A stretch of DNA of 55,633 nt from Pseudanabaena sp. UWO311 (lineage in GTDB: Bacteria; Cyanobacteriota; Cyanobacteriia; Pseudanabaenales; Pseudanabaenaceae). A model generated the notes under the pieces. That model was not told the origin of the DNA and made no database searches. It worked only from the letters and a program-made list of their open reading frames with translations. Numbering within the stretch: position 1 is the first letter of the stretch; each line of letters starts with the position of its first letter. The translations under genes and the position numbers were made by a program. Location: assembly GCF_006937785.1 (NCBI RefSeq), contig NZ_SJEE01000035.1:1-55633 (forward strand), written 5' to 3'. Shown here in pieces: positions 1 through 55,633 of this stretch.

Positions 1-156
1 GATGGAAACTTCTTGTGGATTACACAATTTCAGGGTTACGATGAGACATGGGAAGGTTGCTTAACTTGAGCATCTCAATTGGGAAAAAGGCTTAGGGCTT
101 ATCTCCTCTTTATTTCCGATGAAGTCTAGTTAGTTGCGAAAGGGAAAACAGCAACA

Positions 157-960
157 ATGACCACTATTGGGCAATCTGATATCGCGGATACTAAAATCCG
201 TGTCTCAAAGAAAATAGAAGAACAGCAAAAAATTGCTGATTGTCTTACTTCGATCGCCGATCGCCTCACCTTAGAAACCCAAAAACTCGACACCCTCAAA
301 GCCCACAAAAAAGGGCTAATGCAGCAGCTTTTTCCCACAGAAGGCGAAACCCTGCCAAAATTGCGATTCCCTGAGTATACTGGTGATTGGTTTCATGATG
401 TTTTAAGTCATCACATAAAACTTATTTCAGGAATGCACCTTGCTCCAGATGAATATGATAATTCTGAAGCTGAGGACAAAATTCCATATTTTACTGGACC
501 CTCGGACTTTACCAATAATATGAGCGAAGTTTTTAAGTGGACATCAAGGAACAACAAGAACTTTGCTGTCAGAGGAGATACACTTTTAACGGTTAAGGGA
601 AGTGGTGTTGGTCAGTTAATGTTCTTAGAGCTTGATGAAGTAGCTATGGGGAGACAGTTAATGGCTGTTTCTGCTACTCCAGATACTGGGAAATTCATTT
701 TTTATTGTCTTGCTATGAGGAAACAATATTTTGAAGCTCTTGGAAGTGGAAATATGATTCCTGGGATTGCGAGAACAGATATTCTAAGCACAAAAATATC
801 TTTCCCAAAAAGCAATAAAGAACAGAAAAAAATTGCTGATTGTCTATCTTCTATTGATGAAGCGATCGCCGCGCAAAGTAAAGCGATAGAACTGCTGAAA
901 TTGCATAAAAAAGGACTAATGCAGCAGCTATTCCCATCCGTTGAGGAGGTAAGAGAATGA
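157..960 (+). CDS. hsdS: HsdS, type I restriction-modification specificity subunit, N-terminally degraded
   Basis: HsdS recognises the DNA target and bridges the two HsdM subunits. The 267 residues contain two copies of the conserved spacer helix of HsdS: one near residues 21-60 (EQQKIADCLTSI ... HKKGLMQQLFP) and one near 221-260 (EQKKIADCLSSI ... HKKGLMQQLFP). A complete second target-recognition domain lies between them. Family members are about 400-450 residues, so the first recognition domain is almost wholly missing. The same frame upstream reads on as family-like sequence (VAKGKTATMTTIGQSDI) but is cut by a stop at 127-129, so the listed ATG is probably an internal methionine of a broken gene. 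It overlaps the next gene by four bases (ATGA), as in an operon. A half-HsdS could still dimerise; decay is the simpler reading. Confidence 0.8.
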   Translation: MTTIGQSDIADTKIRVSKKIEEQQKIADCLTSIADRLTLETQKLDTLKAHKKGLMQQLFPTEGETLPKLRFPEYTGDWFHDVLSHHIKLISGMHLAPDEYDNSEAEDKIPYFTGPSDFTNNMSEVFKWTSRNNKNFAVRGDTLLTVKGSGVGQLMFLELDEVAMGRQLMAVSATPDTGKFIFYCLAMRKQYFEALGSGNMIPGIARTDILSTKISFPKSNKEQKKIADCLSSIDEAIAAQSKAIELLKLHKKGLMQQLFPSVEEVRE

Positions 961-1952
961 GCAACTTGACCGCATTTCACGCAGACATTAAATGCATCCT
1001 CGAACAGGCACGGAGCAAAGCGCGATCATCGGTGAATGCCGCAATGGTAGAAGCCTATTGGCTGATCGGTCAACGGATTGTTGAAGAAGAGCAATTGGGG
1101 CAGCACAAAGCCCAATATGGCTCACGGCTAATTGAAGACCTATCAACAGCACTAACGGCTGATTTTGGAAAAGGCTTTTCTTATGCCAACCTTTGCAATT
1201 GCCGCCAATTTTACTTGACTTTCCCCGATCAAGCGATTCTCTACACAGTGTGTAGAGATTTGAGTTGGAGCCACCTGCGTTTAATTATGCGCGTTGATTC
1301 GCCCCAAGCGATCGAATACTATTGCCTCGAATCCAGAGAGCAAAACTGGACAGTACGCCAACTAGAACGCAATATCAAAAGCCAGAGTTTTCAGCGTCTG
1401 CTTTCCACCCAAGCCAACGAAACCGAAACGACTGGCACAGCCAAGCATCTAGAATTTATCAAAGATCCATATGTACTAGAGTTTTTGCAACTACCAGAAG
1501 TGGGACAACTAAAAGAAAGCCGACTGGAGCAGGCGATTATTAACGAATTGCAAAAATTCCTGCTGGAACTGGGTAAAGGCTTTTCGTTTGTCGCCCGACA
1601 AATGCGAATCAGCACCGAAACCAGCCACTTTTTTATTGACCTAGTTTTTTATAATTACCTACTCAAGTGTTTTGTCATCATCGATCTAAAAACAGGCAAA
1701 CTCAGTCATCAAGACATCGGACAAATGGATATGTATGTGCGGATGTTTGACGACCTCAAGCGCGGCGAAGACGATAACCCCACCATTGGCATTATTCTTT
1801 GCGACAGCAAGGACGAAACCATTGTCAAATATTCGGTTATCAAAGAAAGCCAACAACTCTTTGCCTCTAAATATCAGCACATATTGCCGACCGAAGAGGA
1901 ATTAATAGCCGAGATTGAGCGAGAAAAGCGTCTGATCGAGGGTATGCAGTGA
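957..1952 (+). CDS. YhcG-family PD-(D/E)XK nuclease (DUF1016)
   Basis: This 331-residue protein has the DUF1016 layout: an N-terminal all-helical DUF1016_N region (about residues 10-150, with YWLIGQRIVEEEQ and LSWSHLRLI) and a C-terminal PD-(D/E)XK nuclease domain (about 170-320). The nuclease core is visible as FFIDLVFYN followed by FVIIDLKTGK, which supplies the acidic residue and the D-x-K pair. Members are often carried inside type I restriction-modification clusters, as here between hsdS and hsdM, but their exact role there is not settled; DNA cleavage or repair is inferred from the fold. The start codon overlaps the hsdS stop and hsdM follows after 37 bases, so the three are probably cotranscribed. 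The ORF is intact and of normal length. Confidence 0.88.
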   Translation: MSNLTAFHADIKCILEQARSKARSSVNAAMVEAYWLIGQRIVEEEQLGQHKAQYGSRLIEDLSTALTADFGKGFSYANLCNCRQFYLTFPDQAILYTVCRDLSWSHLRLIMRVDSPQAIEYYCLESREQNWTVRQLERNIKSQSFQRLLSTQANETETTGTAKHLEFIKDPYVLEFLQLPEVGQLKESRLEQAIINELQKFLLELGKGFSFVARQMRISTETSHFFIDLVFYNYLLKCFVIIDLKTGKLSHQDIGQMDMYVRMFDDLKRGEDDNPTIGIILCDSKDETIVKYSVIKESQQLFASKYQHILPTEEELIAEIEREKRLIEGMQ

Positions 1953-1989
1953 TGAACGCTCATTTTGACTTAAAAAAAGGAAAACGATC

Positions 1990-3669
1990 TTGACCGAACA
2001 AAATCAAAAACAACTAGGCACAACCCTTTGGGCGATCGCCGACCAACTGCGCGGCGCGATGGACGCGGACGATTTCCGCGACTATATGCTGGTATTCATA
2101 TTCCTGCGTTATCTTTCCGACAACTACGAAACCGCCGCCCAAAAAGAACTAGGGTCAGACTATCCAATAAAGACCACCCCTGCCCCTCCAGAGGAGGGGA
2201 ATAAGCAGAAAAATTCCCCTCCTCTGGAGGGGTGGCAGGCAAAGCCTGACGGGGTGGTCTCTACGCCGCTTCAAGTTTGGTATGATCAAAATCCAGACGA
2301 CATTGCCGAATTTGAAAAACAGATGCGCCGCAAAGTGCATTATGTGATCCAACCGCAACACCTCTGGGGAAGCATTGCGGAAATGGCACGCACCCAGAAT
2401 GATGAACTACTGAGAACCCTTAACGATGGCTTCAAATACATCGAAACTGAATCCTTTGAAAGCACCTTTCAAGGGCTATTCTCAGAAATTAACCTAGACT
2501 CCGAAAAACTCGGCAAAAAGTACAGCGATCGCAATGCCAAACTCTGTACCATCATCAAAGCGATCGCCAAAGGGCTAGAGGATTTTTCTACCGACAGTGA
2601 CACCCTCGGTGATGCCTATGAATACCTAATCGGACAGTTTGCCTCAGGCTCAGGCAAAAAAGCAGGCGAATTTTATACACCTCAACAAATTTCTAGCATC
2701 CTGTCAGCGATCGTCACCCTCGACAGCCAAGACCCCACCACAGGCAAAAAGAAACGTCTCGACAGCGTGCTTGACTTTGCCTGTGGCTCTGGCTCACTAC
2801 TTCTCAACGTGCGCCACCAGCTTGGACTCCAAGGCATCAGCAAAATCTACGGGCAAGAAAAAAACATCACCACCTACAACCTAGCGCGGATGAATATGCT
2901 GCTGCATGGAGTCAAAGATTCCGAATTCGAGATTTTTCATGGCGACACACTGCCCAACGATTGGGAGATGCTAAAAGAATCCAACCCCGCCAAAAAGCCA
3001 GCCTTTGATGCCGTAGTCGCTAACCCACCCTTTAGCTACCGATGGGAACCGACCGAAGCATTGGGTTCTGATGTACGCTTCAAAAATTACGGACTAGCCC
3101 CAAAATCCGCCGCCGACTTTGCCTTTTTACTGCACGGATTTCATTACCTCAAACAAGAAGGCACAATGGCGATCGTGCTACCCCACGGCGTACTGTTCCG
3201 AGGCGGTGCAGAAGAAAAGATTCGCACCAAACTGCTCAAAGATGGCAACATCGACACCGTAATCGGTTTACCCGCAAACCTGTTCTATTCCACAGGCATC
3301 CCAGTATGCATTCTGGTGCTAAAAAAATGCAAAAAGTCTGATGATGTGCTGTTCATCAACGCCAGCGAACACTTTGAGAAGGGCAAGCGCCAAAATCGCC
3401 TACTACCAGAGCATATCGACAAGATTATCGATACCTACCAATTCCGCCGATCAGAGGAGCGTTATTCTCGAATTGTAGACATGGAAGAGATTGAATCCAA
3501 TGGCTACAATCTAAATATTTCTCGCTATATCAGCACCGCCATAACTGAGGAGGAAGTCGATCTAGCTGTGGTGAATTCCACTTTGGTCGAAGTGAAGGAG
3601 AAAATTGATGAGTCAATAAATAGGCATAACGAGTTTCTCAAAGAGCTTGGTTTACCACCTTTACCCTGA
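1990..3669 (+). CDS. hsdM: HsdM, type I restriction-modification N6-adenine methyltransferase subunit
   Basis: HsdM transfers a methyl group from SAM to adenine at the site chosen by HsdS. The 559-residue ORF begins at a TTG behind an AAAAAAGG stretch. An N-terminal HsdM_N helical domain (LWAIADQLRGAMDADDFRDYML) is followed by the catalytic domain. This has GEFYTPQQI, the SAM-binding motif DFACGSGS near residue 262, and the catalytic NPPF near residue 345. The protein is longer than usual because residues about 61-90 are encoded by a 90-bp palindromic repeat inserted in frame (see the repeat at 2171). Removing it restores a normal junction between SDYPIK and TPLQVWYDQN. No hsdR lies downstream in this window; it may be upstream, outside the window, or absent. 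Confidence 0.95.
   Translation: MTEQNQKQLGTTLWAIADQLRGAMDADDFRDYMLVFIFLRYLSDNYETAAQKELGSDYPIKTTPAPPEEGNKQKNSPPLEGWQAKPDGVVSTPLQVWYDQNPDDIAEFEKQMRRKVHYVIQPQHLWGSIAEMARTQNDELLRTLNDGFKYIETESFESTFQGLFSEINLDSEKLGKKYSDRNAKLCTIIKAIAKGLEDFSTDSDTLGDAYEYLIGQFASGSGKKAGEFYTPQQISSILSAIVTLDSQDPTTGKKKRLDSVLDFACGSGSLLLNVRHQLGLQGISKIYGQEKNITTYNLARMNMLLHGVKDSEFEIFHGDTLPNDWEMLKESNPAKKPAFDAVVANPPFSYRWEPTEALGSDVRFKNYGLAPKSAADFAFLLHGFHYLKQEGTMAIVLPHGVLFRGGAEEKIRTKLLKDGNIDTVIGLPANLFYSTGIPVCILVLKKCKKSDDVLFINASEHFEKGKRQNRLLPEHIDKIIDTYQFRRSEERYSRIVDMEEIESNGYNLNISRYISTAITEEEVDLAVVNSTLVEVKEKIDESINRHNEFLKELGLPPLP
2171..2260. repeat. 90-bp palindromic repeat inserted in frame in hsdM
   Basis: The element starts AGACCACCCCTGCCCC and ends in the inverse GGGGTGGTCT. 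Its left arm (2172-2200) pairs with parts of the right arm (2215-2259), including CCCCTCC...GGAGGGG. It is exactly 30 codons long with no stop in the hsdM frame, so it adds Pro/Glu/Gly-rich residues rather than breaking the gene. Similar CCACCCC palindromes are common in cyanobacterial spacers (general knowledge, not searched here). Confidence 0.8.
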
Positions 3670-3922
3670 TTGGAGTCACGCAAGAAAAAGAATAATCGTA
3701 TTCTAAGGAGCAAGTATTTTTGACTAAGCAATACCCTCAAAATATCTCGCAATTACTGTAAGTTCTGAGTCGATGCTGCAAAAAGTTGACTATTACGAAG
3801 TTGGTGCATTGAGTCCACACAATAAAACCTCTTAAGAAAAGATGTCGCTTTGCTCATTGAAAGACTAAGCGAAGTAGTTAAGAATGATTCAAGACTCAAA
3901 GATTTATTCAAATAAAAAACCC

Positions 3923-4243
3923 ATGACACAACCACCACTCCCCCAACCCCAAAGCGATCGCACCCCAATCACCTTCGAGCAATACGAAGCATACACACCC
4001 GAAAAACTAGAGCTATGGGATGGCTTCTATGACTACGGCGACCCAGAGGACTTCAAAGGCTTTTACCTTGCAGTATTAACAAACATGGGACTACGCGCCG
4101 CCGTTAGCCATGTCCCGATCGCCCAATGGTTAGCCGCCATCCAAGAGGTAGCTTTACAAAATCCCAAGCTTGACGATGCTTTGCGCGATCGCTTAGTTCG
4201 AGCGATGGCTGAGTTGAATGCGATCATGGAGTGTTTGGATTAG
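3923..4243 (+). CDS. Conserved hypothetical small acidic protein
   Basis: The protein is about 106 residues from the ATG at 3923 (MTQPPLPQPQSDRTPITFEQ); an upstream in-frame ATG at 3884 adds 13 poorly coding residues and is less likely. The segment ITFEQYEAYTPEKLELWDGF resembles the first strand region of Uma2-type cyanobacterial proteins, but the catalytic PD-(D/E)XK part is not present. The C-terminus is helical (LRDRLVRAMAELNAIM). No signal peptide or membrane segment is seen. I do not recognise a function. The 250 bases before it carry only short decayed open frames after hsdM. Confidence 0.6.
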   Translation: MTQPPLPQPQSDRTPITFEQYEAYTPEKLELWDGFYDYGDPEDFKGFYLAVLTNMGLRAAVSHVPIAQWLAAIQEVALQNPKLDDALRDRLVRAMAELNAIMECLD

Positions 4244-4280
4244 TGGCGATTTGTTCTATTAGAAAAATAATCCCTACCAG

Positions 4281-4865
4281 CTAACAACCCGCATCACCAA
4301 ATACTTCTAGTTGCTGAAAACTACCGTTTACTTTAATCAGCATCACACCTGTATCGATATCAAGAGATTCAATTTCGCCAGCCGCTCCTTGTACTACAGC
4401 GACTCTAACTTCCATTGCTTGATCTTCACTAACAAAGGTTTGGAAATTTTTTTGACCGTAGAAATCGTTACCCGTTGCTTCAACCAGCCTAAATTTCGTC
4501 ATTTTGCCATTGATTTTCATCAACATTGAGTTAGGGGCAATGCCATTAAAAAATACAAAATTGCGAGTTCCTTTGGCAGATTTTTTTTGCAAGCTCATGC
4601 CACAACCGCCACTATGAGCAGCAAACAGTTCATCAATGGTGAAGGAATCAACCCGTCTAAAGTTTGATGCAATTATCTGCTCTGGTTGATTGATAGGACT
4701 GCGCTGAATTTCTGCCTTGGTGATGGCTTCTGACTTAGTAGTGATAACTGGAGAGATTACAGGCGTGCTTGCAGTGCTAGCTTGATTCCCTTTATCGGCA
4801 TTGATCAAGGCACAGCCAAAGATTGCAACGGGAAGCAGAATTACCGAGAATATATTCTTTGCCAT
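4281..4865 (-). CDS. Putative secreted lipoprotein of unknown function
   Basis: This is a 194-residue protein. The N-terminus is a short signal peptide with a lipobox-like end (VAIFGC, cysteine near residue 18), so it is probably a lipoprotein anchored to a membrane facing the periplasm. A Ser/Thr-rich linker (residues about 25-60) precedes a globular domain with GGCGMSLQKK and a C-terminal cysteine. Its layout resembles small cyanobacterial periplasmic proteins, but I do not recognise the family. It is transcribed alone, divergent from the NERD relic at 4979. Confidence 0.65.
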   Translation of the reverse strand: MAKNIFSVILLPVAIFGCALINADKGNQASTASTPVISPVITTKSEAITKAEIQRSPINQPEQIIASNFRRVDSFTIDELFAAHSGGCGMSLQKKSAKGTRNFVFFNGIAPNSMLMKINGKMTKFRLVEATGNDFYGQKNFQTFVSEDQAMEVRVAVVQGAAGEIESLDIDTGVMLIKVNGSFQQLEVFGDAGC

Positions 4866-4978
4866 GTTTTTGTTATGTTTTTGCCATGTGTTACATACTA
4901 CATTCAGCAGATTAAATTGGAAGTGAAATGTTTTCTCAAAATAGCCGAAAAATCAAAATTTATGATGTATAGGAAGTA

Positions 4979-5841
4979 ATGCCCATGCCCTCTCTCATCC
5001 CATCCCTCAACAGTTGTGTAGCCCGAATGACATCAGGCGAAAAGCGCTTTGCGGTGAGATTAGAGCAGAAACTAGATGACGACTATCTAATCTGGTATGA
5101 CGTACCCATCGGCAAAAAGCAACTGCACCCCGATTTCATTGTGTTGCACCCATTGCGCGGCTTATTAGTCCTAGAGGTCAAAGACTGGAAAATCGACACC
5201 ATTCTCAACGTCACAAAATCCAACTGGACGATCTCCGATCGCAACACCAACGAACCCAAGCAAGTAAAAAAACCCTAGAACAAGCTCGAAACTATGTCCT
5301 TCATGCAGTGAAGCTCTTAGAACGAGATGCCGAGCTAGTCCATGCGATCGCAGCTCCCCATGCTGGTAAATGTATCGTTCCCTATGGCTATGGTGTGGTG
5401 TTTACCAATATCACAAGGGCAGTGTTTGATAAACAAGGCTTAGGCGATGCGATCGAGTCAAACTTGGTAATCTGCCAAGATGAGATGTATGACAGTGTTG
5501 ACCGAGGCGATTTTCAACAAAAACTTTGGGATATGTTTCCCTACCATTTTGATCGCACCCTAAGCCCGCACCAAGTCAATCGCATCCGTTGGCATATATT
5601 CCCAGATATCGCGATTCAGCCGTCTTTGTTGCCAGAGCCTGAAGAGGATGATGAAGTTGTGCCAGTGGCGATCGCACCTGACCTGATTAAAATCATGGAC
5701 TTGCAGCAGGAGCAACTAGCGCGAAGTCTACGCGGCGGACATCGGGTTATTCATGGTGTGGCGGGAAGTGGCAAGAGAAGGTTATCTAGTTTTACAGCAG
5801 AGACAAAACATATCTGCGATCGCATCTTAAACATAAAGTAA
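4979..5841 (+). pseudogene. NERD-domain / UvrD-type helicase remnant, frameshifted and truncated
   Basis: Two frames together encode one protein. Frame one (4979-5278, 99 residues) is a NERD nuclease-related domain with HPDFIVLHP and LLVLEVKDW. Frame two (from about 5272; annotated start near 5308) continues with LEQARNYVLHAVKLLERDAELV and reaches the helicase Walker A motif HRVIHGVAGSGK, then turns into unrelated sequence and stops at 5841. The intact family is normally 600 residues or more with a full SF1 helicase, so most of the helicase is gone. The shift needs -1 and falls in a run of seven A (about 5266-5272). The last 15 bases overlap the end of the opposite-strand DUF5615 gene, so the deletion that removed the helicase probably fused these two loci. 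Confidence 0.8.
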
Positions 5842-6171
5842 CTGATTGGCAATTTCGTCAGCAGTCATTGAGTCTAGTAAAATCATGACCCGATTAACAA
5901 TTTCATAGGGACTCTTTTGAGGAACTACGATAATTCCTGAATGGGTGAGATTGGCTTGCCCATACTGCAAGTGTAAATCTTCGTAATCAACTCGGTTATG
6001 GGTCAAAATGCAACGATCGTTAGTAGCAGCATAGGTTAGTTGCTCTTGATCGGATTTACCTAACATATCGCTCTTTTGAACTGTGACGGCATCAATACCA
6101 CGCGATCGCAATAGTGTGGCGACCATGTTATTCATATCTTCATCAAGATATAAGCTGGCGAATATTTTCAC
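5827..6171 (-). CDS. DUF5615 PIN-like toxin
   Basis: This 114-residue protein matches the Mut7-C/DUF5615 PIN-like family: FASLYLDEDMNNMVATLLRS at the N-terminus, an acidic YLDED motif, then TNDRCILTHNRVDYEDL in the middle. PIN folds use such aspartates to hold metal and cut RNA. It is the downstream partner of the DUF433 gene and overlaps it by four bases (6168-6171), the usual arrangement of this toxin-antitoxin-like pair. Ribonuclease activity is inferred from the fold and pairing. The gene's 3' end abuts the helicase relic on the other strand. Confidence 0.85.
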   Translation of the reverse strand: MKIFASLYLDEDMNNMVATLLRSRGIDAVTVQKSDMLGKSDQEQLTYAATNDRCILTHNRVDYEDLHLQYGQANLTHSGIIVVPQKSPYEIVNRVMILLDSMTADEIANQLLYV

Positions 6172-6470
6172 AGGTTTTGAATTGCGGCTTTTACGGCTGG
6201 ATGAATTAAATGCTCTGGGACACGATTGCGATCAATATATTCATTTATTTCTGCTTGATTATCTTGATAGAAGCTCAGAGCATCGAATACTTGTGCCAAT
6301 GTTAGCTGTGGCAAGCAGTTAGGAATTTCTTCAGGAGATGTGCCTAATCTCCACAAGCCAACGATCGCTCTAACAGAGGTATTTGTACCAATGATGATTG
6401 GTTCGCCTGTGGATTTGCGAGTTACATAACGAGATGTGGTGGTCGATCTTTGAGTTACAGCGAGTATCAT
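6168..6470 (-). CDS. DUF433 antitoxin-like protein
   Basis: This 100-residue protein has the DUF433 pattern: a segment EPIIIGTNTSVRAIVGLWRLG followed by the helix SPEEIPNCLPQLTLAQVFDALSFY, which form the small winged-helix-like fold used by these antitoxins to bind DNA or the partner. It precedes and overlaps the PIN-like toxin gene, so the two are translationally coupled. Autoregulation by the antitoxin is expected for the class but no operator was identified in the 40 bases upstream. Confidence 0.85.
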   Translation of the reverse strand: MILAVTQRSTTTSRYVTRKSTGEPIIIGTNTSVRAIVGLWRLGTSPEEIPNCLPQLTLAQVFDALSFYQDNQAEINEYIDRNRVPEHLIHPAVKAAIQNL

Positions 6471-6510
6471 AGCTATCTTTATACTTAGCTTTTAAATAAT
6501 TCTATCACTT

Positions 6511-6613
6511 ATACCAAATCAAGAAATGGCGTAGCCATTTCTTGATTTTAAAACCCTTACTGGGTCTGGTTTTTAATTCACAAAAGTGTTGTCACACTTT
6601 CGTGAATAGGTAT
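6511..6613. mobile_element. 103-bp MITE with ATACCAA/TTGGTAT-type ends (copy 1)
   Basis: Runs from ATACCAAATCAAGAAATGG to CACTTTCGTGAATAGGTAT. It contains a palindrome around GGCGTAGCC and a second hairpin near its right end. A copy of identical length lies at 37628-37730, and the same outer ends bound the IS630-type relic at 48709-49240. A TA dinucleotide sits at each outer end, as expected for IS630/Tc1-type insertion. Confidence 0.8.
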
Positions 6614-6657
6614 TACAATCTAACTGATGTTATGCGGAAGAAATTCCTGCGATCCTC

Positions 6658-6751
6658 ACGGTTGGGGGCTGACACGCACCGTCCACAGCCTCTACAGGTT
6701 ATAAAATTTTACAGGTAGGGGCATGCCCCCCTGCTTACCCTGTCAGGCTAG
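6658..6751. repeat. Dispersed GC-rich inverted repeat (GTAGGGGCATGCCCC type)
   Basis: The right part (6715-6751, GTAGGGGCATGCCCCCCTGC ...) is the reverse complement of 39032-39070, with only a few differences. The copy at 39032 is followed by a second inverted half, so both are members of one repeat family. This copy abuts the sulfatase-modifying-factor relic. Confidence 0.6.
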
Positions 6752-7012
6752 TGGCATGAGATTTATCATCTGCGTTCCATTCCCACCTTCCATTTTGGCG
6801 AAACAATTACTACCGATTACGTCAACTACGATGGAAACCATCCCTATGGTGATGCACCGAAAGGGAAATATCGAGAAGAGACAACCGATGTCAGCAGTTT
6901 TAAGGCGGCGAATGCCTTTGGTTTATACGATATGTATGGAAATGTGTGGGAATGGTGTGCTGATGATTGGCACAATAGTTATAAAGGAGCGCCAAAAGCC
7001 GTCAGGCGATAG
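6752..7012 (+). pseudogene. Formylglycine-generating enzyme/SUMF1-type relic
   Basis: The frame opening after the stop at 6749 reads [16 protein letters not shown], then [20 protein letters not shown] and [10 protein letters not shown]. These are the core signature blocks of the FGE-sulfatase (SUMF1) domain. The fragment has no start codon, lacks the N-terminal part and stops at 7010-7012 before the final conserved block. It is therefore a remnant of a longer gene, probably one of the kinase-associated FGE proteins common in cyanobacteria. Confidence 0.85.
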
Positions 7013-7160
7013 AATTTTTTTATTCTGCCAAATTGGCTTTGAACTCTTTGGACGATCGCTAACAAGACTCAATATCGATGTAGCAAAGAACGTCGATCGC
7101 TTCTTTGGTCTATGCTATTGGCAACTTTCCCCTAGAACATCATGCGACTAATATGCGGCG

Positions 7161-7241
7161 ATGACTAGAGCTACTGAGTATTTAGAGTTGAGTTGCGATC
7201 GGGATTCGGTGTTTGTGAAGAGATTGGAGAGGGTGCTTTAG
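7161..7241 (+). repeat. Coding-like relic repeat, copy 1
   Basis: A 26-codon frame starting at ATG 7161 reads EYLELSCDRDSVFVKRLERV. Near-identical text recurs at 8035-8115 and a decayed form at 11202-11261, all on the + strand. Flanking DNA is also shared: TTTCCCCTAGAAC-type sequence before and GTTACAAACTGCGATC-type sequence after. It looks like a dispersed repeat derived from the end of some gene; I do not recognise the parent. Confidence 0.5.
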
Positions 7242-7315
7242 TGGTGCGATCGGTAGGTGTTACAAACTGCGATCAATCAGTTACGGTAAAATACAGAAAC
7301 TATCTATCAAGAATT

Positions 7316-7894
7316 ATGCTCCAGAGTATTGTGGCGATCGCTAGTGTGATGATGATGTCCGCAAATACTAGTTTTCAATCTGTTGCCCAATCTCCTGTCA
7401 ATGATGAATGGGATGCTCTCAAAGGCTCAGGCAAAGTCTTACTAATGCGCCATGCGCTTGCACCAGGCACGGGTGATCCCAGTGGATTTCAACTGGAAGA
7501 CTGTAACACTCAGCGCAATTTGTCAGAAACAGGACGAGAGCAAGCCCTCCAAGCAGGGAATGAATTTCGGCGGCGGCAGATTCCTATTAAACAGGTTTTA
7601 TCTAGTCAATGGTGTCGTTGTTTAGAAACTGCCAAGCTTTTGAATTTAGGAGAAGTGAAGCCAGTACCTTCTCTCAATTCCTTTTTTAGCGATCGCAGTA
7701 CAGAGGATATCCAAACCGCTCAAACCCGCCGACTGATCGCAGAACATCGCCAACAGGATGGTGTCGTGGTTATGGTGACGCATCAGGTAAATATTACAGC
7801 TTTAACGGGTATTGTGCCGCGATCGGGGGCTGCTGTGGTGGTACAAGCTAACGCCGAAGGCGAAGTAATTGTAATTGGTGAACTAGATCCTTAG
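7316..7894 (+). CDS. Secreted histidine phosphatase family protein
   Basis: A branch 2-like histidine phosphatase of about 192 residues from the ATG at 7316. The longer frame from 7193 runs through repeat DNA and is unlikely to be translated. A signal peptide (MLQSIVAIASVMMM ... SVAQS) is followed by the catalytic RH motif LLMRHALAPG (Arg45, His46, phosphohistidine), the conserved arginine in SSQWCRCLETA, and the second histidine in MVTHQVNITA. All catalytic positions are present, so a periplasmic phosphomonoesterase is likely; the substrate is unknown. It stands alone between relic repeats. Confidence 0.88.
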   Translation: MLQSIVAIASVMMMSANTSFQSVAQSPVNDEWDALKGSGKVLLMRHALAPGTGDPSGFQLEDCNTQRNLSETGREQALQAGNEFRRRQIPIKQVLSSQWCRCLETAKLLNLGEVKPVPSLNSFFSDRSTEDIQTAQTRRLIAEHRQQDGVVVMVTHQVNITALTGIVPRSGAAVVVQANAEGEVIVIGELDP

Positions 7895-8034
7895 AAGAGA
7901 TGTCGAATGCTAAATAGACTATCTCTACAGTACAAACTCCGATCGCCCCTAATCCCAGTCCCACATGCGCTGTAATCATGGCAATTTTCCACTAGAACCC
8001 TCTGAGATTGATTCAAAATCAAGTCTTTTAGGCG

Positions 8035-8115
8035 ATGACGGCTAACGAGTATTTAGAATTATCCTGCGATCGGGATTCTGTGTTTGTGAGGAGATTGGAG
8101 AAGATTATCTTCTAA
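8035..8115 (+). repeat. Coding-like relic repeat, copy 2
   Basis: A 26-codon frame reads EYLELSCDRDSVFVRRLEKI, differing from the copy at 7161 by a few conservative changes. The preceding 55 bases contain the shared GGCAATTTTCCACTAGAAC block. Codon-level conservation between copies suggests common origin from a coding sequence, although neither copy looks like a functional gene. Confidence 0.5.
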
Positions 8116-8144
8116 CAAAGCCAACGTTGGCAATAATTTACGTC

Positions 8145-8318
8145 CTACCTTTTTCCACCGCCTAGAGAGTTAGCAGAACCACTAGAACCACTAGGAGCAC
8201 CACCTAGAGAGTTAGCAGATTGAGGATTATCTGCCCAACTACTATCACAAATTGCCAGTTGTGAAACTAAGAGAAATAAAACTGGAAATATACAAATGTA
8301 GGCAAAATGCTTGTTCAT
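8145..8318 (-). CDS. Small secreted Gly/Ser-rich peptide (57 residues)
   Basis: The frame starts at ATG 8318 behind a plausible AGAGAGG ribosome site. It encodes an N-terminal hydrophobic signal (HFAYICIFPVLFLLVSQLA, cleavage probably near SWA-D). The mature peptide is only about 28 residues and has two copies of SANSLGG separated by APSGSSG. It lies on the same strand and 212 bases downstream of the secreted TPR-CHAT protease gene. Its function is unknown; it may be a substrate, a surface peptide or an unrelated small protein. Confidence 0.55.
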   Translation of the reverse strand: MNKHFAYICIFPVLFLLVSQLAICDSSWADNPQSANSLGGAPSGSSGSANSLGGGKR

Positions 8319-8529
8319 GGTAAAGCCTCTCTTTAGAACTAAAATGTAACTGTATCAATCTTAAATGTTTGTGCAAAGATAAATAACTTAAGCTTTTTTG
8401 CTACTAAGATTTGCATTTCATAAATGATTAACTGTCGTAATATAGAGAATACAGTCAATTATAGACAAAATAAAGTGATAGTGATCACAGCTATTGACAC
8501 ATAATTAAAATTTCCACTTTTAAGTTTAC
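8319..8529. other. AT-rich spacer between TPR-CHAT gene and small peptide gene
   Basis: An AT-rich stretch with no open frame of note. On the minus strand it is the leader of the small peptide gene. No strong terminator hairpin follows the TPR-CHAT stop, so read-through into the peptide gene is possible. Confidence 0.4.
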
Positions 8530-10986
8530 TTACAGTCCGTTGCCGATCGCAAAAAATGCCGCCCAGTAATTAGGATGATTGTATTGTGATGATCTAATTA
8601 GCGATATTTGCGCCCTGCGTAATGCTTCAGTAACAGTAATATCACCTTTTTGAAGTTCACCATAAAAAGCAGTCATGAGTGCTTGTGTCCCAGCATCATT
8701 GACTTTCCACAGAGATGCAATCGCAACTCTGGCTCCTGCGGATTGCATTTGATAGCCTAATCCTAAGATCTCGACACCAGTGCCTAATTTGCTGCCAAGC
8801 CCTGACTGACAAGCACTGAGGATAACTAAATCCACATTACTCAGTGACCAATCTTGAATCTCTCTGATCGTCGCTTTTTCACCATTGCCAAAAAGGATAA
8901 AAGAGTCTTCGGGAGTTCCCACTGATAACTGCCCGTGGGTAGCTAGATGCAAAATTGTATGGGAGTTAGCTTTGGTTGCGGTGATTTGTTTGCTAAAGGC
9001 GGCTTCGGTGAAGGTGGTGGTATTTGGGAAAAGGCTGGCAATTTTTTGGACTTCTGTGATGGTGGCGGGTAGACCTTCAAATCCTGAGCGGGTCTTCTCT
9101 CCAGATTTCCCACCAAATGCACCTGCAAAGATGCGTGGCTTCGCTAGTGGTTTTGGCGCAAAGGAGGTGAGGGATTCGGCAGTGATATTGTTAACGCGAT
9201 ATTTTTCGACTAGCCACTGTTTTCCATCATGGAGAGCCGAGAGGGGAATATAGCGCAGTTGTCCATCTGGTGCATAGATAATCGTATCGATTTTTAGCTC
9301 TTTTAGCTCTGTTTCAAATGGTTGAATTAGCAATTTATAGAGTTTTTTGGCAGGTTCATTAACATCTTCGGAGCCAGCATCACGAAGCGCACTAAGAAAA
9401 TCAACTATTTCTTGGTTGAGTTGCTCACGTTTGATTTTGACTGTGCGGCGCAGGGGTGGGGTTTTGGCATTGATGATAATTAGTTCGAGGTGATCGTCTA
9501 GGATTAGAGGATAGAGTAGGACTGCATTGGGAACTTGGGAAAGGACATCTTTTTGGAGTTTACGATAACTGGAAAGGTTGAGATTTTGTTGTTCTTCAAC
9601 GCGACGCAGTTCAGCAATCAGTTTTTTAATTTCGGGGCTATTTAGGAAAGAGTTGAATTGCTTGTTTTGATCGCGTTCAGTTTGAACTAGTTGGGCGAGG
9701 CGTTGTTGTTCGGTTTCACTGAGTTTATTTTCACGGTCTTTTTGTTGGAGGGTGTTGAGTTCTGTGGCTAGGGCGATGATGTTTTGTTCGGGACGTTGGA
9801 GGTCAACGCCTTGGGCTGTTTGGGTGTTACCTCGCAAGGTGCGGAGGTAGTCGCTGAGTTCTTGAACTTTGAGAAGGTCGAGGACTTGTTGGGCTTCGAG
9901 AATACGGTCTTGCTTGAGTAAGAGATCGGCTAGGGATCGATAGGAACTTTCGATAGTAGAAAGATAAGTTTTTTGTGCTTCTATACCGAGTCCACGTATG
10001 TCTTTGCGAATCTCTTCACGAACATTGATAGATTGTTTATAAAAGAGTATCGCTAGTTCAATTTGATCGAGTTTTTTGAACAAGTATCCTAAATTCGTGA
10101 GCGCACGTCCTTCACCATTCCGATCTCCAATTTGCTTAGCTATAACTAAAGATTGCTGATAATACTCAATTGCTTTTTGATATTGACCAAGAGCTATCAA
10201 TGTATTACCAAGATTATTGATTATTTCTCCTTCAATAATAGTATTTTTGATTTGCTTAGCTATAACTAAAGATTGCTGATAATACTCAATTGCTTTTTGA
10301 TATTGCTTAAGATAGTTGTATACAATCCCCAAGTTGTTAAGTGCTCTTGCCTCTCCACTACGATAGCCAATTTGACGATTAATATCCAAAGATTTCTGAT
10401 AGTGAGCAATGGCTTTCTGATATTGTCCAATTAAATCGTAAGCACTACCCAAATTTCCCTGTGCAATAACTTGCCCTTTGAGATCTCCTATTTGTTTGGT
10501 TATAATTATAGATTGCTGATAATATTCAATTGCTTTTTGGTACTGGCCTAGATAGCTATATGTATTGCCAAGATTATTGAGTGTTCTTCCCTCTGACTCT
10601 TGAGCGTCAACTTGTCGAGCAATCTCTAATGCTTGCTCAAGGTACTCAATTGCTTTTTGATATTGTCCAAGTGCATTATATATATTCCCCAATTTTCTTT
10701 GTGAATTTCCTAGCCCCTTTCGATCTTTATTCTGTTGATAAATTTTTAATGCTTTACCATAGGTTTGTAATGCTTCTTGAAACTGACTCTTTTCATACTG
10801 TTCATCCCCTAGTTTTAGAAGTTGCTCAGCCTCTTTTTCCCTAGGATATATACTTTGAGCATTGACAGATTTTAGAGGGGAAAATGTAAAAATTTGGATA
10901 GGGGAAAGGCTGATTCCAATCGTAACGAGTAATCCGCCAGCGATCAATCGCGTAAAACAGTTAAGTGACTTGAGACTAGAGCGCAT
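8530..10986 (-). CDS. Secreted TPR-CHAT protease-like protein
   Basis: An 818-residue protein with an N-terminal signal sequence (LIAGGLLVTIGISL, cleavage near VNAQS). About eight tetratricopeptide repeats follow (residues about 50-345, each with a version of LGQYQKAIEYYQQSL), then a coiled linker (about 345-520), then a C-terminal CHAT domain. CHAT is the caspase-HetF fold; the catalytic histidine is visible in HLATHG (near residue 684) and the cysteine in LSACQSGLG (near 726), so a working clan CD protease is likely. TPRs normally bind a partner that controls the protease. Export to the periplasm is typical for many cyanobacterial copies. Two neighbouring TPRs are almost identical in DNA (56 bases near 10132 and 10252), showing recent internal duplication. 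Confidence 0.92.
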   Translation of the reverse strand: MRSSLKSLNCFTRLIAGGLLVTIGISLSPIQIFTFSPLKSVNAQSIYPREKEAEQLLKLGDEQYEKSQFQEALQTYGKALKIYQQNKDRKGLGNSQRKLGNIYNALGQYQKAIEYLEQALEIARQVDAQESEGRTLNNLGNTYSYLGQYQKAIEYYQQSIIITKQIGDLKGQVIAQGNLGSAYDLIGQYQKAIAHYQKSLDINRQIGYRSGEARALNNLGIVYNYLKQYQKAIEYYQQSLVIAKQIKNTIIEGEIINNLGNTLIALGQYQKAIEYYQQSLVIAKQIGDRNGEGRALTNLGYLFKKLDQIELAILFYKQSINVREEIRKDIRGLGIEAQKTYLSTIESSYRSLADLLLKQDRILEAQQVLDLLKVQELSDYLRTLRGNTQTAQGVDLQRPEQNIIALATELNTLQQKDRENKLSETEQQRLAQLVQTERDQNKQFNSFLNSPEIKKLIAELRRVEEQQNLNLSSYRKLQKDVLSQVPNAVLLYPLILDDHLELIIINAKTPPLRRTVKIKREQLNQEIVDFLSALRDAGSEDVNEPAKKLYKLLIQPFETELKELKIDTIIYAPDGQLRYIPLSALHDGKQWLVEKYRVNNITAESLTSFAPKPLAKPRIFAGAFGGKSGEKTRSGFEGLPATITEVQKIASLFPNTTTFTEAAFSKQITATKANSHTILHLATHGQLSVGTPEDSFILFGNGEKATIREIQDWSLSNVDLVILSACQSGLGSKLGTGVEILGLGYQMQSAGARVAIASLWKVNDAGTQALMTAFYGELQKGDITVTEALRRAQISLIRSSQYNHPNYWAAFFAIGNGL

Positions 10987-11344
10987 CTTAACTATACTCC
11001 GAGCAAAAATCTTATCCTTATAAATATCACTATTTTAGTTGTAAAGATAGACATTAACTCATGAAATTTTGATGATTTGGATCGCTACCCGTTACATACT
11101 GCGATCACCCCCCATCTAAATCTAACAAGCGCTACAATCTTGGCAAATTTCCACTAAAACACCATGCGATCTCGGACGAGACAAGTCTGTTGAATAGAGT
11201 TGATGAGCTTTCGCACGATCAAGACTCTGCTTTTGTGTAGAAATTGGAGAGGGTTGGTTAAGGGATCGGGAGGCGTTACAAAGTGCGATCGCTTGGCGTG
11301 AATTTTTTGCAATTTCTTGTTACAGCCAAAGGATTTATGTATAT
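10987..11344. other. Spacer with degenerate dispersed repeats
   Basis: Contains the shared blocks TACTGCGATCACC, GGCAAATTTCCACTAAAAC and GTTACAAAGTGCGATCGC, plus the decayed coding-like copy at 11202-11261. No intact gene is visible on either strand. Confidence 0.5.
11202..11261 (+). repeat. Coding-like relic repeat, copy 3 (decayed)
   Basis: The frame reads DELSHDQDSAFV, then a stop, then KLERVG. It aligns with EYLELSCDRDSVFVKRLERV of the copies at 7161 and 8035. The internal stop shows that this copy is dead. Confidence 0.45.
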
Positions 11345-11971
11345 TTACAAATCTTCAAAATCAATCTTACAGAGATCTACATCTGGATAGCCGTAGTCAT
11401 TTACCATCTGTACCATCGCAAATTGTTTTTCCTCTGGAGATATAATCGCAACAAGGATGTCATCAATTATGCCAAGATTCTCTCTGACGATCCGATTCAA
11501 CTCATCTGTTTTCTGATGAGCAAAAAGGTAAAGACCGCTTGCAGCAAGTACTCCGTCTGAAAATGTTAAGATGCTCCCAACACGCTCTCGGTATTTGAAG
11601 AGGATGTTAAAGCAATCGGTTAATTGATCGCTGTGAACGCCAAACCCATGACCGTAATTTATGCTTCCTCTCATGTCCACTGGTAGCATTTCCAACATTG
11701 AATTGTGTAATGTATCTAATAATGAGGCATATCTCGGATCATCGTATTTTATAAATTTCCCATTAACGAATGCCTCTGGATTCCATTCGATCTCAAAGGC
11801 GTTAAACATTGCAATCAACTGTTGAAATCGGAAATGGCTTGATGGACTCCATGAAAGTGATTTCTCATTCCACCTATTTACATCAGGCACAAATCTTCTC
11901 AGATCTAAGAATGTAAGTAGCAAATTTCGAGCAGTAATAATTGTCGTTTTTTCAATATATCTGATATACAT
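11345..11971 (-). CDS. Hypothetical protein, 208 residues
   Basis: An intact soluble-looking protein without signal peptide or membrane segment. It has an aromatic- and Asn-rich middle (WNPEAFVNGKFIKYDDPRYA), a patch INYGHGFGVHSDQLTDCFNILF, and an acidic C-terminus (DVDLCKIDFEDL). Composition is less rich in HIP1 sites than its neighbours, which may point to transfer. I do not recognise a family. It is flanked on both sides by repeat-rich spacers and has no operon partner. Confidence 0.6.
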   Translation of the reverse strand: MYIRYIEKTTIITARNLLLTFLDLRRFVPDVNRWNEKSLSWSPSSHFRFQQLIAMFNAFEIEWNPEAFVNGKFIKYDDPRYASLLDTLHNSMLEMLPVDMRGSINYGHGFGVHSDQLTDCFNILFKYRERVGSILTFSDGVLAASGLYLFAHQKTDELNRIVRENLGIIDDILVAIISPEEKQFAMVQMVNDYGYPDVDLCKIDFEDL

Positions 11972-12307
11972 AAAGCTATAGCCAAGATTGCACTAGATGA
12001 TAGATTTTGAGAAAAAAGATTTCAAGAAAGCAAATCCTTAAAATGGTGATAGCAATTAACGACAAATGGAAAATAAGTTATTAAATATTTTCCCCTAAAA
12101 CCGAATGTTTCGCTAGAACCAATGCGATCGCCTAACCATCCAAAGTACTGCCTAAACTACTCGACTGCATTAGGCTTTGCCGTACCAGAGGCGATCGCTG
12201 TCTCCACAATGACCATTGAGTAAGAAGTCGATCGATCCGTTACAAACTGCGATCGCACAAGGATCGGATAGCGTGACATTGCTATGCTGGTTGTAAAATC
12301 TCTCTAC
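11972..12307. other. Repeat-rich spacer
   Basis: Carries further copies of the local degenerate blocks (TTTTCCCCTAAAACC near 12086, TCGCTAGAACCAATGCGATC near 12110, and GTTACAAACTGCGATCGC near 12240) and several HIP1 sites. No gene was seen. Confidence 0.5.
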
Positions 12308-12667
12308 ATGAATGTAATGACAAACCTTATTAAGTCAATAAAGCAGTCAGAATCACTTCAGGTTTTAGTCCGCAGATTTGCCACTTATCTTGTCTTGTCA
12401 GCAGTTTTCATACTACTAGGGCTAGGTATAGGCGTTATTGGTTATCACTGGGTTGCTGGTTTCAGTTGGGTAGATGCCTTAGTCGAAGCTTCAATGATTC
12501 TTAGTGGCATGGGACCAATTAGCCCATTACCGAATATCAGCGCTAAGATTTTTGCCTCTACATACGCGCTTTTTAGTGGTTTAGTTTTTGTCCTAGCAAT
12601 GGGGATCGTTTTATCTCCAGTTGTCTATAGTTTGCTGAAACATTTTGATGTCAATAAGGAAGCTTAA
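12308..12667 (+). CDS. Two-helix membrane protein resembling a K+ channel pore module
   Basis: The protein is about 119 residues from ATG 12308; an upstream ATG at 12284 lies in repeat DNA. Two membrane helices (about residues 26-50 and 82-108) flank a short helix and the loop ALVEASMILSGMGPISPLP. This helix-loop-helix plan and the position of the loop resemble two-TM potassium channels, but the selectivity filter TVGYG is replaced by LSGMGP, so potassium selectivity cannot be claimed. Short proteins with this variant loop occur in other bacteria as uncharacterised membrane proteins. A 21-bp repeat array begins at the last codons. Confidence 0.55.
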   Translation: MNVMTNLIKSIKQSESLQVLVRRFATYLVLSAVFILLGLGIGVIGYHWVAGFSWVDALVEASMILSGMGPISPLPNISAKIFASTYALFSGLVFVLAMGIVLSPVVYSLLKHFDVNKEA

Positions 12668-12740
12668 CTTCTACAAAAGGAAGCTTAACTTCTACAAAAG
12701 GAAGCTTAACTTCTACAAAAGGAAGCTTAACTTCTACAAA
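12658..12740. repeat. 21-bp tandem repeat, four copies
   Basis: Unit GGAAGCTTAACTTCTACAAAA at 12658, 12679, 12700 and 12721; the last copy runs into a HIP1 site. The first unit supplies the last codons and stop of the preceding membrane protein gene. Copies are identical, so the array is recent. Each unit contains a HindIII-type AAGCTT palindrome. Confidence 0.95.
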
Positions 12741-12818
12741 CTGCGATCGCCCTCAGATCTGATACCGTGAGAATATTTAGTTATCGACTTTCCCCTAGAA
12801 CGCAACAAGGAAAACACC

Positions 12819-13280
12819 ATGAATGCCAAGCAAATTTTGACCACTGTTGCCTCTGCGATCGCCTTATCCTTACTTGGCAATGTGGCACAGGCTCAGGCAG
12901 AGTGTCCTAAAGCTGGTACGTTAAAGAATTTTGCTCAAATTACGGCACAAGCCGAAGTTTTTAATGGTTGTGATGTCACTACTGAGGTTAGTTTTGTCGC
13001 AACAGGCAAGGGTAACAATCTGTTTGCGGCTTACAATTTTGATGGAGAGACTGTATTTCGGGTAATGCCTTTAGGACAAGAAGCTGTCGCCACACCATTT
13101 GGCATAGAGGCTTATGGAATTAGTATTGCAAACGATAAGGCAGACCCAGTTTTTACTTTGAAAACTGGCGACATTTTGCGTTTACGAGGATCTGTAGATT
13201 TTAAAAAGTTTAATGGTTATGACGTGGGCGTTGCCAGTCGAGTTTTTCGCGCTCAGTCAGTTGAAGTTTTGAAAAAGTAG
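12819..13280 (+). CDS. Secreted protein of unknown function, 153 residues
   Basis: A clear signal peptide (ILTTVASAIALSLLG, cleavage after AQAQA) is followed by a mature domain of about 125 residues. This has two cysteines that could form a disulfide (ECPKAG and NGCDVT) and alternating beta-type sequence (TGDILRLRGSVDFKKFNGYDVGV). It is probably periplasmic or exported. The 36 bases upstream contain the local TTTCCCCTAGAAC repeat block and an AAGGAAAA ribosome site. No family is recognised. Confidence 0.7.
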   Translation: MNAKQILTTVASAIALSLLGNVAQAQAECPKAGTLKNFAQITAQAEVFNGCDVTTEVSFVATGKGNNLFAAYNFDGETVFRVMPLGQEAVATPFGIEAYGISIANDKADPVFTLKTGDILRLRGSVDFKKFNGYDVGVASRVFRAQSVEVLKK

Positions 13281-13434
13281 TTGAGAGTGAGGCGATCGCG
13301 CAGTGGATCGGGTGGTGTTACAAAGTGCGATCGCACTGCTGTTAATCGTGCATACTTTTCATGTCTATGGTGTTTCTTGGTATGTAGTTTCAACTTATCA
13401 TGCCGCACCACCGCAGTCCCTATTTTATGAAACA

Positions 13435-14184
13435 ATGCCATTCTCTATTATGTTGAATATCAATCAAGCTTTGCTGGGTATTGTCACTACTGCTTCTATC
13501 TCTATCCTCGCCAGTAGTCCTGAAATACAAGCTGCTAAACCACCAAATCCATTAACTGGTATTTGGATCTCTGACGATAGTAATTCAGGTGTCTCTAGAA
13601 TGCGTTTCACCGCAGATGGGCAAGTAATGATTTTGCCAATCGTTGCCTATGAAGACAGAATAGAATCTGAGAAAATCGCCAAGTATGTTTTTTCTGCTGA
13701 TGGTAAGAAGTTAGCAATTACAACTAGCGATCGAGTGACCACAAACTATGACGTTCAAGTGCTGGCAGGTGGTAAAGCTACTTTATTCAACCCCACAGGA
13801 TCTTACTATTCCAAAAAGCTTAAATTAAGAAAGGCTTGCGAGAATTCTGAACTAACTTCTTCGCCAAAAAATCCAGTGCTTGGAACTTGGTTGATGATTG
13901 CACCCCGAGCGATGGTAGTGAGAGCAATTTTTACCTCAGACAATAAAATGATTTGGCTATCTATTGATGAGAGGCAGAATTCTGCGCGTTCTGAATTCCC
14001 ATATACGATCGCTCAAAACAGTCAATCATTCACAATGGTAATCTCCGACAAAGAAAAAATCTCCTATGTTTATGCATTAAAAAACGATCATCAAATGACT
14101 CTTGAGGCAAAAACTAGGAGGGAAAAATGGAATCTATTCAAGATCTGTGACTCAACAGCACTACCTGCCATTCAACCGAAGTAG
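13435..14184 (+). CDS. Secreted protein with two lipocalin-like repeats
   Basis: About 249 residues if started at ATG 13435 (or 244 from 13450). The frame extends upstream to 13303 but that part crosses a repeat block. A signal peptide (ALLGIVTTASISILA, cleavage near EIQA) precedes two similar domains. One opens with NPLTGIWISDD and MRFTADGQVMIL, the other with NPVLGTWLMIA and IFTSDNKMIWL. Each ends near a cysteine (KACENS, KICDST). The pattern of G-x-W followed by beta strands is that of small beta-barrel folds; the duplication is clear from sequence, the fold is inferred. Function is unknown. Confidence 0.65.
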   Translation: MPFSIMLNINQALLGIVTTASISILASSPEIQAAKPPNPLTGIWISDDSNSGVSRMRFTADGQVMILPIVAYEDRIESEKIAKYVFSADGKKLAITTSDRVTTNYDVQVLAGGKATLFNPTGSYYSKKLKLRKACENSELTSSPKNPVLGTWLMIAPRAMVVRAIFTSDNKMIWLSIDERQNSARSEFPYTIAQNSQSFTMVISDKEKISYVYALKNDHQMTLEAKTRREKWNLFKICDSTALPAIQPK

Positions 14185-14220
14185 TAATGTTATCGACGGA
14201 GAATAGCGATCGCACAAAGA

Positions 14221-14313
14221 TAGGACTTACGCAAAAACGTCTTAAAACCCACATTTTATCGTAGGGGCAATTCATGAATTGCCCCTACATTTCGTCCTTT
14301 TGCGTCAGTCCTA
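14221..14313. mobile_element. 93-bp MITE with TAGGACTTACGCA ends (copy 1)
   Basis: Starts TAGGACTTACGCAAAA and ends TTTTGCGTCAGTCCTA. The centre is the palindrome GTAGGGGCAATTCATGAATTG with its inverse. A copy of the same length and arrangement lies at 49041-49133. Non-autonomous. Confidence 0.85.
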
Positions 14314-14405
14314 AAAGAATTTCTCAACACGACCAACAACTGTAAATATTTACACCTGTTCTGGTAGAAATTATTGTTTCAATTTTCTACCTATTTGCAC
14401 AACTC

Positions 14406-14753
14406 ATGCCCAAAATACCCGACTGCGATCGCTGCATCAACAATGCCCACAGTGCTTACCTAGTCTGTGCGATCCATCCCAAAGGCATTGACGGTGATTC
14501 ATGTTCAGACTTTGCCGATGATGGTCAAGAGCTATGGTGTCCCAATAGTTTTACGTTTATTGATGGTCATCTTGTGAAATTGCCAATAACCTATGAAACC
14601 GATCATCAGTCAAGGTTAACCAGAGCGCAACAGTATCAAATTTTGATGACGCATCCTGTATTTTCGGGTCGATGTCCGCAATGTCTCTATGTGTATGAAG
14701 AGAATAGCGATCGCATTGATTGGAATTGCCCTATCTGTGGATGGCAAGATTAA
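14406..14753 (+). CDS. Cysteine-rich conserved hypothetical protein, zinc-ribbon-like C-terminus
   Basis: A 115-residue protein with two metal-binding-looking regions. The N-terminus has CDRC followed by CAIHPKGIDGDSC; the C-terminus has CPQCLYVYEEN and DWNCPICGW, a four-cysteine zinc ribbon. Such proteins are widespread in cyanobacteria without assigned function. It overlaps the convergent XRE gene by four bases. A local HIP1 site lies within the gene, so it is well adapted to this genome. Confidence 0.7.
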   Translation: MPKIPDCDRCINNAHSAYLVCAIHPKGIDGDSCSDFADDGQELWCPNSFTFIDGHLVKLPITYETDHQSRLTRAQQYQILMTHPVFSGRCPQCLYVYEENSDRIDWNCPICGWQD

Positions 14754-15124
14754 TCGAGTTTTTTATTTTCAATATCGTCAGGTAAATCCCCTCCAAAAAG
14801 TTTACCAATTTGCATTAGTAAGCAACCTATTTGTTGATTGTCCATTATGGTAATCGCAAAAGCAACTGTGGGGCATTCTTGCGTAGATATTGTGCGTCCA
14901 TAGATATTCGCCAAAAACTCTTCTGGCAGTTGACCAGACAATTCGGCAAGCTTTTCTAAGTTTTCAAGGGTCGGCACGTTGGTGGCTTTTTCCCAACTCG
15001 CAATTGTAGATTGACTAACATCAAGTGTTTTAGCAAATTCAATCTGAGAAGCTTCACCTCTAAGGGTCTTTACTGTTTGAGCCAACCTTAAACGACTTTG
15101 ATGATCCATATGTGCAAATAACAA
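14750..15124 (-). CDS. XRE-family helix-turn-helix regulator
   Basis: A 124-residue protein (or 119 from the second Met at 15109). The N-terminal helix-turn-helix reads LRLAQTVKTLRGEASQIEFA followed by SQSTIASWEKATNVPTLENL, a textbook Cro/C1-type domain. The C-terminal half has no recognised ligand domain. It is divergent from the 15209 gene and the palindrome lies between them, as in a phage-like or plasmid-like control region; it may repress that cassette. The binding site is not proven. Confidence 0.88.
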   Translation of the reverse strand: MLFAHMDHQSRLRLAQTVKTLRGEASQIEFAKTLDVSQSTIASWEKATNVPTLENLEKLAELSGQLPEEFLANIYGRTISTQECPTVAFAITIMDNQQIGCLLMQIGKLFGGDLPDDIENKKLD

Positions 15125-15185
15125 TCATATAGATATATACGAACTTATAAAGCATTTTAGACGTATTGAGGTGTAAACGTGAATA

Positions 15186-15211
15186 CATTATTTATCGATC
15201 GATAAATAATG
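15186..15211. promoter_or_regulatory. 26-bp perfect palindrome ending in the start codon of the next gene
   Basis: The left half is CATTATTTATCGA and the right half is its exact reverse complement, ending in the ATG at 15209-15211. It sits between the XRE gene and the small RHH-like gene. A dimeric DNA-binding protein bound here would block ribosome access and transcription together. It is the obvious operator candidate for the cassette. Confidence 0.7.
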
Positions 15212-15364
15212 GCTAAAAGAGAAAAGACGACTACCGCTATCGAAAAATTTCTGAAACGTAGAATATCGTTGATTGCTGCCGAGCAAGGCGTTGATTTTTG
15301 CGTTGTTCTGGAGGATTTGATTATTAAGGGTCTCGAATATTATGACAACTCGATTGCCGCTTGA
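15209..15364 (+). CDS. Small RHH-like DNA-binding protein (51 residues)
   Basis: This short frame reads TTTAIEKFLKRRISLIAAEQ then CVVLEDLIIKGLEYYD. A short strand followed by two helices is the ribbon-helix-helix (Arc/CopG) plan. The start codon is the end of a perfect palindrome, as expected for autoregulation. Its 3' end overlaps the next gene (start 15342) by 23 bases in another frame, implying translational coupling. Family assignment is from pattern only. Confidence 0.6.
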   Translation: MAKREKTTTAIEKFLKRRISLIAAEQGVDFCVVLEDLIIKGLEYYDNSIAA

Positions 15365-15641
15365 TGCTCCTCTACGATTTACGACGAGTTCGTACTACTT
15401 TCATATTTTGGTTAGGCGGACATCATCGCTTAAATGCGTATCAGTCCACTCTGAAGGAAATGCCTCAGCTTTTAACGAGCTTGCAGAGCAATTAGGGGGC
15501 AAATGCTCCAAAACGCTTACCAGTAAAGATGGGGAGGAGCGATTATTTGTTTTTGAGAAAAAATCGATCGCTAATAAGTTTTTTAAAGCAGTTTTTACCT
15601 TCCCTGAAGTCATCAGCGTAGGCTTAGAGACTTTTCCATAA
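15342..15641 (+). CDS. Hypothetical small protein of the 14-18 kb cassette
   Basis: 99 residues, basic and soluble, with SSYYFHILVRRTSSLKCVSV and a C-terminal FKAVFTFPEVISVGLETF. It overlaps the RHH-like gene by 23 bases. The pattern of alternating strands and one long helix suggests a small alpha/beta fold. I do not recognise it. Context suggests a function in the integrative cassette. Confidence 0.55.
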   Translation: MTTRLPLDAPLRFTTSSYYFHILVRRTSSLKCVSVHSEGNASAFNELAEQLGGKCSKTLTSKDGEERLFVFEKKSIANKFFKAVFTFPEVISVGLETFP

Positions 15642-15695
15642 AAAAAACCACTAGCACGAACTAGCGGGACTACAAATTTTATTCAGTTTCTAACA

Positions 15696-16070
15696 ATGCA
15701 ACAAAATATCTGTGAAATGCTCAATCGTGAGCAACTTTTGGAGTGCCAAAGATTGAATCAAGCCTATTGTATCTGGACTGCATTCAAATATGCAATGGTC
15801 GTAACCTCCCCAAATTATAGAAATCGCGCTCCTCTAACAGCCCCCAGAGTTAATAAACAAAGTAACCAGTTGCTCGAAACTTTTCAAGTTGGCGATCTTG
15901 TTAGCACAGAAACTCATAGTGAAACGGTTGTTAATGGATGGCACAACGTCTCAGGCAGTCGGTTTGTGACTGGAGTTATCAAAAAAATCAAAGGTGACTC
16001 AGTTTGGATTGATTGCGATGGTGAAATTGTTGTCACTCTTCTAGATCAATGTTGGTGGTCTGAGCTATGA
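15696..16070 (+). CDS. Hypothetical protein with an SH3-like C-terminal region
   Basis: 124 residues. The N-terminal half is helical (NREQLLECQRLNQAYCIW). The C-terminal half has FQVGDLVSTETHSE and FVTGVIKKIKGDSVWIDCDG, which looks like a small beta-barrel of the SH3/KOW kind. Its stop overlaps the start of the next small gene (ATGA, 16067-16070). No family is recognised; the cassette context suggests a DNA or RNA-related role, which is inference. Confidence 0.55.
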   Translation: MQQNICEMLNREQLLECQRLNQAYCIWTAFKYAMVVTSPNYRNRAPLTAPRVNKQSNQLLETFQVGDLVSTETHSETVVNGWHNVSGSRFVTGVIKKIKGDSVWIDCDGEIVVTLLDQCWWSEL

Positions 16071-16231
16071 GTGTCTATATACCAACGATTAGAGAAGCCC
16101 TAGAACGTGAAGGCTATTTTGCAAGTATAGCCAAGTCTATAGCTTGCCAATGCAAGCCAGATTTAGTCGAGCATTGCGATCGCGACGGCTTATTTTTCAC
16201 CTGTGAATTGTGCTTGCGTGATGTGCCTTAA
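16067..16231 (+). CDS. 54-residue cysteine-containing small protein
   Basis: The frame begins at the ATGA overlap with the previous gene and reads TIREALEREGYFASIAKSIA then CQCKPDLVEHCDRDGLFFTC and ELCLRDVP. Five cysteines and one histidine could hold one zinc ion. It is too short for standard gene callers, but the coupling to its neighbour supports translation. Function unknown. Confidence 0.5.
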   Translation: MSVYIPTIREALEREGYFASIAKSIACQCKPDLVEHCDRDGLFFTCELCLRDVP

Positions 16232-16268
16232 TGCTTTGGCTCAGGTGATGACCTTTTCGACTATTGAG

Positions 16269-17276
16269 ATGACTGTGCGAATGAGGTCGAAAGAAATGGC
16301 TAGATTCTATCCACTAGAACATGAGGAATGGCTAGAAGTTTCTAAGGAATTAAATCTTAGTGAGTTAAATGTCCTTTATTACATCCGTACTCTCGATCCC
16401 TATGGCAATGGCATAAAAGTTAGTGCAAATGCGATCGCATTAAAGCTTGGCATTAATCGCTCAACGGCAAGTCGTGCATTAAAAAGTCTTGATGCTAAAG
16501 GCTATATCGATCTAGAAATCGTGATGGCAAATGTCTCGATCAAAGGCAAAGGTTTGTTGCATACACGCAACGATGTTGCACCCACGCAACAAGAAGAGGT
16601 GTTGCACCCATGCAACGATGTTGCACCCACGCAACAAGAAGAGGTGTTGCACCCACACAACATGCAGTGCGCTGATGCAACAAGCAGTGCATCCATGCAA
16701 CAAGCGACGGCTGAAAGCATTGCTATAAATGAATCCTGTGACCCTAAGATCTCTAAGATCTCTTTAGATCTATTAGAAAGATCAGATCAGGACAATTTTT
16801 TGAATTTTGATAATTCAGAAGCGGCGCTTAGCGCCGTAGAAAATTTTGAAATTTCTTTAGATGAGGCGATCGCTGAAATTCAAGAGGCAATCTCCCAAAA
16901 TTTAGTGCCTGATGAAATTGCATTTGAGGCAAAGACACTTGAAGAACCGATCAACCCTATTGACGGTCAATTTTCCCGCGCCGCCGTTGAGGAGTTTGTA
17001 TTGAAGTCTTTAAAATCTCGACCACGCGATCGTAAGGCGTATTTTTCTAAATTTAAGCCCGCAGATTGGCAAAAGTGGGAATTGGAGCTTAGAACCTCAG
17101 TCTCGCCAAAGCGAGATGCATTGATTGAAAATCTGCACCTATTAGAAAACTCGATCCGTCTGGCGATCTCCTCAAAAGACTTTGATTTTGCCAGAGCCAA
17201 GATTGAAAACTTAAAGGCGACACACCCAGATTTGGCGAAGCAACTCGAAACAAAGTTTTTTGGAGGCGCTGCATGA
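16269..17276 (+). CDS. Winged-helix replication-initiator-like protein
   Basis: About 335 residues from ATG 16269; ATGs at 16281 and 16296 are also possible, and a GTG at 16203 overlaps the previous gene. Residues about 10-85 form a winged-helix domain (LSELNVLYYIRTLDPYGNGI, then LGINRSTASRALKSLDAKGY), as in plasmid Rep and DnaD-like proteins. A low-complexity middle encoded by iteron-like repeats (two copies of NDVAPTQQEEVLHP) follows, then an acidic linker and a helical C-terminus. The gene ends in ATGA overlap with the next. A role in replication or regulation of the cassette is inferred from the winged helix plus repeats inside the gene; it could instead be a transcription regulator. Confidence 0.6.
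   Translation: MTVRMRSKEMARFYPLEHEEWLEVSKELNLSELNVLYYIRTLDPYGNGIKVSANAIALKLGINRSTASRALKSLDAKGYIDLEIVMANVSIKGKGLLHTRNDVAPTQQEEVLHPCNDVAPTQQEEVLHPHNMQCADATSSASMQQATAESIAINESCDPKISKISLDLLERSDQDNFLNFDNSEAALSAVENFEISLDEAIAEIQEAISQNLVPDEIAFEAKTLEEPINPIDGQFSRAAVEEFVLKSLKSRPRDRKAYFSKFKPADWQKWELELRTSVSPKRDALIENLHLLENSIRLAISSKDFDFARAKIENLKATHPDLAKQLETKFFGGAA
16556..16701. repeat. Seven iteron-like 16-bp repeats inside the rep-like gene
   Basis: Copies of GTTGCACCCACGCAAC (with small changes) start at 16556, 16575, 16601, 16620, 16646, about 16667 and 16686. Spacings alternate 19 and 26 bases for the first five. Each unit has inverted arms GTTGC and GCAAC. Clustered repeats within or beside a rep gene are typical of iteron origins. 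Confidence 0.75.
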
Positions 17277-18130
17277 TTTCATTAGCGGGACATGGCAAAG
17301 ATCCCCGATTGGTTCAACCAGTCTTATTTTCCGTAGGCGATCGCGTAGTTGATACAGATGGGGAAGAAGGCTTAATTACAGCCCTTAGCAATACTTGTAT
17401 CAATGTCTCAAAGCCCGATGTTGTGACCTCACACAACTTAAAAATGGGTAAGCCCAAATTAAGAACAGTTTCCAAAAACAACCAACTATTTGAAATTCTG
17501 CTCCCAATTTGTAATCACTATTCAGGACGCTATCTGCCCACATTTGCGGTTAATGCCATCGGTCACGCGCTCGACCATGCCAAAAACAATAAGCTCTCCG
17601 AAGCGATCGCCTTGCTATCGCCAGATGTCCTAGCAGAACTGAAAAAGCCTACTAAAGAAGTTGCCGAGCTTAAAAAATTTCTCGAAAATTTCTCTAGCAT
17701 CGATGCCGATAAATCCCCCGATCTTGAGACTCCAATTACCTCAGAACCTAAGTTATCCGTTGCAAAGTTACGCATGGATGAATCTAAGGTATCCGTTCTA
17801 GTGGAGATTCCCAAAACCAAGCTTGATATTTTGCGCGATCGCTTGGCAGATCTGCAAAAAGAAGCGATAGCTCTTGAATCATCAGGCGCTAGCCCGAAAG
17901 GAGTTTGGCTTGAGAAATCGCGTCCGTCCAAACGGAATTTCGATCAAGTGGTCTGGAAAAGTGCCAAGCCCCACAAATGGCTCAACGACAAAAGATCGAG
18001 GTATATCGGCAAACTTGACCACGACGAGCATAAGAGTGCGCAGACTCAGTTTGCCTCAGGAAAGCGATTGCAGGAAATCCAGAAAGAAATTAAAGAGATC
18101 GAAAAAAAATTGACAAAAATTAAGGATTAA
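17273..18130 (+). CDS. Hypothetical protein, 285 residues, coiled-coil C-terminus
   Basis: Starts at the ATGA overlap with the winged-helix gene, so the two are coupled. The N-terminal 60 residues have a KOW/SH3-like look (FSVGDRVVDTDGEEGLITAL). The middle is helical, and the C-terminal third is charged and predicted to coil (RLQEIQKEIKEIEKKLTKIK). Between them lies KGVWLEKSRPSKRNFDQVVW, a basic patch that could touch nucleic acid. No enzyme motif is seen. It is probably a partner of the preceding protein in the cassette. Confidence 0.55.
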   Translation: MISLAGHGKDPRLVQPVLFSVGDRVVDTDGEEGLITALSNTCINVSKPDVVTSHNLKMGKPKLRTVSKNNQLFEILLPICNHYSGRYLPTFAVNAIGHALDHAKNNKLSEAIALLSPDVLAELKKPTKEVAELKKFLENFSSIDADKSPDLETPITSEPKLSVAKLRMDESKVSVLVEIPKTKLDILRDRLADLQKEAIALESSGASPKGVWLEKSRPSKRNFDQVVWKSAKPHKWLNDKRSRYIGKLDHDEHKSAQTQFASGKRLQEIQKEIKEIEKKLTKIKD

Positions 18131-18140
18131 AGCCATGCCC

Positions 18141-18378
18141 ATGAATAGAAGCCTTTACCCCAGCGATTGGGATGCGATCGCTACCCGCATCAAAGATAAA
18201 GCTGCGTGGATTTGCCAAAATTGCCAACGTCCATGCCGAAAGCCAAATGTTTCTTGGATTGACTTTAACCAATGGTTGCTTGATACAGGTCAGAGCGATT
18301 GGCACAAGGACAACTCACATTATTTCCCGATTAAAGTACAGACGACTGGATCGAGTTGGAATAGCCACTGAATTTTAA
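18141..18378 (+). pseudogene. HNH endonuclease gene with its catalytic core deleted
   Basis: The N-terminal part, MNRSLYPSDWDAIATRIKDK then WICQNCQRPCRKPNVSW, is the normal beginning of a cyanobacterial HNH protein with a CxxC knuckle. After residue about 60 the first frame becomes nonsense and stops at 18371. The -2/+1 frame reads RRLDRVGIATEF and stops at 18378, matching the usual C-terminal tail (KxxRLxRLG...F). The HNH core between them is gone, so an internal deletion with frame loss is the best reading. Confidence 0.6.
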
Positions 18379-18421
18379 AAAACAATTTTATAAGCCCGAA
18401 TGTCAGGGGGACTCCTTAAAC

Positions 18422-18631
18422 ATGAACACAATTATTAAATACTTACCTACCGCCGCCGCCGCTGAAGCTTTAGGACTTTCTAGTGGAAAAGCTCTAATTG
18501 GCTATCTCAGCGAACTAAAACAAGGTGTGCATTACCAAGACCGTCGAAAGGCTGGGGCGCGTAAAGCTAAATACTTTTTCAACGTTGAGGCGATTCGTAA
18601 TTATTGGGACAAACCACCAGAAAGGCGTTAA
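18422..18631 (+). CDS. Excisionase-like helix-turn-helix protein
   Basis: 69 residues, basic, with LPTAAAAEALGLSSGKALIG (helix-turn-helix), then a wing-like YLSELKQGVHYQDRRKAG and a C-terminal ANYF/IRNYW-type end. The size and pattern fit small MerR/Xis-type excisionases that bend DNA beside an attachment site. It lies about 100 bases from the tRNA 3' fragment at 18737, the normal position for xis. A GGGGGACTCC stretch precedes the start. No integrase gene remains nearby. Confidence 0.65.
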   Translation: MNTIIKYLPTAAAAEALGLSSGKALIGYLSELKQGVHYQDRRKAGARKAKYFFNVEAIRNYWDKPPERR

Positions 18632-18736
18632 AAATGTCAGACAAAATAAGTAATCGGTCACTATTTCGGTCACTACATATTTTCTTTCAAACTAAAACCC
18701 ATATATAACAGGCTTATATGTAGTTTGATTTGTGGA

Positions 18737-18779
18737 CTCCTAAGCGATAGGTCATGAGTTCGATCCTCGTCAACCCTGT
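18737..18779 (+). other. 3' half of a tRNA-Arg(CCU) gene, probable att site
   Basis: From the anticodon loop CTCCTAA (anticodon CCT) onward the sequence has a T-arm with a five-pair stem (ATGAG/CTCGT) around TTCGATC and a 3' acceptor strand CAACCCT. The 5' half is absent: no AGGGTTG or D-arm lies upstream. Identity that starts at the anticodon loop is typical of tyrosine-recombinase attachment sites. It probably marks one end of the 14-18.7 kb cassette. Confidence 0.6.
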
Positions 18780-18785
18780 CATTAC

Positions 18786-18829
18786 AAAAAAAGAGAGTGG
18801 CGGCGATTAGCGCCGCTACTCCCTTTTTT
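18786..18829. terminator. Bidirectional terminator hairpin after the cobO-like gene
   Basis: Inverted repeat GAGAGTGGCGGCG / CGCCGCTACTCCC flanked by A7 and T6 runs. It ends the minus-strand cobO-like gene at 18833 and insulates it from the cassette. Confidence 0.8.
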
Positions 18830-18832
18830 AGT

Positions 18833-19966
18833 TTAAAAATCTACACCACGTTTAAGATCTACTCCTTTTTCGGCATAGTGTTTGTGGCAGACCATTTCAG
18901 AATGCACAGACGCAAGGTCAAAATAAGCAGGTTGATTAAAACATCTGCCTGTGATGATGATTTCGGTATCGCGAGATTTTTTGAGCAAGGCTTGGCAGAT
19001 TGGTTCAACGGGTAATAAATCCAGATCAACAGTGGGATTTAGTTCATCAAGAATGATTGTCTTATAAAGCCCCGATGCGATCGCAGCCTGAGCAATTTCC
19101 CAACCGCGTTGCGCTTCGATGCAGTCCATTTCTTGCTGTTGACCCCGCCAAACGATCGCATCACGTCCACAACGCTGATGATCGATTACATGGGGATATC
19201 CGCGTTTTAGAGCTGCGATCGCGGCATCTTCGGTATAGCCAGCACCGCCTTTGAGCCATTGCATAATTAAAACTCGGTGGGATAAATCGCGACTAATCCC
19301 TGTGCCGATAGCCTTCAGTGATCGCCCCAATGCTGATGTACTTTTGCCTTTACCTGCGCCCGTATAAATTTCGATTCCCGTCACACCATATTTCTCGGCA
19401 TGGGCATCATCATGCGATCTCATTTCAGAATGGAGATCAGCGATATCAACTAATGATTGAGGTGCACCGCGACCTGTACAGATGACTTCGAGATGAGGTG
19501 GCTTGTTTTTTAAATCTTTGACAATGCGATCGACGGGAATTAAGCCTAAATCCAAAACAGGATTAATCTCGTCTAAGACAACGACTGAGTAAAGTCCTGA
19601 AGCCATAGCGCCTTTGGCGATCGCCCAACCTCTTTCTGCTTCTTGGCGATCGAAGGGGGTGACATGTTCAGCATCAAAAAACTCAGAGCGACCAGTCCGC
19701 ACATGATCGATTAAATGGGGAAATCCCTGTTGCAATGCGGAAATTGCGGCATCTTCAGAATATTCACGCTCAGAACCTTTGAGAAATCGCAATAACAAAA
19801 TTCTTGTGCCAAAGGGTGATGTGTCGGACATTCCTAAGCCAAGAGATCGCAAGACTACGCCCAAAGCCGCCTGTGATTTACCTTTGCCTGTTCCGTCATA
19901 AACATGGATTTGTCCGATCTCACGTTCGGGACGCACCTGTGCGGTCATGATGCCTATCGCTGCCAT
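18833..19966 (-). CDS. Tandem-duplicated CobO/BtuR-type P-loop protein
   Basis: 377 residues made of two homologous domains. Each has an ATP-binding loop of the corrinoid adenosyltransferase type (YDGTGKGKSQAA near residue 23, YTGAGKGKSTSA near 202) and the later blocks VVVLDEINPVLDLGL and IILDELNPTVDLDLL. Single-domain CobO/BtuR transfers adenosyl from ATP to cob(I)alamin. The fused pair is the usual cyanobacterial form, and its activity has to be inferred; one domain may be structural. An adjoining cobalamin gene is not present. Start: MAAIGIM at 19966, or the Met six codons later. Transcribed alone, ending at a strong hairpin. Confidence 0.88.
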   Translation of the reverse strand: MAAIGIMTAQVRPEREIGQIHVYDGTGKGKSQAALGVVLRSLGLGMSDTSPFGTRILLLRFLKGSEREYSEDAAISALQQGFPHLIDHVRTGRSEFFDAEHVTPFDRQEAERGWAIAKGAMASGLYSVVVLDEINPVLDLGLIPVDRIVKDLKNKPPHLEVICTGRGAPQSLVDIADLHSEMRSHDDAHAEKYGVTGIEIYTGAGKGKSTSALGRSLKAIGTGISRDLSHRVLIMQWLKGGAGYTEDAAIAALKRGYPHVIDHQRCGRDAIVWRGQQQEMDCIEAQRGWEIAQAAIASGLYKTIILDELNPTVDLDLLPVEPICQALLKKSRDTEIIITGRCFNQPAYFDLASVHSEMVCHKHYAEKGVDLKRGVDF

Positions 19967-20114
19967 GTTTTTATCTAAGCTCTTTCATTTCTCATTCACT
20001 GTGATTATATCGAAAACCAAAGGATCAAAGATGCCATAAAGCGCTACCTACGATCCTTTGATCCTTTGGTACAGAATGCTAAAATCTACGTCTTAGAACC
20101 AATACATTTGTGTC

Positions 20115-20681
20115 ATGAGAAAATTTGCAGCGCGATCGCTAATTACCCTTGCAGCTATGACCACCGCGATATTAGCTGTGGATACAGCAGTGCGATCGCA
20201 GACTAAGCCAAGCGTAAAGCCAAACACAACCATCGAGATTACTAGACCAGAAAAAATAGAAAACACTTCTGGTAAAAAGGCTAGTTTCGTGAAAATGTTT
20301 GAAGATATTACGATCGCACCGAGCTTTACGCCGAAATCGATTCAACTGCGGGGCATTAGTGGTGGTGGAGTCGAGACTCAAAAAAAATCTGGACGTAAAG
20401 TGACCGAAACAGGCGATTGTATTGGCTTTATTGACGCAGAACCAGATCACAAGATTACGCTCACCAAACCATTTAAATATCTCAACATGCAGGTCAAAAG
20501 CTCTGGCGACACAATCTTGCTCGTGCGCGGGCCAGGTGGAAGTTGGTGTAGTGACGATGTTGGCGATCGCAATCCAGCGATCGGTGGCGATTGGCTAGAA
20601 GGGACTTATGAAGTATGGGTTGGCTCTTACGAAGAAAATACTTCTTTTCCTTATTTGCTAGAAGTCACAGAAAAGCAATAG
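20115..20681 (+). CDS. Secreted protein with PPC-like domain
   Basis: 188 residues with a signal peptide (LITLAAMTTAILAVD, cleavage near VRSQ). A Lys/Thr-rich linker precedes a beta-rich domain (residues about 100-185) with GFIDAEPDHKITLTKPFKYL, DTILLVRGPGGSWCSDD and GTYEVWVGSYEEN. This is the pattern of the bacterial pre-peptidase C-terminal (PPC) beta-sandwich. Two cysteines (GDCIGF, SWCSDD) could form a disulfide in the periplasm. Function unknown; it ends eight bases before the convergent pentapeptide gene. Confidence 0.75.
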   Translation: MRKFAARSLITLAAMTTAILAVDTAVRSQTKPSVKPNTTIEITRPEKIENTSGKKASFVKMFEDITIAPSFTPKSIQLRGISGGGVETQKKSGRKVTETGDCIGFIDAEPDHKITLTKPFKYLNMQVKSSGDTILLVRGPGGSWCSDDVGDRNPAIGGDWLEGTYEVWVGSYEENTSFPYLLEVTEKQ

Positions 20682-20688
20682 AACATCT

Positions 20689-21246
20689 TTAAATTGGGCA
20701 GCCCAAAGTCTGGCGACTGTCATTTTTAGTAAACGGATGCGTACCACTAGCGATCGTACATAGATATAAGCGTGTGCGATCGTCCAAGTTCCGAACACCT
20801 GTAAATTCAGTATCAGCACAGGTTCTCAAATTTTTCATTATTACACCACGCAAATTTGTTCCCCGCAAATTAGCCCCTTTCATAATTGAGCCTGTAAAGT
20901 CGGCTTCAATCAAGTTTGCCCCACTAAAATTAGTGACACTTAGGTTGGCTCGAATAAATTTACTATTAGAAGAATTCGACCAAGTTAAATTTGCCCAACT
21001 TAAGTCTGCATCAGAAAAGTTTGCGCCCCTTAACAAAGCACCTCTAAGATTTGTCTCGATCAAGTTAGCTCCTGTCAAGTTCGCCTCGATTAGATTAGCG
21101 CTGCTCAAATCAGCTTTGTTCAAAGTAGAGCCACGCAAATCAATACCAATCAAAATAACACTGCGTAATTGAGCGTTATTCAGATCTATGTTGGAAAAGT
21201 TCCGTTGTCCCTGTTTGTATAGTTCCAACAGTTGAGCGACTTCCAA
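20689..21246 (-). CDS. Pentapeptide-repeat protein
   Basis: 185 residues, of which about residues 17-140 are A(D/N)LXX repeats (ADLSSANLIEANLTGANLIE and so on). They fold as a right-handed quadrilateral beta helix. A C-terminal tail of about 40 residues with two cysteines (RTCADTEF, LYLCTIAS) caps the helix. Such proteins are abundant in cyanobacteria; the role is unknown, and DNA mimicry as in Qnr-like members is not indicated. No signal peptide is visible. Confidence 0.9.
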   Translation of the reverse strand: MEVAQLLELYKQGQRNFSNIDLNNAQLRSVILIGIDLRGSTLNKADLSSANLIEANLTGANLIETNLRGALLRGANFSDADLSWANLTWSNSSNSKFIRANLSVTNFSGANLIEADFTGSIMKGANLRGTNLRGVIMKNLRTCADTEFTGVRNLDDRTRLYLCTIASGTHPFTKNDSRQTLGCPI

Positions 21247-21705
21247 GACGTTTACTCCTAGCAGATGATTATGACTTAGTTAGCTTCAGTTACTGGCAAT
21301 AAAAATATCTCAATTGTCAGTGCCTAGCAAATTTTTTTGATAATTAGCTCTGGGCTAAAATCTTAGCCTACTTTAAGCTTCCACCTCAAGCCAAAATGTA
21401 AATTACAGCCAAAAAATTGAAATCAATTTTGTTGAAAACTGCCTGTGACATGTAGCGATCCTACAGCGTTTGATCAGTAATTTATACAAATAATTTATAC
21501 AAATAGTTTTAGAGAATGTGCACCAAAGGGGCACATTCTCTAAAACTGTCTAATCTCATAAATGGGAACTGATGATGGACTACGACAATATTTGCAGAAT
21601 GCTAGTCTGGGAAACACTATAAGATATAAGCTGTATATAAACTTTAATTAAGTTGCTTTAATTTAAGTTGCCCATTGATTTTGTCTAAATTTTCAGTAAA
21701 CCGCT
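21247..21705. other. Spacer before valS with direct repeats and a perfect hairpin
   Basis: Contains tandem AATTTATACAAAT repeats at about 21479-21505 and the hairpin at 21506-21546. No gene is seen. A T-box leader is not evident. The promoter of valS must lie here, probably in the AT-rich part near 21610-21660. Confidence 0.5.
21506..21546. repeat. Hairpin with 16-bp perfect stem and CCAAAGG tip
   Basis: Arms GTTTTAGAGAATGTGC and its exact reverse complement enclose ACCAAAGGG. It resembles the 3'-end hairpins elsewhere in the window but lies between the start of the divergent pentapeptide gene and valS, so it does not obviously end a transcript. Confidence 0.7.
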
Positions 21706-24420
21706 ATGAGTACGACCGAGCTTCCCAAACAATATAATCCTCTCGAATCTGAAGCCAAATGGCAAAAATATTGGGAGGAAAGTGGCGTATTTGTAGCAGC
21801 CAGCGAAAGCGAAAAGGAACCCTACTGCATCATGATCCCACCGCCCAATGTCACGGGCAGCCTACATATGGGGCATGCTTTTCAAGAAGTATTAATCGAT
21901 ATCTTGATCCGTTATCACCGTATGCGCGGTTTTAATACCCTCTGGCTACCTGGTACAGATCACGCAAGCATTGCTGTACAGACTATTCTCGATAAACAAA
22001 TCAAAGCTGAAGGTAAAACCAATCAAGAAGTTGGGCGTGAAAAATTTCTTGATCGCGCATGGAAATGGAAAGCTGAATCGGGTGGGACGATTGTTTCGCA
22101 ATTGCGGCGCTTAGGTGTGTCCGCCGACTGGACACGCGAGCGCTTCACAATGGATGAAGGTTTATCTAACTCAGTAACCGAAGCCTTTGTCAAACTCTAC
22201 GAAGCAGGCTTGATTTATCGTGGTGAATATCTAGTCAACTGGTGTCCAGAGTCCCAATCAGCTGTATCTGATCTCGAAGTTGATAGTAAAGAAGTAAATG
22301 GTCATCTTTGGCATTTTCGCTATCCGTTAGCCGATGGCTCTGGACATCTGGTAGTTGCTACTACTCGTCCCGAAACAATGTTGGGTGATACAGCTGTAGC
22401 GGTCAATCCTGAGGATGATCGCTACAAGCATTTAATTGGTAAGACAATCATGTTGCCAATTATGAATCGAGAAATTCCGATTATTGCCGACCAATATGTT
22501 GACCCAAAATTTGGCAGTGGCTGCGTCAAAATTACACCTGCTCATGATCCGAATGACTTTGAGATGGGCAAGCGTCATCAGCTTCCACTAATTAATATTC
22601 TCAATAAAAATGGCTCGATCAATGAGAATGGTGGTGAATTTCAAGGACAAGATCGCTTTGTAGCGCGAAAAAACGTCGTGGCAAAACTCGATGAAATGAG
22701 CTTATTAGAAAAGATTGAAGACTATGCCCACACCGTTCCCTATTCTGAACGTGGCAAAGTTCCTGTGGAGCCATTGCTCTCAATTCAGTGGTTTGTGAAT
22801 ATCAAGCCACTATCAGATTTTGCATTGGAACAATTTGACAAACAAAATTCTCCTACTTTCGTACCCGATCGCTGGGGAAAGGTTTACCGTGATTGGCTAA
22901 TTCGCCTTAAGGATTGGTGTATTTCGCGTCAACTATGGTGGGGGCATCAGATTCCTGCATGGTATGCCCCCGACGGCACAATTTTTGTCGCCCGTACCGA
23001 AGCCGAGGCTTATGAACAAGCTACGGCAAAATTTGGCGAAGATGTAACTTTAGAGCGTGATCCAGATGTACTAGATACATGGTTTTCGTCTGGTTTATGG
23101 CCATTCTCGACTTTGGGCTGGCCTGTGCAAACACAGGACTTTGAAACTTTCTATCCCACTAGTGTGCTTGTTACTGGCTTTGACATTATCTTCTTCTGGG
23201 TCGCACGGATGACGATGATGGCGGGTTATTTCACTGGGAAAATGCCTTTTCATACGGTCTATATTCATGGGCTGGTGCGCGATGAGAATAATCAGAAGAT
23301 GTCTAAATCCAAAAATAATGGCATCGACCCGTTAGTTCTAATTAATAAATATGGAACTGATGCTTTGCGCTATTCTCTCGTTAAAGAGGTAACAGGTGCA
23401 GGACAAGATATTCGTCTCGATTACAATCGTAAAACTGATGAATCTACAACCGTAGAGACCGCACGGAATTTTGCAAATAAGCTCTGGAATGCTTCGCGAT
23501 TTGTAATGATGAATCTCAACTTGGAGCATGGCGCTGCCGCGCTCCAAGTTGAAGATTTAGAACTTGCCGATCGCTGGATTTTGTCGCGTTATGCTCAGAC
23601 TGTGTTACAAGTACGCGAACAACTTGATGCTTACAGCATGGGTGAAGCAACCAAGAGCCTGTATGAATTCTTCTGGGGTGATTTTTGTGATTGGTATATT
23701 GAGCTTGTCAAATCGCGTTTACAGGAAGAAGCCAATCCAAATTCGCGCGCCACGGTGCAGCAAACCCTTGCCTTTGTCCTTGATGGGATTTTGCGCTTAT
23801 TGCATCCATTTATGCCACACGTTACTGAGGAAATCTGGCAATTGCTCACCTATGGCACAAGCGAACCATCAAGCGATCTCCCAGTTCTAGCCATCCAACC
23901 CTATCCCGAAATTGACACCACCCATATCAATGAGGAACTAGAGGAACAATTCAAATTAATCATTGGCACAATTCGTACGATTCGCAATCTTCGCGCTGAA
24001 GCCGAAATTAAGCCTAGTCTGAAAGTCAAAGTGATTTTGCAATCCGACAGCGATCGCGAACGGACTTTGCTCGAGTTTGGACAGAGCTATATTCTTGATT
24101 TGGCAAGAGTCGAAGATTTGGCGATTTTGGCAACCGTTGATGAATCAGCCACTGAGGAGGCGATCGCAGGTGTTGTTGGGACAGTACAAGCGATTGTGTC
24201 GTTAGTTGGTGTTGTCGATATTGCTCAATTGGTTACCAAGCTAGAGCGCACTCTTAAGAAATTAGAAGGAGCGATCGCGTCTAGCCAAGGTCGTTTAAAC
24301 AATGAAGGCTATGTTAAAAAAGCCCCACCTGAAGTGGTCGCTACCGCCCGTGCAGAACTGGAAGAATCCTTGAAACAGCAAGAGATTCTTAAAGCACGTC
24401 TAGCTCAGTTGCAAAAATAA
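21706..24420 (+). CDS. valS: Valyl-tRNA synthetase
   Basis: A 904-residue class Ia synthetase that charges tRNA-Val in the cytoplasm. The HIGH signature is in [14 protein letters not shown] (residues about 46-59) and the KMSKS signature in QKMSKSKNN (about 531). Between them lies the CP1 editing domain ([19 protein letters not shown]), which hydrolyses misacylated Thr-tRNA. The C-terminal coiled arm typical of ValRS is present ([19 protein letters not shown] to the end). Length and motifs are normal. It is followed by two perfect terminator-like hairpins. Confidence 0.98.
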
Positions 24421-24489
24421 ATAGAGAAAGCGCAAAGCGCTTTCTCTATTTATTATGTTGAAAGTGCTGCAAAGCAGCACTTTCAACAT
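24420..24489. terminator. Two adjacent perfect hairpins after valS
   Basis: The first (24420-24450) has arms AATAGAGAAAGCGC and the inverse around AAA. The second (24455-24489) has arms ATGTTGAAAGTGCTGC and the inverse, also around AAA. Both tips read GCAAAGC. The first probably ends valS. Confidence 0.75.
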
Positions 24490-24491
24490 AA

Positions 24492-24643
24492 TTAGGACTT
24501 ACGCATCTGCCCTGCAATAAATTGCGGGCTAAAAGCTTAAACCTGTTGAAGCAGGTTAGTTTGAGGCTTTCTTTAGTCAGTTTTAACTGACTTGAGCTTT
24601 GAGCCAAGAACTTTAGTTCTTGGTTGATTTGCGTAAGTCCTAA
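24492..24643. mobile_element. 152-bp MITE with TTAGGACTTACGCA ends
   Basis: Ends TTAGGACTTACGCA and TGCGTAAGTCCTAA are perfect inverted repeats. The interior holds three small hairpins (AACCTGTTGAAGCAGGTT, CAGTTTTAACTGA, CCAAGAACTTTAGTTCTTGG) and no gene. It shares only the ends with the 93-bp elements at 14221 and 49041. Confidence 0.85.
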
Positions 24644-24681
24644 TAATTTTTAGTTCAGCGCAAAGCGCTGTAAATATTTTT

Positions 24682-25503
24682 ATGTTAAATGCTACTTTGT
24701 CCGACAAGCTCGATCGCTTACGTCAAATTTTCAACGAATCATCGCAAGTCTTGGTAGCCTATTCTGGCGGCATCGATAGTACTCTTGTTGCCAAGGTTGC
24801 CTTTGATGTTTTAGGCGATCGCGCTTTAGCGATTACTGCCAACTCACCGTCATTATTACCTGCCGATCTTGCCGCCGCTCAAGTGCAAGCCGAATTTATG
24901 GGTATTAAGCATCAAATCGTGCAAACCGAAGAGATGAATAATCCCAACTACACCTCCAATCCGATTAATCGTTGCTACTTCTGCAAAAGCGAACTGCATG
25001 ACACTCTTAAACCCCTAGCGAAAACAATGGGCTATAGCTTTGTCGTCGATGGCTTAAATGCTGATGATTTGCAAGATTATCGACCAGGAATTCAAGCGGC
25101 AAAAGAACGCGGCGTGCGATCGCCTCTTGCTGAAGTGGGGATTAGCAAAATCGAAGTACGGATGTTATCGCAATATCTAGAAATGCCTTGGTGGGACAAG
25201 CCTTCACAGCCATGTTTAAGCTCTCGGTTTCCCTATGGCGAGGAAATAACCATTGAGAAATTACGGCGCGTTGGTAATGCCGAACAATATCTACGTGATC
25301 GCGGCTGGAAAGGCGATATCCGTGTGCGATCTATGGGTGATACTGCCAAAATCGAAGTGCCCAGCGATCGCCTGCTCGAATTTATGGAATTTATGGTGAT
25401 CGCTGATCTGACTAGAGCCTTTCGAGAATATGGATTTGGTCTAATTACCTTGGACTTAGAAGGATTTCGGAGCGGAAAGCTAAATGATGCGATCGCGCGA
25501 TAA
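24682..25503 (+). CDS. larE: LarE-type ATP-dependent sacrificial sulfur transferase
   Basis: 273 residues with the PP-loop AYSGGIDST (residues 26-34), which binds ATP and adenylates the substrate. LarE puts sulfur on the pyridinium-type precursor of the nickel-pincer nucleotide cofactor of lactate racemase and relatives. The conserved PCLSSRFPYG carries Cys178, the position of the sacrificial cysteine. Two further cysteines (Cys98 and Cys101, in RCYFCKSEL) are present, as in iron-sulfur-type LarE, so this version may hold a [4Fe-4S] cluster instead of sacrificing its cysteine; that is inference. No larB, larC or larA is next to it. A small GCGCAAAGCGC hairpin lies just before the ATG. Confidence 0.9.
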   Translation: MLNATLSDKLDRLRQIFNESSQVLVAYSGGIDSTLVAKVAFDVLGDRALAITANSPSLLPADLAAAQVQAEFMGIKHQIVQTEEMNNPNYTSNPINRCYFCKSELHDTLKPLAKTMGYSFVVDGLNADDLQDYRPGIQAAKERGVRSPLAEVGISKIEVRMLSQYLEMPWWDKPSQPCLSSRFPYGEEITIEKLRRVGNAEQYLRDRGWKGDIRVRSMGDTAKIEVPSDRLLEFMEFMVIADLTRAFREYGFGLITLDLEGFRSGKLNDAIAR

Positions 25504-25549
25504 ATAAAGAAAAGGAGCCTACACATTGTGTAGCCTTCTTTTCTTTATT
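25503..25549. terminator. Long hairpin after larE
   Basis: Arms AATAAAGAAAAGGAG-CCTACACA and TGTGTAG-CCTTCTTTTCTTTATT with one or two bulges, followed by AT-rich sequence. It follows the larE stop directly. Confidence 0.75.
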
Positions 25550-25553
25550 TATT

Positions 25554-26240
25554 ACCTGAATTTTTCAAGACTTTTGAAAAAGTTTCTGTCGATTGATTAG
25601 AAATTCTTATGTTTTGCCCTTAAATGTTTTGCTTAACTTCTTAGTTATTCTGGTTTAGTTACGACTTTTTTAACTCGAAAATCTAAAATTAGTCCAAATC
25701 GAACATATTCATCAAAATGCTTCTGAATAGTTTCTATAGATTTGTTTTTCGTATCTATCTTTAGGTTGATTTATTGCTATTTCTGACACTTTATTTCTGA
25801 GAGCATGTCTTCATAAGGTTTACATACGAACAAAACTTAAGATGGATTACCTTCAAAACTGAAATTTTCTTGTATATTGAAGCCTTATGCATATAAAACT
25901 TATTTGAGAGCAAAACTACCTATGCCAAAAGGCATACTTTTGCGGAGTTTTTTTTGTATTTAAGAGTACAAAGTTCCATTTTTATAAAGAATTCTAATGG
26001 GAAAGAAGCAAAATTTTGATTTTTAACAGAAAAGAAGAGCTCAAATGTTCTTGTGGTAAGGGTTTTACGGCTAAGTTGTTATCATTTTGAATAACCATGT
26101 TAATCTAAATCACATGAACGAACTATTAAAGTTTTGTTCCTAGTTTGAGAAACTTGTTGTTGGCGATTTCATTTGCAAGTCATTCCCAGCCAAGCTTCTG
26201 TCAATAATTTAGTCGTTTATCTTCATTTTCTGTTTTACCT
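25554..26240. other. AT-rich spacer between larE and rlpA
   Basis: An almost HIP1-free, AT-rich stretch of about 690 bases. On the minus strand 25645-25770 there is a 41-codon frame without start (reads KHFDEYVRFGLILDFRVKKV) that looks like the tail of a lost gene. A small hairpin TATGCCAAAAGGCATA lies at about 25919. The rlpA promoter is probably in the last 150 bases. No intact gene is seen. Confidence 0.5.
25645..25770 (-). pseudogene. C-terminal remnant of an unknown gene
   Basis: The frame opens after a stop at 25771 and ends in TAA at 25645. It encodes a basic, protein-like stretch (DTKNKSIETIQKHFDEYVRF, then GLILDFRVKKVVTKPE) but has no start codon. It might be random; the amino-acid composition suggests real coding ancestry. 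Confidence 0.3.
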
Positions 26241-27320
26241 ATGCTTAATTGGAACTGGAGCTACACTCTCTCTACCTCAGTAGTAGCTCTTGCTATCGCA
26301 TCAAGTCTTGCTAGCCATAGCGCACAGGCTCAATCAGTATCTCAACTAGAAGCTAAAACTTCAGAAGTAGCTACTTCTCTTAAAGTTGGTGAAACCAGAT
26401 CGCAGTCCTTGATTAGAACAAAAGACGATGCGATTGCCCGTATCCATACACACAAGCTAAATGGCAAAAATGCCGCTACGGTCTATGTTCGGGGAATTCC
26501 TGTAGTTACTTATCTTGAATCTGAAGAATCTCCAAAATCAGCCCAAGAAAGTCTTTCGTCAGATTCGTTAAAAACTAAAGGCGAAACTAAAAAGAACTCT
26601 GAATCGGTAAAGTTGCCATCAAACACTAATAACTTAGAACCTAGCAACTCGGCAGATAGCCCAGCAAAATCACCAAATGATAGTTCTGAAAATCTGCTAA
26701 CGTCATCAGATCCCATTGAACGTGCCACTGCTGCTGCCGCTTTGATTAATCAACTTAATCGTGATGGTATTGATGCCAACACAATTATCCCTGCTTGGAA
26801 AAATGGCAACTATGTTATTAAACTAGGCGATCGCGCCATTTTGAAGTTTGATCAGCAAGCTGTTTTCCCTGAATCTTTGCAAAATCAAACACAAGATGTT
26901 TTAGAATCGGCAAACTTATTGCGTCGTTTGCTCGGTGGTGCTAGCCCTGTGCAAGAAGTTGCCAATTCTCCAAAGCCTAAATATACAGCTAGTTCTTCTA
27001 GCCCTGCATTGAATAGTCGCATCGTCGGAGTAATGTCTGGCATGGCTTCATGGTATGGTCCAGGCTTTGATGGAAATTACAGCGCTAGTGGTGAAATCTT
27101 TAATGCGAGCGAGTTAACTGCCGCCCACCCAAGTTTGCCCTTTGGGACTTTGGTGAGAGTTGTAAATATGGATAATAATCAGTCAGTGGTAGTTCGCATC
27201 AATGATCGTGGACCTTATGCCCATGGTCGAGTAATTGATATTTCTACTGCTGCTGCTAATGTAATTGGTTTAATTTCTTCTGGAGTTGCTCCAGTTAGAC
27301 TTGAAGTATTGTCTAAATAA
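26241..27320 (+). CDS. rlpA: RlpA-like septal ring lytic transglycosylase
   Basis: 359 residues. A signal peptide (LSTSVVALAIASSLASHSAQ) is followed by a Ser/Lys-rich spacer (about residues 90-160), a middle region and the C-terminal double-psi beta-barrel domain (about 268-357). The domain shows GMASWYGPGFDGNYSASGE, AAHPSLPFGTLVRVVN and VVRINDRGPYAHGRVIDIS, the catalytic blocks of RlpA. RlpA cuts naked glycan strands of peptidoglycan, usually during daughter-cell separation. No SPOR domain follows. It is monocistronic and ends in a stack of four hairpins. Confidence 0.92.
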   Translation: MLNWNWSYTLSTSVVALAIASSLASHSAQAQSVSQLEAKTSEVATSLKVGETRSQSLIRTKDDAIARIHTHKLNGKNAATVYVRGIPVVTYLESEESPKSAQESLSSDSLKTKGETKKNSESVKLPSNTNNLEPSNSADSPAKSPNDSSENLLTSSDPIERATAAAALINQLNRDGIDANTIIPAWKNGNYVIKLGDRAILKFDQQAVFPESLQNQTQDVLESANLLRRLLGGASPVQEVANSPKPKYTASSSSPALNSRIVGVMSGMASWYGPGFDGNYSASGEIFNASELTAAHPSLPFGTLVRVVNMDNNQSVVVRINDRGPYAHGRVIDISTAAANVIGLISSGVAPVRLEVLSK

Positions 27321-27325
27321 CCTAA

Positions 27326-27546
27326 AAGAACTAAATAGAGTCTTGCGCTCTCTTTAGTTCTTGCTCCAAAACAAGAGAGTCTGGCGTTTTACCCTAGACT
27401 CTCTTGTTTATTTAAACCAAAAATGCAAATGGCGGCGCGAAGCGTCGCCATTTGCATTTTTGGTTTGATGTTCTAAGTACCCTTTTTATTGCTATAGGCT
27501 TTGAAGAAAGTTAAAAGTTAGCTTTAGATGACTTTCTTCAAAGCCT
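27326..27546. repeat. Four consecutive long hairpins after rlpA
   Basis: Stem-loops at 27326-27363, 27368-27409 (AAACAAGAGAGTCT with its inverse), 27414-27466 (AAACCAAAAATGCAAATGGC arm, tip GCGCGAAGCG) and 27496-27546 (AGGCTTTGAAGAAAGT with its inverse). The first is the likely rlpA terminator; the others have no gene end to serve. Confidence 0.75.
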
Positions 27547-27641
27547 GTTTTGTTTTTTATTGCCTATATCGCACAAAAACTCAAATTTGGTTTCATAATT
27601 AGAATTGCTGCTTTTTATAGTGATTCCTGTGAGGTTGATGC

Positions 27642-29219
27642 TTGACACAGCTATTTACTACGATCGCTTCTCTGCGTAATTACTTAAACACCCAAAAAGA
27701 AAAACAGACCTTAGGGCAAGTGTCTGTAGGACTTGTGCCAACAATGGGGGCTTTGCATATTGGTCATTTGAGCTTAATTGATCGAGCAAGGACTGAAAAT
27801 TCTTGTTTGGTTGTAAGTATCTTTGTCAATCCTTTACAATTCGGTGCAGGTGAAGATTTTGATCAATATCCACGTACATTAGAAAATGATCTCCAGATCT
27901 GTGAGAACGCTGGAGTTGATGCGGTTTTTGCGCCAGATGCTCTAGAGATGGGCGTAAGTAATATTGCCAAAATAACGCAAGTGATTCCACCACCAGAAAT
28001 GATCAATATCTTGTGTGGACGATCGCGAGTTGTACATTTTCAAGGAGTAGCCACAATCGTCACTAAGCTCCTAAATGCTGTGCAGCCTGACCGAGCCTAC
28101 TTCGGCAATAAAGATGGTCAACAGCTCGCTATTATTCGGCAACTGGTGATTGATTTAAACTTGTCTGTGGAGGTTATTGGTTGTCCAACAGTGCGTGAAC
28201 CAAGTGGCTTAGCCTATAGTTCTCGTAATCAGTATTTGTCAAGCAAAGAACGGATTTTGGCTGCCCATATTTATCAAAGCTTACTGCAATCCCAACAGCA
28301 GTTTTTTTTGTGCTACGAGCTTTGTAAATCAGCGCAAATTATTGAAGCTGCGCGAAATTATTTAGCGAAGCTACCAGAAATTCATCTAGAGTATATTGAG
28401 TTAGTCGATGCCAAGACATTGCAGCCATGCAATCAAATTACTTTTGCATCTGAGTTGATGCTGGCGATCGCGGCTCGAATTGGAAACACACGCTTGATCG
28501 ATAATATTTTGCTAAGCCACACTATCACTCCCAGAAATCCGATCATTGCGATCGATGGGCCCGCAGGTGCGGGCAAATCAACGGTTACCAAGCAGGTTGC
28601 TAACAAATTAGGCTTATTATTTTTGGATACTGGCGCAATGTATCGTAGTGTTACTCTTGCGGTATTACGAGAAGGCATTGATTTAAGAGATCAAGAAAAA
28701 GTACAAGCGATCGCTACCAAATCAAAAATCCAACTGTTTGCTAATCCGATTGCAGGTAAGCCGATGCAAGTCTTGCTAAATGGGGAAGACATCACTGATG
28801 AGATTCGTACGCCTGAAGTAACAGCAAATGTATCGTCGATAGCTGCCCAATCTGCTGTGCGGGAAATTTTGGTTAAACAACAACAACTCATTGGGCAAAC
28901 AGGTGGTGTAGTCATGGAAGGTCGTGACATCGGAACCCATGTCTTTCCTGATGCAGAGGTGAAAATCTTTTTGACTGCCTCAGCAGAAGAGCGAGCTAAA
29001 CGCCGTCAAGCCGATCTAATCGCCCAAGGTCAAGTTGCTCCCGATCTCGCCACCCTCGAACAAGAAATTCAAGAACGCGATCGCAAAGACTCTACCCGCG
29101 ACCATGCACCTCTGATTCAGGCTGAAGATGCAACTTTGGTCAATACAGATGGTCTAACTATAGAAGAAGTGGTCGCAGCCATTGTAAATTTGTATGAACA
29201 AAAGGTACAAAATCGATGA
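27642..29219 (+). CDS. panC/cmk: Bifunctional pantothenate synthetase / cytidylate kinase
   Basis: 525 residues from a TTG start behind GTGAGG. The N-terminal half (about 1-280) is PanC, which joins pantoate and beta-alanine using ATP; it has the HIGH-like PTMGALHIGHLSLIDRA and GRSRVVHFQGVATIV with the KDGQQL block. The C-terminal half (about 300-520) is Cmk, which phosphorylates CMP and dCMP; it has the P-loop IDGPAGAGKSTVTKQ, DTGAMYRSVTL and VVMEGRDIGT. The fusion is the normal cyanobacterial state. It overlaps the next gene by four bases (ATGA), linking it to the lpt genes. Confidence 0.97.
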   Translation: MTQLFTTIASLRNYLNTQKEKQTLGQVSVGLVPTMGALHIGHLSLIDRARTENSCLVVSIFVNPLQFGAGEDFDQYPRTLENDLQICENAGVDAVFAPDALEMGVSNIAKITQVIPPPEMINILCGRSRVVHFQGVATIVTKLLNAVQPDRAYFGNKDGQQLAIIRQLVIDLNLSVEVIGCPTVREPSGLAYSSRNQYLSSKERILAAHIYQSLLQSQQQFFLCYELCKSAQIIEAARNYLAKLPEIHLEYIELVDAKTLQPCNQITFASELMLAIAARIGNTRLIDNILLSHTITPRNPIIAIDGPAGAGKSTVTKQVANKLGLLFLDTGAMYRSVTLAVLREGIDLRDQEKVQAIATKSKIQLFANPIAGKPMQVLLNGEDITDEIRTPEVTANVSSIAAQSAVREILVKQQQLIGQTGGVVMEGRDIGTHVFPDAEVKIFLTASAEERAKRRQADLIAQGQVAPDLATLEQEIQERDRKDSTRDHAPLIQAEDATLVNTDGLTIEEVVAAIVNLYEQKVQNR

Positions 29220-29812
29220 AGCCATTAAGTAGATTTGCATTAAAAGGGAAAAAGACAAAAGGAAAAATAAAGTATCAATCGGCGATCTCTAAGTTATTGC
29301 TGGCTGTTATTTCTCTTTTGGCGATCGCCTCTAGCTCACTACCACCCACACAAGCTCAATCAAACACAGCTCTAACGATCCGTGCCGATGTCCAAGAAGC
29401 AAATTCGATCACAGGTGTAGTTACGGCAACTGGCAACGTCAAAATGAGTTATCCTGCCCGACAGATTGATGCGGTCGCTGAGCAAGCACAGTATTTTTCT
29501 AAGGAGCAGCGTGTCGTTTTAACGGGCAATGTGGTCGTCATTCAAGAAGGTGTCAATAGCATCAAGGCTCAAACCATCACCTATCTCGTCACTGAAGGGA
29601 AATTTGTTGCGTCCCCTCCTAATAACCAACAGGTTGAAACAATTTATGTAGTACCAGATCGCGATGCTGTAAGTAATCCCGCAACTTCGGCAACACCCGT
29701 AACTCAAATTAAGCCTGCCTTTAAAAAGCAGCAGGTTAGTCCCCCCACATTGAGCATTCCTCCTGAAAAGTTACAGACAAAACCACAAGAGATTCTTCCT
29801 GATGGTAAGTAA
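29216..29812 (+). CDS. LptA/OstA-like periplasmic lipopolysaccharide transport protein
   Basis: 198 residues with a membrane-targeting N-terminus (LLLAVISLLAIASSSLPPTQ, cleavage after AQS). An OstA-like beta-jellyroll follows (residues about 50-140), with ITGVVTATGNVKMSYPARQI and RVVLTGNVVVIQEG. LptA-type proteins form the bridge that carries lipopolysaccharide across the periplasm. A Pro/Lys-rich tail of about 45 residues follows. Start overlaps panC/cmk, and lptB lies 83 bases downstream, so it belongs to one operon with lptB and lptF/G. LptC rather than LptA cannot be excluded from sequence. Confidence 0.82.
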   Translation: MKPLSRFALKGKKTKGKIKYQSAISKLLLAVISLLAIASSSLPPTQAQSNTALTIRADVQEANSITGVVTATGNVKMSYPARQIDAVAEQAQYFSKEQRVVLTGNVVVIQEGVNSIKAQTITYLVTEGKFVASPPNNQQVETIYVVPDRDAVSNPATSATPVTQIKPAFKKQQVSPPTLSIPPEKLQTKPQEILPDGK

Positions 29813-29895
29813 TGTTGATGTATAAAGCTACAAAAACTGCTTTGCCTCATCTAAATCCAGTGTTACATTTTCAAATTTCCATACCAAATTGAGTA

Positions 29896-30624
29896 ATGCA
29901 AATCTCCCTCGACAACGTTAGTAAAAACTACAGTGGTCGGCAAGTTGTCCAGCAAGTGAGTCTCACCGTCAAGCAGGGGGAAATTGTTGGACTGCTTGGC
30001 CCAAATGGTGCTGGCAAAACCACTTCGTTTTATATGGCAACAGGGCTGATTCAACCTGATAGTGGTAGCATCTGGCTCGACAAACAAGACATTACCAGCT
30101 TGCCCATTCATAAGCGAGCGCGGATGGGCATGGCATATCTCGCTCAAGAAGCCACGATTTTTCGACAATTATCGGTGCGTGATAATCTCCTATTAGTGAT
30201 GCAGCAAACCAATGTCCCTAAGCAATTGCAGATTCATCGCCTCCGCACTTTATTAGAAGAATTTCGATTGACTAAAATTGCTGATACGATGGGAATCCAA
30301 GTGTCTGGGGGAGAGCGTCGCCGTACAGAAATCGCGAGAGCGTTGGCGGTTGGTCTAGAAGGTCCCAAGTTTATCTTGCTAGACGAACCTTTTGCGGGGA
30401 TCGATCCGATCGCTGTTAGCGAAATTCAGACCATCATCAAAAACTTACGCGATCGCAATATGGGCGTGCTAATCACCGACCATAATGTTCGCGAAACCTT
30501 AACAATCACCGATCGCGCTTATATCATGCGTGAAGGTGAAGTTTTTGCTGACGGTTCTAGCAGAGAATTAGCTGACGATCCTGATGTACGCAAATATTAT
30601 CTCGGCGAAAAGTTTCATTTTTAA
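29896..30624 (+). CDS. lptB: LPS export ABC transporter ATP-binding protein
   Basis: 242 residues, a cytoplasmic ABC ATPase that powers extraction of lipopolysaccharide by LptF and LptG. Walker A is GPNGAGKTT (residues 35-43). The signature is VSGGERRRTEIARAL, where the arginine-rich form is typical of LptB. Walker B is FILLDEPFAGIDP, and the switch histidine is in ITDHNVRETL. Length is normal. It lies between the LptA-like gene and the permease gene, with a hairpin in the 70-base gap to the latter. Confidence 0.96.
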   Translation: MQISLDNVSKNYSGRQVVQQVSLTVKQGEIVGLLGPNGAGKTTSFYMATGLIQPDSGSIWLDKQDITSLPIHKRARMGMAYLAQEATIFRQLSVRDNLLLVMQQTNVPKQLQIHRLRTLLEEFRLTKIADTMGIQVSGGERRRTEIARALAVGLEGPKFILLDEPFAGIDPIAVSEIQTIIKNLRDRNMGVLITDHNVRETLTITDRAYIMREGEVFADGSSRELADDPDVRKYYLGEKFHF

Positions 30625-30665
30625 TTATTTTTTGCAACACCGTAGGTGTTGTAAAAAATAATTAA
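30621..30665. terminator. Hairpin between lptB and the lptF/G permease gene
   Basis: Arms TTAATTATTTTTTGCAACACC and GGTGTTGTAAAAAATAATTAA with one offset and a GTA tip. It may end some transcripts or act as an mRNA stability element, because the next gene is in the same direction. Confidence 0.65.
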
Positions 30666-30694
30666 CCCAAAAACATGTAATCTCGATAAAGGAA

Positions 30695-31882
30695 ATGGCA
30701 ACCTTACAAACGACTCAACCAAGGAAAAAAGTTACAAACGTGTCGCTAGGATGGCTACCGAGATTGTCGATCATGGATCGCTATTTATTCACGCAAATGT
30801 TGACCCCATTTCTGTTTGGGGTGGGCGCATTTTCCTCCGTGATTTTAGCGATCGGCTCACTATTTGAACTGATTCGCCTGATTACTGATGCGGGATTAAG
30901 CGTATTAACAGCGTTTCAGATTTTTGGCTACCAGATCCCAGGCTTCATGGTGTACTCATTCCCGATGTCGATGTTGCTAGCGACATTGCTCTCCTACAGT
31001 CGTATGTCTGGAGATGGTGAGACAACTGCTTTACGAAGTTGTGGTGTAAGTGCTTACCGTTTAGTTGCACCTGCGCTAGTTTTGAGCCTGTTTGTCACGG
31101 GCATGACCTATGTATTTAATGAAGCGATCGTTCCTGCGGCAAACTGGCAATCGCGTAGTACATTGCGAGCGGCTTTAAATCAAGAAAATGTGCAATTTAA
31201 AAGCCAAGATATTTTTTATCAACAATATGGTGAAGTGCCGCAAGAAGATGGCACTACCAAACAAGGCTTAGTTCGGAGTTTTTATGCACGGAGCTTTGAC
31301 GGCAAACAGATGCGAGGTTTAACGGTCTTGGACTTTTCGCAAGGTCAGCTTCAGCAAATTCTTGCTGCTGAGTCCGCTGTCTGGATTCCTGAGCAAAATG
31401 TCTGGAGGTTTAGTCAAGGTACGACCTATCTGGTGGGGCCAGATGGCAATTACCGTAGCATTCTCCGCTTTGATGATCAAAATCTCCAATTGCCTCGTGC
31501 TCCCCTTGATGTAGCTCAAGAGCAACGCAGTGCCGAAGAAATGAATATTGCCGATATTCGTCGCAATATTGACTTACTCAAGCAGTCTGGCAATACCAAA
31601 GAAATACGCAAGTTGGAAGTCAGGCTTGAGCAAAAATATGCCCTGCCATTTATTTGTGTAGTCTTCGCGATTGTCGGTTCATCTCTGGGAATGCGACCTC
31701 AGCGTACTGGTGCAGCGATCGGTTTTGGATTGAGTGTGTTAATTATTTTTGGCTATTATTTACTGCTATTTATTTGTGGCGCTCTCGGACAAGTTGAATT
31801 TCTTTCCCCATTCGCTGCCGCATGGTTGCCTAATCTAATAGGCATTACGGCTGGGATTATTATCCTTACTCGTGTTACTTAA
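30695..31882 (+). CDS. LptF/LptG family LPS export permease (YjgP/YjgQ)
   Basis: 395 residues. The N-terminus has MDRYLFTQMLTPFLFGVGAF, typical of the YjgP/YjgQ family. Three membrane helices lie in the first 130 residues (including LATLLSYSRMSGDGETTALR, the coupling-helix block), followed by a periplasmic beta-jellyroll (about 150-290) and three final helices. Cyanobacteria often have one such permease forming both halves of the channel; which of LptF or LptG this corresponds to cannot be told. It ends 27 bases before the convergent Uma2 gene, with one hairpin shared by both. Confidence 0.93.
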   Translation: MATLQTTQPRKKVTNVSLGWLPRLSIMDRYLFTQMLTPFLFGVGAFSSVILAIGSLFELIRLITDAGLSVLTAFQIFGYQIPGFMVYSFPMSMLLATLLSYSRMSGDGETTALRSCGVSAYRLVAPALVLSLFVTGMTYVFNEAIVPAANWQSRSTLRAALNQENVQFKSQDIFYQQYGEVPQEDGTTKQGLVRSFYARSFDGKQMRGLTVLDFSQGQLQQILAAESAVWIPEQNVWRFSQGTTYLVGPDGNYRSILRFDDQNLQLPRAPLDVAQEQRSAEEMNIADIRRNIDLLKQSGNTKEIRKLEVRLEQKYALPFICVVFAIVGSSLGMRPQRTGAAIGFGLSVLIIFGYYLLLFICGALGQVEFLSPFAAAWLPNLIGITAGIIILTRVT

Positions 31883-31883
31883 G

Positions 31884-31914
31884 AATAAAGGTGACGCAAA
31901 GCGCCACCTTTATT
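31884..31914. terminator. Bidirectional terminator between lptF/G and Uma2 genes
   Basis: AATAAAGGTG(A)CGC-AAA-GCG(C)CACCTTTATT. The hairpin includes the stop codon of the Uma2 gene. Tip sequence GCAAAGC as in other 3'-end hairpins here. Confidence 0.85.
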
Positions 31915-32512
31915 CGTTTTTTTGCTCAAATTGAATTTGTCGATACAAATCGCTAATAGCTATTTCGAGATTTACAGATTTGAGGAATAAGTGATCGCTC
32001 AAACCATATTCAAAAAACACCCATTGCCTCTGATCATTGCGTTGAAATACTTCCACAATTGGCTGATCGACTTGCACTAAAACGTATTCTTGCAAAGTCT
32101 CAAACTTGCGGTATTGTGAAAACTTAAATCCGCGTTCGCGTAGCGTCTCTGAAAGAGATTCAAAGGCTTCAGTCGATGGTGAGAGAACTTCGATAATTAG
32201 GCAAGGATACGCAACTACTAGAGCATCATTGCGATCGCGTTCATCGCAAGTAACTACGACATCAGGATAAAAATATTTGCGTTTTGGCTGAATCTGTACC
32301 TTGACACCAGCGATGTAAACTTCACAGGAGAGATCGGCGAGAGCATTATCTAGCACTTTAAGAAAATTAACTGAAACTCGATTGTGGTCACGAGTGCCGC
32401 CAGCTATTGCGATTACTTCACCATCCCAAAATTCGTGGCGCATTTCTTGGGTTGATTCCCAAGCAAGATATTCTTCATAGGTCATTATCAAGCGATCGGG
32501 TAAAGCAACCAT
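31910..32512 (-). CDS. Uma2-family (DUF820) putative restriction endonuclease
   Basis: 200 residues with the cyanobacterial Uma2 fold. The N-terminal block is MTYEEYLAWESTQEMRHEFW; the PD-(D/E)XK core is KYFYPDVVVTCD followed by PCLIIEVLSPSTEAF, then a C-terminal helix FSQYRKFETLQEYVLV. Uma2 proteins occur in dozens of copies per cyanobacterial genome; function is unproven. About eight residues (SLSETLRE) between STEAFE and RGFKFSQYR are encoded by a short inserted repeat; relatives usually run straight from one to the other. Confidence 0.92.
   Translation of the reverse strand: MVALPDRLIMTYEEYLAWESTQEMRHEFWDGEVIAIAGGTRDHNRVSVNFLKVLDNALADLSCEVYIAGVKVQIQPKRKYFYPDVVVTCDERDRNDALVVAYPCLIIEVLSPSTEAFESLSETLRERGFKFSQYRKFETLQEYVLVQVDQPIVEVFQRNDQRQWVFFEYGLSDHLFLKSVNLEIAISDLYRQIQFEQKNE
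32134..32157 (-). repeat. 24-bp repeat inserted in the Uma2 gene
   Basis: The minus strand reads TCTCTTTCAGAGACGCTACG plus CGAA here. It contains the small palindrome TCTCTTTCAGAGA and the CGCTACGCG block that recurs in cyanobacterial spacers. Exact edges are uncertain by a few bases. It is in frame with the host gene. Confidence 0.5.
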
Positions 32513-32558
32513 AATTTTCAGATGTAATGGTTATAGATTTAATTTTAACTTCACCGAA

Positions 32559-32595
32559 AATTAAAAAGGCAACGCGAAGCGTTGCCTTTTTAATT
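32559..32595. terminator. Hairpin terminator of the 217-residue protein gene
   Basis: AATTAAAAAGGCAACG-CGAAG-CGTTGCCTTTTTAATT, perfect stem, tip GCGAAGC. It lies just after the stop of the minus-strand gene at 32606 and upstream of the Uma2 start. Confidence 0.85.
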
Positions 32596-32605
32596 TGTTG
32601 TTAAT

Positions 32606-33259
32606 TTATTTCTTTTTGGTGGATTTGCTCACAGGGACTTCAACGATCGCATCCTCAATTGTGGTTACAGGCTCTTCCACATCAGCACTAGTTATAGCTT
32701 CAACAGGTTCAGAAGCAACATTAGTAACTTCAACAGTTTCTACCTCAGTAGCACTAATCACACTTTCAATAGGAGGTTTAACTTCTGAATTGGGTGACTT
32801 TAGGGCTTCGTCGAGGACTTGACGCGCATTTTCAGCTTGCGATCGCGCATCGAGAAACTTCATATTAAGTTGGGCAAAACTTTTGAGAGTTTTAAAACCT
32901 TCTTTAATACTGTTAATTTGTTCCTCAGATACAAGTTCATCGCTAAACAAAATATCGATTTGCGATCGCACCTGCATCGCATCAGAGCGTAACTCTTGAA
33001 CCTTGATTTTTAACGTTGCGAGGTTGTTTAAGACTTGCACGGCTTGGGTAATAGGATCTTCGCGATCTTCAGACATGGAAAGTTCTCTCACTTCTATAAA
33101 TTGATCGGGACTAAAGCCATCGGCAAGATCAGTATCGAGTTTGCCTGAGTCCATTAGTTCCATTAGCTCTGCCATCGCCTTTTCTCGTGCTTTTGGCGAA
33201 TCTTTGCCAGCAACGGTCAAGACGACTTCAGGACTCTGGGCAAGGGTATAGCGTGCCAT
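32606..33259 (-). CDS. Cyanobacterial conserved hypothetical, coiled-coil with acidic tail
   Basis: 217 residues without signal peptide. The N-terminus is MARYTLAQSPEVVLTVAGKD followed by helix KAREKAMAELMELMDSG. A long helical region (about residues 70-160) is likely to coil. The C-terminal 55 residues are a Val/Glu/Thr-rich disordered tail ending in STKKK. No enzyme motif is visible. A structural or regulatory role is possible, but I do not recognise the family. Confidence 0.7.
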   Translation of the reverse strand: MARYTLAQSPEVVLTVAGKDSPKAREKAMAELMELMDSGKLDTDLADGFSPDQFIEVRELSMSEDREDPITQAVQVLNNLATLKIKVQELRSDAMQVRSQIDILFSDELVSEEQINSIKEGFKTLKSFAQLNMKFLDARSQAENARQVLDEALKSPNSEVKPPIESVISATEVETVEVTNVASEPVEAITSADVEEPVTTIEDAIVEVPVSKSTKKK

Positions 33260-33404
33260 ATTTTTTAACTTATTTTGATTTGCAAATAAATAACTTGGGA
33301 AAATATTGTATAGCTTTCAACATCAGCATTAGGGTAAAACAAACCCTAAAGACAAATGGCGGCGCGATTTGTCTTTTTCCAGTAATTCCCGATCAAACAA
33401 ACCA

Positions 33405-33455
33405 CAATAAAATTTTTAAAAGTGTCACTTATCAACACTTTTAAAAATTTTATTG
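33405..33455. repeat. Perfect 21-bp inverted repeat, 9-base loop
   Basis: Left arm CAATAAAATTTTTAAAAGTG plus T; the right arm is its exact inverse. No gene end is nearby: both flanking genes point away. Confidence 0.8.
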
Positions 33456-33559
33456 CTTCGGATTTGAGTATAAATCTCTGTAGTAGGTACTTATCCAAAC
33501 GGATGGTGACAACTAAAACAAGGTTTTTCAAATTATTTATTGTTTAACATGATTTTAAC

Positions 33560-33608
33560 TTGTTTTCACTGTAAGGATTCATATAGCAAAACCTTACAGT
33601 GAAAACAA
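33560..33608. repeat. Perfect 17-bp inverted repeat, 15-base loop
   Basis: Arms TTGTTTTCACTGTAAGG and CCTTACAGTGAAAACAA. It sits about 130 bases before the GAF gene and might be part of its leader. Confidence 0.8.
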
Positions 33609-33740
33609 AAGTTGCGCTCAAAGTTACGCTTTGTGTCTCATGCGATCAGCAAAACAAGTCGGCTAAAATCCATGGTCTAGATAGCGTAACCCCCTATCTC
33701 AGCAAAGCTAGAAAATATTCGGGGATAGTCGTTCTTACCC

Positions 33741-35813
33741 ATGGATTCTACCCTCTTAGATCAAGTCCGCCACCTATGCCGCGATCGCGCTGCTTATGAA
33801 CACCTCAAAGCTATTTTGGTGCAGCAGGAGCGCGTCCACCAAATGAGCTGGGAAGAGCGGTATGAAAAACTGATAACAGCACAGTCATCAGAAACACAGA
33901 CGGATATTTTTAGCAATATTATTGCTAGAGAAAAAGCACTTGCACAGCTTGCTGATGCTATTCAGCGATCGCCATCTTTAGAGCTAGTTTTACAAATAGC
34001 TGTGCAAGTAGCCCAGAAATTACTGCAAGTGGATCGTGTCGCAATTTTTCGTTGCCATCCTGATGGACGGGGTGAGTTTGCCACTGATGCGATCGCTTCA
34101 GGGTTGACATCTCTTGCCGATATGCCCGAAAGACAGCTTTCATTGGCTCGGCACATGTTCGAGTCAGCTGAGCCAGACCAATCTGCTCAGACCATCGACA
34201 GTATTCGGACTTCTAGTCTGTCGTCTCATATCGTCACTCTGCTCGAACAGATCGGCATTTCATCCTATGCTGCAAACAAGATCTATGCAGGACAAGATGT
34301 TTGGGGCACTCTAGTTGCTTTTCATGGGAGTGTATATCACAGTTGGTCAGAAAGCGATCGCACTTCTCTATCGTTGATTGCAGCACAGATTGGTATTGCG
34401 ATTTCCTTAACTAATTTGCGCCAGCAATCTCAAGAGCTTACTGATGATTTGCAGACTTTACAGATTGAATTAGATAATTTACAACAAACAGTTGCTGAAC
34501 TCGCCGAGAAATCAGCTAAGCCAGAGGTTGATTCGGCTATTGAGTCAGAGATTACTTCAAATACTGAGCAACTCACTGAGTCAACTATTGATGAGCAAAC
34601 CACCACGTCAATCAATCAGAATGTCGTTGAAGAACAGGAAAATAATGCCCTAAATCAAGATTTGGAGACTAATAATTTAGAGATAGAAGTTAGTCTGCAT
34701 GAGAATGATGCAGATGTAGAAGAGAGTGAATTAGAAACAATAATTAGTAACGCTGAAGAAATTACTAGCTTTAGCGACGAATCAATTTCTCGGAATGGAC
34801 TGCCACCCCTTTATTTAGTTCCAGATTCTATATCTCCAATCCCTAGTGTAGATGAAGGAGTAGAGTCTGATGAGACAGCTCTGCTAGATGAGCCAGCGAT
34901 AAATTTCACGCGAGAGGATATCTCCTACGCGATTATGCCTGATGATCTTAAAGTGATTTCAGACATTGCATCTGACTCAGACGAATCAGACCAAGATAAA
35001 TCAGTCCAAGATAAATCAGTAGAGAATTCTGTAGCTGACACAGAGGTGTTTCTTCCAGAGACATTAATATTAGAATCATCTGAGACTGAAAGCTTGGCAT
35101 CTGAAAAAAGCGAATTAGAATCATCTGAGGTGGAAGATATAGAATCGCCAGAATCTCAGCGAGAGATGATTGCTCCAGAGTTAGCTGAAACAGAATTAGA
35201 TGAGATAGAAGCAACAGAGTCTTTCGCATCTGACGAGTTGCAGCCAGAGAACAGCAAAACAGATTTTCAATCTGAAATCCAATCAATGGAGCCAGCAACA
35301 CATGCTCCAGAACTGGTTGAACAAGAATCATTAGAATCAGAAGTCAATGAATCTGAAGTTGAGTCTTCTGAAGTTGAGTCGATGGATGAGTCTCACACTG
35401 GTTTTGATACAACTATAGATTTTTCGCATAATAATGAAGAAGATGAAGAGCCTGCAATCGAACCACAGTTTATGGAAACGATTTTAGAGATTGCGGGTAA
35501 TGATCTTAAAGCAATTGAGTTTTTGTTAAATGTGATTGACTCGTACTTAGAAGAGACCCCTCTACTAGTCCAATCAATCGACAGGGCACTGGCTGTTGAT
35601 GATCGGGCAAGACTATTACAAGCCTTAAATACATTACGCTCAAGCAGCGACTATATAGGCGCGTTGACACTTTCATATCAATGTCGTCAACTTGAATTGG
35701 CGATAAGGGCGAATTATGTCGTGTTAATTTATGCTTGCTTATCACAGGTAGCGATCGAGGCGCAGAGGGCAACTGATGCTCTACGCATAGCGCGATCGCG
35801 CTATGCGTTATAA
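33741..35813 (+). CDS. GAF-domain protein with acidic linker and degenerate Hpt-like C-terminus
   Basis: 690 residues. A short N-terminal helix region (to about 60) precedes a GAF domain (about 70-235: LELVLQIAVQVAQKLLQVDR, DVWGTLVAFHG, SESDRTSLSLIAAQIGIAI). No chromophore cysteine is obvious. A coiled stretch leads into about 300 residues that are almost only Ser, Glu, Asp and Thr. The end (about 575-690) looks like a histidine phosphotransfer domain: FLLNVIDSYLEETPLLVQSI, then ALNTLRSSSDYIGA. In normal Hpt the block is AHTLKGSS, so the phospho-accepting histidine is replaced by Asn. It may be a signalling scaffold. A Ser/Thr kinase gene follows, and the linker is a natural kinase substrate. 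Confidence 0.75.
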   Translation: MDSTLLDQVRHLCRDRAAYEHLKAILVQQERVHQMSWEERYEKLITAQSSETQTDIFSNIIAREKALAQLADAIQRSPSLELVLQIAVQVAQKLLQVDRVAIFRCHPDGRGEFATDAIASGLTSLADMPERQLSLARHMFESAEPDQSAQTIDSIRTSSLSSHIVTLLEQIGISSYAANKIYAGQDVWGTLVAFHGSVYHSWSESDRTSLSLIAAQIGIAISLTNLRQQSQELTDDLQTLQIELDNLQQTVAELAEKSAKPEVDSAIESEITSNTEQLTESTIDEQTTTSINQNVVEEQENNALNQDLETNNLEIEVSLHENDADVEESELETIISNAEEITSFSDESISRNGLPPLYLVPDSISPIPSVDEGVESDETALLDEPAINFTREDISYAIMPDDLKVISDIASDSDESDQDKSVQDKSVENSVADTEVFLPETLILESSETESLASEKSELESSEVEDIESPESQREMIAPELAETELDEIEATESFASDELQPENSKTDFQSEIQSMEPATHAPELVEQESLESEVNESEVESSEVESMDESHTGFDTTIDFSHNNEEDEEPAIEPQFMETILEIAGNDLKAIEFLLNVIDSYLEETPLLVQSIDRALAVDDRARLLQALNTLRSSSDYIGALTLSYQCRQLELAIRANYVVLIYACLSQVAIEAQRATDALRIARSRYAL
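35783..35808. repeat. 26-bp perfect palindrome over the end of the GAF gene
   Basis: Half-site ACGCATAGCGCGA with its exact inverse, centred on a HIP1 octamer (GCGATCGC). It encodes the last residues of the GAF protein. A transcript could form a hairpin here just before the GCGTTGCGC terminator-like hairpin. Confidence 0.85.
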
Positions 35814-35850
35814 AGTAAAGGAGTGCGTTGCGCTCCTCTACTCTACTTTA
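35811..35850. terminator. Hairpin between GAF and Ser/Thr kinase genes
   Basis: TAAAGTAAAGGAGTGCG and the inverse CGCTCCTCTACTCTACTTTA with a small bulge, tip TTG. Same direction on both sides, so it may give partial termination. Confidence 0.7.
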
Positions 35851-35866
35851 ATTGGTTTACCTGCAC

Positions 35867-37534
35867 ATGATCGGCAAAGTGATTAGTGGGAGATATAAAA
35901 TCATCCAAACCCTCGGAAGTGGTGGCTTTGGAGAGACTTTCTTGGCTGAAGACTTGCAGTTGCCTGACCATCAGAAATGTGTGGTCAAACGACTACAGCC
36001 TACTTCTAGAGATACTTTTGTATTGGAAATTGCTAGTCGTTTATTTGAGACCGAGGCAAGGGTTTTACATAAGCTTGGTAGCCACGATCGCATTCCCCGT
36101 TTGTTAGCGCATTTTGAAGAAGATCATCAGTTTTATTTGGTACAAGAGCTGATCGATGGTTATGAGCTTACTAACGAAATCATCTCTATCGAGCGATCTG
36201 CTGATGGCTATCCAGTGGGACGGATGAATGAAGCTCAGGCGCTCGCTTTTTTGATTGATGTACTAGAAACCCTTGTTTTTGTGCATCAACAGGGTGCAAT
36301 CCATCGGGATATTAAACCCGCTAACTTGATGCGGCGGCGTACTGATGGCAAATTAGTACTGATCGATTTTGGGGCTGTGAAGCAAGTGGGAACTGCCGTT
36401 GTCTCTGCTATTGGCTCTACGGTCGCGATTGGTACTGATGGTTATATGCCCAATGAGCAAGCGATCGGCAAGCCTAGACCCTGTAGCGATCTGTATGCTG
36501 TTGGGGCGATCGCAGTTCAAGGTTTGACTGGAGTTGCCCCAAACTTATTGTCTGAGAATATGGAAACAGGTGAATTAGCTTGGCGAAATTCTCCTGACCA
36601 TGCAGCTTTAAAATATCGTGCCAATGTCAGCGATGAATTAGCAACAATCATCGATAAGTTAGTTAAATATGACTTTCGCGATCGCTATCAGTCTGCTGAA
36701 GCTGTACTAACAGATTTACGGAAATTAGCATTGCCAATCGCACCCACAATTTTATCAACGACTATGCAGACTAATTCTCAAGGGTTAGTCTCAGCTTTTA
36801 ATTCTAATGATGATGTTGCCACAGAGGTTTCCTCAAAAGTCTCGGCAATGGATCGCCAACAGTCCAGTACTAAAAACCTTTTAGGGATGATCGCGGTGGG
36901 GATCATATCGGCGATCGCAGTCATGGGTATTGTCATGTGGTTTTGGCTCCGTCCATCGCCCACAATCAAAAATGAACTAAACAAGAATGAAATAAGTATT
37001 AGTGCTGGTTTACCTAGCCCCAAATATCTCTTTCTCTCAGAACGCGCGATCGGCGATCAAGATTTAGCGAATAAGAGTGCTCTTGAGCTAGATATCATGC
37101 GTAATGAAGTATTTGCCCGTTATGGTCGCCGCTTTAAAGATCCTGAATTGCAGTCATATTTCAATATGCAACCTTGGTATAAACCCATCTATGAGCCTGA
37201 TAAATTTCCTGAGGATCTGCTAACTGCAACGGAAATAAAAAATGTGCAATATCTTCGTGATTATCAAGATCGTTTTGCTCGCAACTCTAATAAGTTGCAA
37301 TCCAATCCTACCAATATTTCCAATTCTCTATGTGACTATACAAAACGTCTAATTTCCGATCCTAATCCGCCGATTAATGTCCGTGAAGATGCGGGGGTAG
37401 ATTTTGCGATCGTTGGTAAGTTGGACAATGGCACACAAATTACTGTGCAGAGTGAGAAGCAAGGCTGGCTGCAAATTTCTGCTCCGATTGCAGGTTGGGT
37501 TGCAGCTAATCGCACAAAGCCAATATGCCTGTAA
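35867..37534 (+). CDS. Membrane-anchored serine/threonine protein kinase with YARHG and SH3b domains
   Basis: About 555 residues from ATG 35867 (a TTG at 35852 adds five). The Hanks-type kinase domain (about 1-270) has the glycine loop LGSGGFGETFLAED, the lysine in CVVKRLQ, the catalytic loop HRDIKPANLM and the DFGAVK motif, so it should be active. A membrane helix follows (about 335-360: IAVGIISAIAVMGIVMWFWL). Outside is a YARHG-type domain (ALELDIMRNEVFARYGRRF, DPELQSYFNMQPWYKP) and a C-terminal SH3b domain (INVREDAGVDFAIVGKL), probably sensing cell-wall material. This plan parallels other cyanobacterial SpkA-type kinases with outer sensors. The preceding GAF/Ser-rich gene is a plausible partner. 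Confidence 0.93.
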   Translation: MIGKVISGRYKIIQTLGSGGFGETFLAEDLQLPDHQKCVVKRLQPTSRDTFVLEIASRLFETEARVLHKLGSHDRIPRLLAHFEEDHQFYLVQELIDGYELTNEIISIERSADGYPVGRMNEAQALAFLIDVLETLVFVHQQGAIHRDIKPANLMRRRTDGKLVLIDFGAVKQVGTAVVSAIGSTVAIGTDGYMPNEQAIGKPRPCSDLYAVGAIAVQGLTGVAPNLLSENMETGELAWRNSPDHAALKYRANVSDELATIIDKLVKYDFRDRYQSAEAVLTDLRKLALPIAPTILSTTMQTNSQGLVSAFNSNDDVATEVSSKVSAMDRQQSSTKNLLGMIAVGIISAIAVMGIVMWFWLRPSPTIKNELNKNEISISAGLPSPKYLFLSERAIGDQDLANKSALELDIMRNEVFARYGRRFKDPELQSYFNMQPWYKPIYEPDKFPEDLLTATEIKNVQYLRDYQDRFARNSNKLQSNPTNISNSLCDYTKRLISDPNPPINVREDAGVDFAIVGKLDNGTQITVQSEKQGWLQISAPIAGWVAANRTKPICL

Positions 37535-37627
37535 AATTGCTATATAGTGATTTGCACTGTAAGAAACATTTAAGAATTACTTTCTGCGGTCAAAAGCTCT
37601 AAGAGATCCATGTCAATCCCCCTTGTA

Positions 37628-37730
37628 ATACCAAAACACAAAATGGCGTAGCCATTTTGTGTTTTTAAAACCCTTACATGGTTTTGTTTTTAATTCACAA
37701 AAGCGTAGCCACACTTTTGTGAATTGGTAT
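37628..37730. mobile_element. 103-bp MITE with ATACCAA/TTGGTAT ends (copy 2)
   Basis: Starts ATACCAAAACACAAAATGGC and ends TTTTGTGAATTGGTAT. The length and hairpin order are identical to the copy at 6511-6613. The first 15 bases equal the left end of the IS630-type relic at 48709. Confidence 0.88.
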
Positions 37731-37732
37731 AA

Positions 37733-37912
37733 AGCCTACTGTGTACACACAAGTCTCTCCGTCTTCGTTTCAATGTTCTAAGCCCCCTAAATCCCCCAAT
37801 TCTGGGGGACTTTGAAAGAATTTTATTTTCTTGTTCCCCCAGAATTGGGGGCTAGGGGGCTATTAAATTGTTGCCTTGATTGGGTTTTATGACTTGTGTG
37901 TACAGGTTAGCT
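37733..37912. mobile_element. 180-bp element with GTACACACAAGTC inverted ends
   Basis: Left end AGCCTACTGTGTACACACAA and right end its near inverse (TTGTGTGTACAGGTTAGCT). Inside lies the palindrome AGCCCCCTAAATCCCCCAAT with its inverse (37780-37862), a repeat that occurs by itself in many cyanobacteria. No gene; non-autonomous. Confidence 0.7.
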
Positions 37913-37986
37913 TTTACAAGGGGGGCTGGGGGGATCTAGACAATTCTTAAATGGATTCTAAAATCCCACTTATTTAGATTGATGTT

Positions 37987-38409
37987 GTGACAGAAATTTC
38001 TGATTGGAGCGATATAGAAGCTCAACTCCAAGAAACTAAAGGACTATTAGAAGAAATCGAACAGCGTTTCTTGCAAGTTCGGCGTGATTCGATTAAGCAA
38101 AATGAATTGCAAACGCAAAAGGAACAAATTAGAGAGCAAATTCAAGATATTTCTAGCGATCGCGCAACCAGTAACAAAAATCAAAAAATTCGTCGTAAGC
38201 CTAATTCTCTCAATGAGCGATCTAGCCCCCATAAAGAGGAATTACTCAAGCAATTAGAAGCAGTAGGCGAGCAACTCGAACAAATCGAAGCCGATCTTGA
38301 AAGTCGGCTACTTTCTTGGAGTAGTTTTCGTGAACCTTTTTGGCAAATTGTCCGTTTTGTCGGGATTGGCATCATTATCGGTGTGATTTTGAGAAGCTGT
38401 GCCAGCTAA
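37987..38409 (+). CDS. Tail-anchored coiled-coil protein
   Basis: 140 residues from a GTG start. Residues about 5-110 are charged heptad-type helices (EEIEQRFLQVRRDS, EQIREQIQDISSDR, KQLEAVGEQLEQIEADLESR). The C-terminus has FREPFWQIVRFVGIGIIIGV and ends RSCAS, a single membrane helix that anchors the protein with its coil in the cytoplasm. The FREPFWQ segment is conserved in cyanobacterial proteins of this type; function unknown. Followed by two hairpins. Confidence 0.75.
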   Translation: MTEISDWSDIEAQLQETKGLLEEIEQRFLQVRRDSIKQNELQTQKEQIREQIQDISSDRATSNKNQKIRRKPNSLNERSSPHKEELLKQLEAVGEQLEQIEADLESRLLSWSSFREPFWQIVRFVGIGIIIGVILRSCAS

Positions 38410-38413
38410 AAAA

Positions 38414-38468
38414 TTAGATTTGGGCTGTGCCCAAATCTAGCAAGTAAGGTGGGCTATGCCCACCTTAC
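38414..38468. terminator. Two adjacent hairpins after the tail-anchored protein gene
   Basis: TTAGATTTGGGC-TGT-GCCCAAATCTAG (38414-38440) and GTAAGGTGGGC-TAT-GCCCACCTTAC (38444-38468). Both are perfect stems with three-base loops. Confidence 0.8.
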
Positions 38469-38574
38469 GGAGGCTAATTAAAAAAAATTATTTGGGGTTT
38501 TGAACCTTTTGATCGTGGCGCTTGTCAAAACCCTCGTACAGATAATTAAGCCTTCTCACAAAGGGGAAAATCAA

Positions 38575-39021
38575 ATGTTTCGTAATATCAAAAAATTGTT
38601 GGCGATCGCTTGTGTAACTGTGGCAGTCGGAGCAGTTACAATTCCAAATCTCGTTTCTGCACAAAACACCACCACCCCAAATAGCACCGAAAAACATAAG
38701 CCCCGTGGTGATGGCTGGAAGCAGTTGAACTTGACTGATGCTCAAAAGGCGCAAATTAAGACAATTCGTGAGAGTGCGAAAACTCGTAGTCAAAGTGTTT
38801 TGACTGCTGAACAACGCGCAATCATGGAACAAGCACGTCAATCTGGCGATCGCAAGGGGGTACGCAAGTCTCTGAATTTAACCGATGCTCAAAAGCAACA
38901 GATGAAGGCGATCGCAGAAGACACCAAGGCGCAAATGAAGAATGTCTTGACTCCTGCTCAGCAACAACAACTTGAGCAAATGAAGCAACAACGCCAATCA
39001 AATCGCGGCACGACTCGTTAA
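38575..39021 (+). CDS. Periplasmic Spy/CpxP-type protein with two LTXXQ-like repeats
   Basis: 148 residues from ATG 38575, chosen for the AAAGGGGAAAA ribosome site; an earlier ATG at 38500 lies in spacer. A signal peptide (KKLLAIACVTVAVGAVTIPN, cleavage near VSAQ) precedes two similar helical repeats (LNLTDAQKAQIKTIRES, LNLTDAQKQQMKAIAED), as in Spy and CpxP. Those proteins act as periplasmic chaperones or stress dampers. A Gln-rich basic tail ends the protein. Regulation by envelope stress is typical, but no matching sensor gene is adjacent. Confidence 0.82.
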   Translation: MFRNIKKLLAIACVTVAVGAVTIPNLVSAQNTTTPNSTEKHKPRGDGWKQLNLTDAQKAQIKTIRESAKTRSQSVLTAEQRAIMEQARQSGDRKGVRKSLNLTDAQKQQMKAIAEDTKAQMKNVLTPAQQQQLEQMKQQRQSNRGTTR

Positions 39022-39031
39022 GGAAGTCCTC

Positions 39032-39118
39032 GCTAGCATGACAGGGCAAGCACGGGGGCATTGCCCCTAACTAAACAATTTAGATTTTGTAGGGGCTGTG
39101 CCCCCGTGCCAGCCCTAG
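39032..39118. repeat. Dispersed GC-rich inverted repeat (second copy)
   Basis: GCTAGCATGACAGGGCAAGC and following bases are the inverse of 6715-6751; 39089-39118 is the matching second arm (TGTAGGGGCTGTGCCCCCGT). It fills the spacer between the Spy-like gene and radC. Confidence 0.65.
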
Positions 39119-39174
39119 ACTTTCGCCATCACAGGAATTTCTTCCACGTAACATCAGTTAAAAATCATTTGTTT

Positions 39175-39909
39175 TTATTCTGCTTGGGGAACTTCTTTCC
39201 ATAATGTTGAAGTCTCGCGAATACTGGAAAAGGTTCCATTTCCTAAAATCAAATGATCTAAAAGTGGAATGCTTAGCATTCGTGCTGCTTCTAGTAATTG
39301 ACGAGTAAGCGTTATGTCTTCTGGACTTGGAGATGTATTTCCTGATGGATGATTGTGCGCCACAATTAGACGCACTGCACCGCTTTTGAGAACCTCTCGG
39401 AAAATATCGCGGGGATGGGCGAGGGTTTCTGTCGCTGTGCCGATGGTGATAATGCGTTGGGCGATAATCCGATTTTTGTTGTCGAGCATCACTACGGCGA
39501 GGCGTTCTTGGGGTTGCCACATCAGGTCTTGACTGAGGGCAGCGGCGGCTACCGATGGATCAGTAACCTCGGTTAAGTCTGGAGGCTTGGCATAGAGCGC
39601 TCTCTTCCCTAGCTCGATCGCAGCTAAGATTGCGGTTGCTTTAGCTGGCCCGACTCCTTCTATTTGCATGAGTTCCTGTGGCGATACGTTTTGCAAAGCT
39701 GCGACAGGGTCGCTGGTGCGATCTTTGCCAATGGTTTGTAAGATTAGCTGTCCTAGTCCTACGGCGGAGAGTTTACCTGCCCCCTGACCTGTGCCTAATA
39801 GGATTGCGATTAACTCTGCATTGGATAAGCTGCGAACGCCCTGACTAAGTAATCTCTCGCGAGGGCGATCGCTCTCAGCCATATCCACAATTCGCAGAGA
39901 ATAAGTCAT
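39175..39909 (-). CDS. radC: RadC/JAB-domain DNA-repair-type protein
   Basis: 244 residues. The N-terminal helix-hairpin-helix region (about 15-90) reads [20 protein letters not shown] and [20 protein letters not shown]. The C-terminal JAB/MPN metalloprotease-like domain (about 120-240) has the zinc-binding block [17 protein letters not shown]. Length and motifs are standard for RadC. Its molecular function is still uncertain; it was long linked to DNA repair, and the JAB fold suggests hydrolysis. It is transcribed alone. Confidence 0.95.
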
Positions 39910-39996
39910 GTAAAGTTGTACCGATTATTGCAAGAAATTTTACTGTATTTTACCGTGATTCTTAGTCAATGCTCAGAAAATAGAGAGATGAACGAT

Positions 39997-40047
39997 CCTG
40001 AGGCAAATTCTCGCAATAGCTCCTCTATTGCGAGAATTTGCCTCAGG
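39997..40047. repeat. Perfect 23-bp inverted repeat with 5-base loop
   Basis: Left arm CCTGAGGCAAATTCTCGCAA plus TAG, loop CTCCT, exact inverse arm. It lies between the starts of radC and the end of the 40137 gene. It may be a terminator for neither; possibly a miniature insertion. Confidence 0.85.
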
Positions 40048-40136
40048 GTTCTAATTAAAAAACTGTCGTCTAAATCTCTAAGTTTTTACTTTTTACTTTC
40101 AAATTTAGGAAGTGGTGGTTGAGCCATAAATACTTT

Positions 40137-41789
40137 CTATGAATCCCAGAAATAAGCACATAGATAGCTAGTCAAAACGGGAACTGGAAATCCAGTTCTC
40201 TGAGATTCAGCATTAGAGATTTGGGGCTGCAAAATAGATTGGCATTGTGGTAAATACTGTTGCTTCTCTGGAGCTTTAGCTTTTAACTGCTTAAGTTGAT
40301 TTACCGTAGCAGGATTGACCGTACTTACTGCTGTCTCAGCCCTTTGTTGGATTTCCACCCATTTTGTGATTTGGTCTAATTCTGCACGATAAGCCTTAAT
40401 GCGTTGCTGAGCATCTCCATATAGCACTGAGTCAGTAGTCACACCCTCTAACTGTTTTAAAGCCATTTGTCGCTTCTCTTGAGCCGACTTCCAAACAGTT
40501 GACTTGTGTGGTGGGTTTTGAGTTGATTTCGCCGCCTCAATTGTGGCATTCTTCGATGACTCAAGATTTTTATTAGCCGCCTGCTCAACATTGATCTTGC
40601 GATCAAACTCAGCAAGTTTTGGACGCAGAGTTGTTAACTCAGCTTGGGCTTCAGCATACAGAGACGCAGGTCGATCAGAGATTTCTTCTAGCTGAGAAAC
40701 GATAGTTTGTAAACGATTGCGCGTTCCTGTGAGCGTTTCTAGTTTCGTAATTTTCTTGGGATTAATATCTTGATTACTAAAGTTCCTTGCATTAGCAAGA
40801 TATTGCTGCTGATTAGAACGATCCCACACTAGCCATCCACAAATTCCGACGATCGCGATCGCACCCACGGCAAAAGCCACAGAGAGAAGCTTAGACTTAT
40901 CTTTAGGGTAAGCAGTTTTTATTGGTTCATTATCGATCTCGACATTAGGGACAGGCTTTTTTTTAGTACGTCTAACTGTGGGTGGTGGTGGCGGCAAAGG
41001 CATTGGCATCGCTGCTACAGTGGGAGACTCAAAGTTGAAGTCTTCATCCGTAACTGAGGAATCAAAGTCAAAGTCTTCATTCTTCGCCGACCATGAGTTT
41101 TTCTCCTCTAAAGGCGATCGCGGTTTTGATTCTTGACTATTTACTTCAAAAGGCTCAGGATCAAAAGACTTTAACTCAAAAGTATCTTGCTGAAGCGACT
41201 CTAAACTAAATGATTGCAATTCCAGATTGTCTAAATCAAAATCCTCAGTCTTAATATTATTAATTTTATCTTTAGTAGTTTCATGGACAGCTTTAGCTTT
41301 ATTAGCGGCTGCTTTTAGATCATTATCGATACTACTCTTAAAACTTTTTAAGTCATCAGGAAGCCCAGACTCAAGATTTTTAGTCTGAATCTCTGTCTCA
41401 TCGCTGTCAGGATGAAATGCTAGATTTTTGATGTTGCTGACATCGTCAAATTCCTCTAAATCTTCAAGATCAAGTTCAATTAGTGGCAAAGGTGGCTTAA
41501 TCTCCGCAGTTTTATGCCATTCTGGATGTTTTGCTCCAGACAACCTACCATAGACAACTAAGCTATCCGCCCCCTCGATCGGTAGCTTATCAATACGGCG
41601 TTTCACAATATCATAGAGAGAGGCATAGTCAACATCATCGCCATCTGCTCTGGTAATCAGAACATGCAACTGAGATTCTTTGCGGCGGATTTGAGTTTTT
41701 ACCTTATAGTTTTGAAGGTCTGCCTCTATCGCAGTGACAATGCTAGCCTCATCCATCTTGAGATCCTCATCCTTGCGTTTCGATCGCAC
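40137..41789 (-). CDS. Single-pass membrane protein with long disordered region
   Basis: 550 residues from 41789, or 539 from the Met at 41756 (MDEASIVTAIEADLQNY), which is more likely. An N-terminal domain (to about 100) with YASLYDIVKRRIDKLPIEGA is followed by an acidic disordered region with phenylalanine-bearing repeats (EDFDLDNLELQSF, DTFELKSFDPEPF), a Pro-rich hinge (MPLPPPPPTV), a membrane helix (about 304-325: LLSVAFAVGAIAIVGICGWL) and a helical periplasmic part of 200 residues. The N-terminal domain resembles one found only in cyanobacterial proteins. Function unknown. It is divergent from nblS, with about 70 bases between them. Confidence 0.7.
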   Translation of the reverse strand: MRSKRKDEDLKMDEASIVTAIEADLQNYKVKTQIRRKESQLHVLITRADGDDVDYASLYDIVKRRIDKLPIEGADSLVVYGRLSGAKHPEWHKTAEIKPPLPLIELDLEDLEEFDDVSNIKNLAFHPDSDETEIQTKNLESGLPDDLKSFKSSIDNDLKAAANKAKAVHETTKDKINNIKTEDFDLDNLELQSFSLESLQQDTFELKSFDPEPFEVNSQESKPRSPLEEKNSWSAKNEDFDFDSSVTDEDFNFESPTVAAMPMPLPPPPPTVRRTKKKPVPNVEIDNEPIKTAYPKDKSKLLSVAFAVGAIAIVGICGWLVWDRSNQQQYLANARNFSNQDINPKKITKLETLTGTRNRLQTIVSQLEEISDRPASLYAEAQAELTTLRPKLAEFDRKINVEQAANKNLESSKNATIEAAKSTQNPPHKSTVWKSAQEKRQMALKQLEGVTTDSVLYGDAQQRIKAYRAELDQITKWVEIQQRAETAVSTVNPATVNQLKQLKAKAPEKQQYLPQCQSILQPQISNAESQRTGFPVPVLTSYLCAYFWDS

Positions 41790-41859
41790 ATATTAAACGA
41801 AAAGTCATACAAATATCCAACAAATATCCAACAATATCCAACCAAATGACTACAAAAAG

Positions 41860-43836
41860 ATGAACTTTTTGCTTCAAATTTACAATACCCCCAAACGTTG
41901 GTGGACAGAATTTTCATTACAAACCAAGCTAATGGCTTTGATTACGCTGTTAGTTTCTTTGCTGATGAGCGCTGTCACATTTTGGGCAGTTAACGATATT
42001 CAGACCGATGCTCGCCTTAATGATACGCGCTTTGGTAAAGATTTGGGGTTATTACTTGCAGCTAATGTTGCCCCATTGGTAGCCAAAAATGATCTCCAAG
42101 AAGTTACTCGCCTATCTAAAGAATTTTACGATAGTAGTTCTAGCATTCGCTATATTCTCTACGCTGATCCCGATGGTGAGATTTTTTACGGGATTCCATT
42201 TAACTCTAATGAGGTAAAAAATTCTTTAAGTATCAGGCGACGCATTCAGTTACCTGAAGATCCGATGATGCGTCCCGATCGCCCTTTGGTAAGACAACAT
42301 GTCACGCCACAGGGCGAAGTCACCGATATATTTGTCAATTTGCAGCATAACGGCAAAGCCCTAGGAATTATTGCGATCGGCATCAACCCTAACCCGACGG
42401 CAGTTGCTTCGTCGAGCCTAACTCTAGATGTGACAACAGCAGTATTTGTATCGATTTGGGCGATGGTGATTTTGGGAGCAGCCTCAAACTCGGTGACGAT
42501 TACGCGACCACTTAGGGAATTGGTGGCAGGGGTACAAAATATTGCTAGTGGCAATTTCAAGCAAAGGATCGACTTGCCTTTTGGTGGGGAGCTTGGGGAA
42601 TTAATCCGTAGCTTTAATGAGATGGCGCAACGTCTGAAAAAATACGAAGAGCAAAATATCGAAGAGTTGACTGCTGAAAAGGCAAAGCTGGAAACTCTAG
42701 TATCGACGATCGCAGATGGCGCGTTGTTACTTGACTCGGATATGCGGATCGTACTTGCCAATCCTGCGGCGATCAAAATTATGGGGTGGGATCAGGATTT
42801 AGAGAAAAATGCATGGCAAGGTAAAAGTATTTTGAACATTTTGCCAGATCGCCTCAGCGCTGATTTAGGGCGTTCGCTCATGCAAATTGCCACAGGCGAT
42901 CGCGAGGGCGGCGAATTTCGGATCATGGCTTCTGGCGAGAAGGGCGACTCGGTGCTTGCCCATGCTTTTAGAATTTGGATTACGAGTGTGCTCAGCTCCA
43001 GTAATGCAATTAAGGGGATTGCAATTACGATTCAGGACATCACCCGAGAGGTGGAGCTAAATGCTGCTCAGAGTCGATTTATTAGCAATGTTAGCCATGA
43101 ATTACGCACACCTTTATTTAATATCAAGTCTTTTATTGAGACTTTGCACGAATATGGTGATGAACTGAGTGATGATCAGAAGAAAGAATTTCTCGGTACA
43201 GCCAATAATGAAACCGATCGCCTGACACGCCTTGTGAATGATGTGTTGGATCTATCTCGCTTAGAGTCAGGTCGTCAATATCATTTCACGGCGATCGACT
43301 TATCTGAGACGATTGAGCAAACGGTGCGGACTTACAAGCTCAATGCTTCTTCTAAGGGTGTTGAGCTATTGCATGAAATTTCGCCCAACCTCGAAAGGAT
43401 TTGGGGGAATTATGATTTGATTTTGCAGGTTTTATACAATTTAGTTGGGAATGCTTTAAAGTTCACCGAAACTGGCGGCAAGGTCACGATTCGGATCTAT
43501 CCTTGGCAAGATCAAACTACTACTCAACCTCATCGTGTCGTCAATTATGTGAGGGTCGAGGTTGAGGATACTGGCTATGGCATTCCTCCCGAAGATTGCG
43601 ATCGCATTTTTGATCGTTTTTATCGTGTAGAAGATAAAGTGCATACTCTCGAAGGGACAGGACTCGGTCTATCGATTGTGCGTAATATCATTGAAAAACA
43701 TCACAGTGAGATTCATATCAAGAGTGAAGTTGGTGTTGGTAGTACATTCTGGTTTGATCTAAGTGTCTATCAAGATCGGTGTGAGTTACCTGTAGTTAAT
43801 GCGATCGCAGCACCTGTGCAAGCAATGTCAGTTTAA
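41860..43836 (+). CDS. nblS: NblS/Hik33 (DspA) sensor histidine kinase
   Basis: 658 residues, the essential cyanobacterial sensor kinase that works with the response regulator RpaB to control light-stress, phycobilisome and photosystem genes. Order: membrane helix 1 (about 22-44), periplasmic loop, membrane helix 2 (about 185-208), HAMP (RPLRELVAGVQNIASGNFKQ), PAS (about 270-390), HisKA with the phospho-accepting His413 in SNVSHELRTPLFNIKSF, and the ATPase domain (NLVGNALKFTE, VEVEDTGYGIPPED, GTGLGLSIV). All catalytic boxes are intact. The sequence around the histidine and the length are those of NblS rather than other kinases. Confidence 0.93.
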   Translation: MNFLLQIYNTPKRWWTEFSLQTKLMALITLLVSLLMSAVTFWAVNDIQTDARLNDTRFGKDLGLLLAANVAPLVAKNDLQEVTRLSKEFYDSSSSIRYILYADPDGEIFYGIPFNSNEVKNSLSIRRRIQLPEDPMMRPDRPLVRQHVTPQGEVTDIFVNLQHNGKALGIIAIGINPNPTAVASSSLTLDVTTAVFVSIWAMVILGAASNSVTITRPLRELVAGVQNIASGNFKQRIDLPFGGELGELIRSFNEMAQRLKKYEEQNIEELTAEKAKLETLVSTIADGALLLDSDMRIVLANPAAIKIMGWDQDLEKNAWQGKSILNILPDRLSADLGRSLMQIATGDREGGEFRIMASGEKGDSVLAHAFRIWITSVLSSSNAIKGIAITIQDITREVELNAAQSRFISNVSHELRTPLFNIKSFIETLHEYGDELSDDQKKEFLGTANNETDRLTRLVNDVLDLSRLESGRQYHFTAIDLSETIEQTVRTYKLNASSKGVELLHEISPNLERIWGNYDLILQVLYNLVGNALKFTETGGKVTIRIYPWQDQTTTQPHRVVNYVRVEVEDTGYGIPPEDCDRIFDRFYRVEDKVHTLEGTGLGLSIVRNIIEKHHSEIHIKSEVGVGSTFWFDLSVYQDRCELPVVNAIAAPVQAMSV

Positions 43837-43844
43837 AAATTTGA

Positions 43845-44111
43845 CTAGGCATCGTATACGTCACTGCGATGAGCAATGTTTGTTACACGCACTTGTTTAG
43901 ATTGTTCATTTACTTCATCCACAACCCGATAGTCGCCAGCTCTAAACCGATAAAAGCCTGAAAGATTTCCTTTTAGGGCTTTTATATTGGGATGCTGGTA
44001 TGGAGTTTGCTCTAGAGTACTAAAGCACCTAGCTAATTTTTTTGCGATCTCTGGGCTAGCGAATTTGTAAAAATCTCTAGCTTTATCTGTTAAAGCAATT
44101 TCATACGTCAT
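43845..44111 (-). CDS. RelE/ParE-type toxin
   Basis: 88 residues with the RelE fold pattern: YEIALTDKARDFYKFASPEI at the N-terminus, then ALKGNLSGFYRFRAGDYRVV and VRVTNIAHRSDVYD at the end. Basic and aromatic residues in these blocks bind and cut ribosome-bound mRNA in the family. It is downstream of, and overlaps by 11 bases, the antitoxin gene. It ends eight bases from nblS on the other strand. Confidence 0.9.
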   Translation of the reverse strand: MTYEIALTDKARDFYKFASPEIAKKLARCFSTLEQTPYQHPNIKALKGNLSGFYRFRAGDYRVVDEVNEQSKQVRVTNIAHRSDVYDA

Positions 44112-44331
44112 CGCGAATACTACGCCAGTTAGTTAGATTACCTTTAGCAATATCTTGTTTACCTTCTTCCCAAGAGTCCAAAAAATCGGGAATACTGAGT
44201 AGTTCATCTGTTGCTTCTTGGCTCTCCCTTTCTGCAAGATATGCCAAAAAATCTACGGCTACTTTTAGTCCTTCAGAAGATAAGCAATCAATATACTCTT
44301 CAATTTGATGACGAATTTCTAAAGTAGTCAT
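44101..44331 (-). CDS. Antitoxin partner of the RelE-type toxin
   Basis: 76 residues, acidic. The N-terminal helices read LEIRHQIEEYIDCLSSEGLK and VAVDFLAYLAERES; the C-terminal part (FLDSWEEGKQDIAKGNLTNW) probably wraps the toxin. It overlaps the toxin gene by 11 bases, so the two are coupled, antitoxin first. DNA binding for autoregulation is expected but not shown. Confidence 0.85.
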   Translation of the reverse strand: MTTLEIRHQIEEYIDCLSSEGLKVAVDFLAYLAERESQEATDELLSIPDFLDSWEEGKQDIAKGNLTNWRSIRDDV

Positions 44332-44499
44332 ATGCTTAGCTAGGTTACTAATTATATAAAAATTATAGCTTGGCTTATGGTCTGCCTTTGATGAGATGGG
44401 CGATTGCGGAACCTCGACAAAGCAGGCTCTGAGAAAAAATCACCTTCATAAACTATGGGATAATTAGCCCAAGTCAGCATATCAACATTTAAAAAAATC

Positions 44500-45345
44500 A
44501 TGAGCGATATAAAAGCTATTGAATCTGCAATCGGATTAACATTTCTCGATAAAAATTTACTTTTGCAAGCGCTAACTCACACAACTTATGCACGATTGAT
44601 AGGTACTCCTGAAGCTCATAACGGATGTTTAGCAATTTTTGGAGATACTTTACTTGACTTAATTGTAGTTGAGCATCTATACAAAGTTCATGGCAACCAG
44701 CTTGGTAAGCAATTTATTTCTTATGAAAGAGATAAATTGGTAAAGAAGGACGGAAATCCGATCTTATTTTCAGAAAAAATCTGTCTCAATAAACTTGTCA
44801 GGATTAAAAAGACAGACGATCTAATTAGCTCAGAAGATATTATCCGCTCGTTTAAAGCATTGTTAGCTGCAATCTATTTGGATCAAGGATTAGGTAGAGT
44901 TCAGAATTGGTTTATAAATCAATTTCTCTCGCCTCTAGACTCAGATAGTAGCGAGACTATAGAGAATAATTTATCAATAGTTGATATAGCAGTTATTGAA
45001 AAGGCAATCTCGCACGAATTTTGTAATAAAGCATTCCTTCAAACAGCAATTACAGAGCGTTCTTATGCCGTGCGATGGAAAAATTCTGGTGATCATAATG
45101 AAGGGTTGGCACTTTTAGGAGATTCTTTATTAGATTTCATTGTTCTCGAATACCTCTACAACCTCAAAGGTAAATATGGGAAAGGTAAGTTGTCGAGTAA
45201 TCGAGACAAGTTGGTGAAGGATAACACACTAGAATTTATTGCTAACAGATTGGGCTTAGCACGCTTTATTCGCCACGATGGAATGTTGGGGACTAAAAAT
45301 TTGACGGATGGGTTAGAAGCTATATATAGGTGCAATATATCTTGA
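44500..45345 (+). CDS. Tandem RNase III-like domain protein (upstream part of a frameshifted RNase III x2-GUN4 gene)
   Basis: 281 residues with two RNase III-type domains. Domain 1 (about 3-140) has LTHTTYARLI, HNGCLAIFGDTLLDLIVVEH and SFKALLAAIYLDQGLG. Domain 2 (about 155-281) has ITERSYAVRW, HNEGLALLGDSLLDFIVLEY and LTDGLEAI. In active RNase III the signature is NERLEFLGD with a later DxxEA pair. Domain 1 lacks both glutamates of the signature and the D and E of the second block; domain 2 lacks only the second glutamate of the signature. After LEAI the frame runs into CNIS and stops, but the +1 frame continues as GAIYLDGGL. Two domains in one chain recall Dicer-like pairs. No double-stranded RNA-binding domain is present. 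Confidence 0.82.
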   Translation: MSDIKAIESAIGLTFLDKNLLLQALTHTTYARLIGTPEAHNGCLAIFGDTLLDLIVVEHLYKVHGNQLGKQFISYERDKLVKKDGNPILFSEKICLNKLVRIKKTDDLISSEDIIRSFKALLAAIYLDQGLGRVQNWFINQFLSPLDSDSSETIENNLSIVDIAVIEKAISHEFCNKAFLQTAITERSYAVRWKNSGDHNEGLALLGDSLLDFIVLEYLYNLKGKYGKGKLSSNRDKLVKDNTLEFIANRLGLARFIRHDGMLGTKNLTDGLEAIYRCNIS

Positions 45346-45907
45346 TGGGGGACTGAATGTTTCAAGAGATTGGCTCTTTAGGCAGATCCCAAAAGAAATC
45401 ATTACTGAGATAGAAAATCAGTTTTTCCAAGATGAATCTATGTCGCAGTTTTTACCTGCAAATATTTTCAGTACAGATTCTTTAATTTCATCAATAGACA
45501 TAAGCTACAGCAAACTTAATGATTTATTGAGTAATGGACAATGGCAAGATGCCGATCTAGAAACAAAGGAATTGATGTTGCGTGTTGTCGAGCAAGTTGA
45601 TTATTTGCCAAGCGAATTAATTGATACTTTTCCCTGTGAGGATTTAAAAATAATTGATCAACTATGGACACATTATTCGAGTGGTAATTTTGGATTCAGC
45701 GTTCAGGTTGAAATTTTGGAAAAGGTAAATGGAGATTGGGACAGTTTTAACGATCTCGTTGGTTGGCGAGGGCAATCTAAGAATGATCGCATTTATAACC
45801 TGAATGCACCCACAGGACACCTTCCCTCATCAGCTATCCGACTTGTTGGGAATGGGGCTAAAGCGAAGATTAAACTGTTGAAGCGTGCTGAAATGTGTAC
45901 ATTATAA
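45329..45907 (+). CDS. GUN4-domain part of the frameshifted RNase III x2-GUN4 gene
   Basis: The +1 frame from 45329 completes RNase III domain 2 (GAIYLDGGLNVSRDWLFRQI) and then encodes a linker and a GUN4 domain. The first ATG in this frame is at 45440. GUN4 blocks are YSKLNDLLSNGQWQDADLET, DTFPCEDLKIIDQLWTHYSS, GNFGFSVQVEI and NAPTGHLPSSAIR. Classical GUN4 binds protoporphyrin and boosts Mg-chelatase; many cyanobacterial GUN4-domain proteins are fused to other modules with unknown signals. If translated alone from 45440 it would be a free GUN4-like protein of 155 residues. The two parts are probably one ancestral gene split by a one-base insertion near 45322-45328 (ATATATA). Confidence 0.82.
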   Translation, partial: GAIYLDGGLNVSRDWLFRQIPKEIITEIENQFFQDESMSQFLPANIFSTDSLISSIDISYSKLNDLLSNGQWQDADLETKELMLRVVEQVDYLPSELIDTFPCEDLKIIDQLWTHYSSGNFGFSVQVEILEKVNGDWDSFNDLVGWRGQSKNDRIYNLNAPTGHLPSSAIRLVGNGAKAKIKLLKRAEMCTL

Positions 45908-45983
45908 AGAGATTTGTTTGGATCTTCTTGATCCCCCAATTCAAGAATCAAAAGTAGGTAGAGTTACGCCACTAACCCGATAG

Positions 45984-46829
45984 ATGTACGATAATACCTG
46001 CAAATTCTTAGTCGAAAATTTTCCCACTGACTTTGCTACTTGGCTGCTGGGGAAACCGATCGCCCTAACCAAACTCGAACCATCAGAACTCTCAGTCGAT
46101 CCGATTCGTGCCGATTCAGTTATTCTTCTAGAATCCTCAGCAGTTATTATGCATCTGGAGTTTCAAACCAAAACCGATGACACAATGCCTTATCGGATGG
46201 CGAACTATTACTTGCGACTTTACGGTAAATATGCAGCCAAGGAAATTCATCAAACCGTAATCTACCTAAGACCAACAAAATCAGCACTTGCCTATCAAAC
46301 CAACTTTACAACCAACAAGCTAAATCATGAATTTAATGTGATTCGACTGTGGGAGCAACCTACAGAGACTTTTCAACAGTATCAAGGACTTTTACCTCTA
46401 GCAGTTTTAACAAAAACAGGTAATCCCAGCGAAACCTTACGAGAAGTTGCCAAATTAATCGACAATATTGAAGATCGAAAAGTTAAAAGTAATGTCACTG
46501 CTGCCACAGCAATTATTTCTGGGCTAGCATTAGATCATGAAGTAATTCAACGATTACTTAGGAGTGAAATCATGGAAGAGTCTGTAGTTTATCAAGAAAT
46601 TTTGCGCGAAGGCTTAACTAAAGGAAAAGCTGAAGGTTTAGCTAAAGGAAAAGCTGAGGGTTTAGCCAAAGGCAAGGTTGAAGCAGCTAATCAAATAGCT
46701 CTAAACATGCTGCGATCTAATATGTCTCCAGATTTGGTAGCTCAGTTAACTGGGCTAACCGCAAAACAAATCTTAAAACTGCAAAAACTATCCACAAAAA
46801 AGGGACAAAAGCCAAAAGCTAATCTCTAA
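45984..46829 (+). CDS. Rpn-like PD-(D/E)XK nuclease/transposase family protein
   Basis: 281 residues. The N-terminal nuclease-like domain (about 1-150) has FPTDFATWLLGKP, PIRADSVILLES and IMHLEFQTKTDDTMPYRMAN, where D, E and Q/K form the PD-(D/E)XK-type site. This is the cyanobacterial relative of recombination-promoting nucleases. The C-terminal part is helical and includes three near repeats of KGKAEGLA (about 211-233), from a 24-bp tandem repeat in the DNA at about 46615-46680. Copy-number change there would alter the length without breaking the frame. Related genes are very frequent in cyanobacteria; the role is unclear. Confidence 0.88.
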   Translation: MYDNTCKFLVENFPTDFATWLLGKPIALTKLEPSELSVDPIRADSVILLESSAVIMHLEFQTKTDDTMPYRMANYYLRLYGKYAAKEIHQTVIYLRPTKSALAYQTNFTTNKLNHEFNVIRLWEQPTETFQQYQGLLPLAVLTKTGNPSETLREVAKLIDNIEDRKVKSNVTAATAIISGLALDHEVIQRLLRSEIMEESVVYQEILREGLTKGKAEGLAKGKAEGLAKGKVEAANQIALNMLRSNMSPDLVAQLTGLTAKQILKLQKLSTKKGQKPKANL

Positions 46830-46859
46830 TCACAAAATTCAACCAAGCTCTAATTTTCT

Positions 46860-47624
46860 ATGTCCCTAGCGCCAATTCTCAAAGCCGAAAATATTTCTAA
46901 ATCCTTTGGCGGTATTCATGCAGTCAGTAATGCTCAAATCGAAGTACCTGCGGGAAGTATCACAGGGCTAATTGGTCCAAATGGTGCAGGAAAAACTACA
47001 TTTTTTGGATTGCTCTCCAATTTCCTTAAGCCCGATCGCGGTACGGTGCAGTTTAATGGAATGCCAATCCAAGGCAAACCACCCCATGCGATCGCTAAAC
47101 TTGGCATGATCCGCACCTTTCAAGTGCCGCGTGTGTTGTCGAGGTTATCAGTGCTAGAAAATATGTTGCTAGCCGCTCAAGATCAGGTGGGCGAAAAGTT
47201 TTGGAACACTTGGTTTCAAGGACAAAAAATTGCCGTTCAAGAGCGAGAGAATCGCGAAAAAGCCAGACATATTCTTGAGTCTGTTGGCTTAATTAGAATG
47301 GAAGATGATTTTGCGGGTTGTCTATCGGGTGGACAGCGCAAGTTATTAGAAATTGCTCGCGCTTTGATGACTGACCCTAAATTGATTTTGCTAGATGAAC
47401 CTGCGGCGGGGGTAAATCCTGCTTTGATTGAGGAGATTTGCTGCTATATCCACAAGTGGAACCAAGAGGGAATGAGCTTTTTGATCATCGAACACAATAT
47501 GGATGTGATTATGTCTCTGTGCGATCGCGTCTGGGTCTTAGCCGAAGGTCACAACCTCGCCGATGGCTCACCTACCGAAATTCAGTCTGATCCTAAAGTT
47601 TTAGAGGCTTACTTAGGTTCATGA
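46860..47624 (+). CDS. LivG/NatA-type ABC transporter ATP-binding protein
   Basis: 254 residues, a cytoplasmic ATPase of the branched-chain/neutral amino-acid uptake family. Walker A is GPNGAGKTT (residues about 40-48), the signature is LSGGQRKLLEIARAL, Walker B is LILLDEPAAGVNP, and the switch histidine is in IIEHNMDVI. The insertion NMLLAAQDQVGEKFWNTWFQ is typical of LivG. The permeases, LivF and binding protein are not here; in cyanobacteria the neutral amino-acid system NatABCDE is often scattered, so this may be NatA. It is coupled by a four-base overlap to a DUF3326 gene. Confidence 0.9.
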   Translation: MSLAPILKAENISKSFGGIHAVSNAQIEVPAGSITGLIGPNGAGKTTFFGLLSNFLKPDRGTVQFNGMPIQGKPPHAIAKLGMIRTFQVPRVLSRLSVLENMLLAAQDQVGEKFWNTWFQGQKIAVQERENREKARHILESVGLIRMEDDFAGCLSGGQRKLLEIARALMTDPKLILLDEPAAGVNPALIEEICCYIHKWNQEGMSFLIIEHNMDVIMSLCDRVWVLAEGHNLADGSPTEIQSDPKVLEAYLGS

Positions 47625-48646
47625 CATTTAATGTTTTACTGCTTGTTCCAACTGGGATTAATGCTGCTATTGGTGGCTATGCGGGGGATGCTTTGCCAGT
47701 GGCGAGAGCGATCGCATCAATAGCAGATAACGTGATTACGCATCCCAATGTCTTAAACGGCGCGAGTTTATATTGGTCAATGCCGAATGTTTTATATGTG
47801 GAAGGTTATGCGATCGATCGCATGGCAAGGGGGCATTGGGGTTTGCGTCCTGTCCGAGCTAATCGAATTGGCATAATTCTCGATCGCAGTATGGAGCCAG
47901 ATTTAGAATTGCGTCACCGTCAAGCGATCGCAGCTGCTCAAGCCACATTAGGTTTAAATATTACGGATATTCTCGTTACCGATCAGCCTCTTGGTGTAGA
48001 ACTGCGATCGGGAGACTCTGGCGCGACATGGGGAACAATCGCCAATCTCGATAGTTTACTCAGAGCCGCCGAAAAATTAATTAAAGTCTCCAAAGTCGAA
48101 GCGATCGCAGTGGTGGCAAGATTTCCTGATGACTCAGATAGCGAGGCGTTACAAAACTATCGCCAAGGTAAAGGAGTCGATGCTCTCGCGGGAGCCGAAG
48201 CCGTAATTAGTCATGCGATTGTGCGCGAGTTTGCCATTCCCTGCGCCCATGCTCCTGCTTTGCAACCATTGCCACTAGATCCGAGCGTTTCGCCTCGCGC
48301 TGCTGCCGAAGAATTAGGTTATACGTTTTTGCCTTGTGTATTGGTTGGCTTGAGCCGCGCTCCAAAAATCATTACATCGCCAGATTTATTTAATGCAGGT
48401 GATTTGAAAGCTGATCGGATTGATGCGATCGTCACTCCCTATAGTGCCTGTGGCGGCGCAGGTTTACTAGCACTTAATCCACTTCCCCATGTGCAGACTA
48501 TTTTTGTTAGAGAAAATCAAACAGCATTGAATGTTACGCCTGAAATGTTGGGCTTAAAAGGTATTCAAGTTGAAAATTATTGGGAAGCGATCGGGGTTTT
48601 GACTGCAATTAAATCTGGAATTAATCCTCAAAGCTTGCGGGTATAA
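47621..48646 (+). CDS. DUF3326 family protein
   Basis: 341 residues, cyanobacterial/plant-type DUF3326. The N-terminus has LLLVPTGINAAIGGYAGDAL and LPVARAIASIADNVITHPNV; later blocks are MARGHWGLRPVRANRIGIIL, GAEAVISHAIVREFAIPCAH and ALNPLPHVQTIFVREN. Function unknown. The start codon lies in the stop of the LivG-type gene (ATGA), so expression is linked. No signal peptide; probably cytoplasmic. Length is normal and the ORF intact. Confidence 0.9.
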   Translation: MTFNVLLLVPTGINAAIGGYAGDALPVARAIASIADNVITHPNVLNGASLYWSMPNVLYVEGYAIDRMARGHWGLRPVRANRIGIILDRSMEPDLELRHRQAIAAAQATLGLNITDILVTDQPLGVELRSGDSGATWGTIANLDSLLRAAEKLIKVSKVEAIAVVARFPDDSDSEALQNYRQGKGVDALAGAEAVISHAIVREFAIPCAHAPALQPLPLDPSVSPRAAAEELGYTFLPCVLVGLSRAPKIITSPDLFNAGDLKADRIDAIVTPYSACGGAGLLALNPLPHVQTIFVRENQTALNVTPEMLGLKGIQVENYWEAIGVLTAIKSGINPQSLRV

Positions 48647-48768
48647 GAGATATTTTTATGCATTGGCGTTGCAGAGAATATTGCTGTGGCAACAAATCTA
48701 GACTGTTAATACCAAAACACAAAGGGGCGACAGCTATATAAGATAAAAAGAAGAAAGAGGGCAAAAAA

Positions 48769-49026
48769 ATGGCAGGAGTATGCAGATTAGAAATAAGTGA
48801 AAGTTAAGAAGAGCTGAAAAAGATGCTAGGGCGGCAGTAAACAAGCTCAGACAAAGAGCGATTGCAAGTATTATCCTTACTGAAAAACAAGCAAGCCACA
48901 ACATTACAAGTTTGGGCGATCGATAATGCTCAAGCCTCAAGTTTAAAAGTATCCTTGCAAGCTATGCTCTTAAGATTGAGAGGAAAACATAATCGCTTAA
49001 TGTGCCACGCTTGTGGCAATAAGTAG
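48769..49026 (+). pseudogene. IS630-family transposase N-terminal relic
   Basis: Helix-turn-helix N-terminal region with in-frame stops at 48805 and 48838. Related transposases begin MAGVxxLEISES and continue with a block of the type RIQVLYLLKxxQA. After about 60 residues the similarity fades and the frame ends at 49024-49026. Confidence 0.7.
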
Positions 49027-49040
49027 CTACGCAAAATTAA

Positions 49041-49133
49041 TAGGACTTACGCAAAAATGCCCTGAAAGCCTCATTTTACTGTAGGGGCAATTCATGAATT
49101 GCCCCTACATCTTGTTCTTTTGCGTAAGTCCTA
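49041..49133. mobile_element. 93-bp MITE with TAGGACTTACGCA ends (copy 2)
   Basis: TAGGACTTACGCAAAA to TTTTGCGTAAGTCCTA with the central GTAGGGGCAATTCATGAATTG palindrome, the same length as the copy at 14221. It is nested within the IS630-type relic. Confidence 0.88.
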
Positions 49134-49254
49134 ATTAAATACAAAAACCAATATATTTACCGCTTGCTAAGCGGGCGATGGATATATTGGTTCTGTGTTT
49201 AAAAAACACAAAATGGCGTAGCCATTTTGTGTTTTGGTATTAATTAATTTGAGA

Positions 49255-49968
49255 ATGGAAGAAGTTAAGCCTGATGGGAAACTTATGCGAATCTTATTGG
49301 TAGATGACGAAGAAGAGCTAGCTGAACCACTTCAACGGATTTTGACAAATCAGGGCTATTTTGTTGATAGCGCTAATAGTGGCGATCGCGGCTGGGAATT
49401 AGCGCAGACAGGTGATTATGACTTGCTGATTTTGGATTGGATGATGCCTGAGAAGTCGGGGGTAGAAATTTGCAGCTCATTGCGTCAGAAAGGAGATAGT
49501 ACACCCGTTCTCATCCTCACCGCCAAAGATACTCTTGACGATCGCGTCGCAGGTTTAGATAGTGGCGCTGACGATTATTTAGTAAAACCTTTTGAATTGA
49601 GGGAGTTACTCGCCAGAGTGAGGGCGTTACTGCGCCGTGCCCCTTCGCCGATCGCATTAACTAGTGAGCCTGCAAAATTAAGTTATGGAGACTTGGAACT
49701 TGATCGCGATAATCAAGTCGTATATCGAGATCAAGTTGCGATCGCTTTAACCGAGAGAGAATATCAGCTCTTAGAGTATTTTATGTTTCACCCAAACCAA
49801 TTACTAAGCCATGAACTAATCTCGCAACATCTTTGGAAAGAAGGAGAAGATGCCCCAACGAGCAATGCCCTAGCAGCGCAGATCAAATTACTACGGCGCA
49901 AAATTGATCGCGATCGCCAAATTTCTTTGATCAATACTGTGTATGGCAAAGGCTATCGCTTTGGCTAG
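49255..49968 (+). CDS. rppA: OmpR/PhoB-family response regulator, RppA-like
   Basis: About 237 residues from ATG 49255; ATG 49285 (MRILLVDDEEELAEPL) is equally possible, and the longest frame starts at a TTG at 49234 inside the IS end. The receiver domain has the acidic pair DDEEE, the phospho-accepting Asp51 (counted from 49285) in LLILDWMMPEKSG, TAKD and the lysine in YLVKPFELRE. The C-terminal winged helix has LTEREYQLLEYF and NTVYGKGYRFG. The LDWMMP form and overall sequence match RppA, which responds to redox or metal with a partner kinase in other cyanobacteria. No kinase gene is adjacent, so the partner is unknown here. Confidence 0.85.
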   Translation: MEEVKPDGKLMRILLVDDEEELAEPLQRILTNQGYFVDSANSGDRGWELAQTGDYDLLILDWMMPEKSGVEICSSLRQKGDSTPVLILTAKDTLDDRVAGLDSGADDYLVKPFELRELLARVRALLRRAPSPIALTSEPAKLSYGDLELDRDNQVVYRDQVAIALTEREYQLLEYFMFHPNQLLSHELISQHLWKEGEDAPTSNALAAQIKLLRRKIDRDRQISLINTVYGKGYRFG

Positions 49969-49973
49969 AAGCC

Positions 49974-50016
49974 AGATATTGTAAAAGGTTTGCAAAGCCA
50001 ACCTTTTACAATATCT
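49974..50016. terminator. Terminator hairpin after the response regulator gene
   Basis: AGATATTGTAAAAGGTTTGC-AAA-GCCAACCTTTTACAATATCT, near-perfect 19-bp stem with GCAAAGC tip. Confidence 0.88.
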
Positions 50017-50158
50017 GTAAATGCTTGTACTTTACTTGATAAAGAAAACCTGATATTTTTTAAAAGCTTTGCTTAGTAAGGCTTTCAAAAAATGAAACCC
50101 GATCTAAGGCGAACATATGTAAAATGGTGTCGTGAGGGCATCAACGGAGTGAAAAATT

Positions 50159-53100
50159 GTGGGACAGGCTCAACTACCGCCGCAGAGACCGACTAACTCT
50201 ACATTCGCCCAAAAACTAGGGCGCGTAGGTGTTGGACTTGCGATCGCATTTACAGCAACTAGCTTAGGTGCTTTTTGGTATGGACGCTATTTTTTAAATG
50301 AGCAATTGTCACCACTATTACAGACCGAGCTTGCCAAATCGCTCAAGCGTCCTTTACAACTAGGCAAAGTTGAACGAGTTGGTTTTTCTAGCATTAGGTT
50401 TGGTAAGTCAATTGTGCCACCAACCGACAAAGAGGCAAATTTTTTAGCGGTTGAGGCGATCGAAGTTAAGGTTGATCTTTGGAGCTATTTGATCAGTCGC
50501 AAAATTGGTTTGGATGCGATCGCCGAGCAACCCCAATTATTTCTCAAGCAGGACGTTACAGGTTTACTGCAATTACCAAAAATTACGCCGCCAGAAAAGC
50601 AAACTAAAGATGGGTTTGTGGACTTGCGGACGATAACTTTTAATGATGCTCAGTTGACAATTCAGACGATCGCTAAGGGAGAATTGGTTTCTCTCAGTCA
50701 AGTGCAGATTGAGAGCAATTGGAAGATTGTTGATCTGAACAATCAAAGTTTAAAGATGAATGGCAAAGGGCATATAACTTTGCCTAATCTTGCGGCGATC
50801 GCCGCACCACCAAATCCTGAGCAACTGAAGAAGGCGATCGAGGTTGCCAATGCTGATAAAGATGGTAACAAAGGGAATATGTCCTTTGCGATCGATTGGG
50901 ATTTGACAAGGGGACAGGGTAAAATTAATGTCCAGTCTCAAGACTTGCAAATCGCCTCAGTCCAAGGCTTTGCGCTTAATTCGCCGTTGGAAGTTCAACA
51001 GGGTAAACTTGATGCTGAGGCAAATATTACGGTAAGTGCAGACAAAGTAACTCCTACTGATACCATTGCGAGTGACTCTTTGTTGGGGGCAAATAAAATT
51101 GCTATAACCGCCAAACTTACTGATGGTGCGGTGAAATTGCCACAATTAATCAAACCAATCACTGAGATTTCAGGGCAACTTAGCTTTGATGGTACTGATG
51201 CAACTTTAAAGGAATTTTCTGCAAACTATGGGTTGTTAGTAACCACTGTCGATGGGACATTTAATCAGCAAAAAGGTTTTAATTTAAACTTTGCTAGCAC
51301 TGTACTAGATCTAGCTAAAGGACTGGAAAGCTTTAATATCAAAACACCTGTAGCGATCGCAGGAGAGGTGAAGCTCGCTGGTAAACTTACGGGAACAACT
51401 CAAAAACCCGCTCTGACACTAAACATTACTACGCCCAAATCCGTGAGCTTTGATCGGGTAACTATCGATCGCTTTTTAGCCACCATTGAACTCAAGGATT
51501 TAAATACACTCCAAATCAAAAAAGTTCAAGCCGCCTCCACAGGTGCAACCCTCACAGGCGAAGGGCAAATTCGCTTACCCCAAAAGGATCAACCTGCGGA
51601 AGTCCTCTTTACTTCAAGCCTCGTTGGCGTTGCCGAAGATTTCACAAAACTCTATGGGGCAAAATTACCGATCACCATTGGTCAAATTACTAGTTCTTTA
51701 CAAATTACTGGTGCTTTAGCAAATCCCCAAATTCTGGCTCAAATTGATGCTCCTAATGCTACCTATCCTGCGAGGGGAGAAGTTTTTCTGGCGGATGGAT
51801 TAGCGACGATTCGGAATACGCGGGTGCGGTTTCCCATTGGTGAGATTGGGATAGCAGGTAGTTACAACATCACTAGCGGTGCGTGGAAATCCCAGCTAAA
51901 TAGTAATGGGATCCCTTTATCTGCCTTTCTCTTCAATCAAAAAGGCATTCTCGACGGATTCATCAACCTACGGAGCGATCGCGGTGGTTTTTCGTTAGCA
52001 GATATTACTGGTGATGGCACTGTGAACTTGCCACAGGGGCTAACAGAAATCCCAGATGCGATTGCCGCGAATTTGATATGGGATGGAAAGAATCTGCTGA
52101 TTCCTTCACTACAAGTTGGTAATTATTTAACCGCCAATGGCAAAGTAGATCTATCATTCCCTAATAATTCACGCAATGAATTTCCCACAGGCATTGCAGG
52201 AATTAACCTCGATCTGATTTCGCGCAATGTTAATATCAATCGCTTGGCAACTCTCTCTAGTACAATCCCTGCTCAAGCCTCAGGGATTTTTAATTTTCGG
52301 GGCAACCTCTCAGGGGCGATCGACAAACTTAAAATCGCAGGAGCCTTACAACTGGATAATGTCGATCTCGCTTCTTTAGGTTCTAGCTTTGCCAAGCAAG
52401 GGATTGTGCCTCCGTCACGCGGTTCACTAGATTTTGATGGCTCAATTAATGGCGATTTGGCGGCTCCAAGACTAGTCGGTAATCTACGCGTAGCCAGCTT
52501 AAAGGTTAATCAAATAGAACTTGATAAGCTCACTTTTAACGGAGCTTTAAATGGAATTGGCAGCGTTATTCAAGCAACAGGCGATCTACTCCTAGCGGGA
52601 CTAAGAGTTGATAAGTTAGCCTTTGATACACGATTGGAAGGGAAGCTCAATTTTGATGGCAATCAAGGCTTAAATGTTGATTTGCGCGGAAAGCGCGATC
52701 GCATTGCTGCCCGACTAGATAATGCGTTTCGTCCCATCGATTTTACGGTAAATTTGGGAGAATCTACAGCGACAGGTAGACGTTTTGAGAATAACCCTCG
52801 TCGTTTACAAGTTGCAGTCAAAAATATTCCACTTGCCTTAGCTGCTTCTCTGGCTGGGCAAAATGATATGAGTGGCAAGCTGTCTAGTAATCTCATCGTT
52901 GATTTTACAAATAATCCCACTGCGATTGGTGATGTTACCGTTGAGCGTCCTCGCTTCGGAAGGGTAGTTGCGGAACGTGCGATCGCCAAAGTGTCCTACG
53001 CCAACGGAGTTTTTGATGTCAAGGATGGGAGTTTAATCGTCCGTCAGGGAGAAATTAGCAATGAGTACAAGTTCCGACTGACTTACAATCCTTACATTGA

Positions 53101-55309
53101 TGACCCAATCGCAGGTGCTGTCGAAATTGCCCAAGGTCGAATGCAGGATCTATTTGCCACGCTCCAATGGGCAAATATCGTCGATGTTACCCAAGGAATT
53201 ACCTTTACTAAAAACAGAGCGGCTGAATTAAAACCATTAGAAGCAATTAAATTACTAGGAGAACCTTTATATAAACAATTACAATATCTTACCCAAATTG
53301 AACTGCGACAAGAACAGCAAGAAACAGTTACCTCGGCTCGCAATTTCAATCTGCCACCACTCACAGATTTTCGTGGTGACATCAAAGGAAAAATCACCTT
53401 TGGACTGAATAAAACTAGTGGTATTCGCTTAGGTTTTGATCTAGTTGGCAAAAAATTTGAATATGGGAAATTTGCTGTTGATGACATCCAACTAGAAGGA
53501 AAGTATTTTAATGGCGTATTTGCGCTCGCGAAGGCGAATTTTCAGTCTAACAAAAGCTATGGACGGGTTACAAACGCCAGTATTAGACTTATTCCATCCT
53601 CCAACCCATTGCTGGGTATTCGCGAACAAAGCGGCAAAATTGAACTCAAGGATTTCCCAATTGAGTCTTTACGGCCACTACCATTTTTTAGTGCAATTCC
53701 CTTTGATTTGACGGGTAAAGTCAATGGCGATCTATCGATTACTGGGACTACAATTCTTGACACTAAAGTGGTTGGGAATTTGAGTTTGACTGATGGTTCT
53801 GTTAATCGTCAAGCGCTAGATTTCATTGCCATAAAGTTTAACTATGACAAGTTAAATATCAATTTTAATGCCAATATGAAAACCGCAGGCAAAGATTCAG
53901 TAGTAGCTTCCGGTAATTTTGGTGTTTTTGGTATCTTTGACGTTAAGCTCGATGTTAAAGATGAAGGGATTAATTTCATCAACATTTTTAATCAACCTGT
54001 GCGCTGGGTGGATGGCAAGGGCAGTATTAACATCAGAGCAAATGGAACATTTAGAGACCCTAAAATCGCTGGCAAGATGGTGATTGATAATGCCAAGGTC
54101 AAGGTTGCAGGCTTACCAGGAGATTTTACGCAGGTTCAAGGCACGGTTGACTTTACTCGCGATCGCCTAATTAGTAATATCACTAGCAACTTTAGCGAAG
54201 GGAAACTTGCTCTCACTGGTATTCTGCCAATTAGTAATGGGAATCTTTTAGCAGTTGATAGTCCAGAATATCAACAAGCCCTTGCGATCAATGCGGATAA
54301 GCTAAAGCTGAATATTCGGGATATTAGTTCTGATAATTTTAATACTCGTGTGATCGTGCGGGGTTCTCTATTAGCACCAGTGCTCACAGGCGAAGTGGCG
54401 CTGGGCGATGGTCGATTTGTGATCGGTGATGAAGCGGCAAATAACACCCAATTGGCGAATGATACTACAAACTCAGTAGATGTTGCTTTTGATCGCCTTG
54501 CCGTTAAATTGCAAAATATGCAGGTAACGCGCTTCCCACTATTCAACTTCTTAAGTGAAGGAACATTAATTGTAAACGGAACTCTATCAAATCCACAGCC
54601 AGAAGGTCGTATTAATATATCTCGTGGACAGTTTAATGCAATTTCGACAAGATTCCGTCTTGATCGCGCCTACGAAAACTTTGCAGAATTTAAACCTTCC
54701 CAAGGACTCAATCCGTCTCTCAATGTCCGCGTTACTGGAGCCGTGGCTGAGATTACCCGTGTACCGATCAGTTCCAATCGCCCCGATGATCTGTTTCGCC
54801 CCAATGAAGTGCCTGTTAGCAATTTGGGGGCGCAGAAGACTTTACGAGTCCAAGCTAGTGTAACGGGGACAGCACTTGTCCCAGATATTCGTCTTTCCAG
54901 CAGCCCACCGCGCAGTCAAGCAGAAATCGTTGCGCTGATTGGTGGTGGCATTCTTCAACAACAAGGTGGATCTGACCCTTCTTCGGCGCTGGCAAGTTTT
55001 GCAGGAAGCACAGTTCTAACCTTCCTCCAAGATGCGATTGGCGATGCACTTAATCTTGCGGAATTTAACCTCAGTCCTGTGACTACGAAGACGCAAGGTA
55101 GTGGCACAGGCACTTTAGGTCTATCAGCCGAGGCTGCGATCGATGTGAGTAATAGCTTCTCAGTGGCTCTACAAAGGATTATTAATGACTCCACGCAACC
55201 AACTAATTTCTCCGTTCGTTATCGTGTCGATCCAAATATTTTATTGCGCGGTAACTACGGCACAAATGGCAACACAGGTATCTCAATCGAATATGAGAAC
55301 CGCTTTTAA
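50159..55309 (+). CDS. tamB: TamB/DUF490-family inner-membrane translocation and lipid-transport protein
   Basis: 1716 residues from a GTG start. One membrane helix near the N-terminus (about 17-40: VGLAIAFTATSLGAFWYGRY) anchors it. The rest is a very long beta-strand repeat region with many AsmA/TamB-type segments (for example GKITFGLNKTSGIRLGFDLV), which in this family form a hydrophobic groove spanning the periplasm. The C-terminal DUF490 domain has LSSSPPRSQAEIVALIGGG and ends RGNYGTNGNTGISIEYENRF with a terminal Phe, which pairs with the outer-membrane barrel (TamA/Omp85). Proposed roles are phospholipid transport and outer-membrane protein assembly. The length is normal for cyanobacteria. 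No promoter repeats or partners are next to it. Confidence 0.95.
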   Translation: MGQAQLPPQRPTNSTFAQKLGRVGVGLAIAFTATSLGAFWYGRYFLNEQLSPLLQTELAKSLKRPLQLGKVERVGFSSIRFGKSIVPPTDKEANFLAVEAIEVKVDLWSYLISRKIGLDAIAEQPQLFLKQDVTGLLQLPKITPPEKQTKDGFVDLRTITFNDAQLTIQTIAKGELVSLSQVQIESNWKIVDLNNQSLKMNGKGHITLPNLAAIAAPPNPEQLKKAIEVANADKDGNKGNMSFAIDWDLTRGQGKINVQSQDLQIASVQGFALNSPLEVQQGKLDAEANITVSADKVTPTDTIASDSLLGANKIAITAKLTDGAVKLPQLIKPITEISGQLSFDGTDATLKEFSANYGLLVTTVDGTFNQQKGFNLNFASTVLDLAKGLESFNIKTPVAIAGEVKLAGKLTGTTQKPALTLNITTPKSVSFDRVTIDRFLATIELKDLNTLQIKKVQAASTGATLTGEGQIRLPQKDQPAEVLFTSSLVGVAEDFTKLYGAKLPITIGQITSSLQITGALANPQILAQIDAPNATYPARGEVFLADGLATIRNTRVRFPIGEIGIAGSYNITSGAWKSQLNSNGIPLSAFLFNQKGILDGFINLRSDRGGFSLADITGDGTVNLPQGLTEIPDAIAANLIWDGKNLLIPSLQVGNYLTANGKVDLSFPNNSRNEFPTGIAGINLDLISRNVNINRLATLSSTIPAQASGIFNFRGNLSGAIDKLKIAGALQLDNVDLASLGSSFAKQGIVPPSRGSLDFDGSINGDLAAPRLVGNLRVASLKVNQIELDKLTFNGALNGIGSVIQATGDLLLAGLRVDKLAFDTRLEGKLNFDGNQGLNVDLRGKRDRIAARLDNAFRPIDFTVNLGESTATGRRFENNPRRLQVAVKNIPLALAASLAGQNDMSGKLSSNLIVDFTNNPTAIGDVTVERPRFGRVVAERAIAKVSYANGVFDVKDGSLIVRQGEISNEYKFRLTYNPYIDDPIAGAVEIAQGRMQDLFATLQWANIVDVTQGITFTKNRAAELKPLEAIKLLGEPLYKQLQYLTQIELRQEQQETVTSARNFNLPPLTDFRGDIKGKITFGLNKTSGIRLGFDLVGKKFEYGKFAVDDIQLEGKYFNGVFALAKANFQSNKSYGRVTNASIRLIPSSNPLLGIREQSGKIELKDFPIESLRPLPFFSAIPFDLTGKVNGDLSITGTTILDTKVVGNLSLTDGSVNRQALDFIAIKFNYDKLNINFNANMKTAGKDSVVASGNFGVFGIFDVKLDVKDEGINFINIFNQPVRWVDGKGSINIRANGTFRDPKIAGKMVIDNAKVKVAGLPGDFTQVQGTVDFTRDRLISNITSNFSEGKLALTGILPISNGNLLAVDSPEYQQALAINADKLKLNIRDISSDNFNTRVIVRGSLLAPVLTGEVALGDGRFVIGDEAANNTQLANDTTNSVDVAFDRLAVKLQNMQVTRFPLFNFLSEGTLIVNGTLSNPQPEGRINISRGQFNAISTRFRLDRAYENFAEFKPSQGLNPSLNVRVTGAVAEITRVPISSNRPDDLFRPNEVPVSNLGAQKTLRVQASVTGTALVPDIRLSSSPPRSQAEIVALIGGGILQQQGGSDPSSALASFAGSTVLTFLQDAIGDALNLAEFNLSPVTTKTQGSGTGTLGLSAEAAIDVSNSFSVALQRIINDSTQPTNFSVRYRVDPNILLRGNYGTNGNTGISIEYENRF

Positions 55310-55579
55310 AGTTAGCATGGGCAGCAACAAAAATGGATTCAACTTCTAGAGTTAAGGAAATTGCTACTCTCAATCGTCAATGAATTGAAGAAATGCTGAA
55401 ACCACTACAAAATAGACGCAATCTTATTCCATAGAGGATGCTCTTGAAAGTTTTAATTTCTAATGCCATTTTCATCATGTAGTAAGCCTTCAACTTTGGT
55501 TTCATCTTTCATACAGCAAATTCCGATCAAACACGCCACAAGTCTAGTAATCTAAAGCATCACTAAAGTTAAACAAAAT
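55310..55579. other. Spacer after tamB
   Basis: No intact gene. A short frame from about 55333 (MDSTSRVKEIATLNRQ) stops at once and may be a gene relic. AT-rich towards the right, where the IS630-type element begins. Confidence 0.4.
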
Positions 55580-55633
55580 ATGTCAGCATATTCGCTTGAT
55601 TTACGGCACAAGATATTAAATGCATGGCAAAAC
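55580..55633 (+). CDS. IS630-family transposase, N-terminal 18 codons (runs off the window)
   Basis: The frame MSAYSLDLRHKILNAWQN is the standard opening of IS630-type transposases in cyanobacteria (M(K/S)AYSLDLRxKI), the first part of the helix-turn-helix that binds the element's ends. The window ends here, so nothing can be said about integrity. The inverted-repeat left end should lie in the preceding 60 bases. Confidence 0.75.
   Translation, partial: MSAYSLDLRHKILNAWQN

Follow-up and report, generated by a model that had tools for sequence, protein, structure and literature searches.

A probable plasmid-like integrative element in a tRNA-Arg(CCU) gene of Pseudanabaena sp. UWO311, with a predicted replication origin inside its putative initiator gene

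Introduction

A compact cassette of small genes between 14.4 and 18.8 kb on a contig of Pseudanabaena sp. UWO311 ends at one half of a tRNA gene, which raises the question of what kind of element it belongs to and how far this element extends. The window, i.e. the whole stretch of 55,633 nt analysed here, is contig C33 of the assembly. A first-pass annotation had described the cassette as a plasmid-like or satellite integrative element, decayed and confined to these 4 kb. Judged from sequence comparisons, the cassette very probably forms the attR end of a plasmid-like element that is integrated in tRNA-Arg(CCU) and spans at least ~39.9 kb. The earlier view of a plasmid-like integrative element with a Rep-like gene and an Xis-like gene beside a tRNA half was supported, its confinement to 14.4-18.8 kb was not: the element reaches the left border of the window and continues past it. 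Literature searches retrieved no paper on this element or on its kind of initiator, which is weak evidence of absence.

Results and discussion

Attachment sites and integration genes

The right end of the element comprises the following features:

1..18736, the right-hand portion of the integrated element that this contig covers, left of the 43-bp core; cargo at 1-14.75 kb, regulation/replication module at 14.75-18.4 kb, then xis and an att arm up to 18.74 kb
18422..18631 (+), excisionase-like protein, 55-59 % identical to proteins in int-xis elements of the genomes G021 and G004
18656..18673 (+), integrase arm-type pair GGTCAC-N6-GGTCAC, single copy in the window
18737..18779 (+), attR core, 3' half of tRNA-Arg(CCU)
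18780..19966, chromosomal flank with a cobO-like gene at 18833-19966 (-), named by reading of the sequence

The tRNA half recognized in the first-pass annotation was identical in 43 of 43 positions to C13:326816-326858, the 3' end of an intact tRNA-Arg(CCU) on another contig of the same genome (C13). Both the complete tRNA gene and the second copy of 18737-18779, which it had proposed to look for, were thus located on C13. The empty site was found in one genome only, the relative G016: tldE, an intact tRNA-Arg and cobO are contiguous, and the flanks are 88-92 % identical (88-89 % for the cobO-like flank, which the intact tRNA gene directly adjoins). All DNA left of the 43-bp core falls between two flanks that adjoin each other in G016. 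The joined attP was present in the relative G004, where a 13.5-kb contig has the order xis, arms, tRNA-like core, arms, int. Integrase, direct att repeats and an empty site in a relative, the hallmarks of a site-specific tRNA-integrating element, were all found.

The earlier statement that no integrase is left had to be abandoned. A 354-aa tyrosine recombinase with an intact frame follows the intact tRNA-Arg(CCU) on C13, i.e. it lies beside attL. It matched phrog_1 (3.1e-16; PHROG profiles) and stayed below the Pfam cut-off (19.3 vs 27.1 bits). A tRNA gene was located just upstream of the integrase in 11 of 20 integrase loci, its own included. Among 50,697 phage records the integrase had no match; its three plasmid matches did not include pANSO36C, the Nostoc plasmid discussed below. 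For the excisionase-like gene the naming held by way of a relative: the 59 % identical protein of G004 matched the phrog_66 excisionase (7e-4), but the window copy had no family match of its own in Pfam and PHROG scans. The arm pair recurred at attL (L050:1970) and at attL of G018, flanking attP in G004 and at both ends in G021, while it was absent from L051, L052, L055, L056 and L091 (10 sequences scanned in all). In the genome of G018 the integrase had no match, and cobO is not preceded by a tRNA half.

Most simply, window positions 1-18779 and the end of C13 are the two ends of one element on separate contigs, its middle being absent from both. The C13 end and the C33 start had no overlap of 15-299 bp. 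C33 opens with 127 bases that were also found at the starts of contigs C52 and C17, hence it begins at an assembly repeat.

Related integrated elements and a circular plasmid

The cargo in the window includes:

157..3669 (+), genes for HsdS, a DUF1016/YhcG nuclease and HsdM (PF01420, PF06250, PF02384)
14406..14753 (+), 115-aa protein, 86 % identical in the sister element of G022 and 58 % in that of G023; its sequence possibly holds a metal-binding Cys cluster

The C13 end carries a backbone block of AAA, YdjM, coiled-coil, TolC-like, SNase and p6522 genes. In G023 and G022 this block and the window module share one contig in the same order, bounded by two comM halves; the order of the right part is common to the sister elements, and the upstream cargo genes recur in order in elements of ~45 kb (G023) and ~56 kb (G022). 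The cassette proteins therefore do recur as a block in other genomes, as had been proposed for a check. The comM elements of G023, G022 and G025, genomes of the same genus, resemble the window element in both backbone blocks (left block 50-82 % identical) and in the XRE/winged-helix/17273 module, but they reside in comM beside a large serine recombinase, whereas the window element occupies tRNA-Arg with a tyrosine recombinase. The serine recombinase of G023 (PF00239 and PF07508) is 99.8 % identical in G025 and 44 % in G022. The G023 element differs further in a relative of the 17273 protein that is fused to Dam and in a type I-B CRISPR-Cas cargo. It encodes ArdA and ParA, the latter with a ParB-like neighbour below the Pfam cut-off; neither ParA nor ParB was detected in the C13 end and the window, the parts of the window element covered by the contigs.

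A second group of relatives is formed by the int/xis elements of G004 (Pseudanabaena sp. 'Roaring Creek', NZ_LIRE01000245.1) and G021. They share with the window element the integrase (69-72 % identity), the excisionase-like protein, the arm sites and a winged-helix gene with in-gene repeats, but they are only 11.7-13.5 kb long, have another gene content and lack a match to the AAA-YdjM block. The G021 stretch showed no tRNA-Arg core.

The reading as an integrated plasmid rests on pANSO36C of Nostoc cf. commune SO-36 (NZ_AP025735.1, 69.9 kb), because this circular plasmid has the same gene order: ATPase, YdjM, coiled coil/HlyD, TolC and thermonuclease, followed at a distance by a divergent HTH gene and a winged-helix gene with in-gene repeats. 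By tblastn, six genes gave matches in the same order, with identities of 44 % (AAA), 32 % (YdjM), 23 % (coiled coil), 27 % (TolC-like), 49 % (SNase) and 32 % (winged helix). In contrast to the window element, pANSO36C is an autonomous circle according to its record, with YdjM and HlyD separated by a DUF87 gene. The 34 kb taken from it gave no match at E 0.01 to p6522, XRE, RHH, 15342, 15696, 16067, 17273, HNH, xis or integrase. A DNA search with 14000-19000 retrieved six plasmid records, in pieces of 60-109 bp that each cover 1-2 % of the query, and no phage.

Regulators and small genes

Around the putative initiator gene, the module consists of:

14750..15109 (-), XRE repressor-like gene, divergent from the operon
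15186..15211, 26-bp perfect palindrome overlapping the start of the 15209 gene
15209..15364 (+), 51-aa RHH/Arc-like protein, weakly matched
15342..15641 (+), 99-aa unknown protein; gene overlaps the 15209 gene
15696..16070 (+), 124-aa unknown protein with a weak small-barrel hint (DUF150_C, E 0.046)
16067..16231 (+), 54-aa unknown protein; gene overlaps the 15696 gene by 4 nt
17273..18130 (+), 285-aa protein; its G023 relative is 53 % identical over 211 aa
18135..18371 (+), truncated HNH endonuclease gene

The XRE assignment was confirmed (PF01381, 1.5e-9), and homologues stand at the same place in G023, G027, G025 and G022. Of the palindrome-controlled RHH-like gene proposed earlier, the palindrome over the gene start is perfect, but the RHH relation is weak (phrog_582, E 0.09); relatives of the protein with 46-55 % identity occur in G023 and G027. 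The palindrome, probably an operator, is one of four perfect even palindromes with arms of at least 11 in the 55.6 kb. A first scan limited to perfect, even palindromes found none in seven relatives. A second scan that admitted mismatches and odd centres revealed a one-mismatch counterpart with the same TTTATCGATC half before the RHH homologue of G023, two-mismatch candidates in G022 and G018, and none in G027, G025, G021 and G004. Of 100 mononucleotide shuffles of the scanned regions, 1-8 yield any such palindrome. G023 holds the only clear counterpart.

The tiny genes were indeed coupled, as first described. Relatives of the 15342 protein (29-36 % identity) occupy the same place in G022 and G025; the 15696 protein is 71 % identical over 59 aa to a protein of G023 and 41 % over 54 aa to one of G027, and the 16067 protein has a relative in G027 (40 %). 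The relatives of the 17273 protein are longer, with 668 aa in G023 and 787 aa in G025; that of G023 has a Dam N6-adenine methylase in mid-protein (PF05869, 3.9e-16), a domain absent from the window protein. The HNH gene had rightly been called gutted: an N-terminal piece corresponding to positions 1-38 of 128 of the phrog_1571 profile (2.3e-5) is left, while the relative in G027 has 125 aa.

A putative initiator gene with internal repeats

The winged-helix gene with iterons inside, noticed already in the first reading, was confirmed:

16296..17276 (+), winged-helix replication-initiator-like protein (MarR_2, 1.4e-7), start set by homologues; an alternative longer GTG start lies at 16203
16556..16661, five 16-bp inverted-repeat iterons GTTGC-N6-(G/A)CAAC starting at 16556, 16575, 16601, 16620 and 16646

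Profile matches to a DnaD-like loader (phrog_186, 4e-4) and to replication initiation (phrog_270, 7e-4) suggest that the protein is probably a replication initiator. The iteron motif has no matches in the window beyond these five. The array, located after the winged-helix domain, is a predicted replication origin inside the putative initiator gene. Winged-helix genes of relatives carry repeats at the same place, mostly of different sequence.

The repeat content was compared with shuffles by three measures. Exact 9-mers occurring at least three times exceeded every one of 200 synonymous shuffles in 8 of 13 genes; GCGATCGC-type words predominated among those of G023, G021 and G004. When only inverted repeats were counted, 4 of 14 genes exceeded all of 100 shuffles, and G025 was under its shuffle mean. 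The third measure, 8-mer pairs on either strand within 150 bp against 300 synonymous shuffles, was picked after the results of the other two and exceeded every shuffle in 13 of 14 genes, the window gene counted (23-237 pairs in each of the 13). For the window gene, 68 pairs stand against a shuffle mean of 6.7 and a maximum of 25 (n=300). Applied only then to further winged-helix genes, this measure exceeded all synonymous shuffles in 18 of 20, compared with 2 of 20 control genes, whose arrays were weaker (HsdM with 17 pairs, the G023 relative of 17273 with 9).

In phage lambda, inverted-repeat iterons sit inside the initiator gene O. The putative initiator of the window resembles lambda O in the iterons within its own gene and in a helicase gene downstream in plasmid relatives (dnaB follows directly in two of six plasmid regions viewed), but a sequence relation does not go beyond phrog_678, 'replication initiation O-like' (E 0.018). 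A second parallel is the RepA_N replicon of pSK41, whose initiator has an N-terminal winged-helix domain and a separate C-terminal domain, with origin repeats midway through its gene (PMC5703833); in the window gene the predicted origin repeats likewise lie between N- and C-terminal domains. The RepA_N domain itself (PF06970) was absent from the 14 Pfam families matched at E 0.1 or lower, and no RepA_N protein was named among the best 60 of 64 PDB profile matches. A structure model from two sequences was poor (mean pLDDT 55.8, residues 78-188 below 50). A Foldseek search with this poor model returned 728 matches with E up to 10 and none at 0.001 or better; the best 50 were mostly generic winged-helix domains and contained no RepA_N protein.

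We consider it an evenly balanced proposition that these genes represent a widespread, undescribed cyanobacterial initiator family, with the origin in the linker between the winged-helix and C-terminal domains and with repeats that vary by replicon lineage at a fixed place. Such a family would be similar to RepA_N, of separate origin, and would serve free plasmids as well as large elements whose integration modules are exchanged (a tyrosine integrase for tRNA, a serine recombinase for comM).

Alternative interpretations

An integrative conjugative or mobilisable element, with its transfer genes in the gap or of a kind missing from the libraries, e.g. the AAA-YdjM-coiled-coil/HlyD-TolC block, is unlikely, with some points in its favour: ArdA in the G023 sister, and an annotated DUF87 or T4SS DNA-binding-domain ATPase in the blocks of Nostoc and Synechococcus plasmids. 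Against it, relaxase, VirB4-type or other type IV secretion genes were seen neither in the scanned proteins of the window element nor in 20 of the ~51 mechanically called ORFs of the G023 sister, and plasmids that carry a YdjM relative were mostly typed as non-mobilizable (60 of 66).

The original idea of a ~4-kb integrative plasmid or phage satellite in decay, its integrase lost, is highly improbable and largely refuted. Compact operon, HNH stub and a 17273 protein without Dam domain speak for it, as does the occurrence of the 11.7-13.5 kb elements of G021 and G004; it conflicts with the att copy and the integrase on C13, the empty site of G016 and the ordered upstream cargo of the large sister elements. 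No tested gene marks the element as a phage satellite. Decay applies to single genes (HNH stub, 17273 lacking the Dam of its G023 relative, a split NERD gene), but not to the element as a whole.

Very little credence is left for a prophage, intact or as a remnant, that would have kept an immunity region and a replication gene. The divergent repressor/Arc-like pair, the lambda-O-like initiator and int/xis would fit; at E 0.01 or better, however, Pfam revealed no virion, packaging or helper-hijack genes: terminase, portal, capsid and tail families were absent from 40 protein scans of the window element and from the 20 scanned G023 ORFs. A single weak PHROG P-loop match of the AAA protein to terminase had an E of 0.018. 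The integrase lacked a phage match, viral contigs held no close relative of three proteins, and the same gene order occurs on a plasmid; for the parts of the element covered, this interpretation was rejected.

That a static genomic island merely adjoins a fortuitous tRNA fragment is scarcely credible: lone tRNA fragments are common debris and the contigs are separate, but the exact 43-bp repeat, the arm sites matching on both sides, and the empty site and joined form in relatives already contradict it.

Proposed life cycle and implications

For the plasmid-like integrative element, the following cycle is proposed. The divergent XRE and RHH-like regulators would keep the operon silent. On release, the winged-helix protein would bind the iterons in its own gene and load the replicative helicase of the host. 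Int and Xis would excise a circle that may replicate as a plasmid and re-integrate; re-integration would restore the tRNA because the element carries the tRNA 3' half.

What had looked like a 4-kb curiosity is thus one end of a mobile element that can be defined, its borders and its origin being predicted. By combining the same replication module with different integration modules, these carriers of restriction and CRISPR systems illustrate module exchange cleanly. Should the in-gene repeats prove to be origins, they would give a rule for finding cyanobacterial replicons with an unannotated Rep, in genomes as well as plasmids, and may offer small portable replicons for cyanobacterial genetics.

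Attachment sites and extent of the element

The first-pass annotation had read 14406-18779 as a compact, decayed small element whose integrase was lost, and had proposed a search for a complete tRNA-Arg(CCU) and for a second copy of the sequence at 18737-18779. Both were found on another contig of the genome, C13. The 43 bases 18737-18779 (attR) have one further exact copy in the genome, C13:326816-326858 (attL), the 3' end of an intact tRNA-Arg(CCU). Just 3' of this tRNA lies the gene of a 354-aa tyrosine recombinase, matching the phrog_1 integrase at 3.1e-16 and Pfam at 0.001, under the family cut-off. Relatives of this integrase were present in 60 of the 97 genomes searched, and a tRNA gene was located just upstream at 11 of 20 integrase loci (own included in both counts). 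In the relative G016, tldE (named by reading), an intact tRNA-Arg and cobO adjoin contiguously. The C13 flank is 91.8% identical to G016 as far as the tRNA end, the window from 18737 onward 88.4%, and the two matches overlap by the 43-bp core; by this alignment the locus is the empty site. It is known from one genome, since only G016 among 23 cobO loci scanned (own included) had the tRNA within the examined stretch. The relative G018 has an attL with the arm pair described below, yet no integrase match in its genome (L071, G018:C146), and a cobO without a tRNA half (L070, G018:C37), a pattern that we read as a damaged or altered related insertion. Just past attR, a palindromic repeat at 18788-18829 has 51 further partial genome matches, many of which pair up as opposite strands of a single site, and the cobO-like gene 18833-19966 seems, by eye, to be an in-frame tandem duplication with two P-loop halves.

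A joined form is carried by contig NZ_LIRE01000245.1 (13,476 bp) of Pseudanabaena sp. 'Roaring Creek' (G004): an excisionase-like gene (protein 59% identical to that of 18422), GGTCAC-N6-GGTCAC, a tRNA-Arg-like core (27 of 30 aligned bases), a second GGTCAC-N6-GGTCAC and an integrase with 69% identity to that on C13. On comparison of the sequences, this is the order expected on joining both ends of the UWO311 element. A scan of 10 sequences located a single copy of the arm pair in the window (18656), at attL (L050:1970) and at the G018 attL, and none in L051, L052, L055, L056 and L091; it also occurs at both ends in the relative G021 and flanks attP on both sides in G004. At 20 integrase loci a looser pattern was found in UWO311, G021 and G004, with one similar pair at a G029 integrase and none at the remaining 16. 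The G021 and G004 stretches (L068:1818-13444, L069:1-13476) are small int/xis/winged-helix elements of 11.7-13.5 kb. They have a second XerD-like gene, of 200 aa, and an operon encoding unknown proteins (634/399 aa, 285/316 aa, 100-180 aa); for four of these proteins PHROG gave no match at E 0.05 or better. They may represent an unknown type of virus-like or satellite element.

The genome (5.2 Mb) is assembled in 61 contigs, the window being the complete contig C33 of 55,633 bp, whose first 127 bases are common to contigs C52 and C17. We infer that the end of C13 and window 1-18779 are one element over two contigs. From attL to the C13 end are 21.2 kb and from the C33 start to attR 18.7 kb, giving a size of at least about 39.9 kb from the two contig ends, with the gap between them unseen.

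Gene content and sister elements

The open reading frames named in the first-pass annotation are present, its details were mostly right and its suggested checks well chosen. The features needed here are:

14750-15109, minus strand, XRE regulator gene (PF01381, 1.5e-9)
16296-17276, winged-helix gene (MarR_2, 1.4e-7; DnaD-like loader, 4e-4; replication initiation, 7e-4; Pfam and PHROG)
17273, gene of a 285-aa protein
18422, excisionase-like gene

The HNH gene is a stub, its phrog_1571 match covering the first 38 of 128 profile positions. For the RHH-like gene the RHH assignment is weak (0.09). Proteins 15342, 15696, 16067 and 17273 had no convincing family match in Pfam or PHROG. A perfect palindrome, GTAGGGGCAATTCATGAATTGCCCCTAC, occurs at 14261-14288 and 49080-49109, and the sequence around it also has matches in plasmids of Pseudanabaena, Brasilonema and Nostoc. 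Outside the element, 35783-35808 is a 26-bp perfect palindrome, ACGCATAGCGCGATCGCGCTATGCGT.

The search for the gene block in other genomes, likewise proposed at first pass, revealed a conserved module in the relatives G023, G027 and others. Nine of 97 genomes have the winged-helix gene and 11 of 58 encode the 17273 protein (own included in both), and the two are adjacent in all seven other genomes having both. G023 and G027 keep the order XRE, RHH, 15696, winged helix, 17273; G027 additionally has 16067 and an HNH gene, which there precedes 17273. In G023, G025 and G022 the module lies within an element splitting comM: the C-terminal part is left as open frames of 229, 229 and 180 aa, respectively, versus 508-509 aa in UWO311, G010, G016 and G018, and at the far end the other comM half adjoins a large serine recombinase (G025 99.8% and G022 44% identical to the G023 copy). 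By the comM borders the element measures about 45 kb in G023 and about 56 kb in G022, each on a single contig; in G025 its two ends are on two contigs. One end in G023 and G022 carries AAA, YdjM, coiled coil, TolC-like, SNase and p6522 genes, 57-82% identical to those on C13 and in conserved order, while the cargo side has relatives of 3884 and 14406 and then the XRE-to-17273 module. Because both gene sets share one contig in these elements, the C13 end is tied independently to C33. A relative of 4979/5308 occurs in G022 only; the NERD-domain gene 4979-5841 is split into two frames of 99 and 177 aa in the window, and the G022 relative is one frame of 618 aa, 91-93% identical. In L056 and L091 (G023:C1, about 36-49 kb) the G023 element encodes ParA with a ParB-like neighbour (under the Pfam cut-off), ArdA and the type I-B proteins Cas3, Cas8b and Cas5; there is also a repeat array, taken as CRISPR by eye, with a cas2-like gene.

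Kind of element

YdjM relatives were present in 66 plasmid records, most of them cyanobacterial among the matches listed, including Synechocystis PCC 6803 NC_005232, which we take to be pSYSA. By this distribution the AAA-YdjM block is a plasmid backbone. The circular Nostoc plasmid pANSO36C carries ATP-binding, YdjM, DUF87, HlyD, TolC and thermonuclease genes, with a divergent HTH gene and a winged-helix gene further downstream. Six genes match element proteins in the same order (AAA 44%, YdjM 32%, coiled coil 23%, TolC-like 27%, SNase 49%, winged helix 32% identity), whereas XRE, RHH, 17273, p6522, xis, integrase and the other small proteins were unmatched at E 0.01 in the 34 kb compared. 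Pfam scans at E 0.01 of the visible parts of the UWO311 element, its middle being unseen, and of 20 of about 51 mechanically called G023 frames detected no relaxase, type IV secretion, terminase or capsid family. Since the backbone block recurs on plasmids, the gene order on pANSO36C, and these families were absent from the scans, the element is read as an integrated plasmid. With the second att copy, the integrase on C13, the empty site and the sister elements, the reading as a compact, decayed element gives way to that as a large integrated plasmid. In plasmid regions L095 and L096, AAA-YdjM adjoins an ATPase with a DUF87 or T4SS DNA-binding domain, and L096 has HlyD-like and TolC-like genes as well, possibly a so far unrecognised module for export or transfer across the envelope.

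The sequences themselves show the att copies, the integrase and excisionase-like genes, the arm sites, the conserved gene order and, in relatives, both the empty and the joined form. In the mechanism proposed, the XRE and RHH-like proteins would repress at the palindrome over the start of the RHH-like gene (15186-15211), replication would initiate at repeats inside the winged-helix gene and a helicase would be loaded; excision would need 18422, and the element would have a plasmid stage. The palindrome has a counterpart in G023 with one mismatch and the same TTTATCGATC half. Counted against the mechanism are four relatives out of seven in which the palindrome has no counterpart, the truncated HNH gene, a 17273 protein that lacks the Dam domain present in its G023 relative, no ParAB in the visible part of the UWO311 element, and the G018 attL without integrase.

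A predicted origin within the probable initiator gene

Five 16-bp inverted repeats GTTGC-N6-(G/A)CAAC, spaced 19, 26, 19 and 26, lie at 16556-16661 within the winged-helix gene and are the sole matches of this pattern in the window. A first set of 14 homologous genes comprised eight of the genus and family (window included) and six plasmid genes. Repeated 8-mer pairs had their maximum at codon 83-122 in 13 of them, with 23-237 pairs, above all 300 synonymous shuffles; the exception is an open frame of 106 codons. Among 20 control genes, two, at 17 and 9 pairs, exceeded their shuffles as well, and two measures tried earlier had given a weaker signal (8 of 13 and 4 of 14 genes). A profile search over 292 genomes yielded 29 matches in 22 genomes (own included); the own copy and five matches starting past the winged helix were omitted, and three of the other 23 could not be placed. 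Eighteen of the 20 genes evaluated had an array at profile position 70-140 above all 200 shuffles, one narrowly (8 vs 7), and two had none. These are not 18 independent cases, because some are near each other or near members of the first set, as L118 and L139 are to Planktothrix. The repeat sequences are unlike between most lineages with some half-sites in common: GTTGC/GCAAC is shared by the window and Planktothrix and, in part, by Trichormus, a GTCTC/GAGAC type by G023 and G022. In a protein model, poor overall, the N- and C-terminal parts are better defined and a low-confidence stretch, 78-188, spans the repeats. The winged-helix gene overlaps the dnaB start in the Trichormus and Microcystis plasmid relatives; the annotation of the four further plasmid regions viewed shows no adjacent dnaB.

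In pSK41, according to PMC5703833, boxes central in the rep gene are bound by the Rep N-terminal domain, and the Rep stretch encoded by the boxes is dispensable. With its repeats central in the gene, the present family would have a similar anatomy; the window protein, however, had no RepA_N domain in Pfam. The main text of the CyRepX paper (PMC10899382) nowhere mentions MarR, helix-turn-helix, winged, DnaB or iteron. The predicted family of initiators with an embedded origin, supported statistically, is the most interesting part of this analysis.
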